A DNA stretch of 64,000 nucleotides. Source: Eutreptiella sp. 'Long Island Sound 2002'. Lineage: Eukaryota; Euglenozoa; Euglenophyceae; Eutreptiales; Eutreptiaceae. Location: positions 109,142,578 through 109,206,577 of the forward strand of contig OZ038382.1 of NCBI GenBank assembly GCA_964036045.1, given 5' to 3'. Position numbers and translations under genes: made by a program. Below, piece by piece: positions 1-64,000 of the stretch; position 1 is the first letter of the stretch; the number at the start of each line of letters is the position of its first letter. Below the pieces are notes generated by a model. The model did not search any database and was not told where the DNA came from. It worked only from the letters and a program-made list of their open reading frames with translations.

Positions 1-2580
1 TACCCTCCTGTCTGGTGATGGGGACCTGGATCTAGAACGAGAGTAATGTTTCTTTCCGTTTTTCTTCCGTTTTGGAGATCGTGATTTCGATCTGGATCGG
101 CTCCGCTTCTTCTTGTGTGAGTTCTCCTTCTTTTTTGTACTGCTCTCTCTCCGATTTTTGTGGTCATCGGATTGATCCGATTCACTTGAATCATCATTCC
201 CTTTTTTTTGTTTCTTTTTTCCAGATGAATGGCTGGCTTCTGGCGTAAAATATGAGGCTTGATGAAATCCCCTGGGAACCCATGGGGACTAGGGTTGTTT
301 GGTGGCTTTTTTCCAATTGATTCGCCACCCTGAAACGACTGTCATACCTGGTGTATTGGCTTGATCTTTTCCGTCCTCTGAGACTCCTAACATACAGAAA
401 GACCGTGTGCCTTTCACTGAGTCATCTGTGATGGAGCACAGGTTTTTTCCGAATACTGGTCTTAATGCAGTGCCCAAAATCCGGGCAGATATATCATGCT
501 CTGGGGGGTCCATCACTGCATTCCATGCCACAAGGATACATATAGGAAATTTTGCAGGGTCTGATGACCTGGATTGAGATGTCTGTGCTGCTTGTTGATT
601 TCTGTGTTCTGCCTGCTTGACAATGGTATGACCCGTCGAGATCGGGTCTTGGGGGGTTTCCTGCTCTGCCTGTGTGAAGAAATCTTTGATAACATGATCC
701 AATTTGGGATGTGTAGTATGCATGTTGAGAGTGTTCCATTGCTCATGTAGATCCGTAGGTGAGAGGTTACGAATCTCTGGTATGTTCAGGCTGACCGTCA
801 TGTGGAGCTTTTTGGCAAAGCCACTGATTTTCTCTGTAGGCCGGTGATTGATCCATTTCAATAGTTTGTGCATAGGCGGTGAACCTGGAATCTGTGTTTT
901 TACTGTAGGAACTGGTGTTTTATCTTGAGCTGACTTAGGTGTGTTGTGTGTGGGTGACTCTCCTACTGGATCAGTATCATTCAAATACTTCAGTAAGTTT
1001 ACTGTAGTGGGCCTGTGCTCTGGTATGAGTGCTGTGATAATGGGAAGCAAGTCCTGCCTGATACCTGTGACTGCTAAAAAAGTTGAGACAAGAGGAACAG
1101 AAGCCATATATTTGGCATGGAGTGGGGGGAGACACGTGAAATTTTCGGGAGAAGACTCTTTCAAGAGGTCCACGAGACTTGGGGACGGTGGGCCTTCCCA
1201 CTCACTTGCTTTCTGTCTGATTCTGACCAACATGGCGAATGCATTTGCGAAGTTCTCTGTGAGCTGTGGAAGCGTTAGTTCAGCTGTTTCGGATCTGTCT
1301 CTCATTTCTTGAAGCTCTGCTTGTAGAATCTTGATAGTGCTCTGCAATTCTTCGATCTGTTTGTTTTGCAAATTTATCGTGTTCTCTGCTTGCCGATGTT
1401 GCGTCTTGATATGATCCAGGTCCGCCTTGGTTGTTTCCAATCTTTGAGCATTCATACGCTGTGTGAAATGCTCCGGAATGAGAGGTTCTTCCTCTTTCTG
1501 CGAAAAACCGTCATCCAATGCCTGCAATAGGTCTGCACTCGTTCTGCTTGTTTTCTTCATGTCCAGCAAATTGGGGCTGTTTAGCAAGTTGATATAGTTG
1601 TCCTTTGGCTTGAGCAATGCTGCAGTAGGAGCAGTAATCCATGAAGGTTTTTCCCCAGGCCAGGCTTCTTCAAAAACCGCTTCTGTTGCCACTTCCAAGA
1701 TGGATTGGCGAATGATATCTTGAGCTTTGTTCTGGTTCATCGCTTGTACGATTCCCTTGTTTCTGAGTGCATTTTGCTTGTGCGGAGGAGCCAATTTATC
1801 ACTTGCCCATGCCAACAGATGATGATAAATTTGCAGATAATCCGATCGTGTGACAGTGGCAGTGCCTGTGAATGGTACAGTGTCTGGTAATCGGAACAGT
1901 TGTTCCTGTATACACTGTAGCCCAGACTTTTGTAATTCTCCCCATACTGTCTTGAGATGTACAGGAAGAGACTGTTCCATTGGTGTCAGCACAATGTTCT
2001 TGAAGAGTGTAGTATTCACCTTCTTGTATTCTTGTCCCTCAATCTGCAGGAGCTTGCCAAATGTATCCTTGATCTCACTGTTCTCGATCTTTCGATACGT
2101 TTGATCCCACATCTTGACAATATTTTTAATTGATGGTAGCTGCACTTGTATGTGTGCCAAAAGAGCTGGAGAGCGGGCTAGAGCGATTGGTATGTGTTCC
2201 ACTTGCTGCTTCTTCTTTTCTTGCATGACTTCAGCTGTCACAGTGATCAGGTATCCTTGTGGGGCCAATAGTACATTTATGCTGGAGACATAACTGATCT
2301 TGCCGACTATGGTAATCCATCTGAGAGCATCACAGAGAGCTTGTACTTGTATTCCAGGCTCGAATGCAGCTGGTAAAGCACTTTCAGCTTCCTTGTACAC
2401 ATGAGCAGGAATGAGATCAATGTACTCTGTGAGAAGTCTCTGTAACTCTGGGTCTGATGAGTCTGCAAGCAGCTGCAACAAAGAAGCTTGATAGGGGACA
2501 TGTTCCATGTCTGTACACGGGACATGTAGGAAGTGATGTACTGAGGGAAATTTGTTCACTGATGAACCTGATTGACACAT
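1..2580 (-). CDS. Large coiled-coil protein with C-terminal RS domain (partial, runs off left edge)
   Basis: Not recognised as a named gene. The start at 2580 is the first Met of a 763-codon frame closed by TAG at 289-291. I propose a 90-bp intron at 258-347: donor CAG|GTATGA after position 348, acceptor CAAG before 257. It skips the TAG and joins in phase 1 to a downstream frame rich in KKRSRSRSKSRSPKRKK, a classic RS domain, still open at position 1. Residues about 385-445 form a heptad-like coiled coil rich in Gln, Glu and Leu; the first 350 residues look alpha-helical and globular. RS domains are typical of nuclear pre-mRNA processing and transcription-linked proteins, so a nuclear role is inferred. 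It is the only long frame here without retroelement signatures, so probably a host gene. Without the intron, the same RS sequence still follows the TAG in frame. Confidence 0.7.
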
Positions 2581-3690
2581 GACAATATATGTGTATCATA
2601 TATTGTATAGCTTGTTGAAGAGTAAGGAAAGGGAAACACTGGCCGCATGGGGTATGTTCTGATGAACACAGAGCCACTCTGGCTATTCTATGATAGTGAA
2701 ACTGACCGCACGGGTTGCACTGTGTGCCTTTCCGCTCTGGTCTGTGATCCTAATAACTAATGATTGTGCATGCCAAGATTCAGGAAACACAGCAACATTA
2801 GTTAAAAATACCCTATTTTTTCCTGTAGCCTGATTGTGTCGTTTATCGCCGGGAGGGCTGGTACATGTCTCACGTGGAGTACTACAACGGGACTCGAACT
2901 GGCGTCGCTGGGGGTTAAAGACGACGAATATAACCACTCTACTATTGGACGAGTTCAGTGCTACTAGCTGTCTGACTTCTGATCTGGCTCTAAGTCTGGT
3001 ATCTCCAATCGTCTAGATTATTACTCACTACGCTGTCGGTTGCCACGTGCTTCAGCGGGAAGACCCTGGAGCTCCACTTGCGGGATCCTGGTTCGATTCC
3101 CGGCCACCACGAGCAGTTTCCGCCGCTCCTGGTGGCTCTCGGACGGGTGGTGTGGCAACCTCCCGCCACCTGTGGGCGGTGGCGGGGCGCACTGCTGCAG
3201 GCAATGGGCAGGCATTTTTTTCTCCTGATCATGACCAAAAAAGGGGGTTTGTCAAAAGAGAAGCTAAAAGAGAAGCTAAAAGAGAAGCAACATCCCAAAG
3301 TGGCTCCGGTCACTCATGTCTGTACCAAAACGGGAGACGTCGCGGCCTTCTGTCAGTTGTGGGCGGTGGCTGGGCGCACTGCAATCGTGGGAGTCGAACC
3401 GATGATCTTTCTGTTGACGAGTCTATGTTGTACCACTAGGCCGCTCCGTCTCCATGCCGTAGTCACGCATAGCGGTTGCACTCGGATCTTGCAGAAAAAG
3501 GAAACTAAGCTATCAAGTCGCACCCAGGGCTCAGTGCCGCAGAGCATCCACAGGCACCGGCGCCAGCTTTACTTTGGGGGTAGTGTACACTCCCCAGGGA
3601 TCATGCACACGGGCTTGGCGGTTCCACTGTACACAATATTATCAATATCTCTAAGGGGTCTTGTGTGTTTAGAATCTGCTGGTCCCCCCT
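2581..3690. other. Gene-free stretch with tRNA-like modules and a short tandem repeat
   Basis: No convincing coding sequence. Three segments resemble RNA polymerase III box A plus box B pairs: about 2885-2955 on the minus strand (box B-like GTTCGAGTCC), about 3045-3117 on the plus strand (GGTTCGATTCCC) and about 3371-3446 on the minus strand (TAGTGGTACAA followed by GGTTCGACTCC). None gave a clean cloverleaf by hand, so tRNA pseudogenes or SINE heads are likelier than working tRNAs. A 12-bp unit (AGAGAAGCTAAA) is repeated about three times at 3252-3290. Confidence 0.4.
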
Positions 3691-4349
3691 TATTGACATT
3701 GGTAATAGTGGACCCGTGCTCCCTGCTTCGTACTGCCATCTGTTGAGTGTCTTGTCGCTCCCCTTTTCCGGTCTGTTGGCGCAGTTCTGAGCACTGTCGG
3801 GCCCTCACACCACGTCAAGGTCACCGGCCCTAGGGTCTGAGTAGGGCGTGAGGGTGGGGGAGGGGGGGGGATCCGGCGTAGGATTTCTTCAACTTGTATA
3901 AGAAGGGCTGTCATGAACCACTTCTTTTTCAACTGTTGTAGTGCAATAGGCCGCAATTTCTCAACTATGGATGCCACTGCTGTTTTGGGGATGCACCTGA
4001 TGAGGCCTTTCTTCCATACTTCTAGGAATTTTCCATCCTCCTGCGCGTGCCGCATAATCTCCAACATGCGAATAGAAAAGAATTCGTGAAATTCCTCATA
4101 AATATTCAGGGCAAATCCATCGATGCCTGAAGAGGCCCCTGGGACTTGCCTCCTGAGGGCCTCCTTAACCAGCTCCAAGGATAATGGCTTAAAGAGCGCT
4201 GGAGCCAACCTCTTCGGCGATGTCGGGATTAGGAGGGAATGCATGTACTCCGCACACTGTTCAGAGGTTCCGCCCCCTTCCCTGGTGATGCCACTCCAGT
4301 GGTCACTCAATGCCGTGGCCACCCCAGGTGGATTGGTAACAACGGAACC
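3690..4349 (-). pseudogene. LINE reverse transcriptase, N-terminal part only
   Basis: The frame opens after a TAG at 4350-4352 and runs to 3690. It holds the first conserved blocks of a LINE reverse transcriptase: a PGASSGIDGF block, a downstream FLEVWKKGLIRCIPK block and EKLRPIALQQLKK, matching motifs 0, 1 and 2 before the catalytic palm. The palm motif with YxDD is absent because homology ends near 3870 at a G-rich run. Upstream, across the TAG, the sequence continues as an in-frame linker (ATALSDHWSGI), so the TAG interrupts what was one frame. The same segment is cut at the PGAS codons at 11365 by the tandem-duplication junction. The family assignment is secure; the element is dead here. 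Confidence 0.8.
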
Positions 4350-4593
4350 CTATTTCATCGTGATCCAGGCCACCTGCTTGGCTTTCTTCACGTTGAGCAT
4401 AAGCCTGTCAACGGCGCTGTTTATACGATTCCTCATTGATGTTTGCCCCTGCGAGTAGCCGCTTGAGTTCACCTAGCTGGTGCAAGCCCATTCTGTCTTG
4501 CTCTTCCCTCTCGTAACACTGGACCAACATCGTGTAGGCTTGTGCTTGCGTACTTGGCGCCATTCCTTGGGAGCGGCGGTAATGCCATTGCTG

Positions 4594-4977
4594 CTAGCAA
4601 ACTTGGTCCCTTGTGGAGGAGAGGAGGAGCGCCAAGGTGGTGGTGGGTGGTTTTACCGTGGTTTCCCTGTGGTGCCTTGTTGCTTCTTGTTGAATGATTT
4701 TTTCAGCTGCCGCCCAATCCTCCAATGGTGAAAGGGAAGACTCATCATTACCGTGTGATTTTTCCTTCGTGGCGTTCAAGGAGCCTGAGGACTGTAGGAA
4801 TCCTAGGGGGCATTTCCAGCGGGGGCCATGAGGTAACGGATAATGGGCTCGCATACGCCCCCGTGTCAGAGGCGCATGGTCATAACCACATTGTTCAGCA
4901 GGGGGGTCGTGAAGCAACGGATACTTAGCTACCATATGACCCCCGTGACACAAGCCATACGGACATCGCTCTTCCAA
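4594..4977 (-). pseudogene. LINE ORF2 linker between endonuclease and reverse transcriptase, fragment
   Basis: The frame contains YDHAPLTRGRMRA followed by a basic, Trp-containing segment and an EDWAAAEKIIQQEA helix. This matches the end of an APE-type endonuclease (the S/Y-D-H motif) and the linker before reverse transcriptase. In duplication copy 2 the equivalent frame (11706-12182) follows directly after the endonuclease; here the 4906-6346 insertion separates them. Residues before YDHAPL come from that insertion rather than the endonuclease. Confidence 0.6.
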
Positions 4978-6346
4978 GTCCAGTGCTGAATGTCGCCTTG
5001 AGTTCGCCCAGCTGAGCTATCGAATGTTTCATAGGCTGGCTTGGGTTAGAACATGGCAGTTTACCTCACCCTCCCACTCTTTTGCGGCCTACAAACCAGC
5101 TCACATTCACTGCTTCCCCCCTCTTCGCTCTCACTCATCATCTCTGCATCAGTGCTCACTGTTGTACTCCCTGCATCAGTGCTGTCTGTTTCACTGTCCA
5201 CCGTGTCCCAATTCTCCTCTGGTTCTTCGTCCTGCTCGGGCATCTCCTCCAGCCCCAGCTCCCTCCACACTTCACTGGCCTCTTTCTCTCTGACTACCCC
5301 TAGCAAGGACAACTCTGCACCCCGCACAGCACATTTATCTGCCTGCTCGTTGCCCTCTACTCCTGCATGCGACGGGACCCACTAGATAGACACACTGTCC
5401 CCTAACAACTGCCAGCTCTGCCAGAGCTCCATCCACAGGTCACGGTGTGCCAGCGCGCCCCTCGACCCCACCCACGCATGCCTCTCCCACTTTGCACACT
5501 TGCCCTACAGCCCTGCCCAGACAATTTCGGAGTCCGTCACTATATGTAACTTGATCCCTGGTGTTTTCCCCTGCACCGCTGCCAGCAGTCCCCGCAGTTC
5601 TGCCCGTCCAATTGTTTGCTTTTCCTGGGCAGGAACTGCTGCCCGCACATTGCGCGGGTTACCAGCCGAATACCACATCCCATACCCTGCATGCGACACC
5701 CCTGCTGTCTCTGTCCGCGATCCGTTTGTATAGCATACTTCCCATCCATCCTTGAGCTTTTGATCTATTTCCCTCCGCTTTTCAGGCAGCAGAGGCGCCC
5801 ATCTGATCCATTTCGGCAGATGCCGCTGCCGTTGCGGCAGTATTGCTCCTGTAGGTGCTCGGACCCCCCCCTGAAACATCGGTGCCCCAGAGATAAACAA
5901 CTGCAGCTCTCTGTAAATGTGCATTGATTCCTGCCTATACAGTGAGGTTTCCTCAGCGGTTGCCCACCAGAGCATACTTGCTGCCCAGCGCCCCGCAAAA
6001 TCCTGAACCGTAGGCGATTTGTCTCGAAACACCGCATCGCACCGCAGCCTCCATGACACGAATGAAGCCGCCCACAGGGACAGCCCTTGGGTGGATTGCA
6101 GCGCTTTCAGTGGGTGTGTCAGCAGGCTGTCCTGCAGGCTCAGCTGCTGCCCCGTGTTTGACCACAGTGGCCCAAATGACTTTACTACCACATCGGACGC
6201 AAAGCCCATAAATTTGCAGAACGCCACTGCATGTCTTGTAGTTTCAAGCACATCGCAAAGCACACACTTGGGCCTGTGGTACACATGCTGCGTGCGTGCG
6301 CCCACTGAGAGCTTTGCCCACAGCGCATGCCGTATATAGTTCAGCA
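4906..6346 (-). mobile_element. 5'-truncated LINE 3' end, present only in duplication copy 1
   Basis: This 1.44 kb block is missing from copy 2, where the flanks are directly joined at 12120-12135. In copy 1 it lies between two copies of GTTCAGCAGGGGG, near 4892-4904 and 6337-6349. The repeat fits a target-site duplication around a 5'-truncated retrotransposed fragment. It would equally fit deletion from copy 2 by recombination between those repeats. Insertion is favoured because the EN-RT order in copy 2 is the normal one. No clear poly(A) tail is seen. Confidence 0.65.
5061..6346 (-). pseudogene. LINE ORF2 C-terminus: CCHC knuckle plus RNase H
   Basis: From about 6346 the frame reads a helical lead, then a knuckle CVLCDVLETTRHAVAFC (C-x2-C-x7-H-x4-C) typical of LINE C-termini, then about 130 residues, then RNase H. 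The RNase H blocks are: YTNGS, where the first catalytic Asp is expected (here Asn, so probably inactive); RAELRGLLAA with the Glu; VTDSEIVWAGL with the second Asp; and WVPSHAGVEGNEQADKCA with the His and final Asp. Two TAG codons interrupt the frame, just after VWAGL near 5508 and directly before WVPSH near 5392. A Glu/Asp/Ser-rich tail follows. RNase H removes RNA from RNA:DNA hybrids in retrotransposition. Family is certain; function is lost. Confidence 0.88.
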
Positions 6347-6369
6347 GGGGGGGGGGGGGGCACTATACA

Positions 6370-7250
6370 AAAACCGGTGGGGCTAGGTCGGCCAGCACCG
6401 CTTTGTGATCGCCTCCGCCACGAAAGCAGTGTAGGCCGTGGCCAATGACCCCTTGAGTGTGGCACAGATATGGAGTTTGTCCAACCTCCGCAATCTGTCT
6501 CTCCGGGGCTTCTTATGTACATTGTACCCAAAAGTGTACCACGGCGGTATTTCGTGTGTCTCTGGATCATAATGGACTTGCTGCCATGCATCATAAAGTG
6601 GCACGGGGGCAAGTATGGCCAGTTTCGTCTCCTTGGCCTCCCCGGCCTGGGGGGACTCCTTGTCGGGGGATCATGCCGCATCCTGGGCAGGGAGCGCCAG
6701 TGAGTTATGATCGGCGAGGAGGCAGTTGTTGTCTGATTGGCATGCTTGAAGGGCTGTGTGTAATTCCACCCGTTGGTCCTTACGTTCCTCTGGGGGGTCG
6801 TCAAAATGCGCGCTGACGGGTGAGGGACCGACCCTCTGTGTTTACAACAATTGCTACGATAATGCGATCATCCACAGTGAATCAGTGCTTGACTATCCAC
6901 TAATAGTGGACTGGGATAGCGGCCCCGCCACGTCCTGTCTCAGTGGGGTGGCAGAGGAAATGGCAAAAACTTGTGTCAAAAATGCAATGGACCGACACAA
7001 TATCTTCTGCGGTGTACACGTGGGCTTCCTAGATCCCAATGAAATCCATGGACTCCCCTTGTGCAGAAAGCCGGAGTGCTGTGGCTTTGGTAATTCAGTG
7101 TTTGCCTTTGGTTATGTTGGTTCTGATGCCATTGAGATTGATAGTCATGCACTTAAATTGAGGTGTTCCGGCTGCACATTTCCGAACAGGCATGATCGGC
7201 GCATGGGGCTCTGCTTGTCCCGAGTCATTGCAGGAAGACTGTGCTGTTGA
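6370..7250 (-). pseudogene. LINE APE-type endonuclease domain, decayed (copy 1)
   Basis: In minus-strand frames broken by several stops I read a LLADHNSLALP block, where the APE family has GDHN/GDFN, then LYDAWQQVHYDPETH and WYTFGYNVH, then RDRLRRLDKLHICATL, matching the LvDaWR, yTf and R-x-D-R blocks that end LINE endonucleases. These enzymes nick target DNA to prime reverse transcription. The clean part is 6383-6604; upstream, to 7250, conserved words alternate with TAA, TAG and TGA. The plus-strand frame over the same interval (6756-7250) is a shadow. Confidence 0.6.
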
Positions 7251-7258
7251 TGGTGGCA

Positions 7259-7759
7259 TCATTTCTTCGGTAAGGTGGATGCTGCTGCCCTGGCATATGT
7301 CCCCTTGCCCTTTCCATTACCCGCAGCTAAGGGCTTGTCAAAGGACGATTTGATGTCCTGGTATTCTGAGAGTGATATGAGCGTCATTGTGATGTCTTGA
7401 TCTGCATCATGTAGAATACAGCCAGACCGCCCTAGAAGGCCATTGTCGGTCAGCCTCCAGGCTGCACCGTGTGGTATGCCTTGGTTCCAACCCATGCGTG
7501 AAAGCGTGGAGACGCTGAAACCAGCAGATTGCAAGGAAGCACTTACTGCGTCCTGGTCCATTTCACCTCGTGCATCGTAGAGGACCATTGTTTCCTCTTT
7601 GTCAGTTTCAGAAAAAGGTGCTGTCCGACTCGGAGGCAGAGGGCGAGTCTTTGATCCATTGTTTTGTGCGCTCATCCGTGGAGAGTAGTCCTTTGGATCG
7701 CAATTCCACTGCTGCCGCCTTGAAAAAATCGGCCGCGTCATTTTCCTCATGAAAGGCAA
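7259..7759 (-). CDS. LINE ORF1-like frame, 166 codons (copy 1)
   Basis: No domain recognised. The product is basic at its N-terminus, with an ILHDADQDITMTLISLSEY segment and a Lys/Gly/Ala-rich end (NGKGKGTYARAAA). It overlaps the next upstream frame (7608-8234) in another phase, which suggests that one longer ORF1 was split by a frameshift. Position upstream of the endonuclease fits ORF1 or a gag-like RNA-binding protein. Copy 2 (13043-13467) is further split by a small insertion near 13257. Confidence 0.45.
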   Translation of the reverse strand: MPFMRKMTRPIFSRRQQWNCDPKDYSPRMSAQNNGSKTRPLPPSRTAPFSETDKEETMVLYDARGEMDQDAVSASLQSAGFSVSTLSRMGWNQGIPHGAAWRLTDNGLLGRSGCILHDADQDITMTLISLSEYQDIKSSFDKPLAAGNGKGKGTYARAAASTLPKK

Positions 7760-8234
7760 GACACATGTCGTTGTACCCTCTGACCGAAAGGCTCCAGCGA
7801 GATGGTTGTGCCAGGGCTTGCAGTAATGCCTGGTAGAGCGTGTACCAGAGTGTACAGGCGTACTTGTCTTTCATGTTCTTCTTATAGAAAACTTGGCAAA
7901 CCAGTGCTGACGTTTGCAGTCCTCTGCTGTGATATTCATCAAGCGTCATGGGGGAGAAGTGATCGGTTCCCCCATCGTCGCTGAGGAATTTTTGCAGGTG
8001 CACGCCTGTAAGTGGTGCATAGAAAACTTTCGTGTTGAGGGGGGGTTGCTTGTCCATTACTTTCCTCCGGATTCTGCCCTGGTGGAAGTAGCAGTGGGCT
8101 CCTTGAAGGCCGGGCTTTTGCATGGCATGCGGCATGTCTTTCTTGTCGACTTGGATGAATCCCATATCAGGATCCGGGCGTTGTGCTTTGAAGGGTTTCC
8201 GGGCGAGCGTGGCTCCCTCTGAGAGGAGTCTCAC
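7608..8234 (-). CDS. LINE ORF1-like frame, 208 codons (copy 1)
   Basis: Unrecognised protein, mixed alpha/beta in appearance, with a DMPHAMQK segment followed by Tyr-rich YACTLWYTLYQALLQAL and a C-terminal FFKAAAVELRSKGLL. No zinc knuckle is visible. The equivalent in copy 2 is split at 13785 by one extra T in a T run (TTTTT here, TTTTTT there), showing that this copy is the less damaged. Probably part of one ORF1 with its neighbours. Confidence 0.45.
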   Translation of the reverse strand: MRLLSEGATLARKPFKAQRPDPDMGFIQVDKKDMPHAMQKPGLQGAHCYFHQGRIRRKVMDKQPPLNTKVFYAPLTGVHLQKFLSDDGGTDHFSPMTLDEYHSRGLQTSALVCQVFYKKNMKDKYACTLWYTLYQALLQALAQPSRWSLSVRGYNDMCLAFHEENDAADFFKAAAVELRSKGLLSTDERTKQWIKDSPSASESDSTFF

Positions 8235-8371
8235 ACCGAGGAACTCGGGCTCTAGCTTATTAGCTATGCCTCAAAAAAGGAAAGTTCATGGCCTGCGGTA
8301 TTTTTCAGTGGTCTGTTGAAACATATGAAAGCATCTGGAATCGACTTCATGGATTCACTCAATTTGCTGGC

Positions 8372-9169
8372 CTAAGGATGGAATTCTGTGTGTGCTGTGA
8401 CCTGGACAAGAATGTCCGGCCTGGCTGGACACATGATGGGGATGAATTTGCACTTTACAAGCGCGTTCATCAGATCAGGGAGTTGAGATTCACCTGTTAC
8501 AAACGGGATGGACAAGTCATGAACTGGAAACACGGAGGACAGTTGGTCAGGCTGCATGTCTCCGGTTCCCTTCCATGACTTAGACGCACATTCCATACGC
8601 ATAAGCGTATGGCTTTGGAGGGTCCGTGGGAAGTGATCCCAATGACACCGCAACATAAGTTGCTGCTGCTCAGAGTCGCATAGTGGTAAGACCACATCCA
8701 CTACAGCCGTTTGGGACTGTTCTTGACGCGCTTTGACTACTGTTGCCACATTCTCTTGCGCAAAGGCTGACAAGAGGTTGCATGTGGAGGGTGTGGGTGG
8801 GGAGGCACCCGCAGGGGGGGTAGGTTGTGAGCCGACATCATAGAATTGAGACGTGCTTTTTGGTCCCAGCAGGTTCTTTTGGTTGTCCAGTGAGTGCTGT
8901 TGTTGTTGGATGGTCTTACTCTGGTTCTCTATGGCTCCCGCCGCTTCAGAACTGGCGCCATATAACACCAGGTGTGTGACCTGGTTAAGGCATATGCCCA
9001 TTTGCTCAAACAGGAAATGTTCCTGATGGCGCAGTTGACGCAAGTAAGCCTCCTGGGCTTTGTCTTGTTGTTCATGTACTTGCAGCAGTTGCTTGTTGAT
9101 TTCCGTGATATGTTCCTTTAGTTTTCGCGGGTGCTGATACGTTGTCGCCTGCTTACTTAAATCTGCCAC
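8372..9169 (-). CDS. LINE ORF1-like frame with coiled coil, 265 codons (copy 1)
   Basis: The first 100 residues are strongly helical with heptads (HITEINKQLLQVHEQQDK, then LRQLRHQEHFLFEQM), as in trimerising coiled coils of LINE ORF1 proteins. A Gln-rich stretch and a PTPPAGASPP linker follow, then a folded-looking C-terminal part ending near VQVTAHTEFHP. In copy 2 the same frame has a CAG to TAG change at about 14776-14778, cutting off the coiled coil. The family role is inferred from position and coiled coil only. Confidence 0.5.
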   Translation of the reverse strand: MADLSKQATTYQHPRKLKEHITEINKQLLQVHEQQDKAQEAYLRQLRHQEHFLFEQMGICLNQVTHLVLYGASSEAAGAIENQSKTIQQQQHSLDNQKNLLGPKSTSQFYDVGSQPTPPAGASPPTPSTCNLLSAFAQENVATVVKARQEQSQTAVVDVVLPLCDSEQQQLMLRCHWDHFPRTLQSHTLMRMECASKSWKGTGDMQPDQLSSVFPVHDLSIPFVTGESQLPDLMNALVKCKFIPIMCPARPDILVQVTAHTEFHP

Positions 9170-9383
9170 GACGTCTTTGACGGCTCGTAGGGCTTTGTCA
9201 TGCGCATCATCCTTGGGCCGTTTTTTGTCTCTTATTTTGTCCCTTATTTCGACGTACTTTTTCCATGCCTCTTTACGCTTCTCGTTGGTGCGTTCGAGGG
9301 CTATCGCTGCTCAGTTTTGTGCTGTTGGCGTGTTGGTTTGCTCTAGTCCCGGATTTGGTTCAACATCTCCACACGAGGTTGAG

Positions 9384-9752
9384 TCAGGCACCCAGCGTGT
9401 CTGTGACGGTTGGAAAATACCGACTACTAAACCCGGGGACTCGCCCTCGGGGCTTGTAGCCTTGGGCCTGGTTGACTTGGCTGAAGAAACAAGTGTGTGT
9501 GCACGCTCGCCATGCTTGGTACCCATGCATGTCCACCACCCATTCTTCTCTCCAAGAGTCGATGGGTTGGGATTCGGGGGGGGGCCTCCATGCCCTGCGG
9601 TGCAGTGTTGCCCACCTCCCATCACTCATGCCATGCATTACTGCGGCCAGGTGTTCTGGGCTGTCTGAGGACAAGATGGACAGGAACTGGGGCAGGGCCC
9701 AGGTGAGGGCCAGGTTCAATGCCTGGGCCCGTGTGGTTAGCCGGTTCCTCAT
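9384..9752 (-). CDS. LINE ORF1-like frame, 122 codons (copy 1)
   Basis: No recognised domain. It lies in a different phase from the upstream frame at 9749-10411, which it just overlaps; in copy 2 a one-base difference in an A run near 15582 keeps the upstream frame open through this region (15420-16208). This indicates that both frames were once one. The product is helical and Trp-containing, with ALTWALPQFLSIL near the N-terminus. Confidence 0.4.
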   Translation of the reverse strand: MRNRLTTRAQALNLALTWALPQFLSILSSDSPEHLAAVMHGMSDGRWATLHRRAWRPPPESQPIDSWREEWVVDMHGYQAWRACTHTCFFSQVNQAQGYKPRGRVPGFSSRYFPTVTDTLGA

Positions 9753-10411
9753 GAGGATCCACGACCATTGGTGCAGCAGTTGAAAACCGCTGTTGGCTTT
9801 GCATGACCTCCGTTTGGTGTTCTAGCCTTTGTGGTGGTCAGACGAACAGAGATGCTTGAAGTAAAGGGTTCCACGGGGGGCTCAGCCGGCTCCCTGGGTT
9901 TACTTGGTGTCGGCCTCGCCGCACTGCTTGTGGCGGTGTTCCGAGGCGTCCAGCATGTTCTGGCGAGTGATTCACTAGACGAGTGCGTTGCTGAATTTGG
10001 GTCTGGTATTTGGGCATACACCGAAGTTCTCCTACTGCTCAGCGGGGTTGGCGCCACTGCCAGCATGCTCACGGTGGAGTCAGCCTCGTAGCCGGCGTTT
10101 TCTGGTCCCACTCCATATCGCCTCTTGTAGTGCTCCGCTTCCTTGTCTCGTCTCGCCATGCGGGTAGTGGTGTCCCATTTGGGGACCACTTTAGTGACGA
10201 GGTATTGGTCCACGGCTCCGTACACTCCTTCAAAATGGTAAGGTTCTTCGCTGCTGGTTCTTGGTACGTATTGATAGCAGTGTGCTCCAATCGCAAAGGC
10301 GTCAAGGGGAATTCTCTCCAGCTGCGGTCTGCCGTGCGGTGCTGAGGTAGGAAAGCACTCGTAATGCTCTGGCCTGAGCCATGAGGTTTCAGTGAGCAGA
10401 GGACAAGGCAT
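9749..10411 (-). CDS. LINE ORF1-like frame, 220 codons (copy 1)
   Basis: The N-terminal half reads as a folded domain (LDAFAIGAHCYQYVPR, then PKWDTTTRMARRDKEAEHY, a basic helix). The C-terminal half is low complexity, rich in Ser, Thr and Pro. The same protein in copy 2 runs 262 codons (15420-16208). A shorter frame directly upstream (10461-10793, 110 codons) may be its N-terminus. Gag/ORF1-like role inferred from position upstream of the endonuclease. Confidence 0.45.
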   Translation of the reverse strand: MPCPLLTETSWLRPEHYECFPTSAPHGRPQLERIPLDAFAIGAHCYQYVPRTSSEEPYHFEGVYGAVDQYLVTKVVPKWDTTTRMARRDKEAEHYKRRYGVGPENAGYEADSTVSMLAVAPTPLSSRRTSVYAQIPDPNSATHSSSESLARTCWTPRNTATSSAARPTPSKPREPAEPPVEPFTSSISVRLTTTKARTPNGGHAKPTAVFNCCTNGRGSS

Positions 10412-10856
10412 AAGAGGCTCTGGTGTGGGACGAGTCCAATCATTCTCCCCATCCGTGATGTCAATTTGTCTTGATGCACAGTAACAGTACTAGCGTGCGC
10501 GCAGTGTGTGTGTGCAGCGTGCTGGACTGCCTGGCAGGCTCTCTCCTCGGCTGATGCGAACGGGTTCCATGCGGTGTGGCCGACATGTATGTAGCGTTGC
10601 GTGCGCGGTATGTCTGGTGCGTGATGGCCTTTGTGAGCAAGCTCGTGGCCAACACGTTCATGATGATCTCACTGAATTGCTGCGTTGAATTCAGCAGTTC
10701 AGTGGGTGTACTTGGACTCCCCGCGCAACCGTCTAGGTTGTGGGCCCCGGTCTCATGGCGTGTGCCTGCCCGGGAGGCGCAGGTACATGGCACAAATAAT
10801 GTCGAAAAAAAACAGACACTGCGAAAGAGAGGGCCCTAGGTGGTCTCTTGACATGG

Positions 10857-11364
10857 GTAATGCCAATTCCGTTTGGAGTGTAGCCAGTTCACTTGGCCAT
10901 TCGCAAAACGTTTCACGGCGGATGTGGGCCTAAAAATTGATTGGCCCATGAGAATAATAATTTTTGGCGCGTAATTTGCATCTTTTGCAACGTGGGGCAA
11001 GCAGTCCCAACACTCGTTCTCAGCCGCCAGCGTTCAATTTCTAACTCGTAGTTGGTTGGATTGTTCTTCACACCAATGGGTATGATGTGCTGAATATTTG
11101 ACCTTGATCCAATACACCACAACGGCATGGTTACTATTTGGTATGCCACACGAGCTTGTTATTGATGTCCCGGCGAAATTTTGCTGCTTCGGCTTGTATA
11201 CTAAACCTAGGGCTGGGTCCACCCTCCACTGAACCCCAACATGTATCTATGTTGCTTCCTCGGCAATGAGAGCCCTCCATGGACGTCCTAGGCGCCCAAC
11301 TTGCCCAAGATACAACACAATTTTCCACAATTTGGGACACATTTGAAACCAAGGTGGCGGTTGT
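10857..11364. repeat. Dispersed noncoding repeat family R, copy in duplication unit 1
   Basis: Contains GCATCTTTTGCAACGTGGGG, CTCAGCCGCCAGCGTT and a segment ending GGTGGCGGTTGTGA. Diverged relatives occur at 16655-17561, 20110-21255 with 22863-23300, 33570-33897 and 45845-46760. No coding capacity seen. This copy is cut at its right end by the tandem-duplication junction. Confidence 0.7.
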
Positions 11365-12182
11365 GAGGCCCCTGGGACTTGCCTCCTGAGGGCCTCCTTA
11401 ACCAGCTCCAAGGATAATGGCTTAAAGAGCGCTGGTGCCAACCTCTTCGGCGATGTCGGGATTAGGAGGGAATGCATGTACTCCGCACACTGTTCAGAGG
11501 TTCCGCCCCCTTCCCTGGTGATGCCACTCCAGTGGTCACTCAATGCCTTGGCCACCCCAGGTGGATTGGTAACAACGGAACCCTATTTCATCGTGATCCA
11601 GGCCACCTGCTTGGCTTTCTTCACGTTGAGCATACGCCCGTCAACGGCGCTGTTTATACGATTCCTCATTGATGTTTGCCCCTGCGAGTAGCCGCTTGAG
11701 TTCACCTAGCTGGTGCAAGCCCATTCTGTCTTGCTCTTCCCTCTCGTAACACTGGACCAACATCGTGTAGGCTTGTGCTTGCGTACTTGGCGCCATTCCT
11801 TGGGAGCGGCGGTAATGCCATTGCTGCTAGCAAACTTGGTCCCTTGTGGAGGAGAAGAGGAGCGCCAAGGTGGTGGTGGGTGGTTTTCCGTGGTTTCCCT
11901 GTGGTGCCTTGTTGCTTCTTGTTGAATGATTTTTTCAGCTGCCGCCCAATCCTCCAATGGTGAAAGGAGAGACTCATCAGTACCGTGTGATTTTTCCTTC
12001 GTGGCGTTCAAGGAGCCTGAGGACTGTAGGAATCCTAGGGGGCATTTCCAGCGGGGGCCATGAGGTAACGGATAAAGGGCGCGCATACGCCCCCGTGTCA
12101 CGGGCGCATGGTCATAACCACATAGTCCAGCAGGGGAGGGGGGGCGCTGTACAAAAACCGGTGGGGCTAGGTCGGCCAGCAC
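11365..12182 (-). pseudogene. LINE linker and start of reverse transcriptase (copy 2)
   Basis: The frame 11706-12182 has YDHAPVTRGRMRALYPL and the EDWAAAEKIIQQEA helix. It is followed, after a stop and a change of phase, by the ATALSDHW-like segment and the beginning of reverse transcriptase (11370-11584). That ends at PGAS, exactly where the duplication junction joins unit 1. In this copy the linker follows the endonuclease directly, with a G-rich run (GGGGAGGGGGGG at 12134-12145) at the join. It shows the arrangement that copy 1 had before the 4906-6346 block was inserted. Confidence 0.65.
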
Positions 12183-13034
12183 CGCTTTGTGATCGCCTCC
12201 GCCACGAAAGCAGTGTAGGCCGTGGCCAATGACTCCTTGAGTGTGGCACAGATATGGACTTTGTCCAACCTGCGCAATCTGTCTCTCTGGGGCTCCTTAT
12301 GTACATTGTACCCAAAAGTGTACCACGGCGGTATTTCGTGTGTCTCTGGATCATAATGGACTTCCTGCCATGCATCATAAAGTGGCACGGGGGCAAGTAT
12401 GGCCAGTTTCGTCTCCTTGGCCTCCCTGGCCTGGGGGGACTCCTTGTCGGGGGGTCATGCCGCATCCTGGGCAGGGAGCGCCAGTGAGTTATGATCGGCG
12501 AGGAGGCAGTTGTTGTCTGATTGGCATGCTTGAAGGGCTGTGTGTAATTCCACCCGTTGGTCCTTACGTTCCTGTGGGCGGTCGTCAAAATGCGCGCTGA
12601 CGGGTGAGGGACCAACCCTCCGTGTTTACAACAATTGCTACGATAATGCGATCATCCACAGTGAATCAGTGCTTGACTATCCACCGATAGTGGACTCGGA
12701 TAGCGGCCCCGCCACGTCCTGTCTCAGTGGGGTGGCAGAGGAAATGGCAAAAACCTGTGTCAAAAATGCAATGGACCGACACAATATCTTCTGCGGTGTA
12801 CACGTGGGCTTCCTAGATCCCAATGAAATCCATGGACTCCCCTTGTGCAGAAAGCCGGAGTGCTGTGGCTTTGGTATTTCAGTGTTTGCCTTTGGTTATG
12901 TTGGTTTTGATGCCATTGAGATTGATAGTCATGCACTTAAATTGAGGTGTTCCGGCTGCACATTTCCGAACAGGCATGATCGGCGCATGGGGCTCTGCTT
13001 GTCCCGAGTCATTGCAGGAAGACTGTGCTGTTGA
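12145..13034 (-). pseudogene. LINE APE-type endonuclease domain, decayed (copy 2)
   Basis: Near-identical to 6370-7250. The clean block 12167-12388 carries YDAWQEVHYDPETH, WYTFGYNVH and RDRLRRLDKVHICATL, the C-terminal endonuclease blocks. Upstream to 13034 the same broken frames are seen as in copy 1. It adds nothing functional but confirms that the stops predate the duplication. Confidence 0.6.
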
Positions 13035-13042
13035 TGGTGGCA

Positions 13043-14027
13043 TCATTTCTTCAGTAAGGTGGATGCTGCTGCCCTGGCATCTGTCCCCTTGCCCTTTCCA
13101 TTGCCCGCAGCTGAGGGCTTGTCAAAGGACAATTTGATGTCTTGGTATTCTGAGAGTGATATGAGCGTCATTGTGATATCTTGATCTGCATCATGTAGAA
13201 TATAGCCAAACCGGCCCAGAAGGCCAGTGTCGGTCAGCCTCCAGGCTGCACCGTGTGGCTGTGTGGTATGCCGGGGTTCCAACCCATGCGTGAAAGCCTG
13301 GAGACGCTGAAACAAGCAGATTGCAAGGAGGCACTTACTGCGTCTTGGTCCATTTCACCTGGTGCATCGTAGAGGACCATTGTTTCCTCTTTGTCACTTT
13401 CACAAAAAGGTGCTGTCCGACTCAAAGGCAGAGGGCGAGTCTTTGATCCATTGTTTTGTGCGCTCATCCGTGAAGAGTAGTCCTTTGGATCTCAATTCCA
13501 CTGCTGCCGCCTTGAAAAACTCGGCCGCGTCATTTTCCTCATGAAAGGCAAGACACATGTCGTTGTACCCTCTGACCGAAAGGCTCCAGCGAGATGGTTC
13601 TGCCAGGGCTTGCAGTAATGCCTGGTAGAGCGTGTACCAGAGTGTACAGGCGTACTTGTCTTTCATGTTCTTCTTATAGAAAACTTGGCAAACCAGTGCT
13701 GACGTTTGCAGTCCTCTACTGTGATATTCATCAAGCGTCATGAGGGAGAAGTGATCGGTTCCCCCATCGTCGCCCAGGAATTTTTTGCAGGTGCACGCCT
13801 GTAAGTGGTGCATAGAAGACTTTCGTGTTGAGGGGGGGTTGCTTGTCCATTACTTTCCTCCGGATTCTGCCCTGGTGGAAGTAGCAGTGGGCTCCTTGAA
13901 GGCCCAGCTTTTGCATGGCATGCGGCATGTCTTTCTTGTCGACTTGGATGAATCCCATATCAGGATCCGGGCGTTGTGCTTTGAAGGGTTTCCGGGCGAC
14001 CGTGGCTCCCTCTGAGAGGAGTCTCAC
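13043..14027 (-). pseudogene. LINE ORF1-like frames, broken (copy 2)
   Basis: Equivalent to 7259-8234 of copy 1 but split into four pieces (13043-13315, 13234-13467, 13400-13813, 13731-14027). Two differences explain the breaks: a short duplication (GTGTGGCTGTGTGG at about 13253-13266) and one extra T near 13785. These are post-duplication disabling changes. Confidence 0.55.
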
Positions 14028-14164
14028 ACCGAGGAACTCGGGCTCTAGCTTATTAGCTATGCCTCAAAAAATGAAAGTTCATGGCCTGCGGTATTTTTCA
14101 GTGGTCTGTTGAAACAGATGAAAGCATCTGGAATCGACTTCATGGATTCACTCAATTTGCTGGC

Positions 14165-14761
14165 CTAAGGATGGAATTGTGTGTGTGCTGTGACCTGGAC
14201 AAGAATGTCCGGCCTGGCTGGACACATGATGGGGATGAATTTGCACTTTACAGGCGCGTTCATCAGATCAAGGAGTTGAGATTCACCTGTTACAAACGGG
14301 ATGGACAAGTCATGAACTGGAAACACGGAGGACAGTTGGTCAGGCTGCATGTCTCCGGTTCCCTTCCATGACTTAGACGCACATTCCATACGCATAAGCG
14401 TATGGCTTTGGAGGGTCCGTGGGAAGTGATCCCAATGACACCGCAACATAAGTTGCTGCTGCTCAGAGTCGCATAGTGGTAAGACCACATCCACTACAGC
14501 CGTTTGGGAGTGTTCTTGACGCGCTTTGACTACTGTTGCCACATTCTCTTGCGCAAAGGCTGACAAGAGGTTGCATGTGGAGGTTGTGGGTGGGGAGGCA
14601 CCCGCAGGGGGGGGAGGTTGTGAGCCGACATCATAGAATTCAGACGTGCTTTTTGGTCCCAGCAGGTTCTTTTGGTTGTCCAGTGAGTGCTGTTGTTGTT
14701 GGATGGTCTTACTCTGGTTCTCTATGGCTCCCGCCCCTTCAGAACTGGCGCCATATAACAC
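14165..14761 (-). pseudogene. LINE ORF1-like coiled-coil frame, 5' part cut by TAG (copy 2)
   Basis: Matches 8372-9169 but the upstream coiled-coil portion is separated by a TAG near 14776 where copy 1 has CAG. The remaining 198 codons keep the Gln-rich and Pro-rich linker and C-terminal region. Confidence 0.55.
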
Positions 14762-15103
14762 CAGGTGTGTGACCTAGTCAAGGCATGTGCCCATTTGCTC
14801 AAACAGAAAATGTTCCTGATGGCGCAGTTGACGCAAGTAAGCCTCCTGGGCTTTGTCTTGTTGTTCATGTACTTGCAGCAGTTGCTTGTTGATTTCCGTG
14901 ATATGTTCCTTTAGTTTTCGCGGGTGCTGATACGTTGTCGCCTGCTTACTTCAATCTGCCAGGACGTCTTTGACGGCTCGTAGGGCTTTGTCATGTGCAT
15001 CATCCCTGGGCCGTTTTTTGTCTCTTACTTTGTCCCTTATTTCGACGTACTTTTTCCATGCCTCTTTACGCTTCTCGTTGGTGCGTTCGAGGGCTATCGC
15101 TGC

Positions 15104-16590
15104 TCAGTTTTGTGCTGTTGGCGTGTTGGTTTGCTCTAGTTCCGGATTTGGTTCAACATCTCCACACGAGGTTGAGTCAGGCACCCAGCGTGTCTGTGAT
15201 GGTTGGAAAATACCGACTACTAAACCCGGGGACTCGCCCTCGGGGCTTGTAGCCTTGGGCCTGGTTGACTTGGCTGAAGAAACAAGTGTGTGTGCACGCT
15301 CGCCATGCTTGGTACCCATGCATGTCCACCACCCATTCTTCTCTCCAAGAGTCGATGGGTTGGGATTCGGGGGGGGGGGGGGGCTCCATGCCTTGCGGTG
15401 CAGTGTTGCCCACCTCCCATCACTCATGCCATGCATTACTGCGGCCAGGTGTTCTGGGCTCTCTGAGGACAAGATGGACAGGAACTGGGGCAGGGCCCAG
15501 GTGAGGGCCAGGTTCAAGGCCTCGGTCCGTGTGGTTAGCCGGTTCCTCATGAGGATCCGCGACCATTGGTGCAGCAGTTGAAACCGCTGTTTGCTTTGCG
15601 TGACCTCCGTTTGGTGTTCTAGCCCTTGTGGTGGTCAGACGAACAGAGATGCTTGAAGTAAAGGGTTCCACGGGGGGCTCAGCCGGCTCCCTGGGTTTAC
15701 TTGGTGTCGGCCTCGCCGCACTGCTCGTGGCGGTGTTCCGAGGCGTCCAGCATGTTCTGGTGAGCGATTCACTAGACGAGTGCGTTGCTGAATTTGGGTC
15801 TGGTATTTGGGCATACACCGAAGTTCTCCTACTGCTCAGCGGGGTTTGCGCCACTGCCAGCATGCTCGCGGTGGACTCAGCCTCGTAACCGGCGTTTTCT
15901 GGTCCCACTCCATATCGCCTCTTGTAGTGCTCCGCTTCCTTGTCTCGTCTCGCCATGCGGGTAGTGGTGTCCCATTTGGGGACCACTTTAGTGACGAGGT
16001 ATTGGTCCACGGCTCCGTACACTCCTTCAAAATGGTAAGGTTCTTCGCTGCTGGTTCTTGGTACGTATTGATAGCAGTGTGCTCCAATCGCAAAGGCGTC
16101 GAGGGGAATTCTCTCCAACCGCGGTGTGCCGTGCGGTGCTGAGGTAGGAAAGCACTCGTAATGCTCTGGCCTGAGCCATGAGGTTTCAGTGAGCAGAGGA
16201 CAAGGCATAAGAGGCTCTGGTGTAGGACGAGCCCAATCATTCTCCCCATCCGTGATGTCAATTTGTCTTGATGCACAGTAACAGTACTAGTGTGCGCGCA
16301 GTGTGTGTGTGCAGCGTGCTGGACTGCCTGGCAGGCTCTCTCCTCGGCTGATGCGAACGGGTTCCATGCGGTGTGGCCGACATGTATGTACTGTTGCGTG
16401 CGCGGTATGTCTGGTGCGTGATGGCCTTTGTGAGCAAGCTCGTGGCCAACACGTTCATGATGATCTCACTGAATTGCTGCGTTGAATTCAGCAGTTCAGT
16501 GGGTGTACTTGGACTCCCCGCGCAACCGTCTAGGTTGTGGGCCCCGGTCTCATGGCGTGTGCCTGCCCGGGAGGCGCAGGTACATGGCAC
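15104..16590 (-). CDS. LINE ORF1-like frames (copy 2): 15104-15550, 15420-16208, 16258-16590
   Basis: The middle frame (262 codons) is the longest version of the ORF1-like protein in the window. It keeps the folded N-terminal domain with PKWDTTTRMARRDKEAEHY and runs on through the Ser/Thr/Pro-rich region that is frameshifted in copy 1. Flanking frames of 148 and 110 codons match 9311-9752 and 10461-10793. A C run at 15369-15382 (plus-strand G run) differs in length from copy 1 and shifts the third frame. No known domain. Confidence 0.45.
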
Positions 16591-16654
16591 AAATAATGTC
16601 GAAAAAAAATAGACACTCCGAAAGAGAGGGCCCTAGGCGGTCTCTTGACATGGG

Positions 16655-17561
16655 TAATGCCAATGCCGTTTGGAGTGTAGCCAGTTCACTTGGCCATTCG
16701 CAAAACGTTTCACGGCGGATGTGGGCCTAAAAATTGATTGGCCCATGAGAATAATAATTTTTGGCGCGTAATTTGCATCTTTTGCAACGTGGGGCAAGCA
16801 GTCCCAACACTCGTTCTCAGCCGCCAGCGTTCAATTTCTAACTCATAGTTGGTTGGATTGTTCTTCACACCAATGGGTATGATGTGCTGAATATTTGACC
16901 TTGATCCAATACACCACAACGGCATGGTTACTTTTTGGTATGCCACACGAGCTTGTTATTGATGTCCCGGCAGAATTTTGCTGCTTCGCGCTTGTTTGCT
17001 AAACCTAGTGCTGGGTCCACCCTCGACTGAACCCCAACATGTATCTATGTTGCTTCCTCGGCAATGAGAGCCCTCCATGGACGTCCTAGGCGCCCAACTT
17101 GCCCAAGATACAACACAATTTTCCACAATTTGGGACACGTTTGAAACCAAGGTGGCGGTTGTGACTTTTCCCCATTTTGTGTGTACTTGTTGCAGCCGTT
17201 TCTACAGATACTCATCCTTGCTTGCTAAAATTGGTAAGGCCACCCTGCACCCCAAAGAAGGCCATGAAACCAATAGAGGTTGCACGGCTCGGTAACCCTA
17301 ATCAACATTGCATAATGGGACCCAGCTGCAAGGGATGTTGGACATCAATGAATGAACCGAAAGCACAGGAAAGTTGGTGCATGCGATGCAGCTTCCGTGC
17401 GGTTATATCTGCATGGTAGTGAAATGCACAATCATTGGAAGTTTCAAACTTCAGAGTCTACAGTTGGAATGCGGTGAAAAGGAAAGGCACACAGCATACT
17501 ATGGATACTAGACGTCTGAAGAGTGATAAAGGTCGGAGGCAATGAATGGGATCGCAATGAA
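16655..17561. repeat. Dispersed noncoding repeat family R, split by LINE D
   Basis: Same start as the 10857 copy but extends further: GTAACCCTAATCAACATTGC near 17293 and a GAAATGCACAATCATT segment near 17423 recur at 22883 and 23010. It is interrupted at 17562 by LINE D; the repeat resumes after 20124. No gene seen. Confidence 0.65.
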
Positions 17562-17786
17562 TTTTTTTTTTTAACTCGTGACCGAAGTTCCACCAAGTGT
17601 CCATTGAGAGTACACATAGCAGGTCATGGGTCAGTGACAGGGCCGACTTTGGGTATGGGTTTGGTATGACCTACCCTCACCAAGATGGCTGCGGCGGGGT
17701 GGCGGGAGGAACGAGTCCTGCGCCTTGCCCCACCCCTGTCGCCCCGTTTGCACGGGTATGCGCGTCCTCCCGGACCTCTCGGGGTG

Positions 17787-19694
17787 TTACAATCCAGTCA
17801 AGACTATGACATCGCCCATGTCCTCCAGCGGGATTTCCATATCCTGGAGATCACTAGGAACCTCCGGCGCCTCTGTCCTCCGTTTCTTGTGTGTCTCGGG
17901 TGGGATCTCGTCCCGCAAGCGCTTCATGCGCTGTGCGGTGGCCCCCCGGATGTCCCATCGGGGGTCCGACAAAGTCGTCCGCCGTAAGGCCATAAGGGTC
18001 ACCGCGTGCACTTGGGACATATGCCGCCATTCGGATGCTTCTTCCGCTTGGATGCCGGTGGACAGCGAAACATGTGCCTGCTCCCAACACGAGGATGCCA
18101 CGGCGAGCTTGCGCGACACCGTGGACCGCGCCTCGGGGAGGACAGCTGTACGCCACTGGCGGAAGCGTAGTCGGCGAGAATCTGCCATCCAGGACAAGTG
18201 GTAGACCGCCTGTTGCGCTTCTACATACCACCGCGTCGTATGTTCCTTGTAGAGGAAAAACGCTTGCCGGCACAAGTGCTCGTGGTGGTGTGCCAAGAAG
18301 AGGGACTTCTGTGTGACGGCTTGCCGGGCGAGTGCCTGCGCCACCTCTTCCAGGCAGAGTCGTGCGGCCTGCATTTGGGCGTGTAGCATGAGACGCCTAG
18401 CCTGTTCCAGGAAGGGTCCGGCATGAATTTCACGAGACTCGCGCGGCGGTGAGACCGGAGCCTGTGCCGGTGGCGGCGACGGTTCTCTGGGCCGTTTGCG
18501 CGGCGGTGCTACATGGTGGTGCCGGGCCATGGCCTCCAAGACCCACGTGCGCTCGGCAGTGGTGACCGCTTGTGTCAATTGCCACCGAAGTTCCTCCACC
18601 GTGGGCGCAGTATCTGTGAAACGTGGCTCTGATGGCGGCGGGATCGACAATACGCCTCTCACGTGGTTCCAAATGTTGCGGGCCGTAGGTTTAGCTACCT
18701 GCGGCAGGGCCCCAGCAACAGGTGGGACAATGTGCGTGGGCCGCTTGTTGCTGACGAAAGTTGGGGCGTGCTGCAGCTTGTCAACGACCCACGCCTGCAA
18801 TCGCTGGAATACGTGGAAGTGCCATGTGGCAACTACCACCCTCCAGTGCGCCTGGACTGGAAGGAAGGATCGTTGAAGGGAGTGTGGGAACTGCAAGCGG
18901 GTGCACATGCGCAGTTCCTCTGCGGACGCCGTTCGTCGCCACTTGGTTGCCTCCGGTTTCCATGTCTCCCATGCGTCGGTCCAAATGTCCCAAAACCGGG
19001 ATTCGGAGGGGCATGACAAAAGGCACTCCTGCACTGCAAGGCCATGGCGCTGTCCACACCGTGGGCACAGCAACGGCCCGGTTTCCCAGGGTGCCCCATA
19101 CCCCGGCAATCGCAGTGTCCCCCACAGCCATGGACCCCACTTATCTCGGTTGACCGCGCGCAAAGGCAGCCATGACGTCCAATGCGCCTCGTGTACCAGC
19201 TTCTGGGGGCGTGATTTGATGATCCACTTACGGGCACGGGACGGCATTACATGGCCGTTCAAGAGGATATCCGCGGGTGATGCGCTGCCAAGACCACGGC
19301 AAGGGTGCATGGTACTGCCCGCTCGGGCTGCGAGGTCGGCTAATTCGTTGCCGATCCTGTCCTGATAATCTTGCAAACTATGCGCCTTTTTAGGGTCCCG
19401 ATGCCCACGTGCCCAACGTACTTGGAGTGCCTTGGGGAAAAAAAGCTGGTACGCTGCGTCGTGCAAATCATAGTCGGACGATTGAGGGCTGGGTGGCTTG
19501 GAGACGCATTGAGCCGCAGCCCGGTTGTCAAGCACGATGGAGTCCCCCGGTTGGGCTAGGCACGCCGCGATCCATATGCCGTACATTTCTGCCCTATAAA
19601 TCGTCTGCGGGCCCGGTACTCTCGCTTGGATGCGCATAGGTCCGTTGACCACCCTTGTGCCAGCACGCCCTTCCAACAGGCTGCCGTCACTGTA
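17787..19694 (-). CDS. LINE D ORF2 C-terminus: RNase H, zinc knuckle and lineage-specific tail
   Basis: The frame opens right after a TAG (19695-19697) with YSDGSLLEGRAG, the first RNase H block. It continues with QTIYRAEMYGIWIA (Glu), SIVLDNRAAAQC (Asp), VRWARGHRD (His) and GNELADLAARAG (last Asp). All RNase H catalytic positions look intact. After it comes a putative knuckle CPRCGQRHGLAVQECLLSC, then about 350 residues shared with LINEs E and F: helical, rich in Trp, His and Arg, with an EWRHMSQVHAVTLMALRR block and a basic RMKRLRD..HKKRR end. It stops with TAA at 17787. RNase H degrades template RNA during retrotransposition; the long tail has no family I recognise. Confidence 0.88.
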   Translation of the reverse strand, partial: YSDGSLLEGRAGTRVVNGPMRIQARVPGPQTIYRAEMYGIWIAACLAQPGDSIVLDNRAAAQCVSKPPSPQSSDYDLHDAAYQLFFPKALQVRWARGHRDPKKAHSLQDYQDRIGNELADLAARAGSTMHPCRGLGSASPADILLNGHVMPSRARKWIIKSRPQKLVHEAHWTSWLPLRAVNRDKWGPWLWGTLRLPGYGAPWETGPLLCPRCGQRHGLAVQECLLSCPSESRFWDIWTDAWETWKPEATKWRRTASAEELRMCTRLQFPHSLQRSFLPVQAHWRVVVATWHFHVFQRLQAWVVDKLQHAPTFVSNKRPTHIVPPVAGALPQVAKPTARNIWNHVRGVLSIPPPSEPRFTDTAPTVEELRWQLTQAVTTAERTWVLEAMARHHHVAPPRKRPREPSPPPAQAPVSPPRESREIHAGPFLEQARRLMLHAQMQAARLCLEEVAQALARQAVTQKSLFLAHHHEHLCRQAFFLYKEHTTRWYVEAQQAVYHLSWMADSRRLRFRQWRTAVLPEARSTVSRKLAVASSCWEQAHVSLSTGIQAEEASEWRHMSQVHAVTLMALRRTTLSDPRWDIRGATAQRMKRLRDEIPPETHKKRRTEAPEVPSDLQDMEIPLEDMGDVIVLTGL

Positions 19695-20084
19695 CTACTT
19701 CGATCCCGTGGGTTGCCCCTGTTGGTGCCAGGCACGGCCAGACTGCTCAACGTTGGGTTGCACGGGACTAGTGCCGCTCTTGGGACGCAGGGATTGGAGG
19801 TACTGGTGGGGTACAAGCGACTCAAACCTGCAATCGTCGGAGTCCTCATCATCGAAGAGTGACTCGAGGTCATCGTGGGGCCGTTTGGGTGCCTTTCGAC
19901 CTATCGATTGGCCGGCGCGTGGGAGGCGCCCCATTTCCATACCGAAGGACAGCAAGATTTTGCGGTACTTCTCCACCATGTGTGGGAGATGACCTGAGTG
20001 GGTGCGCCTCGTCATAGGCCTGTGTGGAACTCGCAAGGCCCGTTGAACTAGCTGATTAAGGGCGCATACCGGCCCAGGACGCAC
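19695..20084 (-). CDS. LINE D segment upstream of RNase H
   Basis: In the same frame as the RNase H protein and separated from it only by TAG at 19695-19697. It contains VEKYRKILLSFGMEMG, then an acidic patch (LESLFDDEDSDDC). Probably the connection between reverse transcriptase and RNase H, entered here by 5' truncation at 20109. The single TAG may be a disabling mutation. Confidence 0.55.
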   Translation of the reverse strand: MRPGPVCALNQLVQRALRVPHRPMTRRTHSGHLPHMVEKYRKILLSFGMEMGRLPRAGQSIGRKAPKRPHDDLESLFDDEDSDDCRFESLVPHQYLQSLRPKSGTSPVQPNVEQSGRAWHQQGQPTGSK

Positions 20085-20109
20085 TGTGGAGGCCCAGTCC
20101 CCCTAGCGG

Positions 20110-21255
20110 TGGGATCGCAATGAAACAAATGCCAAACACGAGAATAGTGAAGAACAAAAATGGGCAAAAAAAGAGACCTGGTGCCTCTAGTACCCTTGTG
20201 CCTACAAAGGAGGCGGATGCATTCATCCAACCCACACATGACTACTTCTCGCCCGCCCCTACCTTGAGAACAAGAAATTTTTGGTTTTGTTTTGACCAAT
20301 TTTTCAGCAACTTGTGGTCCCGGAACGGCCCAATTTCAGGCTTTTTCGGACTTGAGAGCGGCCCTAATTGCTCAAAATGGGCTCAAGATAGGCTCATTTC
20401 CCTTGTGCACCCCAAATGGCCCAACATGGGTTGCGCCAAAAACAAGGTTCTTACCAATTTTTAGCCAAATTTATGGGCCCAAAATATCCCATTTTCACGT
20501 GTTTGGGCATGCCAAATGCTCCACAATCATTTTTAGAAAAAGACATTTTGCCTACATTTGACCCAATGTTGATCCCAAAACAACCCAGTGTGTAGGCATT
20601 TTGGCCACAAAAGGCCACCACCGGCTCAAATCGTGCCAAAACCACTTGTCTTGGCATCCCACAACGCCCACGACCGTTTTTGAAGGGAGTAATTTTTTCA
20701 ACCTAGTGGATCTTGCTGATCCCTTTTGCGACACATCTCCTTGGGCTTGTTCTTGCAACTTGCCGTAGCCTAGTGGACCCATGTACAAAGGTCTAACAGT
20801 TACATTGGACAATTTTGCAGAGGAGAAACTACAGGAATTTTGTGGTTGGCGCCGGACTAGGGTCCCTCAAAATTGCGTTTCGAGCATGACATACCGCGTA
20901 TGATTAGTGTGAAGCTGACAACGGCCAATGTGCACAAACTTTGGGGCTTTTGTGGGCCATTTCCGGGTGTCTCTCGGACACACTTTGGGAGTATATCCCC
21001 AAGGTTGCTCTTTGACAGGAGCATGTGTAGCTCCGTGTGGAGTGTGGCCAACCTTTTTGTTCGTTGAATTGTTTTTGGCCGTATTTTACATCCTTGGAAA
21101 CGTGGCGTAGCCACTCGCGACACCCAGTCTGGGCCGCCGCGGTTCTAAATCTGGCTCATAGATGGTCGCGCTTGTGGCACATGCTGCTACGGATGTTGCT
21201 CCTTGTTTGCTAAACCTGATGGGTCCACCTTGCACGTCCAAGGAGGGTTATAAAA
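20110..21255. repeat. Family R repeat, continued after LINE D, up to LINE E
   Basis: Resumes with the second TSD copy. A segment at about 20400-20600 (with CGTGTTTGGGCATGCCAAA) recurs at about 23070-23250, and GTGGCGTAGCCACTCGC near 21101 is the counterpart of 16790. No convincing coding sequence; short frames here are shadows. Confidence 0.6.
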
Positions 21256-21538
21256 TTTCTTTTATACTTCCGGCGCCACATAGTTTCGAAGTTCAAAGTC
21301 TCACTATGAACAAAGAAGGGGCACTCATAGGCAGGTCGCCTATCATTAGTACAGCCGTTGTAACCAAAGGCAAAGGCTTCGTGCGGATTATGCACGTCAA
21401 TCAAAGACGCCTGTGGGGACAAGTTATCCCACAAGTCGGCTGACAGTGGTGTGCGGATCTGCTCTGCCACGGGCATCGGCTGCCCAGTCCGAAGTTTCAA
21501 GTGATGTTTTTTCTAGTGTGGTGGTAGCAAGCCAAGGT

Positions 21539-22261
21539 TCATGTGCGGTGGGTCCTGAGATTTCCAGTCAGCCGAATCTCCCACGAGTTTGTCGGTTCAC
21601 GGTCCCCAGTACGCTGGATGTAGTCCGGCGTGTCGGGGTGGTGTCTCCTGCGTCGCTTGAAACGCCGGCCCGGCGATAAGGCGACTGCACTCGCGGGCCT
21701 CTTTTTCTGTTCCGTGACAAGGCTCCACCGCTCTGCGATTTCCTCCACCCAGGACTGGTACTCCACCAGCCACCGGCTCATGCAGGCCCGCACCTCCTCC
21801 AGTGACTCCTGCCGCCATTGTTTCATGGATCTATGTTGGCTGACACGGGCAAGTTGCAAGGTATCGCACATGGCTGCGGTCAACCACGTGTCCCTGTCCC
21901 CCAGCTTACGGGTCACCATAGCAGCCCATGTGCGGAACTTTTGGTGGGCCAGCTGCTGGTGGCTAAGGTTGGCCCGGGCAACTGTGGCCGAGTGGGCGAG
22001 CGCAGAGCGCAGCGCCAGTTCCAGCATTTCTGTATGCCGCAAGACCCTCGTGGTCAGGCGGCGTAGGCTGGAAAGTGTGGCCAATAGGACACGTTGACGT
22101 GCGCGGTGCGCAGCATAGAGAGTTACGCGAACACTATGGTGGAACCAAAACCGCGTGCGCTGAGCGGACACGGCGAGCGCCCTAGCGCAGGCGTCCACGT
22201 GTGAGGCCCATGTCACTGCCACCCTGACAGTAACCTGTCGTTGCGCCAGAATTCCCCTCAC
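21539..22261 (-). CDS. LINE E ORF2 C-terminal tail, 240 codons
   Basis: Helical and very rich in Arg, Ala and Trp. It carries the block HQKFRTWAAMVTRKLGDRDTW, shared with LINE F as HQKYMTWASMMAYRMRAHEQW, and ends in a basic SPGRRFKRRRRHH segment with a downstream WEIRLTG. The frame continues the upstream one and is separated from it by one TGA (22262-22264). Function unknown; nucleic-acid binding is a guess from the basic end. The same C-terminal tail is found at 54549-54788. Confidence 0.7.
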   Translation of the reverse strand: MRGILAQRQVTVRVAVTWASHVDACARALAVSAQRTRFWFHHSVRVTLYAAHRARQRVLLATLSSLRRLTTRVLRHTEMLELALRSALAHSATVARANLSHQQLAHQKFRTWAAMVTRKLGDRDTWLTAAMCDTLQLARVSQHRSMKQWRQESLEEVRACMSRWLVEYQSWVEEIAERWSLVTEQKKRPASAVALSPGRRFKRRRRHHPDTPDYIQRTGDREPTNSWEIRLTGNLRTHRT

Positions 22262-22264
22262 CGT

Positions 22265-22839
22265 TCATTCGATCAGTGATTGAGCCGTTTGTATCAGATC
22301 CTTGGCCGCCATGTAGGTTGCCCGTGTCACCAGTCGCCACTGTTTTGTGGGGTTCACAAACGGCGTTAAGTGCATGCCTGTGTCCAGGAAGATTTCTGCC
22401 CAAGTGAGTCCGTCCCCGGTTAAAGCTGGTAAAGACCTAATTACCATGCACGCCCTTGGGACATTATACGGTTGACGCAGGAGTTTCGCCACCGTGCGCC
22501 TGGTTTCCAGCCTGTGATCTGTTTTGGGTTTCGCTGACCTTTGTTGGCTTCCAGTCACCGCGCGTGTTCGGGGGTTGTAGTGGCATGGTCGGACAAGGTG
22601 TTCCTCGGTAGGTGGCAAGCACTGGGCCCTGCGGCGAAAGGTCGTGTACCAGATGGCCGTTTCTCCCGATGACGAGCGCAACTCCTCGACTAAGTCCTGC
22701 GGCATGGCAAGATTGTGGCGTAACGCAGCCGCTAGCTGTATGCACTGGTATTGGTGCAACGCCACCATGTACCGGAAATCGGGCATATGGTCGGGCGGGA
22801 TTAACTCCACAAGAGACAGGGGAATGTGGAACTTTGCTT
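22265..22839 (-). CDS. LINE E ORF2 region downstream of RNase H, 5'-truncated
   Basis: Contains MPDFRYMVALHQYQCIQL, an AIWYTTFRRRAQ block and a RPCHYNPRTR block. The LINE F frame at 26610-27263 has the same order (VAWQPYHMMHA, PIWYTKLRRRV, VHYKPREGGR). LINE D has a related region in a longer frame. No known domain. The open frame on the plus side of 22839 belongs to the flanking repeat, because the element begins there. Confidence 0.7.
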
Positions 22840-24060
22840 CACGTCCAAGGAGGGTTATAAAACGAGTATTGGTGCCACACGAGGTAACCCTAATCAAGAC
22901 TACACATTGGGACCGAGCTGCTATGGAACTGGGACACCCATGCAATAGCCGAAACCGCAAGAAAATTTGTGCATGCAATACAGTTCCAGTGTGGTGCTAC
23001 TTGCATGGTGATGAAATGCAGAATCATTAAAAGCTTGAGACTTCGGAGTTCCCTTGTTTGTGCACCCCGAGGCCCAACATTGACCTTGCAAAAACAAAGA
23101 TGTTATGGAGTTTTGGTCTACTTTTTCGGCCCAAAATATCCCACTTGAACGTGTTTGGGCACGCCAAACGCTCCAGGACCATTTTTGGAAAAACACATGT
23201 TGGACCCACATTTTACCCAATGTTGGTCACAAAAAAGCCTAGCGTGAAGGCATTTTGGTATTGTGGAGTGTCAAAAGCGGGCAACCAGGCACCACCAAAT
23301 TGAGTTCCTGGGTTGTAGACCCCCATATTGATGCACTTTTGACATACTGCTATCATCTTGTTTGGTCTTCTGCATTTTTAGTGTTGTATGCACCACGTCT
23401 ACGGCTCTGACGCTGCGCACAGTGCACCCCAAGACCTTTGACAACTAACTCTTGGCTGGAGGGCCCTTGGACATTGAGCAACGGGGACTGGGCTAACATA
23501 CCCCCCCGTGTCATAGGCGCATGGTCATCACCACTCAGTTCAATGTTTTGCCTTGCTGCACTACAGCGCGGACCCGTTCAGTACCACTCCGGGTGGCTTT
23601 TGACCGTGCATTGGCTATTTGTACATCTTAAGGCCCCTTGGGGGGGGGGGGGGGTAGTTGGCGTGCTAGGACCTGCGGAGACGCCCCCCCCCCTCCGGGT
23701 TGGCATTCCAATGGAAGAGAGCAACCAACACAAGTGCTAATACCAGACAACTGGCGTAGACAGGTTCCATCACAGGAGGCTGTCCGACGAGAGGGGGGGC
23801 AGACATGCTTCAAGAGAGTAGGTGTTGTAAGATAGGTGGTACAAGACACGGGGGCTGTTGTCCGAGAGACCCCCTTCTTTGTGCAAAGATTGGGGCTTTC
23901 ATGAAGAAGAAACTTGTCCGAAAAGCGAGCGCACGGCGCAACCACTTGCGTCTGCGGGCTATTTTCACCTGCTTGAACGCACAGAAACCCCAAGAACATG
24001 CAAAAGTGCGCGTTATGGGGTGCCAAAAATAGGCTGCGATACAGGGGGCGGTCGGCTTCA
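22840..24060. other. Family R continuation, then G/C-run region without a clear gene
   Basis: 22863-23300 continues family R (GGTAACCCTAATCAAGAC, and ACCCAATGTTGG near 23215). 23478-23540 is a short diverged match to the LINE linker segment of 4831-4890. A 15-base G run at 23640 and an 11-base C run at 23684 frame a short unassigned stretch. I see no supportable gene. Confidence 0.5.
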
Positions 24061-24688
24061 TCCTGTCTAGCTACACCTCATGTGCATAGAGGAGACCGTT
24101 CCCGGCAAGAGGAGGCAGGCCCATGGAATAGCCCTTGGGCAGTTCAATAATTGTCAAAATGAAAGGCGCGCCAACAATTGTGGCATTTTGGATTTCGGTA
24201 CGGTTGAACACACAGAGTTGAAATGCCGATTCAGTGCCGCCCGCATTTGCACTTGTGTCGGCAACTGCACGGAGATGAACTACATTCCCATCAACACCAG
24301 CAACATCAAATGAATTGTGTGGCCTTGACTTGAGCTTGAAAGATGACTGCTAAAATCAGTGTCCATCCCGTCGCATCGTGAAACCCTTTGCTGATCGCAA
24401 GTGACTTGGCCAAAGTTCCGATCATCAACAGTCAATTACAAGCGGATCTGGCTGAAGAAGGGGCAAATGTGATAAATGTGATGATCCACAACACGGTCAA
24501 TCGCAGTCCAAGCTTCAACATGATGTTGTGGGTGCTATGCATTGTCACATTAGCTCCGATTCCAAGGAAGGTAACACTTGTGTAGCGCCATGTGAATACC
24601 GCACCCCAATCTTTCTGATTTCCGAAATTGTGACAAATTTCGCGTCTCCCCTGCATTCATGTGATTTGCACCCCTTTTCTAGTGGCCA

Positions 24689-25334
24689 ATGTACCTCGAC
24701 ATCAGTGTGGGCCCCTTGCACAGTATCCTTTGTAGTGAAGCAGTGCAATGGGTAATGGGGGTTTTGGATCTACTGCTAAAATTGACAAACTGCATATTTG
24801 TGGGGTCCTCATCCCCAAATTTGGCCGTTCACTTGCATATCCGTCTTAAATTTGAATGCTCGGTTGTATTTGGTCGTAATCTCAAAGTTGACATTGATGA
24901 ATTGCCAAAGGATGCTATGAAGTTCACAAGTGGCACTTTGCGGGAAGTTGAGTCTCTGGCGGCAGTTTGTTGGGAGCCTGTTCTGCCTCAGCTGGACAAC
25001 GGGACTCGTGTGGACCGGACGGGGATGCCCTATGTTCCTAATGATGTTGAGGATTTGGACTTTCAGTCAACACCTCTAGACCCAAAGTCGAAGCCAAAAC
25101 CACGAAAATCCAAGGCTTCAAAATGTGACCAGTCTAGAAATTGGAGCATTTCTCGTAACTGGTCAGTGGTGGCGCCACATGTATTTCTCAAAGCAAAGCA
25201 CCCCAAAAGGATAAAACGTTGGGCAATAAGAGGCGCACGTGATTCGATGGCTGGGGGAGGGGAGGGGGGTTGTTTGAAACGAGGAGGTTTCCTAGGTTCT
25301 GAACAAATGCAGGTTAGCACCCACAATTTGCACA
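24689..25334 (+). CDS. Hypothetical protein fragment interrupted by LINE F
   Basis: Open from 24689; the authentic part ends at the LINE F insertion point (25335). It reads as a plausible soluble protein: KFECSVVFGRNLKVDIDELP, then EVESLAAVCWEPVLPQL, then a Lys/Pro/Ser-rich stretch (DPKSKPKPRKSKASKC). No family recognised. Across LINE F the frame would continue at 27567 for about 18 codons to a TAG. Upstream 24060-24688 has only short frames (for example 24080-24313), perhaps exons. Host gene or unknown element; low certainty. Confidence 0.35.
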
Positions 25335-25800
25335 TAGCGCACAACACATCCTTATTTTTTTTTGTTCTGACACTGGTGAGTTCGGCCATCAAGGCAGACA
25401 GTGTACTTACGCAGCAATGGCCTAGAGATATGTACAGTAAAGTCAGCTTTACCAATGGGTGGCATGCGGGTAAGGCAGTTCTCCACAGAGGGAGAGCCCA
25501 ATGGGGGCACAGAAGATGTATGCACTATACACTCCATGCAGGTGGTGGGGCCTGCCACAACCGCAAAGGGTCAACACCTAGAAAATTGTGGAGTTGTGAC
25601 TAGATCAAAAAAAACTAAGATCAAAGAGCGACCAACAGTCAGGAATTACAAGGAGCCCCTAGTGCAGAATCAAAAAACTCCTACACTGGGGTGGAAAGTG
25701 GTTGTAGGGGTGTATCCCTCAATGCAGAGCCGATACACCGGCGCGGTATCAGAAGTGGTTCTCCCGAATAGGGGACCCAGTGAGTTGAGTGAAGGGGAGG

Positions 25801-26435
25801 TCAACGCCGTCTCTGTCGGGTGACCCCGTAAGCTACACAGCAGCCAGACTGGGGGGGGTGCAAGCACCGCCGTTTATAGACACGGACATCGGGGGACAGC
25901 GGGCGCCGACGCTTCAGCTGTAGAACGCGCAGGGCCACCAACTCGCTCTCCAGATACTGGCCCTTCTCTCGCCAGGCTACCTCCTGCAAGTGTTCAGTGA
26001 CTGTGACCCAGTCGCCCCACTAGCGTGCCAAAAGACGCCCAATACTGAGGCCCATGTACTAGGAGTGTAGCCGTCGCTTCAGGGCAACTGCCGATTCGTA
26101 TGTCTCCTTGTGATGGAGTGAATCAGTTCCGCATATGAGGATCAGATAGACCGGGATGTGCTGGAGAAAGCTGCCCTGTACAAGTGTTCGGCCTCCCCCA
26201 TGCACATGCGGAGCCACTGCTCGTGGGCCCTCATGCGGTAGGCCATCATGGAGGCCCATGTCATATATTTCTGATGGGACATGGATGCATGGTGCATAGT
26301 GGCACCCCCGATGGTGCGTATCTGGCGGTGATATACCCCCGGGAGGGTGGTGGCCGGTTTGAATGTAGGTAGGCAGGAGAGGGTGTAATTATGATATGTG
26401 AGCAGGGCACGAGCCATATTCATCTTGGCATGCAT
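25801..26435 (-). pseudogene. LINE F ORF2 C-terminal tail, broken into short frames
   Basis: The frame 26142-26435 carries SHQKYMTWASMMAYRMRAHE, homologous to LINE E. The frame 25801-25989 carries the basic end RRRPLSPDVRVYKRRC, like SPGRRFKRRR in E. Intervening shifts break the frame. Confidence 0.65.
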
Positions 26436-26609
26436 GGCACCCTGAAAGGAAGACGTGCGGAACAGTTACCGGGGCGACAGTAACGGAGCCCTCCACGCCG
26501 AGACCATCGCACGCAACGAGACGGTGGTCTTGCAGGCCATGTGAAGTAGAAGTGTGTAGGATACGTAGTGCGCCTGTAGGTCGCGGCGCATGGCTCTCCA
26601 GAGGGTGTG

Positions 26610-27263
26610 TCACTGAGCCACAAACCTCATGAGGAAAATTTCCCCCGGGAGGCCCTGACGAGCCAATGAAGGCCAGCGGGGGCCTAGATTTGAGGGGTTG
26701 GACGGGTTTGACACACAGTCATGAACCCTAGCCTGAAGAGGCGGAATCAGAGAGGAGAGGAGACGGAGGAGCGTGCAGGCCGTCCTGTTAGAGTAGGGTT
26801 GCTGCAAGATGTATGACGCACGGGCGTCAGGGGACGACCGCGGTCGCTTGGGACCGTACTTGCTGCGCCCTCCCTCCCGTGGTTTGTAGTGTACCTGCGC
26901 CCGCAGCGTGGTATCGTCGGGGTTCAGGGAGACAACTCGGCGACGGAGTTTGGTGTACCATATTGGCGTGCTGTCAGCATTCAAGCGAATACTGTCTGTG
27001 CGTGGGGGCATGGGTAGTGACTGGCGTAAAAGGGTTGTGGCATGCATCATATGATAGGGTTGCCATGCCACGCGGTACCGGAGTTCGCGCACCCTTTCCC
27101 ACGGTACAGTATCAATGAAAGACTGTTGAATACGCAGTTTGGAAATGTGGTCCAGATCTTCCGGTGAGGCCTTGCCAAGCCGCCGTTGTGCCATGTGCTC
27201 CCAAGCACCCCATGTGCGGACCCACTCGTGGAGAAAAACCGGGGACCATGCACTGCAGTGCAC
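26610..27263 (-). pseudogene. LINE F ORF2 region downstream of RNase H
   Basis: 217 codons with RELRYRVAWQPYHMMHA, STPIWYTKLRRRVVSL and AQVHYKPREGGRSKY, the same block order as LINE E (22265-22839). The N-terminal part (WVRTWGAWEHMAQRRLGK) corresponds to the post-knuckle part of LINE D. The element is 5'-truncated just upstream at 27544. Confidence 0.7.
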
Positions 27264-27566
27264 AAGTCATGCGTGTAGGGTGCCTCGATGCCATTGGGAA
27301 CATAAGGGGGCAGAGGACTTTGGTTTTTTCCCAAGGGGGGGAGCAACCCGCCCATCGCACATTACCCAACATCGACTAGACCCACACGTGTCGGCGCAGT
27401 GCCCGTAGAGGGAGCCAGGTTGCCCAATGCAGGCCCCGGTACATCTGATACGGGCGCGTGGCAGCAATACATTTGCTCGCAGGGGTTGGAGCCTCCGTCC
27501 CCCTCACGGATATGCTCAAAGGACCTGTGGGATTGTGGATTGTGTAGCGCACAACATATCCTTATT

Positions 27567-28274
27567 GCGCCGAAATCAACCCTCTTCACCAATTTTACCC
27601 CCTTCTCCCGAAATGCGGTAGATGTGCAAACACGGGAAAAATGAGTATGCAAAATCCGGATCACGGCGTTCAAGTGCCGATCATATTGTCCGCGGAAAGG
27701 TTTTGGGTGCCTTAACCTGTTCGATTTCGAAATAGCGTGCAAAAGATTCTCAAAATGTACCCTCTTTTCAACCGAATTCCCATGAGACGCGAAAATTTGC
27801 CACATATGAAAAAAATGTAGAAATGGTGGTATGAAATTGCGCACTGCTAATGTCCCAATTCAAAGTCTCTAGACACAATGGAAAATTCAAATGGCCGGTA
27901 CATTGGGTCACAAATAGAGTACATGCAATACAATCAAACATAATTCCAGTAGACACAGTGTCACATCCACCCAATTACTTGCATTGTAGGCTGCCGACAC
28001 TGCAAATTAGTGTAAACAAATTGCAATCAAATACAGTTGGAACAAAATCAAAATGAAAATCTACTACTCAGAGCATGAAGATGGTGACATTGCATGTCAC
28101 TGCCACCGATTTCTCATCACAACAGCATGCATTCACAATCCCAAGTAGGCACAGGATTGTCCTCAGTGGAACTCCGGTCGGCACACTACAACTTTAGGGC
28201 ACCAATCCCCTTGATGTCACGATGCAAGATTGCAATCTCTCAAGTGTTGTCTCAAACTGATGAACACAGGGTAC
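27567..28274. other. A/T-richer stretch with no supportable gene
   Basis: Lower in G+C than its neighbours, with short frames only. A plus frame of 68 codons at 27850-28056 is open but shows no recognisable feature. Confidence 0.4.
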
Positions 28275-28345
28275 TCGGTGGGCGGACAGAAAACTGCCTG
28301 AAAAAGAAAGGCAAACAATTGTTTTTAGAAAAAAAACAAGGGTTT
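28275..28345 (+). repeat. Short dispersed repeat, copy 1
   Basis: CGGACAGAAAACTGCCTGAA followed by an A-rich stretch and CAAGGGTTT. It recurs almost unchanged at 29911-29975 in the same orientation. About 62 bp; read on the minus strand it contains a pyrimidine-rich run ending in CAG. Confidence 0.75.
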
Positions 28346-28579
28346 GCCAAGGAGGGTAGGAACACACAAGACATTAATGGCATGTAACTCAGACTGGGTG
28401 TACTTCTCTCTAGTACAACCCAGCCCATGCCAGTAGAGCCAATGGTGATTGCCACTGTGCAAAGCCCGGTGACGCACACCAAAAGTTATGAACTGAGCGA
28501 AAAAAGAAAAAGCACGAAAGAAAAAAAGCACGAACCCCCCCATCCCCCCGCCCCCGCTCCCCCCCACAAGTGCCGCTCA

Positions 28580-28905
28580 ATCCCCTGCTGCCAAAGTTGG
28601 CGGCCCGTAGGCGAGTGCCGCCCACACCACTGCCGCCAGAGCTGACCGTCCGTAGGCCAGTGCTGCTCCAACCAACGTTGCCAGAGCTGGCGGTATGTAG
28701 GCCTACGCCGCACAAACCACTGCTGCCATGGCTCATGGTCTGTAGGCCAGCGCTGCGCAAACCACTGCAGCCGGAGCTGGCGGTCGGAAAGTCAGGCCCG
28801 CGCAAACCACTGCTACCACAGCTAGTGGTCTGTAGGCCAGCGCAACTCAAGCCGCTGCAGCCACAACTGGTGACGTGTAGGCCAACGCTGCTCAAACCAG
28901 TGTTG
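28580..28905. repeat. 45-bp minisatellite, about 7 copies
   Basis: Units start at each GTAGGC near 28608, 28652, 28697, 28742, 28832 and 28877, spaced 45 bp. As 45 is divisible by 3, both strands stay open. The minus strand (28410-29072) reads a 15-residue Ser/Gly/Cys-rich repeat like GLQTTSCGSSGLRGP; the plus strand reads a Pro/Leu-rich one. A coding role is possible but unproved. Confidence 0.8.
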
Positions 28906-28923
28906 TTTGTGCTGGTGGCTTGA

Positions 28924-29300
28924 GGTCCCCTAGGGAAGGAAGACCCCCGTTCACTGAGCAGATGAATCTGTGCACATGGGTTCTGGCCAAGGTAGCTCAG
29001 TACCCTACTGTACAAACATTCAGGTAGTATTCCGGATCGTTTGCAATGAACTCTCTTCATAGGTCCCCCCACGAAAGAAGACCCCCATTCACCAAGCAGA
29101 TGAATCTATGCACATGGGCCCTGGTCAAGGTGGCTGAGTACCCTACTGTACAACATTCAGATAGTACTTGTGATCTTGTACAATGAACTCTGTGCATAGG
29201 TCCCCCAACGAAGGAAGACCCTTGTTCACTGAGCAAGGCAATCTGTGCATATGGGCTCTAGCCATGGTGGGTGAGTACCCCACTGTACAGTACTGGACGT
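28924..29300. repeat. About 139-bp tandem repeat, three diverged copies
   Basis: Units begin GGTCCCC at 28924, 29062 and 29201, each containing AAGACCC, GTTCACTGAGCA (or close), CACATGGG and CCCTACTGTACA. No gene seen. Confidence 0.8.
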
Positions 29301-29319
29301 TTAGGAAATTGATTGCTGC

Positions 29320-29860
29320 GCCAGCCTAACGCATACTTTGCATATACCCTTTATGTGCACCTGCCCAGTCGCCCAGGTAGGGGGCCTGCGGGGCATGTGA
29401 AATGATGCGGTTGAGACCCACGATCTCCTGCGCAGCTCGAGTAGCGTCCACAACCCAGGGATGGGCGAGCCATCCCTGAATGGGGCGCTGTTTCCCGATG
29501 TCGTCTCAAGATCGAAGTCTACGCCATCCAACTACTCGTCCATAGCCCATTGCGCCGGCGTCTGCTCGAAAGACGTAACAGTCAACTCAGTCATCACTGT
29601 CTCCAGATCCATCGTGGCTCCACCGTCCGAGATCACAGACGCTCATCGGGACTTCCACACAGTTGACGAAGTGCTCTCTGGAGCACGATTTCGTGATAGC
29701 TGCAGGATCGCGGGTCGTGAGAGCCACCACGTCACTCTCCTTCGCGGCGACGTCGGACTGCCGCTCCGACATCTGCTGCTCCAGCCCCTTGCGTCGCGCC
29801 GCTAGGTCGGTGGTGGTGTCTAATGTGGCTGCAATGCCGGGCGCCCGGGTCGGTTAGGGG
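29320..29860 (-). pseudogene. Unassigned broken reading frame
   Basis: On the minus strand one frame reads as coding-like for about 170 codons (KGLEQQMSERQSDVAAKES, GYGRVVGWRRLRS, GWLAHPWVVDATRAAQEIVG) but with two TGA codons near 29584 and 29512. No family recognised; it may be a retroelement gag/pol remnant. Confidence 0.3.
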
Positions 29861-29910
29861 CCATGTGGGCGGGTGGGGTGGAGGGATACCCCCCCTTCTC
29901 CCAAAAATAC

Positions 29911-30680
29911 GGACAGAAAACTGCCTGAAAAAGAAAGGCAAACAATTTTTTATAGAAAAAAACAAGGGTTTTCGACCGGAGTTCCCCCTGAGGAGTTCCC
30001 AAGGACACCTCTTCCTAACGCCCTTATATAACCCCTACCTCAAATGTATGTCCCACTGTAGACCCTGGGAGACCTCCTTCCGTGGAGGCGGGAGGTGGTT
30101 GATCTTCCGCGAACGGGCGTGGGACGATGGAACCGGGGGTGCCTAGTATGGCTGTCTAGCATAGCCCCGTTACCGACCGTCTCGGGAAGACGGCATGGTA
30201 CGTCTTGGCTAGCATGAAGGATCCTTGGTGTTGATGAAGCCGTGAGGTCACCTTCGATTATAGTACTTCAACATGATATAGCACTTGGAGAGGATGCTCG
30301 ACGACCCTCGGCTTTGATCATGATCCCAAGGTCCAACATCAGCCGTACCTCCTCGCGGTCCCCATGATGGGGGGTTAACAACATGGATACATCACCTCTG
30401 CCTTCTTGAAGTCCCATGGTGGGGAGAAATCAACCTAGGAAAGAGTGGATGTGGTGGACATGAGGGGGAAAAAGTTGGGGGGAAATGGAAATGGGTGAAA
30501 ATAGCTGAAAATCCTAAAATGCCATAGCCCCAATGTGGAAGAGGTATCAAAACGTACTCTCAAACAAGAATGATACCCCCCTAGTATCACAAATTATGGG
30601 TCTCTAGCACAGCCACATGCCCAAATAGTTGCATTGTGCTTGCACTACGCGCGCACGGCGCTAAGTGCGCCCGCGTAGGC
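29911..30680. other. Second copy of the 62-bp repeat, then no gene
   Basis: 29911-29975 repeats 28275-28345. The rest has no supportable gene; it leads into the element C relic. Confidence 0.5.
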
Positions 30681-30687
30681 GCTTGCA

Positions 30688-31606
30688 TTGAGACGTAGGG
30701 CTCAGTCTCAAGATTCACCAGTGGCAATCCCTTTGAGCCGGAGGACACACCGATTGTTGCCTCCAACAGGAATTGTGCATGCGGCCATGCCGATACTAGC
30801 AGCCAAAGCACGCCACCGTGTCACATGGCTTTGGAGAAGCATGCAAATCCACGGGATGTACCTTTGGCATGACAATTGGGTGAAAAAAACTTCGGGGTTG
30901 ATCCGCGGCATCCCGATCATTCTAATAATTGCACAGTTGTTGCTATGTTGCATCTACCGGTATCATCACCATTTCCGGGTCATGTTTCGTTGATGGATGC
31001 CGGTGACACCATTGGAGCACGAGTGGAAGCTTTGCACGGACTTCATCGAGATCACTTTCGACATGTTTATGCCTTACTAAGTACCATTCAACTGACATTT
31101 GTCAAAATACCTTTGGACATTGTACGTCAAAGCGTCCTCTTCCTTCGCTCGCAGCCAACGATGCTCTCTCAGCTATGGTGTGAGACCAAAATATATCATT
31201 TGACACTTGAGAACATGATCCGTGACCTGCAGCTAACAACTCGACAAGATTTGCCACTGTGTCTGGATATAAAAATTTCATTATGAGCTTCTCAAGTACC
31301 TATATGGGCAGAGCTATACACCATGGAACTTCCATCTGCACTAGGCGAGTCTAACCCTCGTTTATGGAGTTTGGCACCCCTGCAAACATATGATTACATT
31401 GTTGTACCGGTCCTTTATGCTCATCATCTTCTTGGTTGAGAAAATCCATATTGACTTCAAAGTGGGGGAACGGGTACCAAGAAAGGTGAAGTGTATTCAC
31501 ATGGAAAAGACGATACTTGTTCGGGGAGCAGCAATTTTTCGCAACAGTCTCCAAAGGCAAATGAATTAATTTGATAAAACAGTGCACCAACGGGGCTTCT
31601 TGCGGA
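30688..31606 (+). pseudogene. Relic C: third homologue of the A/B transposon protein
   Basis: Plus-strand sequence homologous to the N-terminal half of the element B protein, in three phases. Read in order: IPLSRRTHRLLPPTGIV; MYLWHDNWVKK (the W-x-D-N motif); DHSNNCTVVAMLHLP; IPLDIVRQ; QDLPLCLDIKI; LVYGVWHP; and RKVKCIHMEKT. A one-base loss in an A run near 30882-30889 and a second shift near 31280 change phase, and one TAG lies just before LVYGVWHP. The order matches A and B throughout. No terminal repeats or palindromes of the A or B type were found around it, so it is an old decayed copy from a separate lineage. Confidence 0.75.
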
Positions 31607-32755
31607 CACCATGAGCAAATAGCAGCTGCGTAACATCCTTCCTAGTTCGTCTATTGGTTCGCATGGCCAGTGCCCGGATAGAAAAATAACCTAGCAGATC
31701 CACCATTCGCAACATCTGTCATCAACTGCTGTGCAGTTTGAAATTCACGTCTAGCAACAACCACACGAAAAAGTGTGGGATCCATCGCTTGTGGGCAGCT
31801 CACAGCAATGAATCACATTAACATGCCTCAAAACAATGAACAAACCGGGTAATAAAGATGTCGGGACTCACGAAAAAACATCATAGGCTTCAAATTGGGT
31901 GTGATACAATACAAATACACATCACAGATGACCATTGAAAAGAAAGCCATCAAATCATCCAAAATTGAAAAAGTGGCGGAATTAGGCGTCTCGTTGGACA
32001 TGAAAGTGGCTAATAATGGGTATGATATCACGTATTTTGAAATGAGATGCGAAATTGCGCATCACAATTGAAATTCACTGATTGGGGGGGTTGATTTAGG
32101 TAGTTGAGAAGGGTTCATGTGTAATAGAAGAAAAATTGTCGAGTAAACTCAAGCCGGCAGTGTTACCGCGTCCTCTAATTAGTACCCCAAAAATTAACCC
32201 CGGTATGAGGCAAAAATTTGCACTTTTGGGTGTCCGGGAGGGTGGGTAGTTAAGGCCTCTCAAGGACATGGCCAGAGGGGAAAGAGTAAACTGGGTGGTG
32301 TAGGCATAGGGCAGACTATTGGAAAAGGATGGGTTGGCAACGTCGGGGGCCCCATTTGCACTAGGGCCCTCATTAGTCACAAAGTCCTGCATGCCAAACC
32401 AATCCCTAGGAAATTCAGCCACGATTCTTGGGTGCAAGCAGCCCAAAGGTCTCCACACGCCCACCGGCATGGATCAATGTGGCTGCCCAATACCACTCAA
32501 GGATATCGGCACCCACACTACTAGTATCCCAAACGTAGTCACTAAGGTAGTCACCGGTCAGGACAGCAGGAGTGGGGCGCTTGGAAAATGGAACCAAAGG
32601 CTTGTTGCGGTCAGGCCCGTACCAAGCGGACAACTCGGCAGAGGCAGCGAAACTGGGCACATGGGAAGGAGCAAACTAGATGACATACACAGAGGGCAAA
32701 CCGTACACAGGGAGTGGATTGGCAATTTGGGAACCCTATTTGTCAATTGGGCCCT
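31607..32755. other. No supportable gene
   Basis: May include the unrecognisable remainder of relic C. Frames at 32096-32470 (minus) and 32319-32843 (plus) overlap on opposite strands with no domain in either. Confidence 0.35.
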
Positions 32756-32759
32756 AGTT

Positions 32760-33245
32760 AGACAACATAGTCATGTTCATTGGGGACGGGTGTGCATGTC
32801 CCGCAGCTGTTGCCACAATAGTTGTGTGCGAAAGTGTCGCTAGTGGCTTGAACCCTGCTTTAAAGTGCACCATGGTACGCTTCCGCCCACTATTGGCGGC
32901 AAGAGCATGAGGGCCAAGATCCAAACCTTGGCAATTGGCAGCCGCAATCAGGTTCATTTGGTAAAGGTCTGCTTGTCCCATTGCTGCTGCCAAAATTGTT
33001 GAGCGTGAAGTTGTCCCTGGTGGCTGCTACCCTCCGCTATAGTGAGCCATGGCACCCATTCCAAAACTGTCGGTGCAAGGGCATCATGGCCAAGATCTAG
33101 ACCTGCGTAATTTCAGTCACGGTGGGGTGCATCTAAGCGAACTCTATTTTGTCCCGCCGCGGGTGCCAAAATCGTTGCACGAGAAATTGTCGCTGGTGGC
33201 TCGTATCTTCCGTTATAGTGAGCCATTGTACCCCCCCCCAGATGT
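32760..33245. repeat. Diverged tandem repeat of about 180 bp, three units
   Basis: Each unit has a segment like TTGTCGCTGGTGGCTCGTA followed by TATAGTGAGCCAT or a variant, near 32830, 33013 and 33190. Noncoding. Confidence 0.55.
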
Positions 33246-33569
33246 TGGCGGCATGAGGATTAGGACCAGCGTGCTGCCCAAGGAGTACTTCAGACTGCAC
33301 TACCTTGCGAGGCGGCCTCATCCCCGGTCTCCACAAAGTCTAGGTGCGGGTAAGTGACCACAGAGACGGCACGCAGCGTGGAGCGGAGGCACACATTCCG
33401 TTTCGGCCACCGGGGCCATCAAAGTTCTTGGCGTTGATGGGGCCTGCTGCTATCTGTGAGGCTGTGACATCATAATAATGGGCCCACCGCCGGCCCACCC
33501 GAACGTGATGCTAGGATTGTATGGTACCCGCCCCACATAAAAAAAAAACACTCAAAAAGATTTCAAAGC

Positions 33570-33897
33570 TTTTCTAGGAGCTTGCATGGGCTCGTATGGG
33601 TCCAAGATGAATCAAAATGGCCTTAAACCACTTTCGCTTCGAACACCCCAATAGGTCAAGTAACACCTTAGGAGAAAAGCATTTTTGACCACTTTGGAAC
33701 CCATAGGTGACCCCATAACCCTACCCTAGCATGTGCACTATGCATTTTTGACCACTTTGGAACCCATAGGTGACCCCATAACCCTACCCGAGCATGTGCA
33801 CTCTGCATGCACCAGGACAACAATGGGGTGTTGAAGGGTGGTGACTGCACAAAAATAGCTTGGGGGCAATCCCTATCATCATTATTTCTCCCCACAA
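33570..33897. repeat. Family R repeat end with 60-bp internal duplication, left flank of element A
   Basis: AATGGCCTTAAACCA and TAACCCTACCC segments match 45990-46140 on the other side of element A. A 60-bp block (with TTTTTGACCACTTTGGAACC) is tandemly repeated at about 33683 and 33744. It ends with the element A TSD, CACAA, at 33893-33897. Confidence 0.7.
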
Positions 33898-33921
33898 CTT
33901 AGGCGTCACAAGTTGCCCACC
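33893..33921 (+). repeat. Element A left TSD (33893-33897) and left TIR (33898-33921)
   Basis: CACAA followed by CTTAGGCGTCACAAGTTGCC and four more bases. It pairs perfectly over 24 bp with 45816-45839. 16 of 24 positions agree with the element B terminus. Confidence 0.95.
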
Positions 33922-34316
33922 CCCCATGTGGCTCTGGCCCACGGAAGTCCATGTTGTAGTGAGGGGAAAAAGATGTGAAAAGGGGTGTTATTTTTTGGGT
34001 ATCCAAACCCCCCTAGTGGCAACATGCAAAAACAAGGTGTGTATTTCAAATATATGCCATTATTTGCATTTCTGGAAACACAAAGATTTTCAAAATAAAG
34101 ATATTCAATCAGCAAAATATAGTGTTGTTTTACATTTAGACCACTGCATTCCAGTGCGGGGGGGAGGGGGGTGGTATTTTTTCTCTCCCCTCTGTTCCAG
34201 GGTGATCACAGAACCCCCCTATACATCACAGATAAGGGAACCCCAAACATACCTTTCATCGAAGGACACAGAAAACTATCCCAAAGCATGTACTTCTATT
34301 TCCTAGTTTAACCAAC

Positions 34317-34640
34317 CTGGCCGAAATTTCGGCCGGCTCTTCGAAAAATGTCAAAACACATGGTCCTATTTGGCAGACAGGCCTAAGCTGGCCGAAATTT
34401 CGGCCAGGTCCATCGAAACTCCGAATATGATCACTGAAATGGGTACCTATGACAGTAGACATGAGCAAGGAACACAGGAGCAGTGACATTTGAACAGGGT
34501 GTGCAACATAATATACTCAATTACAAGCAAATACTTTCCACCTGACGAATCAAATCACACTTTTGCAGTGCCTATGGGGAAACACAATAATAAGAGGCTG
34601 AAGAGGCTCAGGACTGCATGCTGGCCGAAATTTTGGCCAG
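34317..34640. repeat. Element A palindromes, left subterminal cluster (3 copies)
   Basis: TGGCCGAAATTTCGGCC(A/G) at about 34317-34336, 34388-34407 and, with one change, 34621-34640. All lie between the TIR and the stop codon of the leftward gene, that is in the 3' subterminal region. Perfect inverted symmetry suggests either a dimeric protein-binding site or an RNA hairpin. Confidence 0.9.
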
Positions 34641-34679
34641 ACTTCATATTGACACGCAATATAAGCAGTAGGACTGGCA

Positions 34680-37012
34680 TTAGCGCTTGCGCAGACCGGA
34701 TGCACGGGACTTCTTAGCACTTGTGTTAGCAGGAGTCTTGGCAGGGGCTGCAGCACCAGGCTTGGCAGTGGCAGAGTTCTGTGACTGTGTGTTTCCACCC
34801 TGGGATGGTGAAAAATGATTCACAAAAGCATTTATACCTCTGCCAGTGGGGGCCACAGTGCCTGAGGAGGAAGCTCCGGTGGCCGGAGCGCACTGCGTGC
34901 CACTAAGTGAGGGGGAAGGGGCAGTTTTGGGTTTCTTCTTTGGAGTGTGTGTTTCTGGCTGCGACTCTGCCTCCCCATCTTGCTCCTCAGGATCCTCATC
35001 TACATACCTAACCCCAAAATAATCCACAGGAAAACATGCCCCCAAGTTATGGTACACATCCTCCCATCACTTGGGGGGGCACGTGTCGACGTTGGTGATA
35101 GCCGCTCTAATGGACTGAAGAAACTCATCAGGCACAACAGTCTCCTCACCCAAAAGGGCACACACAACATTACAGTCCTTGGAAAACCTGGTAGACATCA
35201 TGCTTGCAAAATACACAGACAGAGTCCCTAGCAGAAACCAATTGCCTGCCCGTTGTGGGACCGGAACCAGGCTCAAAAGAAACGAGAATATCTCAACAGG
35301 CATCACAGACGACATGGGCTCTTCAGTAAAAGCCACGTAACGGGGCATCCTGTTCTCAAAGGCGGTGGCAGAACAAACGGAAACCAGATGGGAAGTGGAA
35401 GTATACAACGGGGTCTTGGTTGACAAATTGTAAATTGCGACGTCAAACTGATACATGGCCTCAGCCACAGTGGTCTTCAAAGTAGCAACAGTGGCTTTCA
35501 CATCAGCAGACTCACCCGCAATGAACACAGGCACACCAGAAGGAAGCAGCTGCGCAACCGGGTTATGCAAACCAGCTGTATAGAGGCGGGGCACCTCAAT
35601 GACACAAGCAACAAAGGGCAGTGAACTAATGATACTGGGAACGGGGACTCCACAACGCATTGCCATCAGTTCCACACGGCCTGACTCTGCAATGAGTTTG
35701 CCTGTGCTTGTCTCAACGAGGGACTCCCTAGCACACTGGATACTAACCAGACCAATATCAGATTTTTCACAAACAGGCTTAGCAACAGGCTTCTGCAACA
35801 ATCCCCGCAAACCCTCATATTTGGGTTCCTTCCAAATAGTGGCCTTGATTACTGCTGACCACGGTGGCCAGGGGTTTTCTTCATTCCAGGTCCAGCTGCC
35901 ATAGGCTACCTTCGGGTGTGATGCGATAGCGCACTCCCTTTTGGCCATCTCGATAGTACCAAGTGTAGCTGCACACAGGTGGTATCACAAGGTGGGCTCC
36001 TATTGTGCATTAATTGAACGACACACAAGCTGGCCGAAGTTTCGGCCAGCCCGGTCCATTTATTCGAATACAAACCCCAGTTTGACCAAAAAAAACCTCT
36101 GGTGTTGTTCACAAGCCCATTGGCAACCGCCTCGGGATGAAGAATGTGCCAGGACCACATCTGGGCCTTTTTAACATCTTTTATAATTTTTTTGACACCA
36201 GGTAGGGTACTTTTTGTCCCATCCATGTAACCTACGATGTCGCGAAGTCGGTCAGGCGTGATGCCTTCCACTTCTTTGAACGTACCCCGTGCGGGATGTA
36301 ATCCACGTTTCTCCATGGCTCCCATGGCGTCTACTGCAGCAAGACCCACAAATTTCACCAAACGCCCAACGCCACCCCACCGTTTGGCAAGAGCAGTCTG
36401 CACAGGAGAACATGTGGAACACAGAAGCTGGCCGAAATTTCGGCCAGGTAATTCAACAGAACCGAATTAATAAACGAAACACACCACATTGCCTTCCTCG
36501 GCAGTAACACCACAATCTTCAAGCATAACAGTAATGTGATAGTAAAGGGTGTACTCATTGGCATCCTCATCCTCAAGCCTATCCAGGAGTAGGGACATTC
36601 GCTCCGATGTGGTGGATGCTGAGCCAGCGGTGGCCTGGATTTGATGTAAGCCGGCAAGCCGGCGCCTAGTCCGCAGGGGGCAGTCCTGTTTGACTTCATA
36701 ACCACCAAATACCAGGGTCCAATCCGGAGTCTCCAAATTTTTCATCTCCAATTCCGTCTTGTGTTTTTGGGCAGCAGTGTAAACATGCTGACCCCCCAAC
36801 AGAACCCAGTGAGTGGCTGCGCAACAGGAATATTCGAAACAGCAGGGTCGAAAATTCAGGCACAAAAACGGTACTATCGAGAAGAATACCACAACACACA
36901 TATGAGTGACTTTATAAAAAAGGAGATCCTGAATGTAATCCACAGGCGGGGCTGCCTTCATATCGTCGTAGCGGCGTTGCACACCATCATCCGATATCCT
37001 ACGGACCTGCCC
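34680..37012 (-). pseudogene. Element A second coding stretch, part downstream of the B insertion
   Basis: Reads into A's C-terminal domains from the exon split at 37013. Introns that keep frame lie at 36398-36484 (donor GTGTGT, acceptor TGTGCAG) and 35969-36096 (acceptor TGTGCAG), each containing one A palindrome. The product matches the B C-terminal half: ALAKRWGGVGRLV, MWSWHILHPEA, WTWNEENPWPPWSAVIKA, MPRYVAF and FLQSIRAA in order. Its acidic then Lys/Pro/Ala-rich C-terminus ends SRASGLRKR with TAA. A TGA at 35067-35069 sits where B has a sense codon (PPK-stop-WED against PPIQWD). Before 36485 lies an A-specific region with no match in B. The protein is presumably a mobility protein; family unknown. 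Confidence 0.75.
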
Positions 37013-37041
37013 AAATTCTTAGTCGAACCAAGTGTCCACCC
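37013..37041 (+). repeat. Element B left TSD (37013-37017) and left TIR (37018-37041)
   Basis: AAATT then CTTAGTCGAACCAAGTGTCC and four more bases. It pairs with 42400-42423 with a single mismatch at position 6. Confidence 0.95.
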
Positions 37042-37548
37042 GGAAAACCTGCCTCCGGCTATCTAAATCGTAACAGGCGAACCGAAAAAAGTCGAGCTAC
37101 AGCACCGAAATTTGAAGTAACAAAAAATTTTACCTCGATTTCTGGTCCGTGAGACACAAACTGAGGAAAAACGTAGCCGAAAAACAATAGTCAAAAGTGG
37201 GGTATTTACTATGGGAAGGGAAGAAATGTGGTGGGAGAACGTCGAAATCGGGGGTAGGGGACATAGCTGATTTGTCGGGGGTAGGGTAGAGGGGAAAATT
37301 GAGATGGACAATTGAAAACATTTTAAAAACCTTATGGAAACCTGACAGTTATTGACAGCGCATAAGCGTCAAACGCAAAACAGGCACGCACAGCATAGGG
37401 CCAAAACGAATAAGGACAATTTCTGATGATCTCTTTCAAATGATGCCATCTGTGTACTCGGTGATTGTGCCGAGCAGCTCAAGGAGTGCTCACTTCAAGT
37501 AACGATGAGCCTTTCAGCAGTGAAAGACATATTACTCCGGACAAGATG

Positions 37549-37721
37549 CTATCGAAATTTCGATAGCATAATATAGAAAGGAATCTGTCGTCGATGCCTA
37601 TCGAAATCTCGATAGGATTAAAACATAAAAATCTGACGGGCGGGGGCCAATCGAAATTTCGATTGACGAAAACACATCATCGGTGGTCATCGAAACGGGG
37701 TTTCTATCGAAATTTCGATAG
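37549..37721. repeat. Element B palindromes, left subterminal cluster (4 copies)
   Basis: CTATCGAAATTTCGATAG at 37549-37566 and 37704-37721, CTATCGAAATCTCGATAG at 37598-37615 and AATCGAAATTTCGATT at 37649-37664. All are downstream of the gene's stop codon and inside the TIR. Confidence 0.9.
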
Positions 37722-37786
37722 AGAAAGCAACAACATATAACCAGGAGAAATAAAAAACGGAGACTAAAAATATGACATATGCTCGA

Positions 37787-40700
37787 TTACTTCTTGGCCG
37801 TAGCCCGACTCGGATGAGAATCCTTGTGGGGCGAGCCCTTCTTCTTGGGCTGATCCGTAGCAGCCTTCGACAACTTGGCCTGAAATTCAGCAAAAGCAAA
37901 CTTCTTCTTCTCTTTTTCCTTCTGTGTTCCTTCTTTCTTACCTTTCGCCGATTCTTTTGCCGCCTGCTTTGCTGCTTCCTTCGCCGCCTTTTCGGATTCC
38001 TTCTGCAGAGGAAGGGTGAAAGATTGATTAAAGAAAATAAAACATCGAGGCTGATATGTAGATATAAACAGACATACTTTCTCCTGAGCAGCCGCTTTTT
38101 TCTCTTCTTTCGTCAAGGCCTGGCTGACTTTTTTCTCAGCGTCCTTCGCTGCCTTCGCTTGACCCTTGACTGTGTCCTTGTCTTCGTCATCGTCCGAAGA
38201 ATCTGTGGCAGAACAAATAGTGAAGGAGAGGAACAAGACAAATCTGATGAGGTGTCTTTCAATGCATACCTTCGTCAGTGTCAGGAGCCTCAAGGGGATA
38301 ACCCCGCTTCATTCGGTCGAGAACAAGATCCCATTGGATCGGTGGTAGGGCCTGTACCCTTTGAAGGCCAGCTGAAACTGTAAGAAAAAGCAGAAAAAAT
38401 GAGTTGAGGAGTTGATTGAACTAGCGGAGGAAGGGAGGCCTTGAAACATACCATCATCAGTAAACTTCGTCAATTGTTCTTTGCTTGGTGCCGTTGACAA
38501 ACCAAGAAGAACGGCAACGTTAACATGACAACGGAGACGAAGCCGGATGTTGCTCACCAGAACGGGAGATGTAGTCTGAACCGCAACCCAGATCTCGTTG
38601 ACGCTTTCTTCGATAACATCCAATTTGAGTTGATGCATGATGCAACCCAGAATCTCTGGAGGGAGTCGATTGTCATCTTCGGCCGGATTGTTGTACCGCT
38701 CGTCTTCGAAGGTAATGTACCTCGGGGGCTAAAAGAAAAACAATCGAAATTTCGATAGGAGGAAGTACGCAAAGCGACGCTATCGAAATTTCGATAGAAC
38801 ACACCTTCCATTCTTTGATATGGCGCAATGTCAAGACAACGAGCTGGGAAGTTGCCATGGTGTAATTGCTGGTCAAAATCCCCTTATTGTACAACGCGAT
38901 GTCCCTGGTATAGAACTCATCATCCGTTGACGCAGAGATGGCGTTCAGAACAACGCGGACGTCAGGACGATCTCCAACCAAAAGCAGAACGGGCATCAAC
39001 TCCTCATCAAGGACGTAAGACAACATCATTGGACACAGGGGGCGTCCCGCAGCGGTACCCTTCGGAATCTGATAGACGAGAATCCTCGGTTTCAGTCCAG
39101 AGATTGCAACAGGGGTTGCACCGACAGCTGGCCCGATGCGGACTTCACAGACTGCCTCTCCGGGTCTCGTTTCACCAAGCGTTACTGTCAGACATTCTGC
39201 CGACGTACTTTTGATCACAGGCTTCACCTTCGGTTGACTGAGGGATTCGCGGAGGGTCTTGAAATCCTCATCAGACCAGATGGGGGCCTTGCTGATGGTC
39301 GTCCAAGGCGGCAGAGGATGCTGTTCGGTCCACTTCCAGCGCGGGATATGCACCTTGAAATCCTGGGGAGACAGTGATGACGTTATTCTCTTCCACTCCG
39401 CAAAGTTTTTCCGAGACTCGTGCACGAAGGGGTTGTCCGGATGTTCCAAATGCCAAGTACAAGTTCGCTGCTCCCGAAGTCTCCGAACGAAGGTCTTAAG
39501 CAATGGTGGCGTCAGACCTCCTTCCAGCAGCCTTTCACAAACCTGTAAAAGATATGTCCGAAGATGACTGTGTTGTTTTAAATAAATAACAATGACGCAA
39601 AGAAAGTAACTACCTGCGCAATCTCCGGCGGATACAATCCCTCAAGCGGCTTGTACTTGTTGAACACCGGATTCAACTCGTCCTTCCCCTGAAGCTCGAC
39701 GACTTTCGGAATGATCGCTTTGTCCTCAACTTGGGAAACGAAACTTGCAAGAACCGTCCATCGCTTTGCAACTTCTTCGTCTGTGCCGTGCACTGCAGTG
39801 TATCCGGTCTTGTGCATCATTGTCAGCGTTGCGGCCTTTGGGGTAGGTAATCCTGCATAGATAATAAGGAAAGAATTTGTGACGTAATGTTAATCGAAGT
39901 GGACCCGCTATCGAAATTTCGATAAAGACCTTTGAGGTGACACTCGGTGAAGAGGCGATGGAGTCGTTGCTCACACGTATGCTCAGATCCGCCATGGGAT
40001 GCCCGGTTGTGATGCCCAGCGAGGGTTTGTCGAATCCAAAACGGTGTGTCCGCACTCAAAATCAACCCGTCGTACATCCTTGTCCAATGAGGCGGTGTCT
40101 TGCCTTCTTCTTCGTACTTCTTTCGTACATCCTGGGTCCAGACCAGTAAAAGCAGACAATGTTCAAGAACAGTGCGTGCGGTCTTCCCAGAATCCAGAGC
40201 AGCCCCGGCCCAAGTACATTCTCGAACCCCATACCCAATGGCCCAGAGTGCAGGTGTGAAAACAAACAACAGACTGTACAGGGATTGAATCTTTTGATAT
40301 GCCACAGTGTTTTCAAGATTCATTGGTCGTCGGAGGGTCGACAATCTATCTCTAGCTTCGGTGATAAGACCTTTCAACACGTTGCTCGCTAACAAAAGAC
40401 CGGCAAAAACCTTTTCCATGTATATGAGCTTCCGATGACAAGGAATCTTAGTCCGCAGCGTTATAAATGGTTTGAGCAGCCAAGAAATAACGGGAAAGAA
40501 ACGCCTGAAAGTAATGTGTACACAGTATTTGTACGGATGCCAAATGCCATAAAGCAGTGGAATGCGTTCCAAATGTGACCGGTAGTCAAGACTTCTGAGC
40601 TTCGCACCGTACATGAAACGCAAAACCGATGCATGTATTTTCATGTCCACCAGCAAAGGCAAATCCCGGCCTGTATGAATCTGTATGCGACGCATCATCT

Positions 40701-41507
40701 CAATTAACTGCAGCAGCTCAGTGTTTGTGCTTGTTCGACACTCGTCCAGCAGCATAGGTTTCCAAATTTGTGGATGCACTATACCTCTGGCGATGTCGAG
40801 TGGCGCAGGGATGAAATGTGCCTGTAACGTCCCATCCGTAACAGAAATAGTTTTCAGTAGACCCCTGATGGAGGTCCGAATGCATCTCATGACACCTGGC
40901 AGTCTGAAAACCATGCGGCGCAATGTGAGATGTCCAGGAAATCGGGGCAGCAAGATTGTAAAGAACACGGCTACGGCAGAACAGTCAAGATGTCCGGGCG
41001 GTCCATCTGGGTTCTGCAGGAATCGTTTTCTGAAAAAATTGTCCATCCATATGCCAACAGAAGCAATGCTCATTGCATTCCAGAGGTCCATCGCTGCTGC
41101 AACACCAGATTCCTGCAGAGTCGGTATTCGAGGTGGAACTATGCCAAACCTTGCGAGTAACTTCCGTTCACGCTGCGAAACAGTAATGTCCAGAGCCGGG
41201 CAAAAAGCGAGGGGTGCCGCACGCAGGTGCAGCACACGCCAGATGATGAAGAGCTCCTGCTGGAGTACGCTGAGCCATCTGGGCAAAGGTGTACAGTTTC
41301 TGTTAGCAACCACGTGCTCAAATGTCTAGCGGCGGCGTTTGGTTATCCTTATTCCAAGGACAAATTCAACAAATCGCCTTGACGTACCGCCTTCGCAAGC
41401 ATCTTCAATAATTTGGCGTCCATTCTCCCAAGAGTGCGAAGCGAGGAATCCTCGCACGTAGGCAATGAGATGGCCATCCATCTTTGGCGTACATGGAACT
41501 CGTACAT
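37787..41507 (-). CDS. Element B protein, 8 exons, 1072 residues: candidate transposase
   Basis: Exons, minus strand: 41507-41388, 41325-39930, 39852-39614, 39542-38805, 38728-38452, 38377-38270, 38202-38078 and 38002-37787. Introns are 62-77 bp, all GT-AG with donors such as GTACGT and GTATGT and acceptors such as TTTTACAG. The sum is 3219 nt, 1073 codons including TAA, with no internal stop. Motifs shared with A and often C: GIWMDN at about 131-136, LDCSAVAVFF, PLDIAR about 215, LPLLVDMKIH about 262-271, LLYGIWH about 297-303, VRECTWAGAALDSG; then WKWTEQHPLPPWTTISKA and PRYITF. The C-terminus is acidic (SSDDDEDKD), then Lys/Ala-rich. Introns 2 and 4 hold B palindromes. Being the only gene in the element, it is inferred to be the transposase; a catalytic role for the Asp of W-x-D-N is a guess. 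Start chosen at the first in-frame Met; 41417 (MDAKLLKM) is an alternative. Confidence 0.85.
38742..38797. repeat. Two element B palindromes inside intron 4
   Basis: CTATCGAAATTTCGATTG-type copies (read on the minus strand) near the 3' end of the intron (38742-38757) and TCTATCGAAATTTCGATAG next to the donor (38780-38798). One at each end of a 76-bp intron could let the two ends pair as RNA. Confidence 0.88.
39908..39925. repeat. Element B palindrome inside intron 2
   Basis: CTATCGAAATTTCGATAA just inside the donor of the 77-bp intron 39853-39929. Confidence 0.88.
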
Positions 41508-41573
41508 GAAATAGAAGACAACAAATAGTCTAGCATTTAAAATCTTTGGACTCTGTCAGACTGTCACTATCGA

Positions 41574-42023
41574 AAATTCGATTGCAGTTTAAACAGCCTA
41601 TGCTTTACAGGGTAGTTATTCCTTTAGCGGCTATCTAAATTTCGATTGGACGTTCCTATCGAAATTTCGATAGGAATTGAATTCCTTTTCTGTCGAATGC
41701 TCCTATCAAAATTTTGATTCGAGATGCTCCTATCGAAATTTCGATTGGTTTTAGAAATAAATCGATTGTGTAGACATCTCCATCGGATAAAACATTCGAA
41801 TGTGTTTGATTTTTTTTACCTCTTATTTCTTTTACCTTTATTTTTCTACAAAGTTGTAATTTAAAATTCATATACTACTGTAGTACAACTATGTTCCGGT
41901 AAACCTTCGTGAAGGATTTTGATGGTTTGCTCTCTGAATGTCGTTAAAGAGTTCCAATCGCAATTTCGATTGATCCATGCAAGGCAAATTGTCACGTAGC
42001 TTCGACAATCGAAATTTCGATAG
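41574..42023. repeat. Element B palindromes, right subterminal cluster (about 6 copies)
   Basis: Clear copies at about 41656-41673, 41729-41747 and 42006-42023; diverged copies at about 41574, 41631, 41701 and 41956. All lie between the first codon of the gene and the right TIR, the likely promoter region. Confidence 0.85.
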
Positions 42024-42399
42024 CATCATTGCTTTTTCATTCTAATTTTCACATACACAGACTATCAGGATTCGGGTGGACAAACAGTTTGATGTAGATA
42101 ATCGTGCAACCGAAGTTTCGATACATGAGACTTCCTGCCTACATTGTGAACTTCCCTGCGTCTCTTTCCTATTCGAACAACAAACAACATGCAGCAATTC
42201 AAATGAAACACACTGAAGTGCATATATGCATGCGCGTGGTAACACGGTGGTACACAACTGCTCATGTACTTGCACAACCACTGTCTTTTTAGGACATTTC
42301 TTCTTTCCCGGGATTGGCTTCATGTTCTTTAACCGTGTTTTTCGCACCGTGTGACACGTCCCTTTTTTGGTCCACTTTCCGGTGACAGGGGCCCATTTT

Positions 42400-42428
42400 G
42401 GGTGGACACTTGGTTCGTCTAAGAAATT
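42400..42428 (-). repeat. Element B right TIR (42400-42423) and right TSD (42424-42428)
   Basis: Ends in CTAAG then AAATT. The first five bases CTTAG and the blocks CG, CAAGT and CC are shared with the element A termini. Confidence 0.95.
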
Positions 42429-42678
42429 TTCGGTCATGGTCAATAATAATCTGGTCCCTGCGAACCTTTATTTTCGTCGTTGACGTAACCCAGTTGAATA
42501 ACTTGATGGGGGATGTTGAATTTTTTTCTGGTGCGGCCTTAGGCTTCTTTTGAAGTCCCTCTGTGCTCGCCTGGTCCTCTTGAGACTGGGATTGCACTTG
42601 AGATTGCCCATTGTCTGCTACAGGCTCACCATCTGGCAAAACAGCCACGCCTTGTGATACCTCTCCAGGCTCAGTCAT
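42424..42678 (-). pseudogene. Element A second coding stretch, 5' part cut by element B
   Basis: Starts at the Met at 42678 (MTEPGEVSQG) with an acidic, Gln-rich N-terminus, then a basic KIKVRRDQIIIDHDRKF segment. It meets element B at TSD AATTT (minus strand, 42428-42424). On the far side of B the frame resumes at 37012 with GQVRRISDDG in the same phase if B and one TSD copy are removed. The frame running from here into B to 42289 is accidental. Confidence 0.7.
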
Positions 42679-42797
42679 AAAATAAGATGCTACACGGCAA
42701 CATTTCATGAAGGGGAGAGTTCCCAAATAGCAAATAACAAGCACAGATCAACCAAAAAAGGACCAAAACGGACTGCTTGACTGGAAAATCGGATAAC

Positions 42798-42955
42798 CTG
42801 GCGGAAATTTCGGCCAGCACTGCTCTGCATGTTAAACCACTGTGCAGAAATACCATACTAAGGGGCTGGCCGAAATTTCGGCCAGAACCGTATGTCATTT
42901 GTGTTGCGGGGGTAGCCATATGACGAAACAACAAGTCTGGCCGAAATTTCGGCCA
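42798..42955. repeat. Element A palindromes, internal cluster (3 copies)
   Basis: Copies at about 42798-42817 (one change), 42866-42885 and 42937-42955. They sit between the two A coding stretches, either an intergenic spacer or a long intron. Single intronic copies lie at 36030-36049 and 36428-36447. Confidence 0.88.
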
Positions 42956-43049
42956 AAAAAACATGAAACAGCAAATAGACACACCAAAATCACTGGCAAT
43001 GCGTGGCAGAACCCATACCACAGTGACAAACACAGCTGCAAACAAAAAA

Positions 43050-45263
43050 TCAGTCCCAGTCCTGGGTATCCACACCGATGTGTTCTGCCTCATCTAGGGC
43101 TTCAAAGGAGGCAACATTGTCTGCATCACAATCAATATCCCGGTCACTATCACAAGAGTGAATGGCAATGGAATCATCAGGGGCGGGGGGGGGTACTGGG
43201 AGGGGGGGGGGGGCTGGGGGGGGTACTGGGGGGGCTCTAGCTCGGGGCTTTGGGGGTGGCTTTGGGGGCAAGGTAATCCCACCAGGAGCAGCAGCGGGAG
43301 CAGCAGGCGGTGCACGGTTGGCAGCGCGGATAGAAGCATGTGCAGTACGCAATACCGCTTGCTGGGCAGCAGTGCGAGCGGGTGCATTTGTCTGTAAAAA
43401 ATCCTCAACACCCTCAGGAACCCTGGTACGCGCAACCAGATTTTGCATTGCATGCAACAGAACCACTTTTAACCGGTCTGTGGTGATTCCGGTCCTAGAC
43501 ATTGCACCGGGGAAAGTCACATCCTCAACTGCATCCAGTCTTCTCACCTCAACTTTATAGTCCGGAACGGGGACAGATATGGGTAGGCTCTGTGTATGGG
43601 CTGTCAAGATGAATTGTTTCAGATTGGCAGAGAACATTGCCACGGATCTCTCAGTCGGCACACCACGCAAAACTTTCTCTCCCGGTTGGACAGGGGGAAG
43701 TGTCAGAAACAAATCAGACGACTGCTGGACACTGGTACAGGCAGTGTTGCGGCGACAGTGGGCTGAGAACCGACTCAGAAGAGCCTCACCCAGCTCCTCA
43801 GAGTGGATACACCCTAGGGAGGCGGAATGCCACTGACTCCAAAACAAAAGAGCAACAGCAGTGGTTTTCACATACTCCGTGGCTAGTTGCTCCTCGGGCT
43901 TTAGGATGTTCACCATGAGCAGTAGGGACATCTCAAGTGCCTGCTTAGCAACAATCCCGGAACCTGCCCCCCGGCCCTCCCAGTTGCACTCACGAACCAA
44001 AGTCCCAATGCTGAAAGCAGCTGGACAGTATGTGTACAGCAAAGCCTTAAGGGCTAATAACATACGCAAACCCTTGCGTTGAATGGGTGTCAAGTCCCGC
44101 TGGCTACTGAGCAGGGCAGTTACGCGCTCATCTAGTCTGCCTCTATTGGACGATGTGGCTAGCATGAGTCCAAGCAACGTCTTCTCCGTATGGATGACCT
44201 TGACCTTGCGAGGGAAGATAGACCCAACCTGAAGGCTATTCCCCTGCTCCAAAAACTTAATGAACGGCAGGAACGCCCGGTACATCAATTCAACGCAGTA
44301 CTTTTAGCTATGCCATACTCCGTACACCAAAGGAAAACCCAACAGTAGTTGTGGTACATTCCACGGAACATAAGCGGCACCATAACACAGCTTAAGTAGG
44401 GCAAAGTGTATTTTCATGTCCACAAGCAGTGGAACACAGTGTCTGGTGCGGTGTTCCACACATGACAAATCAACCACGAGTTGCAAAAGCTCTTTGTGTG
44501 TGCCGGAGCGGAGCTCAGACAAGAAAAAGTGTCTCCAGTTGAGGGAACGAACATTTTTTCTGGCAATATCTAAAGGAGCACGAACCCAAACTCTCTGAAT
44601 ACCTTAGTTGGCAACATCAATACGATCAAACAATGCTCTATGTGAGCGATAGATGTCATCTGCAACCTTTGGTACCCTGGCCTCAATTTCGGCAAGCTCC
44701 GGCAGACCCGGGTATGCACGTAGGGCAGTAGTGTGCAAAACAGCAACAGCTGTACAGTTTAGGGTTAAGTCGGGTGAATGGGGATCAGCTCCCGGCCTGT
44801 AACGCCTCAGGTTATCAAACCATATACAAACTTGCCTACGGTGCATGGTGTTCCACAAGTTGTGTGCTGCTAGTCCAGCACGATGGTGAATGAACTCCTA
44901 TTTGGTGTTACACTGACCAAGGACTCCTACCTTACGGCGTTGGCGGCAGGACATAATACCCCAGTTGTAACCAGACCCACAGTTAGAGTACGTGAGGGCC
45001 ATACGACGCAGCAGACAGTATAGGGCATGGAACTGTGACAAAAATGTCATCTACCATCGTGGGGGCTTCTTCTCAGTGGCAGCAGCCTTCAACTGTGTCA
45101 TGGAGTGCCGGCTCCTGCGATTCTTCCGCAACATGAGGCGGAATTGCAAAAGCTTTTGCAGAGTCCCACCACGTAATGCATTTCGCAACAGCCCTTTGGC
45201 TATAGTAGCAAAAGCACCAGTAACTGCAGCATGTACAACATTGACAGAAATAGCACAAGACAT
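43050..45263 (-). pseudogene. Element A protein 1: homologue of the N-terminal half of the B protein, four in-frame stops
   Basis: One frame of 738 codons from MSCAISVNVV to a TGA at 43050. It holds, in order, VCIWFDNLRR, LNCTAVAVLHT, APLDIARKN, VPLLVDMKIHFALL, LVYGVWHS, VKVIHTEKTLLGLMLA and LVRECNWEGRGAGSG, each with a direct counterpart in B. It is interrupted by TAG near 45051, TAG near 44897, TAA near 44604 and TAA near 44304, but by no frameshift. After the homologous part it adds a long region ending in a Pro-rich block and an acidic tail (ALDEAEHIGVDTQDWD). Poly-C runs (plus-strand G runs) at about 43187-43230 encode the Pro block. Three A palindromes follow at 42798-42955, between this and the next coding stretch. 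Confidence 0.8.
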
Positions 45264-45333
45264 TAATGCTGCGACAAGAAAACAGTTATGTAGGAGTGTA
45301 AGGTGTAATACTCATGAACAATGACAATTGCAA

Positions 45334-45634
45334 GCTGGCCCAAATTTCGGCCAGGTGTGTTCGAAGGGGAAATAATTGCTGAAATGTTCAAAAATAGGAA
45401 AAGCTGGCCGAAATTTCGGCCAGACCGACCAAAAACCGGAATAGAAGTGCTTGAATAGTGAACAGACCAAAAAGCTGGCCGAAATTTCGGCCAGCCCTAA
45501 GAAAATGAAAATAACTATGCCTATTCACTAGGAAACCAAAAAGCTGGCCGAAATTTCGGCCAGAAGGGCCAAAAACTGCATATACACATAGTTGTTTGCA
45601 ATGTTACCCAAAAGCTGGCCTCATTTTCGGCCAG
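45334..45634. repeat. Element A palindromes, right subterminal cluster (5 copies)
   Basis: Copies at about 45334-45353, 45404-45423, 45475-45494, 45544-45563 and 45615-45634, spaced about 70 bp, between the right TIR and the first codon of protein 1. Three are perfect CTGGCCGAAATTTCGGCCAG. Even spacing upstream of the gene suggests promoter or transpososome binding sites. Confidence 0.9.
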
Positions 45635-45815
45635 CTTCAGAAAAACGTCAAATACAACGCAGTAGAAGAAGTGGATACACAAGGCTAACACTTCAACACG
45701 TATTTCAACGGGTGTCACACAACTCTACCAACAACTTTGGTCACATATGTCAAATAGCATACGCAAAGTAGAAATGTAGAATATTGTCACATCGCGCGTA
45801 TATGGGGTCCTAGAG

Positions 45816-45844
45816 GGTGGGCAACTTGTGACGCCTAAGCACAA
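45816..45844 (-). repeat. Element A right TIR (45816-45839) and right TSD (45840-45844)
   Basis: Reverse complement of the left TIR, then CACAA. The inverted repeat stops cleanly after 24 bp; subterminal sequence differs between ends apart from the shared palindromes. Confidence 0.95.
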
Positions 45845-46760
45845 AGGTGCCCAACGCAATCCATGGTGTTCAAACAAAACACATTCCCCCCGTACCCCCC
45901 CCATACACATCCTCAGGCCTAAAATTGTCCCTTTCAAAGGTTTTGGGGAACTTGTATCGGCTAGTATGGGGCAACTAAGGCTCAAAATGGCCTTAAACCA
46001 GTTGTTTCGGCACCCCACATGGTCTAGGAACAATTTTGGAAAAAATTGTTGTTGACCACTTTTGGGCCTACAAGTGACCCCCGTAACCCTACCCTAGCAC
46101 GTGCGCCATGCACGTTGGTGGTGCCAATGGGGCATTGAATGGTGTTGACAGCATGGACTTACGTTTCAAGTGATCCACTTCATACTAATACCACCACAAG
46201 TGTGCCCCACGGAGCCCTAGGCTATCAAACACACCAAAGGAAGGTGTGACCTGAAAAAGGTATGCAAAAAAGGTGCGTTTCAATGCTGATTTCGCGTTAT
46301 TTTGGACCCAAAAAGAGCTTGTTCAGGCCACTACTTGGGTTTGTTCATCATCTAGGTAGGTTTCAATGCAAACGGACCCCAACATGGACATGCTAGGCAC
46401 CCAAACTGCCCCATAAAATGGCAGTTTTTGGCCACTTTTGACAGATTTGAAACCTAGGTATGCCACTTGCAAAACCTATTCTCGGCTGCCAGCGTTGGGT
46501 TTCCTCCTCAAAATCTATGTGATTGTCCCTCACACCTATAGGTATCATTCACCAAAATTTGGCCAAATCTGAAGCACCACGACCAAGTTGTGATTGTTGC
46601 CCAGTTTGCACGTGCTTGCTGCTGCTGCTACTGCTGCTGTTGCTGCTGCTTGCTTGCTTGCTAACGTGGTAGGTAAACCTAGACGTTAAAAAGGGTTATA
46701 AAACCAACAATGGTTATACCACCTCGGTGACCCTATCCTGAACCGTAGCCTAGGTGATGG
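45845..46760. repeat. Family R repeat, right flank of element A
   Basis: AATGGCCTTAAACCAG near 45991, CCGTAACCCTACCCTAGCA near 46080 and CTCGGCTGCCAGCGTTGGG near 46482 match other R copies. A CTG-rich microsatellite interrupts it at about 46618-46665. No gene seen. Confidence 0.65.
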
Positions 46761-46789
46761 GCGATCCCCAGGCACCAACGGTCCCCAGG

Positions 46790-46835
46790 AAAATTTTGGC
46801 TCGCTGCGGCATGCTGCGGCATGCTTCAAGCTGTT
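46790..46835. repeat. GCTGCGGCAT decamer repeat block
   Basis: TTTTGGCTCGCTGCGGCATG followed by another GCTGCGGCATGC. A near-identical 35-bp block is at 47580-47617, and a third with four decamers is at 47648-47683. The overlapping GCATGC is palindromic. Role unknown. Confidence 0.75.
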
Positions 46836-46963
46836 GGTTACGGGTACCACCATTTTCCAAAAGCGGCACAGGTTTCAAAAACAGACCAAAACACAGTGAA
46901 TCACATGCCCTAACCCCCTGCAAATGTCAACACTGCTGAATCAACTCATAACTGGGCGTGTTT

Positions 46964-47440
46964 CTACTGCTCCTCCTCAGATTTTCGTTTCTTGTCCATT
47001 TTATTGACATACATGATTGCCAAATGGCGCAACGTCTCATTGCTCATATTGCCACGTTCATGTGTCAGGATGTGTCCCAACAAACTGAAAGCCCTCTCCA
47101 CATGACATGCGGAGCGAGGCCTACGGACAAAAAAACAGATGGCCCCTTTTGTAGATAACCAAACAGCACAGAGATTGCAATTTAGTTTCCCATTTTGTGA
47201 CTCACCTTGGCTGTCAGTCAGGCTGAGGTGGTCTCCAATACCTTCCCCAATGGCCCACTGCAAACAATCTGCTGTACTCCTGGTTGTCTCCTTGTTCCTT
47301 GAGGATTTCTGAGACTCCTGGGACTCCTGTGATGCTTCGGTAGTTTGAGTATCCTCAGGACTTGAAATGTCAAAACAACACCAAAACAGCGAAGATCTGT
47401 GCAACAATAGAGAGGAACTGACCGGCCAAAAATTGCCCTT
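46964..47440 (-). pseudogene. hAT transposase C-terminal fragment (dimerisation domain)
   Basis: Ends with SACHVERAFSLLGHILTHER, then NMSNETLRHLAIMYVNK and a basic tail (KMDKKRKSEEEQ, TAG/TAA beyond). This is the ER-FS--G conserved core of the hAT-family dimerisation region. Upstream in the same frame is a Ser/Gln/Glu-rich stretch, and a possible intron (GTGAGT near 47206 to a pyrimidine-rich TAG near 47128) whose phases do not match. The catalytic part is absent from the window, so this is a remnant or the last exon of a domesticated gene. Confidence 0.7.
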
Positions 47441-47515
47441 TCCGGGAATGGAACCCAGGACCCTCCAAACTGGGACCTGGTACATAGACCACTGAGCTAC
47501 CACTCAGTTCTGAAA
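47435..47515 (-). other. tRNA-like module (box A and box B)
   Basis: Minus strand GGTAGCTCAGTGG, then CTGGGTTCCATTCCCGG, which forms a good T-arm (5-bp stem, 7-base loop). The anticodon arm does not pair well, so a tRNA pseudogene or SINE head rather than a working tRNA. Confidence 0.45.
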
Positions 47516-47742
47516 CATCTGTGCAACAAAGGGTTCACAGTTTTGACATGTTATGAAAAAAAAAAGTCCGCCATGTGAAAATTTTGGCTCGCTGCGGCAT
47601 GCTGCGGCATGCTTCAAAACCACCACCAACAGCTCCCAGAATCTGGCGCTGCGGCATGCTGCGGCATGCTGCGGCATGCTGCTGCCGTTTGTGCCTGGCG
47701 ATCCCCAAGGGCGGTCCTTAACAAAAAAAAGGGGGGAGACTC

Positions 47743-48460
47743 CTAAAGGACCCCCCTGCCTTCAATGCACATGTCTACAGCTTCTGTGGAGAGAAATTGT
47801 GGTCCAGTGGGCATTGAGGACAACGATGTCCGAACCGATGTTGTGAGGGCGGCAGTTTGCAGACTATCTGCAGGGGATTTGGACCTGCAGGTGTTTGAGG
47901 TGCCAGCCCACAAACCATGAGTATGGGGCAAGGCATGGGGCACGAGCACATGCACTGCTGGTTGCACTGCACGCACGGTGCATGAAGCATCGCGCCGGGG
48001 TGTCAAATGTGTCGGACGCGTCATGACCATGTAATGGCCGGCCCTGAGACCCACAAACACGTGTCTCTGCTGCCAGAGACTCCAGAGCAGCCCTCTGAGC
48101 ATTGCAAGAAGGCATTGCTTGCACAGTGCATGCATGGATGCGGCGCCAATGATGGACACCGACACGATGCTAATCTATTGCTGAGTGCCTGAAACAGCAT
48201 GCGCAGCTGCACTCAACGAGTGCGGCATGTGAAAGATAAGCAAGCTGCTCCCGCGCATTTTCTTGCACGGGGCTTCAAAACAACAACCTGGTGAGACATT
48301 CATGCAAGCACATGCGCGTACACACACACACACACACACACAGCATTGGGGGCACAAACGATCCCCACACATCCTTACCGTCTGGAATCTCTCCAGTATG
48401 CTTCAGCCACAACATATACTGCAAAGAAAATCTACTATCACTCAATACACCGGGGCCAGT
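47743..48460 (-). CDS. Hypothetical gene fragment with a candidate 40-nt exon
   Basis: A 140-codon frame (47743-48165) rich in His, Thr and Arg, no domain recognised. Upstream on the same strand, near 48385-48425, a pyrimidine-rich acceptor TTTTCTTTGCAG and a donor G|GTAAGG bracket 40 nt that read YMLWLKHTGEIPD. A (CA)n run lies at 48322-48341. Weak; host origin possible. Confidence 0.25.
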
Positions 48461-48465
48461 GGTGG

Positions 48466-50395
48466 GCACAGAAGGAAGGGGTGCACAACCAAAGAGAAGA
48501 GTCGTCTTGTATCATGTCACACCCCATCGCACATGCGTACAGGGTGCAACCCAGGAACAGACGGGCATCCTGCGGCTCACTGCTGCTGCGACTGCAAACC
48601 ACCTTGGTTACCACCGTCAAACACTGCAACCTCCAACTCCAATAACCATCCGTTATGCAGTTTGCAGGCGTTCAATGACCAGAAGTTAGAAAAAATAAAG
48701 ACTGCCCAGCAGCGCCCTTGTTGAGGTTAAAATCAGTGAAGCCGCTTGCCAATCCCGCCAACACCAGAAAGCCTCCCATATGCCGTCAGCGCGTTGCATA
48801 CTGCACCACTGCTTACGGGACCACTCTCTAGTGAAACCCTGCAATGGGCTGTTCATCACTCAGCAGAGCGCCTAACCACCGTGTCTAAAGCCCAGCACGG
48901 GGTTCTTTCACCGAAAAAAGAGGGACCAAATTTTCTCCATCGGTGGAAAACCAACTGCTGTCACTCAACTGCCAAACGCATCCGCGAAGGGTCAACCACC
49001 GTCGGTTACTCACAAACGCGGCGTTCTTTCGCAGATTAACAGGAAGACGTGGATTCCGAAAGGAACGCCCAGAGGCCCAACCAAAGCATGTCTGGATACA
49101 GGGCAGGCCACGGATTGCCGAGGTGGGGGGCTCGTGCTCTTGTCACCCACAACCTGTGAGACCCCCCCACATAAATGGTGTTAGCCACCCATTCCTACGT
49201 GAGAGCACAAACAGCGAGGGGTCGCCTTTTCGCTGCACTGAAGGGGCATTCCTGTATACTCAATCAACCCAATTTGACGCGACATGCACTGCTGCACTGC
49301 AGACATCGGTTATCATTGCTCTTGTTGCCGCAGGCGGTGGTCCAGGGGGCTCCACAGTCTACAACCTGGATGCCAAGCACATTACTGCCCGAACGAGGGG
49401 TGGGGGTTGTGTATGGTTGTGGCTCAGGGGTCGGGAGGAACCGGGGGATGGGTGGAAGGGGATCAAGCAGGCGAAGGGGGCGGGGGGATGTGACTCTTGG
49501 TCACTGGGCCAAGGGAGCCGTGGTGTTTGCAGGTCCCAAGTCTGTCTCCCGTATTCTCACCTGGGAGATGGGGCTGTCTGGGGACTGTTGTGTTAAGGGA
49601 CACACCGGAGGCAGACCGGTGTCGACCGTCCCCCACTCACCCCGCAAGCATGCACCCCGGATGGTGAATCAGGGCGTTTGTTGCTCTGGAGGGGGGGGGG
49701 GCGGGGATCAGAAAGTGCAGTACAACCAATGTCCAGTGCCATGTGGTGTGTGACCAACTTTCTTGGTCGAGGTCAATTCTGAGGGTGGGGGGCGTGGGGG
49801 ACGGGATTGGGGAAAAGTAGAAAGTGCAGCTTCTATGGGTGAGAGTGGAATGCTTTTTTTTTGGTGTGGAGGGGGGGAGGGAGGGAGGGGGGGATACACC
49901 ATGGGCAGGGTGGGTGGGGATGAATCCGCCCCAGCACATCTACCCGGTGGTTGTCACAAGGCATATGGATACATTGCGGATCGAGCAACGGACTTTGTGC
50001 GACACACTCACCTCGTCTCCCAGTCTCACAAAATGCAAGGCAGTGGTTGGTAAGGGCAGCACGTTCTTTACAGCAAGGGGAAACAACCCTCGGCCTCTGG
50101 TGCCAACAACTGGCCGCGGACTGCCGTTGCTTTACCAACAGCCACCATGGGGTAACTGTCCACCGCCATAGGTTGCTATCAACCATCGCCAATCAACCAC
50201 TAATGGACGTCATGGACGTCACTTGACCGCCAACTGAGTACTAAAATGACCCACAGCTGAAGGGAGTCATTGGAGGAAAGGTGAAAGGCGCACCAAAACC
50301 ACCCCGAACGGGACAAAAGTACTTTCGCAGTTGTACCTGAGCCGCGATTGAAATGTGAAAGGGGACCACTTGTTGTGTCTTGTAGCTGCCACCCG
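48466..50395. other. Gene-poor stretch
   Basis: Several overlapping frames in different phases, none with a recognisable domain. The longest plus frame (48943-49596) has Gly/Trp-rich, compositionally biased segments. G runs at 49688 and 49868. Confidence 0.3.
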
Positions 50396-50470
50396 GGGGG
50401 GGGGGGGGGGGGGATGAGGCAACGGATACTGGGCTCGCATACGCCCCCGTGTCACCCGGGGGGGGGTTCC
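50396..50470 (-). repeat. Isolated fragment of LINE linker between G runs
   Basis: A 19-base G run, then GATGAGGCAACGGATACTGG and the segment that reads TRGRMRAQYPLPH on the minus strand, then a second G run. It matches 4831-4870 and 12061-12100. Confidence 0.65.
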
Positions 50471-50534
50471 ATGAAGGCTGGTTGGTTACCGTGCAGCACA
50501 ACTCGTGTTCAGGGCTTTTGTCTGCTTGTTGATT

Positions 50535-50575
50535 GAGTTGTGTTTTGAGTTTTGAGTTTTGAGTTTTGAGCTTTC
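50535..50575 (+). repeat. TTTTGAG heptamer repeat
   Basis: About four to five direct copies of TTTTGAG; telomere-like in unit length but too few and interstitial. Confidence 0.6.
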
Positions 50576-50699
50576 GGGCACTGGACGCTGGGCTCGGAGC
50601 ACTGTCCCTCCCCGGCTTCCCCTTCTGTCACTCCCCGGTCGGTGTGCCTCTAGCAGCTTGGTGTCTGACCTAGGCACCGCCTCAGGCGCTTACCCACTA

Positions 50700-53210
50700 C
50701 GACGCTCCCCTGATGTATGGTTGCCCGCAGTGCCGGCGCCGCCGGGCCTTTGCTACTAGCTTGTCGCCAGCGGGACCCCCGGGGCTGACGCGGAGGCTGC
50801 CTAGCCACACGGCTGGTGCATGGAGGTTGTGCCCTACTATTGCGTTGGCGCGTGCAGTGCCGTGCTGGTGTGTTCGCGGCGCTCGCGGCAGGCCAGGGGT
50901 GGGGCCGGTGCCTCGTTGTGCCCCCCCCCCCCCCCCTGGTCGCCCTTTGCCCTACGGGGCTCCTACGGTGGGTGTGGCGGGTTGTCGCTTCCAGGTTTCC
51001 CTTGTCTTTGCACGCTGGTACGCCATTCCATGTGGTTTGTGTGTTCCGCGGTCTCAGTCCGGTGGCCCTTTTCGGTTCGCACGGCGTGTGCTTCGTGTGT
51101 TGGTGTGCGCTCGCTCTCGTGCCGCTCGCGTTCCTCCTTCTTTGTTCCGGCTGCCCCCCCCCCCCCCCCCCGCCTCTCCCCTTCGCGCGCACAGCGCGAG
51201 GTCCCCATGCAGGGCGCTGGTACACCCGTTTCATGTGGTTTGCGCCCCTCTGTGTTTCCTGTTCGGGTTCCTACTCCGTTGTTCCTGGGGGGGGGGGGGG
51301 TGTTCTGGTCCCCGTTCCGCCCTCCCTGCTGGCGTGTGGACTCAGGCGCTGGGGCGTTTGGACTCAGGCGGCGAGGCGTTTGGACGCAGGCGCCGGTTGG
51401 ACTCTCGCGTGAGGGCGTCTGGACTCAGGTGCCGGTTTGGTTCGCGCGTGGGGGCGTCTGGACACAAGCGCCGGGGCGTCTAGACACAGGCGCCGGGGAA
51501 AACACAAAAAAAAGAAAAAAAAACAGACAGCACTAAGCGAAGCACACCACGGCACAACAAGACCGGAAACAGGATACCACAACACGGCAAGGAAGCGGCC
51601 ACCCACACGTCGCCAAGGCCCAGGGCACCCGGAGCCGGAAACAAAAGAAAGCCTCAACAAAGGGGGCGCACGAAAAGAAAGCCGCAAAGCAAGGACGGAG
51701 AAGGAAGACAAGCAAGCAGGGCAAACCCAGCCCGGAGGGGGCCCCGAAAGCAATGAAGGCAACGGGAACGTCCAAAGGAAAGGTGAGGCGCACCTGCCTG
51801 CCCACCCGACCGGGCCACAACACACGCGCACACACACACGTGCACGGGACCCGGGCGTGGCGCCCGCTGACCCGCAAGGGGAGGTGCCGGCGTCCACACA
51901 AAAGAACCCCGGTGCACCGGCCGTCGCCAGGCGGACGGCACGGGAAACCGGACGCGTGCGTGAACGGGTCCACGCAACACCACCGCAGTGCACGACGCCC
52001 GAGACCGAAGCTGGAGGGACCCGCCAGGAACAACCCCATAGCGGGGCCCCAAACGGGTATGACACGGAGCAAGCCCAGAGCCCCCGCCGCGGGGGCCCAG
52101 CTGCAGGCACCATAAGCCCGGTTCTTGGCCGGCCTACACCTGCCGTGCTCAGCCGCCCAGTAAGACCGGGGGAGCGCAGCACCCGGTAGGGGAAGGCACC
52201 ACGGCGACGGGAAAGCCGACAGGAGCACCGAGAGCGCCCGGACCGGATGAGGCACGGCGCACCAAAGCGGGGCCAAGAGGCACGCCAGAGAGGCACACCG
52301 CCTGCCACAGCCACGGACATGAGCATGTGCCAAGCAACAACGGCCACTAGGTGCCGCAAACCCAGGAAGCGCACGTGGCACACCGAGCAACACGCAGGGC
52401 ACGCAAGACCACGCACAGGCACACCAACCCGCACGCCAGGTCCACTCAGGCAGCGCCCGAAAGGACGCGGCCTGGCTGAGGGGCGCCCGGCGGACCCTCT
52501 GACCAGACACCCCGACGCGAGAACCAAACCGGTGCCTGAGTCCAGACGCCCCCACGCGAGAACGCAACCGGCGCTTGAGTCCAGACGTGCGCTGTTGCCC
52601 GTCTTGCTTGTCCCGTGGTGTTGTGCGGTGCCGTGGTGCGTTTTGCCGACCCCCCCCTCCTCCTCGCTGCGGCCCTTGGTGTTGTGCGTTGCGCCGTGCC
52701 GTGTCGTGTTGTGCCCCGTTTTGCGCGTTGCGTTTGGTGTTGTGCCTTGCTGCACTGTGGTGGCGTGTGTTGTGCTCTTCTGTTCTGTGTTGTGATGCCC
52801 TGGGTTGCGCTATTTTGTTGCGTTGTGTTGCTTCGCTCCCCCCCCCCCTCGGCGGTTTCCCTTGGTGTGGGGCGGTGTCCCGTGTTCTCGTGTTGTGCCA
52901 TGTGTCGTTGTGGATTGCGTGTGGTGTTGTGTTGTGTTGTGCTGTCGTGCTTGTGTTGTGTTGTGTCGTGCGGTGTGGTGCCGTGTTGCCCTCAGTTGTG
53001 CTGTTTGTGTTGTGTTTCGCTGTTGCGCTTGCCTCCCCCCCCCCCCCCCCGCTGCGGCCATTGGTGTGGTGCAGTCCCCCGTGGGCTGTCGTGTTGTGCC
53101 GTGTTCTACTGTGCGTTGTGTGTGGCGTTGTGCCGTGTTGTGCCGGGCTGGCATGCTTGCATGCGTTGTTCGCACGGGGGCCGCCGCCAGCCAATGTGTG
53201 ACCCCAAGGT
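50700..53210. repeat. Strand-skewed low-complexity region with inverted middle
   Basis: 50.8-51.3 kb and 52.6-53.2 kb are rich in G and T on the plus strand (CGTGTTGTGCC-type words); 51.5-52.5 kb is rich in C and A. The switches coincide with a GGACTCAGGCGCC-type repeat in opposite orientations at about 51336-51505 and 52497-52592. Long frames in every phase (up to 553 codons) are a by-product of the skew and show no domain. Confidence 0.6.
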
Positions 53211-53440
53211 GTGTTCGACGGCTTGGGGGGCTGTAGGGGGGGGGGGGGGCACCCCCCTCCGAAGGGGGGGGGACCCCCCCCTTCGTTGACCCAAACCCAG
53301 CACCTTTTCCGTCAGGCCCCGTCCAAGCGCGCAAACACACAAAGCTAACAAGACGCACTATGATTGGTCATAGCTCATGATTGTTTTGCTGCACTGCAGC
53401 AATTTCAGAGCAGTACCGAATGTTGCCTTGAGTTCGCCCA
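53211..53440. other. G/C-run region, no gene
   Basis: A 14-base G run at 53235, then alternating C and G runs (CACCCCCCTCCGAAGGGGGG), a strong foldback. Confidence 0.5.
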
Positions 53441-53441
53441 A

Positions 53442-53647
53442 AGGCCTTCCCTTACCCTTGTCACAAACCACAGACATATACATAGAGAAGCGAAGGGAGG
53501 GGAGGCGCCTGAAGCATCGGAATCATCCTCCCACTCGTCGTGTGCCTTCCCTTCCCCTTGTCACAAACCACAGACATATATACAGAGAAGCAAAGGGAGG
53601 GGAGGGGCCTCAAGCATCGGAATCATCCTCCCACTCGTTGTGTGCCC
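53442..53647. repeat. Tandem duplication of about 105 bp
   Basis: Blocks at 53442-53545 and 53547-53647, each with CTTGTCACAAACCACAGACA, AAGGGAGGGGAGG and AAGCATCGGAATCATCCTCC. It covers the last codons of the minus-strand frame ending at 53610. Confidence 0.85.
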
Positions 53648-54263
53648 TCTTGCCGGTACTCTTGGGGCGAGCACGCTTCTTTGGCTGGGCCGCTTGCAAT
53701 CTTGTGACCCCGCAGGCTGCCGGCCCATCAGACATGGATTCCGATGGCACATAGTCACTAGTGCCTAACGGAGCACTACTGCTGGAGGATGCACTCGTAT
53801 TGGAGGAGGCATTGGTGGTGGAGCTGCTGCTACTACTACTGCCACTACTACTACTACCGTGGTGTGGCCCAGAGAGAAGAGCAGGGAGAACAGTGGGCAG
53901 GGCCCGCGGCACAGCAGGCCTCGCCTTCGGTGGCATCAAGGCCCGGAAATTGTCAAAGGCTTGCAACACCTTTGCAACCTTGCAACACCGTAGCGATGGT
54001 ACGCGTGACTGCAATTGCTGTCAATTTTCTTGCCGTGCACACTTGTGCTGCACTTGCCATCTGTGCTGCCACACCACAAGCAAAACGCGCCTTTGTCCGC
54101 ACCCTCTTGGCCGGCCAAACAACAATTGGTGTGTGTCCTCGGCTGCTTGCAACAAACCATGATATTCACACATGGTGTCATTTTCCGGCGATTCACGTGC
54201 AACCTCCGAAGCGGGAACGCCCTGATCCGAGGAATCTTCCCGGTCAGAGGCAGAATTAGAATC
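53610..54263 (-). pseudogene. Ser-rich protein with nuclear localisation-like tail, broken
   Basis: One minus frame from about 54263 to 53610, interrupted by TGA at 54021-54023. The first part (DREDSSDQGVPASEVARE) is acidic. The second has a long Ser/Asn/Thr run, encoded by a trinucleotide-rich tract at 53780-53870, and a basic KKRARPKSTGKRAHNEWEDD end resembling a nuclear localisation signal. Upstream the frame is split by the LINE fragment at 54264-54688 and continues as ELDSDPDSECASDPDCNS at 54700-54760 in the same phase. A Cys/His-rich reading in another frame (CLWCGSTDGKCSTSVHG) is noted but unproved. No family recognised. Confidence 0.4.
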
Positions 54264-54688
54264 TTTTTTTTTCATACTTCCGGCGCCACATAAGTTCGAA
54301 GTTCAAAGTCTCACTATGAACAAAGAAGGGGCACTCATAGGCAGGTCGCCTAGCATTAGTACAGCCGTTGTAACTATAGCCAAAGGCTTCGTGCGGATTA
54401 TGCACGTCAATCAAAGACGCCTATGGGGACAAGTTATCCCACAAGTCGGCTGACAGTGGTGTGCAGATTTGCTCTGCCACGGGCATCGGCTGCCCAGTCC
54501 GAAGTTTCAAGTGATGTTTTTTCTAGTGTGGTGGTAGGGAGCCAAGGGTCATGTGCGGTGGGTCCTGGGAGATCCAGTCAACCGAATCTCCCATGGGTCT
54601 GTCGGTGCAGGGTCCCCATTAAGCTGGATGTAGTCCGGGGTGTCGGGGTGGTGCGTCTTGTATCGCTTGAAACGCCGACCCGGTGATA
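54264..54688 (-). mobile_element. LINE tail copy E2 (severely 5'-truncated)
   Basis: Nearly identical to the last 430 bp of LINE E (21264-21700), with a T run at 54264-54272 as poly(A) tail. Flanking 16-bp sequences, AGGCAGAATTAGAATC at 54248-54263 and AGGCAGAGTTACAGTC at 54689-54704, match at 13 of 16 and are a probable aged TSD. Coding content is only the last residues of the ORF2 tail (SPGRRFKRYK, WEIRLTG). Removing element plus one TSD keeps the host frame in phase. Confidence 0.8.
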
Positions 54689-54754
54689 AGGCAGAGTTAC
54701 AGTCTGGGTCAGAAGCGCACTCAGAGTCAGGATCGGAATCCAACTCGCGCATTG

Positions 54755-54980
54755 CAGAACGGGGGGCAGTATCGGAAGTGGCCCACAAGTGGGCAAGGTG
54801 GCTACATTACCCCTGCCGCCTCGGGGATCCCCTCCGCTTCACAGCGGGGGGCAGAATCAGATTTGGCCCAGAAGTGGGCAAGGTGGCTACATAACCCCTG
54901 CCGCCTGGGGGTCCGCAACGCTTCAGAGCGGAGGGCAGAATCAGATGTGGCCCACAAGTGGGCAAGGTGGCTACATAAGC
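54755..54980. repeat. About 88-bp tandem repeat, 2.6 copies
   Basis: GTGGGCAAGGTGGCTACAT occurs at about 54791, 54876 and 54959, with GCCGCCT and GGGGGCAGAATCAGAT between. Confidence 0.85.
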
Positions 54981-55079
54981 TTTTTTGTGCTTTTCAGCCA
55001 TTTTTGAATTCTCCACGAAATTTTGAGTATTCTGAGTATCGACACATAGGGTCAAACAAAAAAAAAATCCCCCTGCCAT

Positions 55080-55544
55080 ATGCCTAAAACAAAATCTGCG
55101 GCGCCTCTGGCGCCGACAAAGCACATTTTTCCGTGCGACAATTTTGGGGTCCGTACCCCCCCCCCCCCCCCGGGTTCGGGTCCCGACCAGGATCGGCCCC
55201 CGTGGCTGTTCGGCTCTGCGCCGCAGTACTTTGTGTGTCCAGAAGGCGCTGTTACCAGAAGGCAAGGGCCGGGATGTCTACCCACCGGTATAGGTAAACG
55301 GGAGGGCTGTGTGTCTAAGTGCGCACTGTGTGCTAGTGTGTTGTTGCTTAGCCGGACCACTGCACACTTGCACTTGGCCGGTATTGCTTTGCCGACGCCT
55401 TTGCTCGGTCACATAGGGTCTAGTAGGCCCACTGTTGTGTGTGTGCCGCGCTGCACCATCAGTTCTTACTGTATGGTGCCGCACTGCTTGGTGCTGCGCA
55501 CTGCACTGCACTGTGTGTGCCCTGCTGCACTACAATTGTGGGCA
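55080..55544. other. No supportable gene; C run
   Basis: A 14-base C run at 55157. The plus frame that starts here runs into the 47-bp array and is open only because of it. Confidence 0.4.
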
Positions 55545-58135
55545 GAGGGCAGTGGGCTGTGGTACTCCTGCAACGCACTGCCACACCGCCTCGAGGCTGT
55601 GGGCAGTGGTACTCCTGCAACGCACAGCCTCACTACCTTGGGGCGGGAACTGCAACTCCTACCATGCACAGCCCCACTGCTTGGGGGCAGTGGGCAGTGG
55701 AAGTCTTGCAATGCACGGCCCCACTGCTTGGAGGCAGTGGGCAGTGGAACTCCTGCAGTGCACTGCCTCATTGCCTCGGGGCAGTGGGCAGTGCAACTCG
55801 TGCAATGCACGGCCCCACTGCCTAGGGGCACTGGGCAGTGGAACTCCTCCAACGCACTACCTCACTGCCTGAGGGAGGTGGGCAGTGGAAATCTTGTACA
55901 GCACTACCTCACTGCCTGGGGGCAGTGGGCAGTGGGACTCTTGCAATACACTGCCTCACTAGCTTGGGGCAGTGGGCGGTGGGACTCCTGCAATACACTG
56001 CCTCACTGCCTAGGGGCAGTGGGCTGTGAAACTCCTGCAACGCAGTGCCTCACTTCTTGGGGCAGTGGGCACTGGAACTCCTGTAATACACTGCCTCACT
56101 ACCTGGGGGCATTGGGCACTGGAACTCCTGCAAGGCACTCCCTGCCTGCCTGGAGGCTGTGGGCAGTGAAACTCCTGCAACGCAGTGCCTCACTGCCTTG
56201 GGTTAGTGGGCAGCGCAACTCGTGCAATGCATGGCGCCTCTGCCCGGGGGCAGTGGGCTGTGGAACTCTTGCAGTGCACTGCCTCACCGCCCGGGGGCCA
56301 TGGGCAGTGGAAGTCCTGCAATACACTGCCTCAGTGCCTGGGGGCAGTGGGCAGTGGAACTCCTGCAACACACCGCCTCACTGCATGTGGGCAGTGGGCG
56401 GTACAACTCCTGCAACTGAGTGCCTCACTACACGGGGGCAGTGGGCAATGCAACTCCTCCAACATACTGCGTCCTTGCCTGAGGGCAGTGGGCAGTGCAT
56501 CTCCTGCACGACAATGCCTCACTACTTGGGGGCAGTGGGCAGTGGAACACCTGCAACACACAGCCTCACTGCTTGGGGGCAGTGGACAGTGGAACTCCTG
56601 CAACACACTGCCTCACTGCCTTGGGGCAGTGGGTAGTGGGACTCCTGCAATACACTGCCGCAGTGCCTGGGAGCAGCGGGCAGTGCTACTCCTGCAAATC
56701 ACCGCCTCACCGCCCGGGTAGCGGGCAGTGCAACTCCTACAACATACTGCGTCACTACATGGGGGCAGTGGGAGGTAGATCTTCTGCAATACGCTGCCTC
56801 GCTGCCTGTGGGCAGTGGGCATCAGAACTCGTGCAACACAGCGCCTCACTGCCTGTGGGCAGTGGGCGGTGGGACTCCTGCAATGCATTGCCTCGCCGCG
56901 TTGGGGCGGTGAGCAGTACAACTCCTGCAACTGAGTGCCTCACTGCCCGGGGGCAGTGGGCAGTGCAACTCGTGCAACATACTCCGTCACTGCCTAGGGG
57001 AAGTGGGCAGTGCATCTCCTGCAAGACAATGCAGCACTGCCCGGGAGCAGTGGGCAGTGGGACTCCTGCAATACACTGCCTCCCTGCTTGGGGGCAGTGG
57101 GCAGTGCTACTCCTGCAACACACTGCCTCACTGCCCGGGGGTAGTGGGCAGTGCAACTCCTGCAACACACTGCCTCACTGCCCGGGGGTAGTGGGCATCG
57201 CGACTCTTGCAACATACTGCGTCACCGCCTGAAGGCAGTGAGCAGTGCAACTCCTGCAGGACAATGTCACTTTGCTTGGGAGAGTGGGCAGTGCAATTCC
57301 TGCAACACAATGCCTCACTGCATGGGGGCAGTGGGCAGTGCCACTCGTGCAATGCATTGCCTCACTACCTGGGGGCAGTGGGCAGTGGAACTGCCGCAAT
57401 GCACCGCCTCACTGCTTGGGGGTAGTGGGCAGTGCAACTCTTGCAACCCAACGCCTCACTGCCAGGGGGCACCGGGCAGTGTAACTCCTGCAACGCACTC
57501 CCTCATCTCCTCGAGGCAGCGGGCAGTGCAACTGCTGCAATACACTGCCTCACTGCCTGGGGGCAGTGGGCAATGGGACTCCTGCAAAACACTGCCTCAC
57601 TGCTTGAGGGCAATCGGCAATGCGACTCCTGCAATGCACCACCTCAGTACCCGGGGGCAGTGGGCATTAGAAATCCTGCAACGCAGTGCCTCACTGCCTG
57701 AGGGCAGAGGGCAATGCAACTCCTACAACACAGTGCCTCACTACTTGGGGGCAATGGGCACTGGGACTGCTGGAATACACTGCCTCACTGCCCGGGGGCA
57801 GTGGGTAGTGGGCCTCGTGCAATGCACTGCCTCCGTGCCTGGGGGCACTGGGCAGTGCAACTTCTGCAACATACCCCCTCAGCTCCTCGAGGCAGTGGGC
57901 AGTGCAACTCCTGCAATACACCGCCTCAATGCCTAAGGGAAGTGGGCAGTGCAACTCCCGCAACGCACTGCCTCACTGCCTGGGGGCAGTGGGCGATGGA
58001 ACTCCTGCAATGCACGGCCCCACTGCTAGGGAGCCAGAGAGCAGTGGCACCCTTGAACTGTACGGCCTCACTACCTGGGGGCAGTGGGCATTGGAGCACC
58101 TGCAACACACTGCCTCACTGCCTGGGGGCAGTGGG
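55545..58135. repeat. 47-bp satellite-like array 1, about 55 units
   Basis: GGCAGTGGGCAG-type words recur every 47 bp (for example 55686, 55733, 55780). Each unit contains CACTGCCTGGGGGCAGTG, a 7-bp stem with a 4-base loop, followed by GGCAGTGGAACTCCTGCAA. As 47 is not divisible by 3, all frames cycle, giving long spurious frames on both strands. No gene. Confidence 0.95.
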
Positions 58136-58420
58136 AGAGTAGAAGGAGGAGGAGGAGCGCCTGCCGGAGTCCCATGGACGATGGGCTTTGGCGTCGTCCC
58201 TGGGGGGTCCCGCGCAGACCAGCCAGGGGAGTCCTCCGTCTTATCTCCGCAAGAGCAAGACGGATTTCGCCGCACACTTGAGGACGCTCTTTCCAGCAGA
58301 CAATCCAGGTCTGAGCGCCACCGAACGACAACGCTACGGTCCGATTTGCCTCCAGGTCCCTGGCACCAACCGTCTGAAAGTCCTGAATCCACCCGAGTCA
58401 GCGTCCCTAGAATCGTCCAG
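58136..58420. repeat. Array tail segment, copy 1
   Basis: AGGAGGAGGAG, then GTCCCATGGACGATGGGC and on to CAGCGTCCC. The same segment follows array 2 at 61744-62000, so array and tail move or duplicate together. Confidence 0.9.
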
Positions 58421-59660
58421 CCCGTGAAAGCGTGGGTTTCCCCGGTGCATCACCCCCGTTTTATGCTGGCTCCTGGGCTAAGAGAACGGGGCCCAGTACG
58501 CCTATGCGCACTGCCGGCGGGCTCAGTACCGCCGGCGTCGCGAGTACAGTCACGCGACACGATCATGCGCACAGCCGGTGGCCTGGGTACCCCCGGGTTC
58601 TGTGAGTGCGGGACGTGCGTCACAGCCATAGCACCGCGGTGGTGCATCGCCGCGGAGGTCAGCGACGACGCCCGGCCGCAAAGGCCGAGCCCAAACGACG
58701 AGCCCTACGATACGTGCACCAAGGCGGCACGTGACCGAGAAAGTGGCACCACGACGGTGCCCGAGCCAGTGACGGATGTAATTGGGGGGGTGGGTGTCCC
58801 TCCCTCCCCCCTCGCCCCCCCTGTTTTGACGAGGCGTCACAATACGCGTCACAAAAAAACCCGGTCACAGATTGAGCCACACAGGGTACCAGGAGGCAAG
58901 CAGGACAATGCACGACAATGCAAACCATTGCATACAGCAACAAACAGTTTTTTTTTGTTTCTGGGTAGTCCACCAGGGTTCTTATTCAGGCTCGCTCCTC
59001 TGTTTTGTTGCTTTCCGAGGATGTGCCATTTCTGTCGGTGGTGCAGGCCGCTTGACAGGTGTCTGAAGTCTGGACCCGGCGACCAGAGCAGCTGCACCCG
59101 CAACGACAGCAACACCCACAGCGCCCACAGCCAGAGCAATTGCTGCGGCACGACGGGCTGCACGGCTCCTTTTTTGTCGACATGCCGCGGCAGAAACACA
59201 CGGCGGATCACACTGATATTCCACTTTCTTTCGACCCATGATGGAACTATGACAAAGTCTGTCGGAAGGATGCAGCAGACAAATCGTCAGTCTTCAGAGC
59301 CTACAGAGAACACACTGTCAGTTGACACCGCGTCTCATCTCTATGATGTGCATGCAATGGATGGATGAATGTCACAGAAAACAACAAGGGCAGAAGCAAG
59401 GTCAGAAGCACAGACACAACTATTCAGCAACCTGCCCACATGCCCTCAGGAAATACCACTGCCCTCAGGAAGTACCGCAGAGCCTTTTGGGTGTCACAAT
59501 ATTTTCAGAAAAGCTGTTTTCCCACTATGGCCTATTGAATTTTTTGTGACATGTCACAATTCACTACCCCCCCTCCCAACCCCCACCCCCTGAGTGGCGC
59601 ACAAATTAGATCCATCACTGGCCCCGAGCGAGACAGCAAGATTCGCCGACGACACGTGAG
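58421..59660. other. GC-rich stretch, one weak small frame
   Basis: A minus frame of 85 codons (58982-59239) starts MGRKKVEYQC, has a basic patch, then a 23-residue hydrophobic Ala/Val stretch (ALAVGAVGVAVVAGAAALVA) that could span a membrane, then KRPAPPTEMAHPRK. It could be a small membrane protein or chance. Nothing else supportable. Confidence 0.3.
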
Positions 59661-60600
59661 GCGGTGAGTACCGCCAACGACACGTCACCTCTACACGGGG
59701 TGTCATGGAGGTTGGCGGAGCGCCAAGTGCAGACCCCACCATGGTGCCTTGAATATTGGCCTGGAGGATACACCATGGCCAGGCAGGCACGCGAACATTG
59801 CGTGATGGTAGGACGCGCGCACGGCAGCAACACCACTTTGGTGCTCTGCCGTTCAGCTTGCGCCAGGTCGGCGCACGATTGTTTGGGCGGCACCACGCGG
59901 CGCTCTGCCCTAAAGGGCACAACACGACGGTGTACGTGTACGTTGCCTGCATCACGATGGCGCTCTGCCACTCACCTGGCGCCGCAGCGGTGCAAGGCCG
60001 TCTGGGCAGCGCCACGGTGGCGTTATGCCCCTAAGGTTGCGCCACGACGGCGCACATGTATGTTGACTATGCCACGGTGGTGCCCTATCACTGAACTGGC
60101 GCCACGTCGGTGCAGGGGTGTCTGGGTTGTGCCACGGTGGCGCTGTGCCCCGAAGATCGCGCCACGATGGCGCATGTGTACGTTGGCGGCAACACGATGG
60201 CGCTCTGCCACTAAATTGGCGCCAAGGCGGCGTAGGGCTGTCTCGGCAATGCCACGATGGCGCTCTGCCTCGAAGATCGCGCCATGGCGGCGCACGTGCA
60301 CGTTGACTGCACCACCATGGTGTGCTGCCACCGAAGTGGCACCACGTTGCCGCTTGATTGTTTGGGCGGCGCCACGGCGGCGCTCGGCGCCGAAGGCCGT
60401 GCCACAACGACACACCGGTACGTTCGTGGCACCACAGTGGTGCCCTGCCACTGAGCCAGCGCCACGTCAGCGTTGGGTTGTCGGGGTAGCACCACGGTGG
60501 CGTTCCGCTCTGGAGGTCGCGCCACGATGACGCACATATTCGTCAGCGGCACCATGGTGGAACCTTGGCACTGAGCCGGCGCCACGTCGGCATCCGGCGG
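59660..60600. repeat. 120-bp tandem repeat made of two related 60-bp halves
   Basis: GCGCCACGATGGCGC-type palindromic words recur at about 60045, 60165, 60285, 60405 and 60520. Being divisible by 3, it gives a 288-codon plus frame (59664-60530) of 40-residue Arg/Trp/Pro-rich repeats; likely not a real protein. Confidence 0.85.
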
Positions 60601-60821
60601 TCGGAAGAGGCCACGTAGGTGCGTGCGTCCCCCACAAGACTGCATTTTTGGCCCACAGAGGTCCTGGACGGTTGGCGGGCGGGTCGGACCCGGCCTGACA
60701 CAGGGAAAACGCATACAGCACCACCACGCATCACGGATGACTTGGAGGTTGGCAGTGCACGTGGACAATCCGTCCCACAGCTACCATCCTGAGGGTTTTT
60801 AGACTGGTGCCAGGTCACCAG

Positions 60822-61745
60822 GGGCAGTGGACAGTGGAACTCCTGCAATGCACGGCCTCACTACCGGGGGGCAGTGGGCAGTGGAACTCCTACAAGGCAC
60901 GGCCCGAGTGCCAGGGGGTAGTGGGCAGTGCAACTCTTGCAATACACTGCCACACTGTCTGGGGGCATTGGGCAGTGCAAGTCGTGCAATACGCTGCCTC
61001 ACCGCCTCGGGGCCGTGGGCAGTGCAACTTATGCACTGCATTGCCACACAATCGGGGGGGAGTGGGCTGTGCGACTCCTGCAATATCCTTTCTCACTGCC
61101 TGGGGGCAGTGGGCAGTGGAACTTGTGCAATATAGTGCCTCACTGCCCGGGGGTAGTGGGCAGTGCAACTCCTGCAACGCACTACCTCACTGCCTGGGGG
61201 TAGTGGGCAACGCAACTCCTGCAATGCGCTGCCTGAGTGCCTGGGGGCCGTGGGCTTCGGAAGCCAAGCAACGCATTGCCTCACTGCCTAGGGGTAGTGG
61301 CCAGTGGAACTCTTACAACACATGGCTTCAATGCCTAGGGGCACGGGGTAGTGGAACTCCTGCAATACACTGCCGCACTGCCTTCGGGCGGTGGGCAGTG
61401 CAACTCCTACAACATACTGTGTCACTACCTGGGGGCAGTTGGGCTGCCTAGGGGGCAGTGGGCAGTGCAACTCCTACTATACACTGCCTCATTGCCTCGG
61501 GGCAGTGCACAGTGCAACTCCTGCAATGCATTATCTCACTGCCTGGGGGCAGTGGGGAGCGGAAGTTTTGCAACGCAACGCCTCACTGCCTACGCGCATT
61601 GGTCAGTGCAATTGCTACAATGCATTGCCTTACTGCCCAGGGAAAGTGGGCAGTGCTATTCCTGCAATACACGGCCTCACTGCCTGTGGGCAGTGGGCAG
61701 TGGAACTCCTGCAAAACACTGCCTCACTGCCTCGGGGCAGTAGGC
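60822..61745. repeat. 47-bp satellite-like array 2, about 20 units
   Basis: Same unit and orientation as array 1, including the CACTGCC...GGCAGTG hairpin, and ending in the same tail. Confidence 0.95.
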
Positions 61746-62000
61746 AGTGGAAGGAGGAGGAGGAGGCGGAGGAGCGCCTACCGAAGTCCCATGGACGATG
61801 GGCCTTGGTGTCGTCCCCCGGGGATCCCGCGCAGACCAGCCACAGGAGTCCTCCGTCTTACCTCCGCAAGAGCAAGACGGATCTCACCACAAACCTCGGA
61901 CGCTCTTCCCAGCAGGCACGGTCCAATCTGCCCCCAGATCCCTGTCACCAATCGTTTGAAAGTCCTGGATCCACCCCAGTCAGCGTCCCAAAATCGTCCA
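61744..62000. repeat. Array tail segment, copy 2
   Basis: Matches 58136-58420 with small indels. Similarity fades after GGCATCACCCCCG. Confidence 0.9.
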
Positions 62001-62029
62001 GCGCGCGAAGGCGTCGGTCTCCCTGGGGC

Positions 62030-64000
62030 ATCACCCCCGGCTTAGAATGTCGCCAGACAAGGAGCGTAGTGTGGCCCGACTACGCGTTGTGCCGGAACGG
62101 TCCAAGCGCGTGAGTTCGAGGACGTGATCACAGACGTAGATAGGGCCATGGGGAGGGTCGACGCAGTGCCACCTGCACGTCCTTGAAGATCGTACGGGGG
62201 CCTTGGGAAGCCGCATTGAGGATGGACGAGAAGGCTGAATGCAGTGCGGCACACCGAGACGGGATCCCATCTCCACGGTGGCGGGCCTCCACGCTCCGTC
62301 CGTGGCCACCGTAATGGATGGCTCAGAGGCGGCGCTTGTCTAGGAAATGGGGGGCAAGCCCGTGCCGGCCGAGGCTGTCCAAAACGATCACATCGTGGGC
62401 TTACAGGTCAATTTCTTGTCGTATGCTTGGCGGCATCCGGTTGCTCTTGAGGTACACATAAAGGACTCGGTTTGGAGTCCGCCTGCGATGGGTAGTGATG
62501 GTGGACTTCACCTTGGGCGCCAGGAGGAATTCTCCTGACAGCCATAGGCCCAGAATGACGTCCCAGGCCGGCCATTGGGATGACCCAGGTGTCGGGGCCT
62601 AGTTGGCGACGTGGTACCATTCTGGTGGAGGGCTGTTGACAAGGGATTGGTGCACGGAATCCACCGTCAGGGGGGAGAAGTGGTCGGCGACAGGTAGGGA
62701 AGGTACCGCATGCCGTTTGTGCAGGAGGACGGTGGTGAGTATGACGTCGCCGAGGAGGCGACGCACGCTCACAGGACATAACCCCTTGTGCTGAAGGGCA
62801 TCTCCATGCGGCGGGGAGATGGACCCTAGACGTCCAATGGTGTAGGTGATGAGGGCTTCGTGGGCCGGGGGGCAGTCTAGGGCCATTAGGAAGGGCTTGT
62901 TACCCAAGACGATGAGGACTCCCCACGCGGTGGGCGCGCACTACCGCCAAGCGTGACACCTCTGGGAGAGCCGGGCCGCGAGCCACCGATGGTAGTGAGC
63001 GCGGAGGAGCGGGTCGAGCGGGCAGGAGAGGACGTGGTCGTCAGGGACAGAAGGAGGCAAAGAGGGCAGGGCGCGTCCTTGGGGGGGAACAGAGAAAGGC
63101 GTATGCCGGTGACCGTGAGGTGGTCTCCCCACGAGAGTAGTCCATGAATGACGGCGACGGCGTACTCACCAAGGACAGGGTAGCGTTAAGGAGGGGGGGA
63201 CTTGGCATAGGTAAGGTGGGAGACCAGCAGGGCACGTCGTGCGCGGGGGGGATCGTGGACTTGGAAGCCCGCGTGGGAGAAGCACATGCGGGGCTGTTGT
63301 AGGGGGCTTAGCCACCCCACCGCAGCCGGGCAGCCGCCAGCGGACCGTCCTGCGGCTGCGGTCACTTGGCCAGTAGGGCGTCAAGCCAAGTGCGGGCGAT
63401 GTGGGAGTAGAGGTTGCGGGTGGGAGGGTGGCCATCGGCCATAGCACGGCACTCGCGCATTAGGTCTCCTTGCAGCGAGTCGTCCGGTGCCCGCCATCCC
63501 TCTTGGGCCGTGATGTATCCCCTGCAATCGGCGAAGTGCCACAAACCGGACCGGAAAACGAAGGTGGGGTTGGCCGGTAAGGGCCACCCACGCCGTGTAT
63601 AGCTCCGCGGTGTAGGCGTTGTCCATCTGTAGGGGGGTGGGGACAGGGCATATGTGGAACCGGAGGGTGACGGGGCAGAATACCGCTACGGCTCCGCCAC
63701 ATCGTCGGGTCCGTGGGCACCATGACGCATCATGGAGGATGCCATACTTTTCTGGGAACCAGGAGAACGTGGGGATGGTCGCGGACACCGCGTGGCATCT
63801 GCCAACTGGGGGGGGGGGGGGCGTGCCGGTTGGAGGGGTGGGACGTGAGGACACCCGAGGCCACCCTGCGTGGTGCGCTTCTTCCGCGCTACGGTGGCCT
63901 GCGATCATCCATGCGTGGGTGTCCTGGACCTCCAGCCCAGGGGATGACAAGGCCATCACGTGGGGGGAGTGCTCTGGCACAAACTATGCGGGGGGCAACT
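62030..64000 (-). pseudogene. Decayed LINE ORF2 with RNase H (continues beyond right edge)
   Basis: On the minus strand a frame at 63381-63980 holds KYGILHDASW (first RNase H Asp block) and DNAYTAELYTAWVAL (Glu block). After a frameshift, 63362-63544 reads WHFADCRGYITAQEG (second Asp block) and a helix SHIARTWLDALLAK. Downstream frames to 62031 are short and broken but keep the Arg/Pro/His-rich look of LINE tails. G runs at 63809 and elsewhere. Related to, but diverged from, LINEs D to F. Confidence 0.6.

Follow-up and report, generated by a model that had tools for sequence, protein, structure and literature searches.

The two nested elements in the 64,000-nucleotide stretch of Eutreptiella DNA analysed here (the window) very probably belong to two families within one lineage of eukaryotic cut-and-paste DNA transposons that is undescribed and of superfamily rank; a mechanism is proposed below. 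'Undescribed' is meant relative to Pfam, NCBIfam, PDB sequences and the matches listed from the open literature, not to repeat libraries. Members of the group share CTTAG...CTAAG ends, terminal inverted repeats (TIRs) of ~24-25 bp and 5-bp target site duplications (TSDs), the target sequences of which vary. At full length, copies measure 6.3-7.2 kb and carry a ~700-aa ORF1 frame followed by ORF2 frames, and shorter copies have the same ends. The hallmarks of DDE cut-and-paste elements were found, namely TIRs with a TSD of fixed length, an exact empty site and a predicted RNase H-like D-D-D/E triad.

The outer element, A, and the inner element, B, are delimited in the window as follows.

33898..45839, no strand: element A, split by B; 6531 bp after subtracting B and one TSD copy
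33898..33922, forward: TIR of A, left
45815..45839, reverse: TIR of A, right
33893..33897, no strand: TSD of A, CACAA, left copy
45840..45844, no strand: TSD of A, CACAA, right copy
37018..42423, no strand: element B, 5406 bp, nested in the first ORF2 frame of A
37018..37041, forward: TIR of B, left
42400..42423, reverse: TIR of B, right, 1 mismatch to the left TIR
37013..37017, no strand: TSD of B, AAATT, left copy (a single AAATT in the A copies L051 and L052)
42424..42428, no strand: TSD of B, AAATT, right copy

Re-measurement of the termini largely agreed with the first-pass annotation. The ends of A (CTTAGGCGTCACAAGTTGCCCACCC) are perfect inverted repeats flanked on both sides by CACAA, as had been stated, although they extend over 25 bp with 0 mismatches rather than the 24 bp given. 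For B, the 24-bp TIRs with one mismatch and the AAATT on both sides were recovered as described, as was the agreement between A and B ends at 16 of 24 positions.

Both elements proved to be members of repeated families. Using the A 25-mer end (≤1 mismatch), we found 726 forward and 743 reverse matches in the 2.28-Gb host assembly, compared with 0 forward and 0 reverse for a reversed-pattern control. All 11 other A copies inspected (2 read whole, 9 by their ends) had 5-bp TSDs, and full copies measure ~6.53 kb. When the pattern was relaxed to admit B-type ends (≤2 mismatches), 1324/1241 matches were counted genome-wide against 532/466 for its control. Among 20 fetched B-pattern end pairs, 19 had an exact 5-bp TSD and spanned 7.17-7.23 kb, with two of these (L047 and L048) sharing one TSD and apparently reflecting one insertion that was duplicated. 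The twentieth (L050, G000:C2:84763300-84771100; 6.36 kb, with 200 N inside) is a CTTAG-ended inverted pair lacking a TSD, whose flanks are inverted copies and not direct repeats; its two ends may not come from one insertion. Of the first 30 loci, four held shorter B pairs, three with a 5-bp TSD and one with a 6-bp TSD. An assembly or chance artefact is ruled out by these copy numbers, control patterns and TSDs.

The proposal that further copies with varied TSDs should exist was thus borne out for both A and B, and CTTAG ends with 5-bp TSDs are common to the two across many independent copies in the genome. The order of insertion also stood. When B and one TSD copy are removed, A aligns without gaps across the site to L051 and L052, the two other A copies examined there, each of which has an empty B site marked by one AAATT; B therefore inserted after A. 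What did not stand was the assignment of A and B to one family. Their ORF1 proteins are 28-30% identical, their full copies differ in length (~6.53 versus 7.2 kb) and their palindromes differ, and we therefore treat them as two families of one larger group.

Neither copy in the window is intact. The two A copies with the empty site match window A at 94.3% and 93.7% identity. Window B reaches at most 99.2% identity to its nearest full copies and lacks ~1.8 kb relative to the 7.2-kb copies, an internal deletion that joins ORF1 to an exon of ORF2. The B of the window is an internally deleted form inserted into the ORF2 of A, and the ORF1 of A is disrupted as well.

Outside the elements, a 63-bp tandem duplication (33679-33808, 97% matches) adjoins A on the left, and related sequence lies to its right (~45947-46109); A may have inserted within a diverged tandem repeat. 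Just beyond A, a reverse-strand frame without a Pfam match (46964-47503) resembles by eye the C-terminus of a hAT transposase, with an ERAFS-like stretch. Elsewhere in the window, a reverse-strand frame at 5508-6362 matches the RNase H domain PF00075 (E 5.5e-07) and is probably a piece of a retroelement, while a 768-aa open frame at 292-2595 (reverse strand) gave only weak Pfam rows below curated cut-offs. Long arrays of a 47-bp minisatellite, which also yield long open frames, occupy 55547-58135 (~55 copies) and 60821-61749 (~13 copies in 60821-61444).

The first gene of each element, ORF1, encodes a putative transposase and is represented in the window by three segments.

43050..44288, reverse: C-terminal fragment of A ORF1 (putative transposase), whose frame is disrupted here
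44604..44858, reverse: A ORF1 fragment with the W-x-D-N motif (first candidate catalytic Asp)
39823..41313, reverse: B ORF1 (putative transposase), joined to an ORF2 exon through the internal deletion

In full-length B copies ORF1 is a single exon of 697 residues and is open throughout in 14 of 19. Both whole A copies that were read have a broken ORF1, and an unbroken A-type protein of 722 residues (P0004) was found in the database, in a cluster of 267 sequences. Database searches recovered ORF1 relatives at 20-40% identity, some in other public contigs. We used one distant homologue from these contigs, P0011, for a protein search of the host genome, which yielded 76 scored places from 7338 first-look candidates at 37-39% identity (39% being the highest identity of P0011 to anything scored there). 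These places define a third family, C, with no stop within the match in 56 of the 76. A whole C copy (L071) has CTTAG ends (CTTAGGCGGCTCTATACGCACGTAG) and TSD copies that match at 4 of 5 bases. Of ten further C copies sampled, the left end was found in nine and both ends in eight, and an exact 5-bp TSD was present in 8 of 8. As C was found by protein homology and also has CTTAG ends and a 5-bp TSD, the three features travel together in three families. The gene order, ORF1 and then a second gene split over several frames, is likewise the same in A, B and C.

Searches of Pfam, NCBIfam and PDB sequences with ORF1 returned no transposase family, only weak unrelated rows, and none of 25 related proteins (P0001-P0025) was listed with a source name or a Pfam domain. 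The literature matches listed for CTTAG ends with the TSD, for new superfamilies and for 5-bp TSDs included no description of a CTTAG-ended, 5-bp-TSD transposon group (the one paper listed for CTTAG with a TSD is, judging by its title, a survey of repeats in fungi), and the available portions of the 2025 Ectocarpus survey and the IS481EU superfamily paper do not mention it (PMC10045372, PMC12477816). The first-pass statement that no named superfamily combines CTTAG ends, a 5-bp TSD and this protein therefore holds across those databases and matches. These results also bear on whether the group is already catalogued under another name, for example in Repbase. It is abundant in its host and has relatives in other public contigs, and repeat-library entries may be absent from open papers; given the lack of any name or domain among the 25 proteins and of any description among the matches, we nevertheless consider prior cataloguing unlikely. 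In a separate scan for a prokaryotic or viral origin using alignment A4, no relative was confirmed among 35 pattern-matched stretches from viral_contigs and 44 from genome_contigs, and the B ORF1 frame had no relative in a phage collection.

Two AF2 models of ORF1 aligned best with the P element and then with Hermes, and one of them also with Transib and RAG1; the best 25 rows of the structure comparison were all DDE transposases or RAG1. In both predicted models, aligned to 6pe2/6p5a, a helical insertion separates strand 5 from the last catalytic helix, and the candidate D-D-E residues are conserved alignment columns. The models argue strongly that ORF1 is a DDE transposase whose RNase H fold carries a helical insertion, like that of the P element, hAT and Transib/RAG. 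As its catalytic triad, the candidates are the Asp in W-x-D-N, the one in PLLVDxxIH and a Glu in EExxEA.

Because the best matches of the predicted structures are the P element and Hermes, the group could instead be a very diverged branch of hAT or P and not a separate lineage. The TSD length is compatible with hAT, as excerpts of one survey give 8 bp as usual for hAT and report 5 bp for hAT5 families (PMC12730594). We judge this placement rather unlikely, and continue to favour a separate lineage.

The second gene, ORF2, is divided among several frames in both elements.

35067..35948, reverse: A ORF2, large exon frame
34680..35057, reverse: A ORF2, Lys/Arg-rich C-terminal tail (same tail in L051)
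42289..42744, reverse: A ORF2, first frame, interrupted by the B insertion
38673..39503, reverse: B ORF2, large exon frame
37787..38293, reverse: B ORF2, Lys-rich C-terminal frame

In B both ends of the product are Lys/Arg-rich, whereas in A and C only the C-terminus is. Over one exon frame A and B are 31% identical and C is weakly alike; the alignment of these pieces (A5), in which the C row is poorly aligned, serves as a basis for the likeness of A and B only. In one B copy (L043) we placed by eye two predicted GT-AG introns (element coordinates 3960-4059 and 4312-4390) and a third splice donor at 5434. A database search with the B ORF2 exon frame returned 7 proteins at 73-97% identity, all close relatives. 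As a large unclassified protein, ORF2 might itself be the catalyst in place of ORF1, but the RNase H-like model and the conserved D-D-E residues belong to ORF1, which, unlike ORF2, also finds distant relatives. Catalysis by ORF2 is accordingly very improbable, and we retain ORF1 as the putative transposase.

Both elements are also rich in palindromes, distributed as follows.

34314..34640, no strand: A palindromes (CTGGCCGAAATTTCGGCCAG type), one subterminal region
45323..45634, no strand: A palindromes, other subterminal region, 69-71 bp spacing
42786..42956, no strand: A palindromes, interval between ORF1 and ORF2
36018..36447, no strand: A palindromes within ORF2, between coding frames
37546..37727, no strand: B palindromes (CTATCGAAATTTCGATAG type), one subterminal region
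41569..42029, no strand: B palindromes, other subterminal region
38740..38803, no strand: B palindrome pair, past the third predicted ORF2 splice donor

The whole window contains 21 perfect palindromes of at least 14 bp, 19 of which lie in A or B and 17 of these share the core CGAAATTTCG; block-shuffled A/B sequence held a mean of 0.6 (50 shuffles). Each family has one palindrome sequence, CTGGCCGAAATTTCGGCCAG in A and CTATCGAAATTTCGATAG in B. In A, B and C alike, sites occupy both subterminal regions and the interval separating the two genes; A and B have further sites in predicted ORF2 introns or in the gaps that separate ORF2 frames. The palindrome of C, TTTGGGCACTGCAGTGCCCAAA, is unrelated to these types and occurs at 8 sites (≤5 mismatches), 2 of them perfect, in one copy. 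A sequence with the same core as the C palindrome, TGCACTGCAGTGCA, is present in the window at 27249-27262.

Conservation of the palindromes was measured in B, which has ~20 sites per element. None of 20 sites (≤4 mismatches), chosen in copy L038, overlapped the coding set, which was drawn by hand and is approximate. In 15 copies, with the reference and the three relatives nearest to it excluded, the sites varied by 1.06%, compared with 2.53% for other non-coding and 1.39% for coding positions, and 0 of 2000 random site sets were as low. Perfect-core sites in all 19 copies pointed in the same direction (0.8% versus 2.25%). Confinement of the palindromes to non-coding DNA was seen in B only: A has one imperfect site (two mismatches) within ORF1, and some C sites with 2-4 mismatches fall within open frames by position.

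Binding by a protein of the element is the likeliest role for the palindromes, with RNA pairing as the second possibility. In L043, palindromes begin 5-10 bases past each of the three predicted 5' splice sites. The two palindromes of B intron 1 can pair across it (z -2.8), as can the two of the third intron, whose acceptor was placed by eye (z -3.8). The palindromes might therefore act mainly in RNA, with intron pairs folding the intron so that its splice sites meet and the subterminal copies being incidental. Most B sites, however, are subterminal or intergenic and lie outside introns, intron 2 has a single palindrome with an unremarkable score (z -0.7), and A ORF2 has single sites only, at two places. 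We consider a predominantly RNA-level function quite improbable, and base our model on protein binding.

We propose, with strong confidence, that ORF1 would cut both transposon ends and insert them across a 5-bp stagger in the target strands. With moderate confidence, we further suggest that either the Lys/Arg-rich, multi-exon ORF2 protein or the N-terminal region of ORF1 binds the family palindrome in the subterminal arrays, and that this binding would assemble the transpososome and set family specificity. Through the sites between genes and in introns, the same protein might, again with moderate confidence, control the element's own genes. The chemistry in this scheme is known, while the palindromes and the second protein are new; we rate the novelty at about superfamily level.

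A more speculative extension, which we hold only tentatively and think more apt to fail than to succeed, is that each family evolved a palindrome of ~16-20 bp that is read twice: as DNA, where the element's protein builds a transpososome specific to its family, and within introns, where either that protein reads it or RNA pairing times ORF2 splicing. Palindrome and protein would then co-evolve like lock and key, and sibling families could be nested in one genome without cross-mobilising.

Eukaryotic DNA transposons comprise about two dozen superfamilies, 24 in Repbase, according to excerpts of PMC12730594. Against this background, the group is unnamed in the sequence libraries searched, and its A family alone has 1469 recognisable ends in one genome. 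As its transposase is linked to P, hAT and Transib/RAG by predicted fold only, it can help to order the deep history of the class, and its palindromes, conserved and specific to each family, amount to a natural experiment on the joint change of transposon DNA sites and proteins.

Comparison with known superfamilies separates the group from each of them on at least one feature. P-like elements have an 8-bp TSD in the available text of PMC7776569, as opposed to 5 bp in the three families here. The predicted ORF1 models share with the P element superfamily (Drosophila P, THAP9) the helical insertion noted above, but no sequence match to ORF1 was found, and CTTAG ends, a second gene and palindrome arrays are features of the present group. 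Pfam found no N-terminal THAP domain, a P feature, in five A2 members, whose only row was weak and unrelated (E 0.093), nor in four further ORF1 proteins. The 5-bp TSD falls within the hAT range of 5-8 bp; the superfamily (Hermes, hAT5 variants) is unrelated to ORF1 in sequence by the searches run, and the ORF1 proteins searched had no hAT Pfam match, including the C-terminal hAT dimerisation domain. Zisupton/KDZ differs in TSD length, which is 8 bp for Zisupton in the same excerpts (PMC12730594) and 5 bp here.

For Transib/RAG, the termini and motifs are both distinct. Transib ends begin CAC, in contrast to CTTAG here. Excerpts of PMC12730594 describe C(2)C and H(3-4)H motifs between the second D and the last E in the CMCT clan, to which Transib belongs. 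Both motifs are absent from the conserved columns of ORF1 alignment A3. En/Spm (CACTA) elements have two genes and a protein, TNPA, with many short subterminal motif copies; they also have a 3-bp TSD and CACTA ends, and the TNPA motif is neither a perfect palindrome nor spread through introns. The group described here differs from En/Spm in each of these last respects, and a two-gene element with subterminal motif copies serves as the working analogue for its palindrome arrays.
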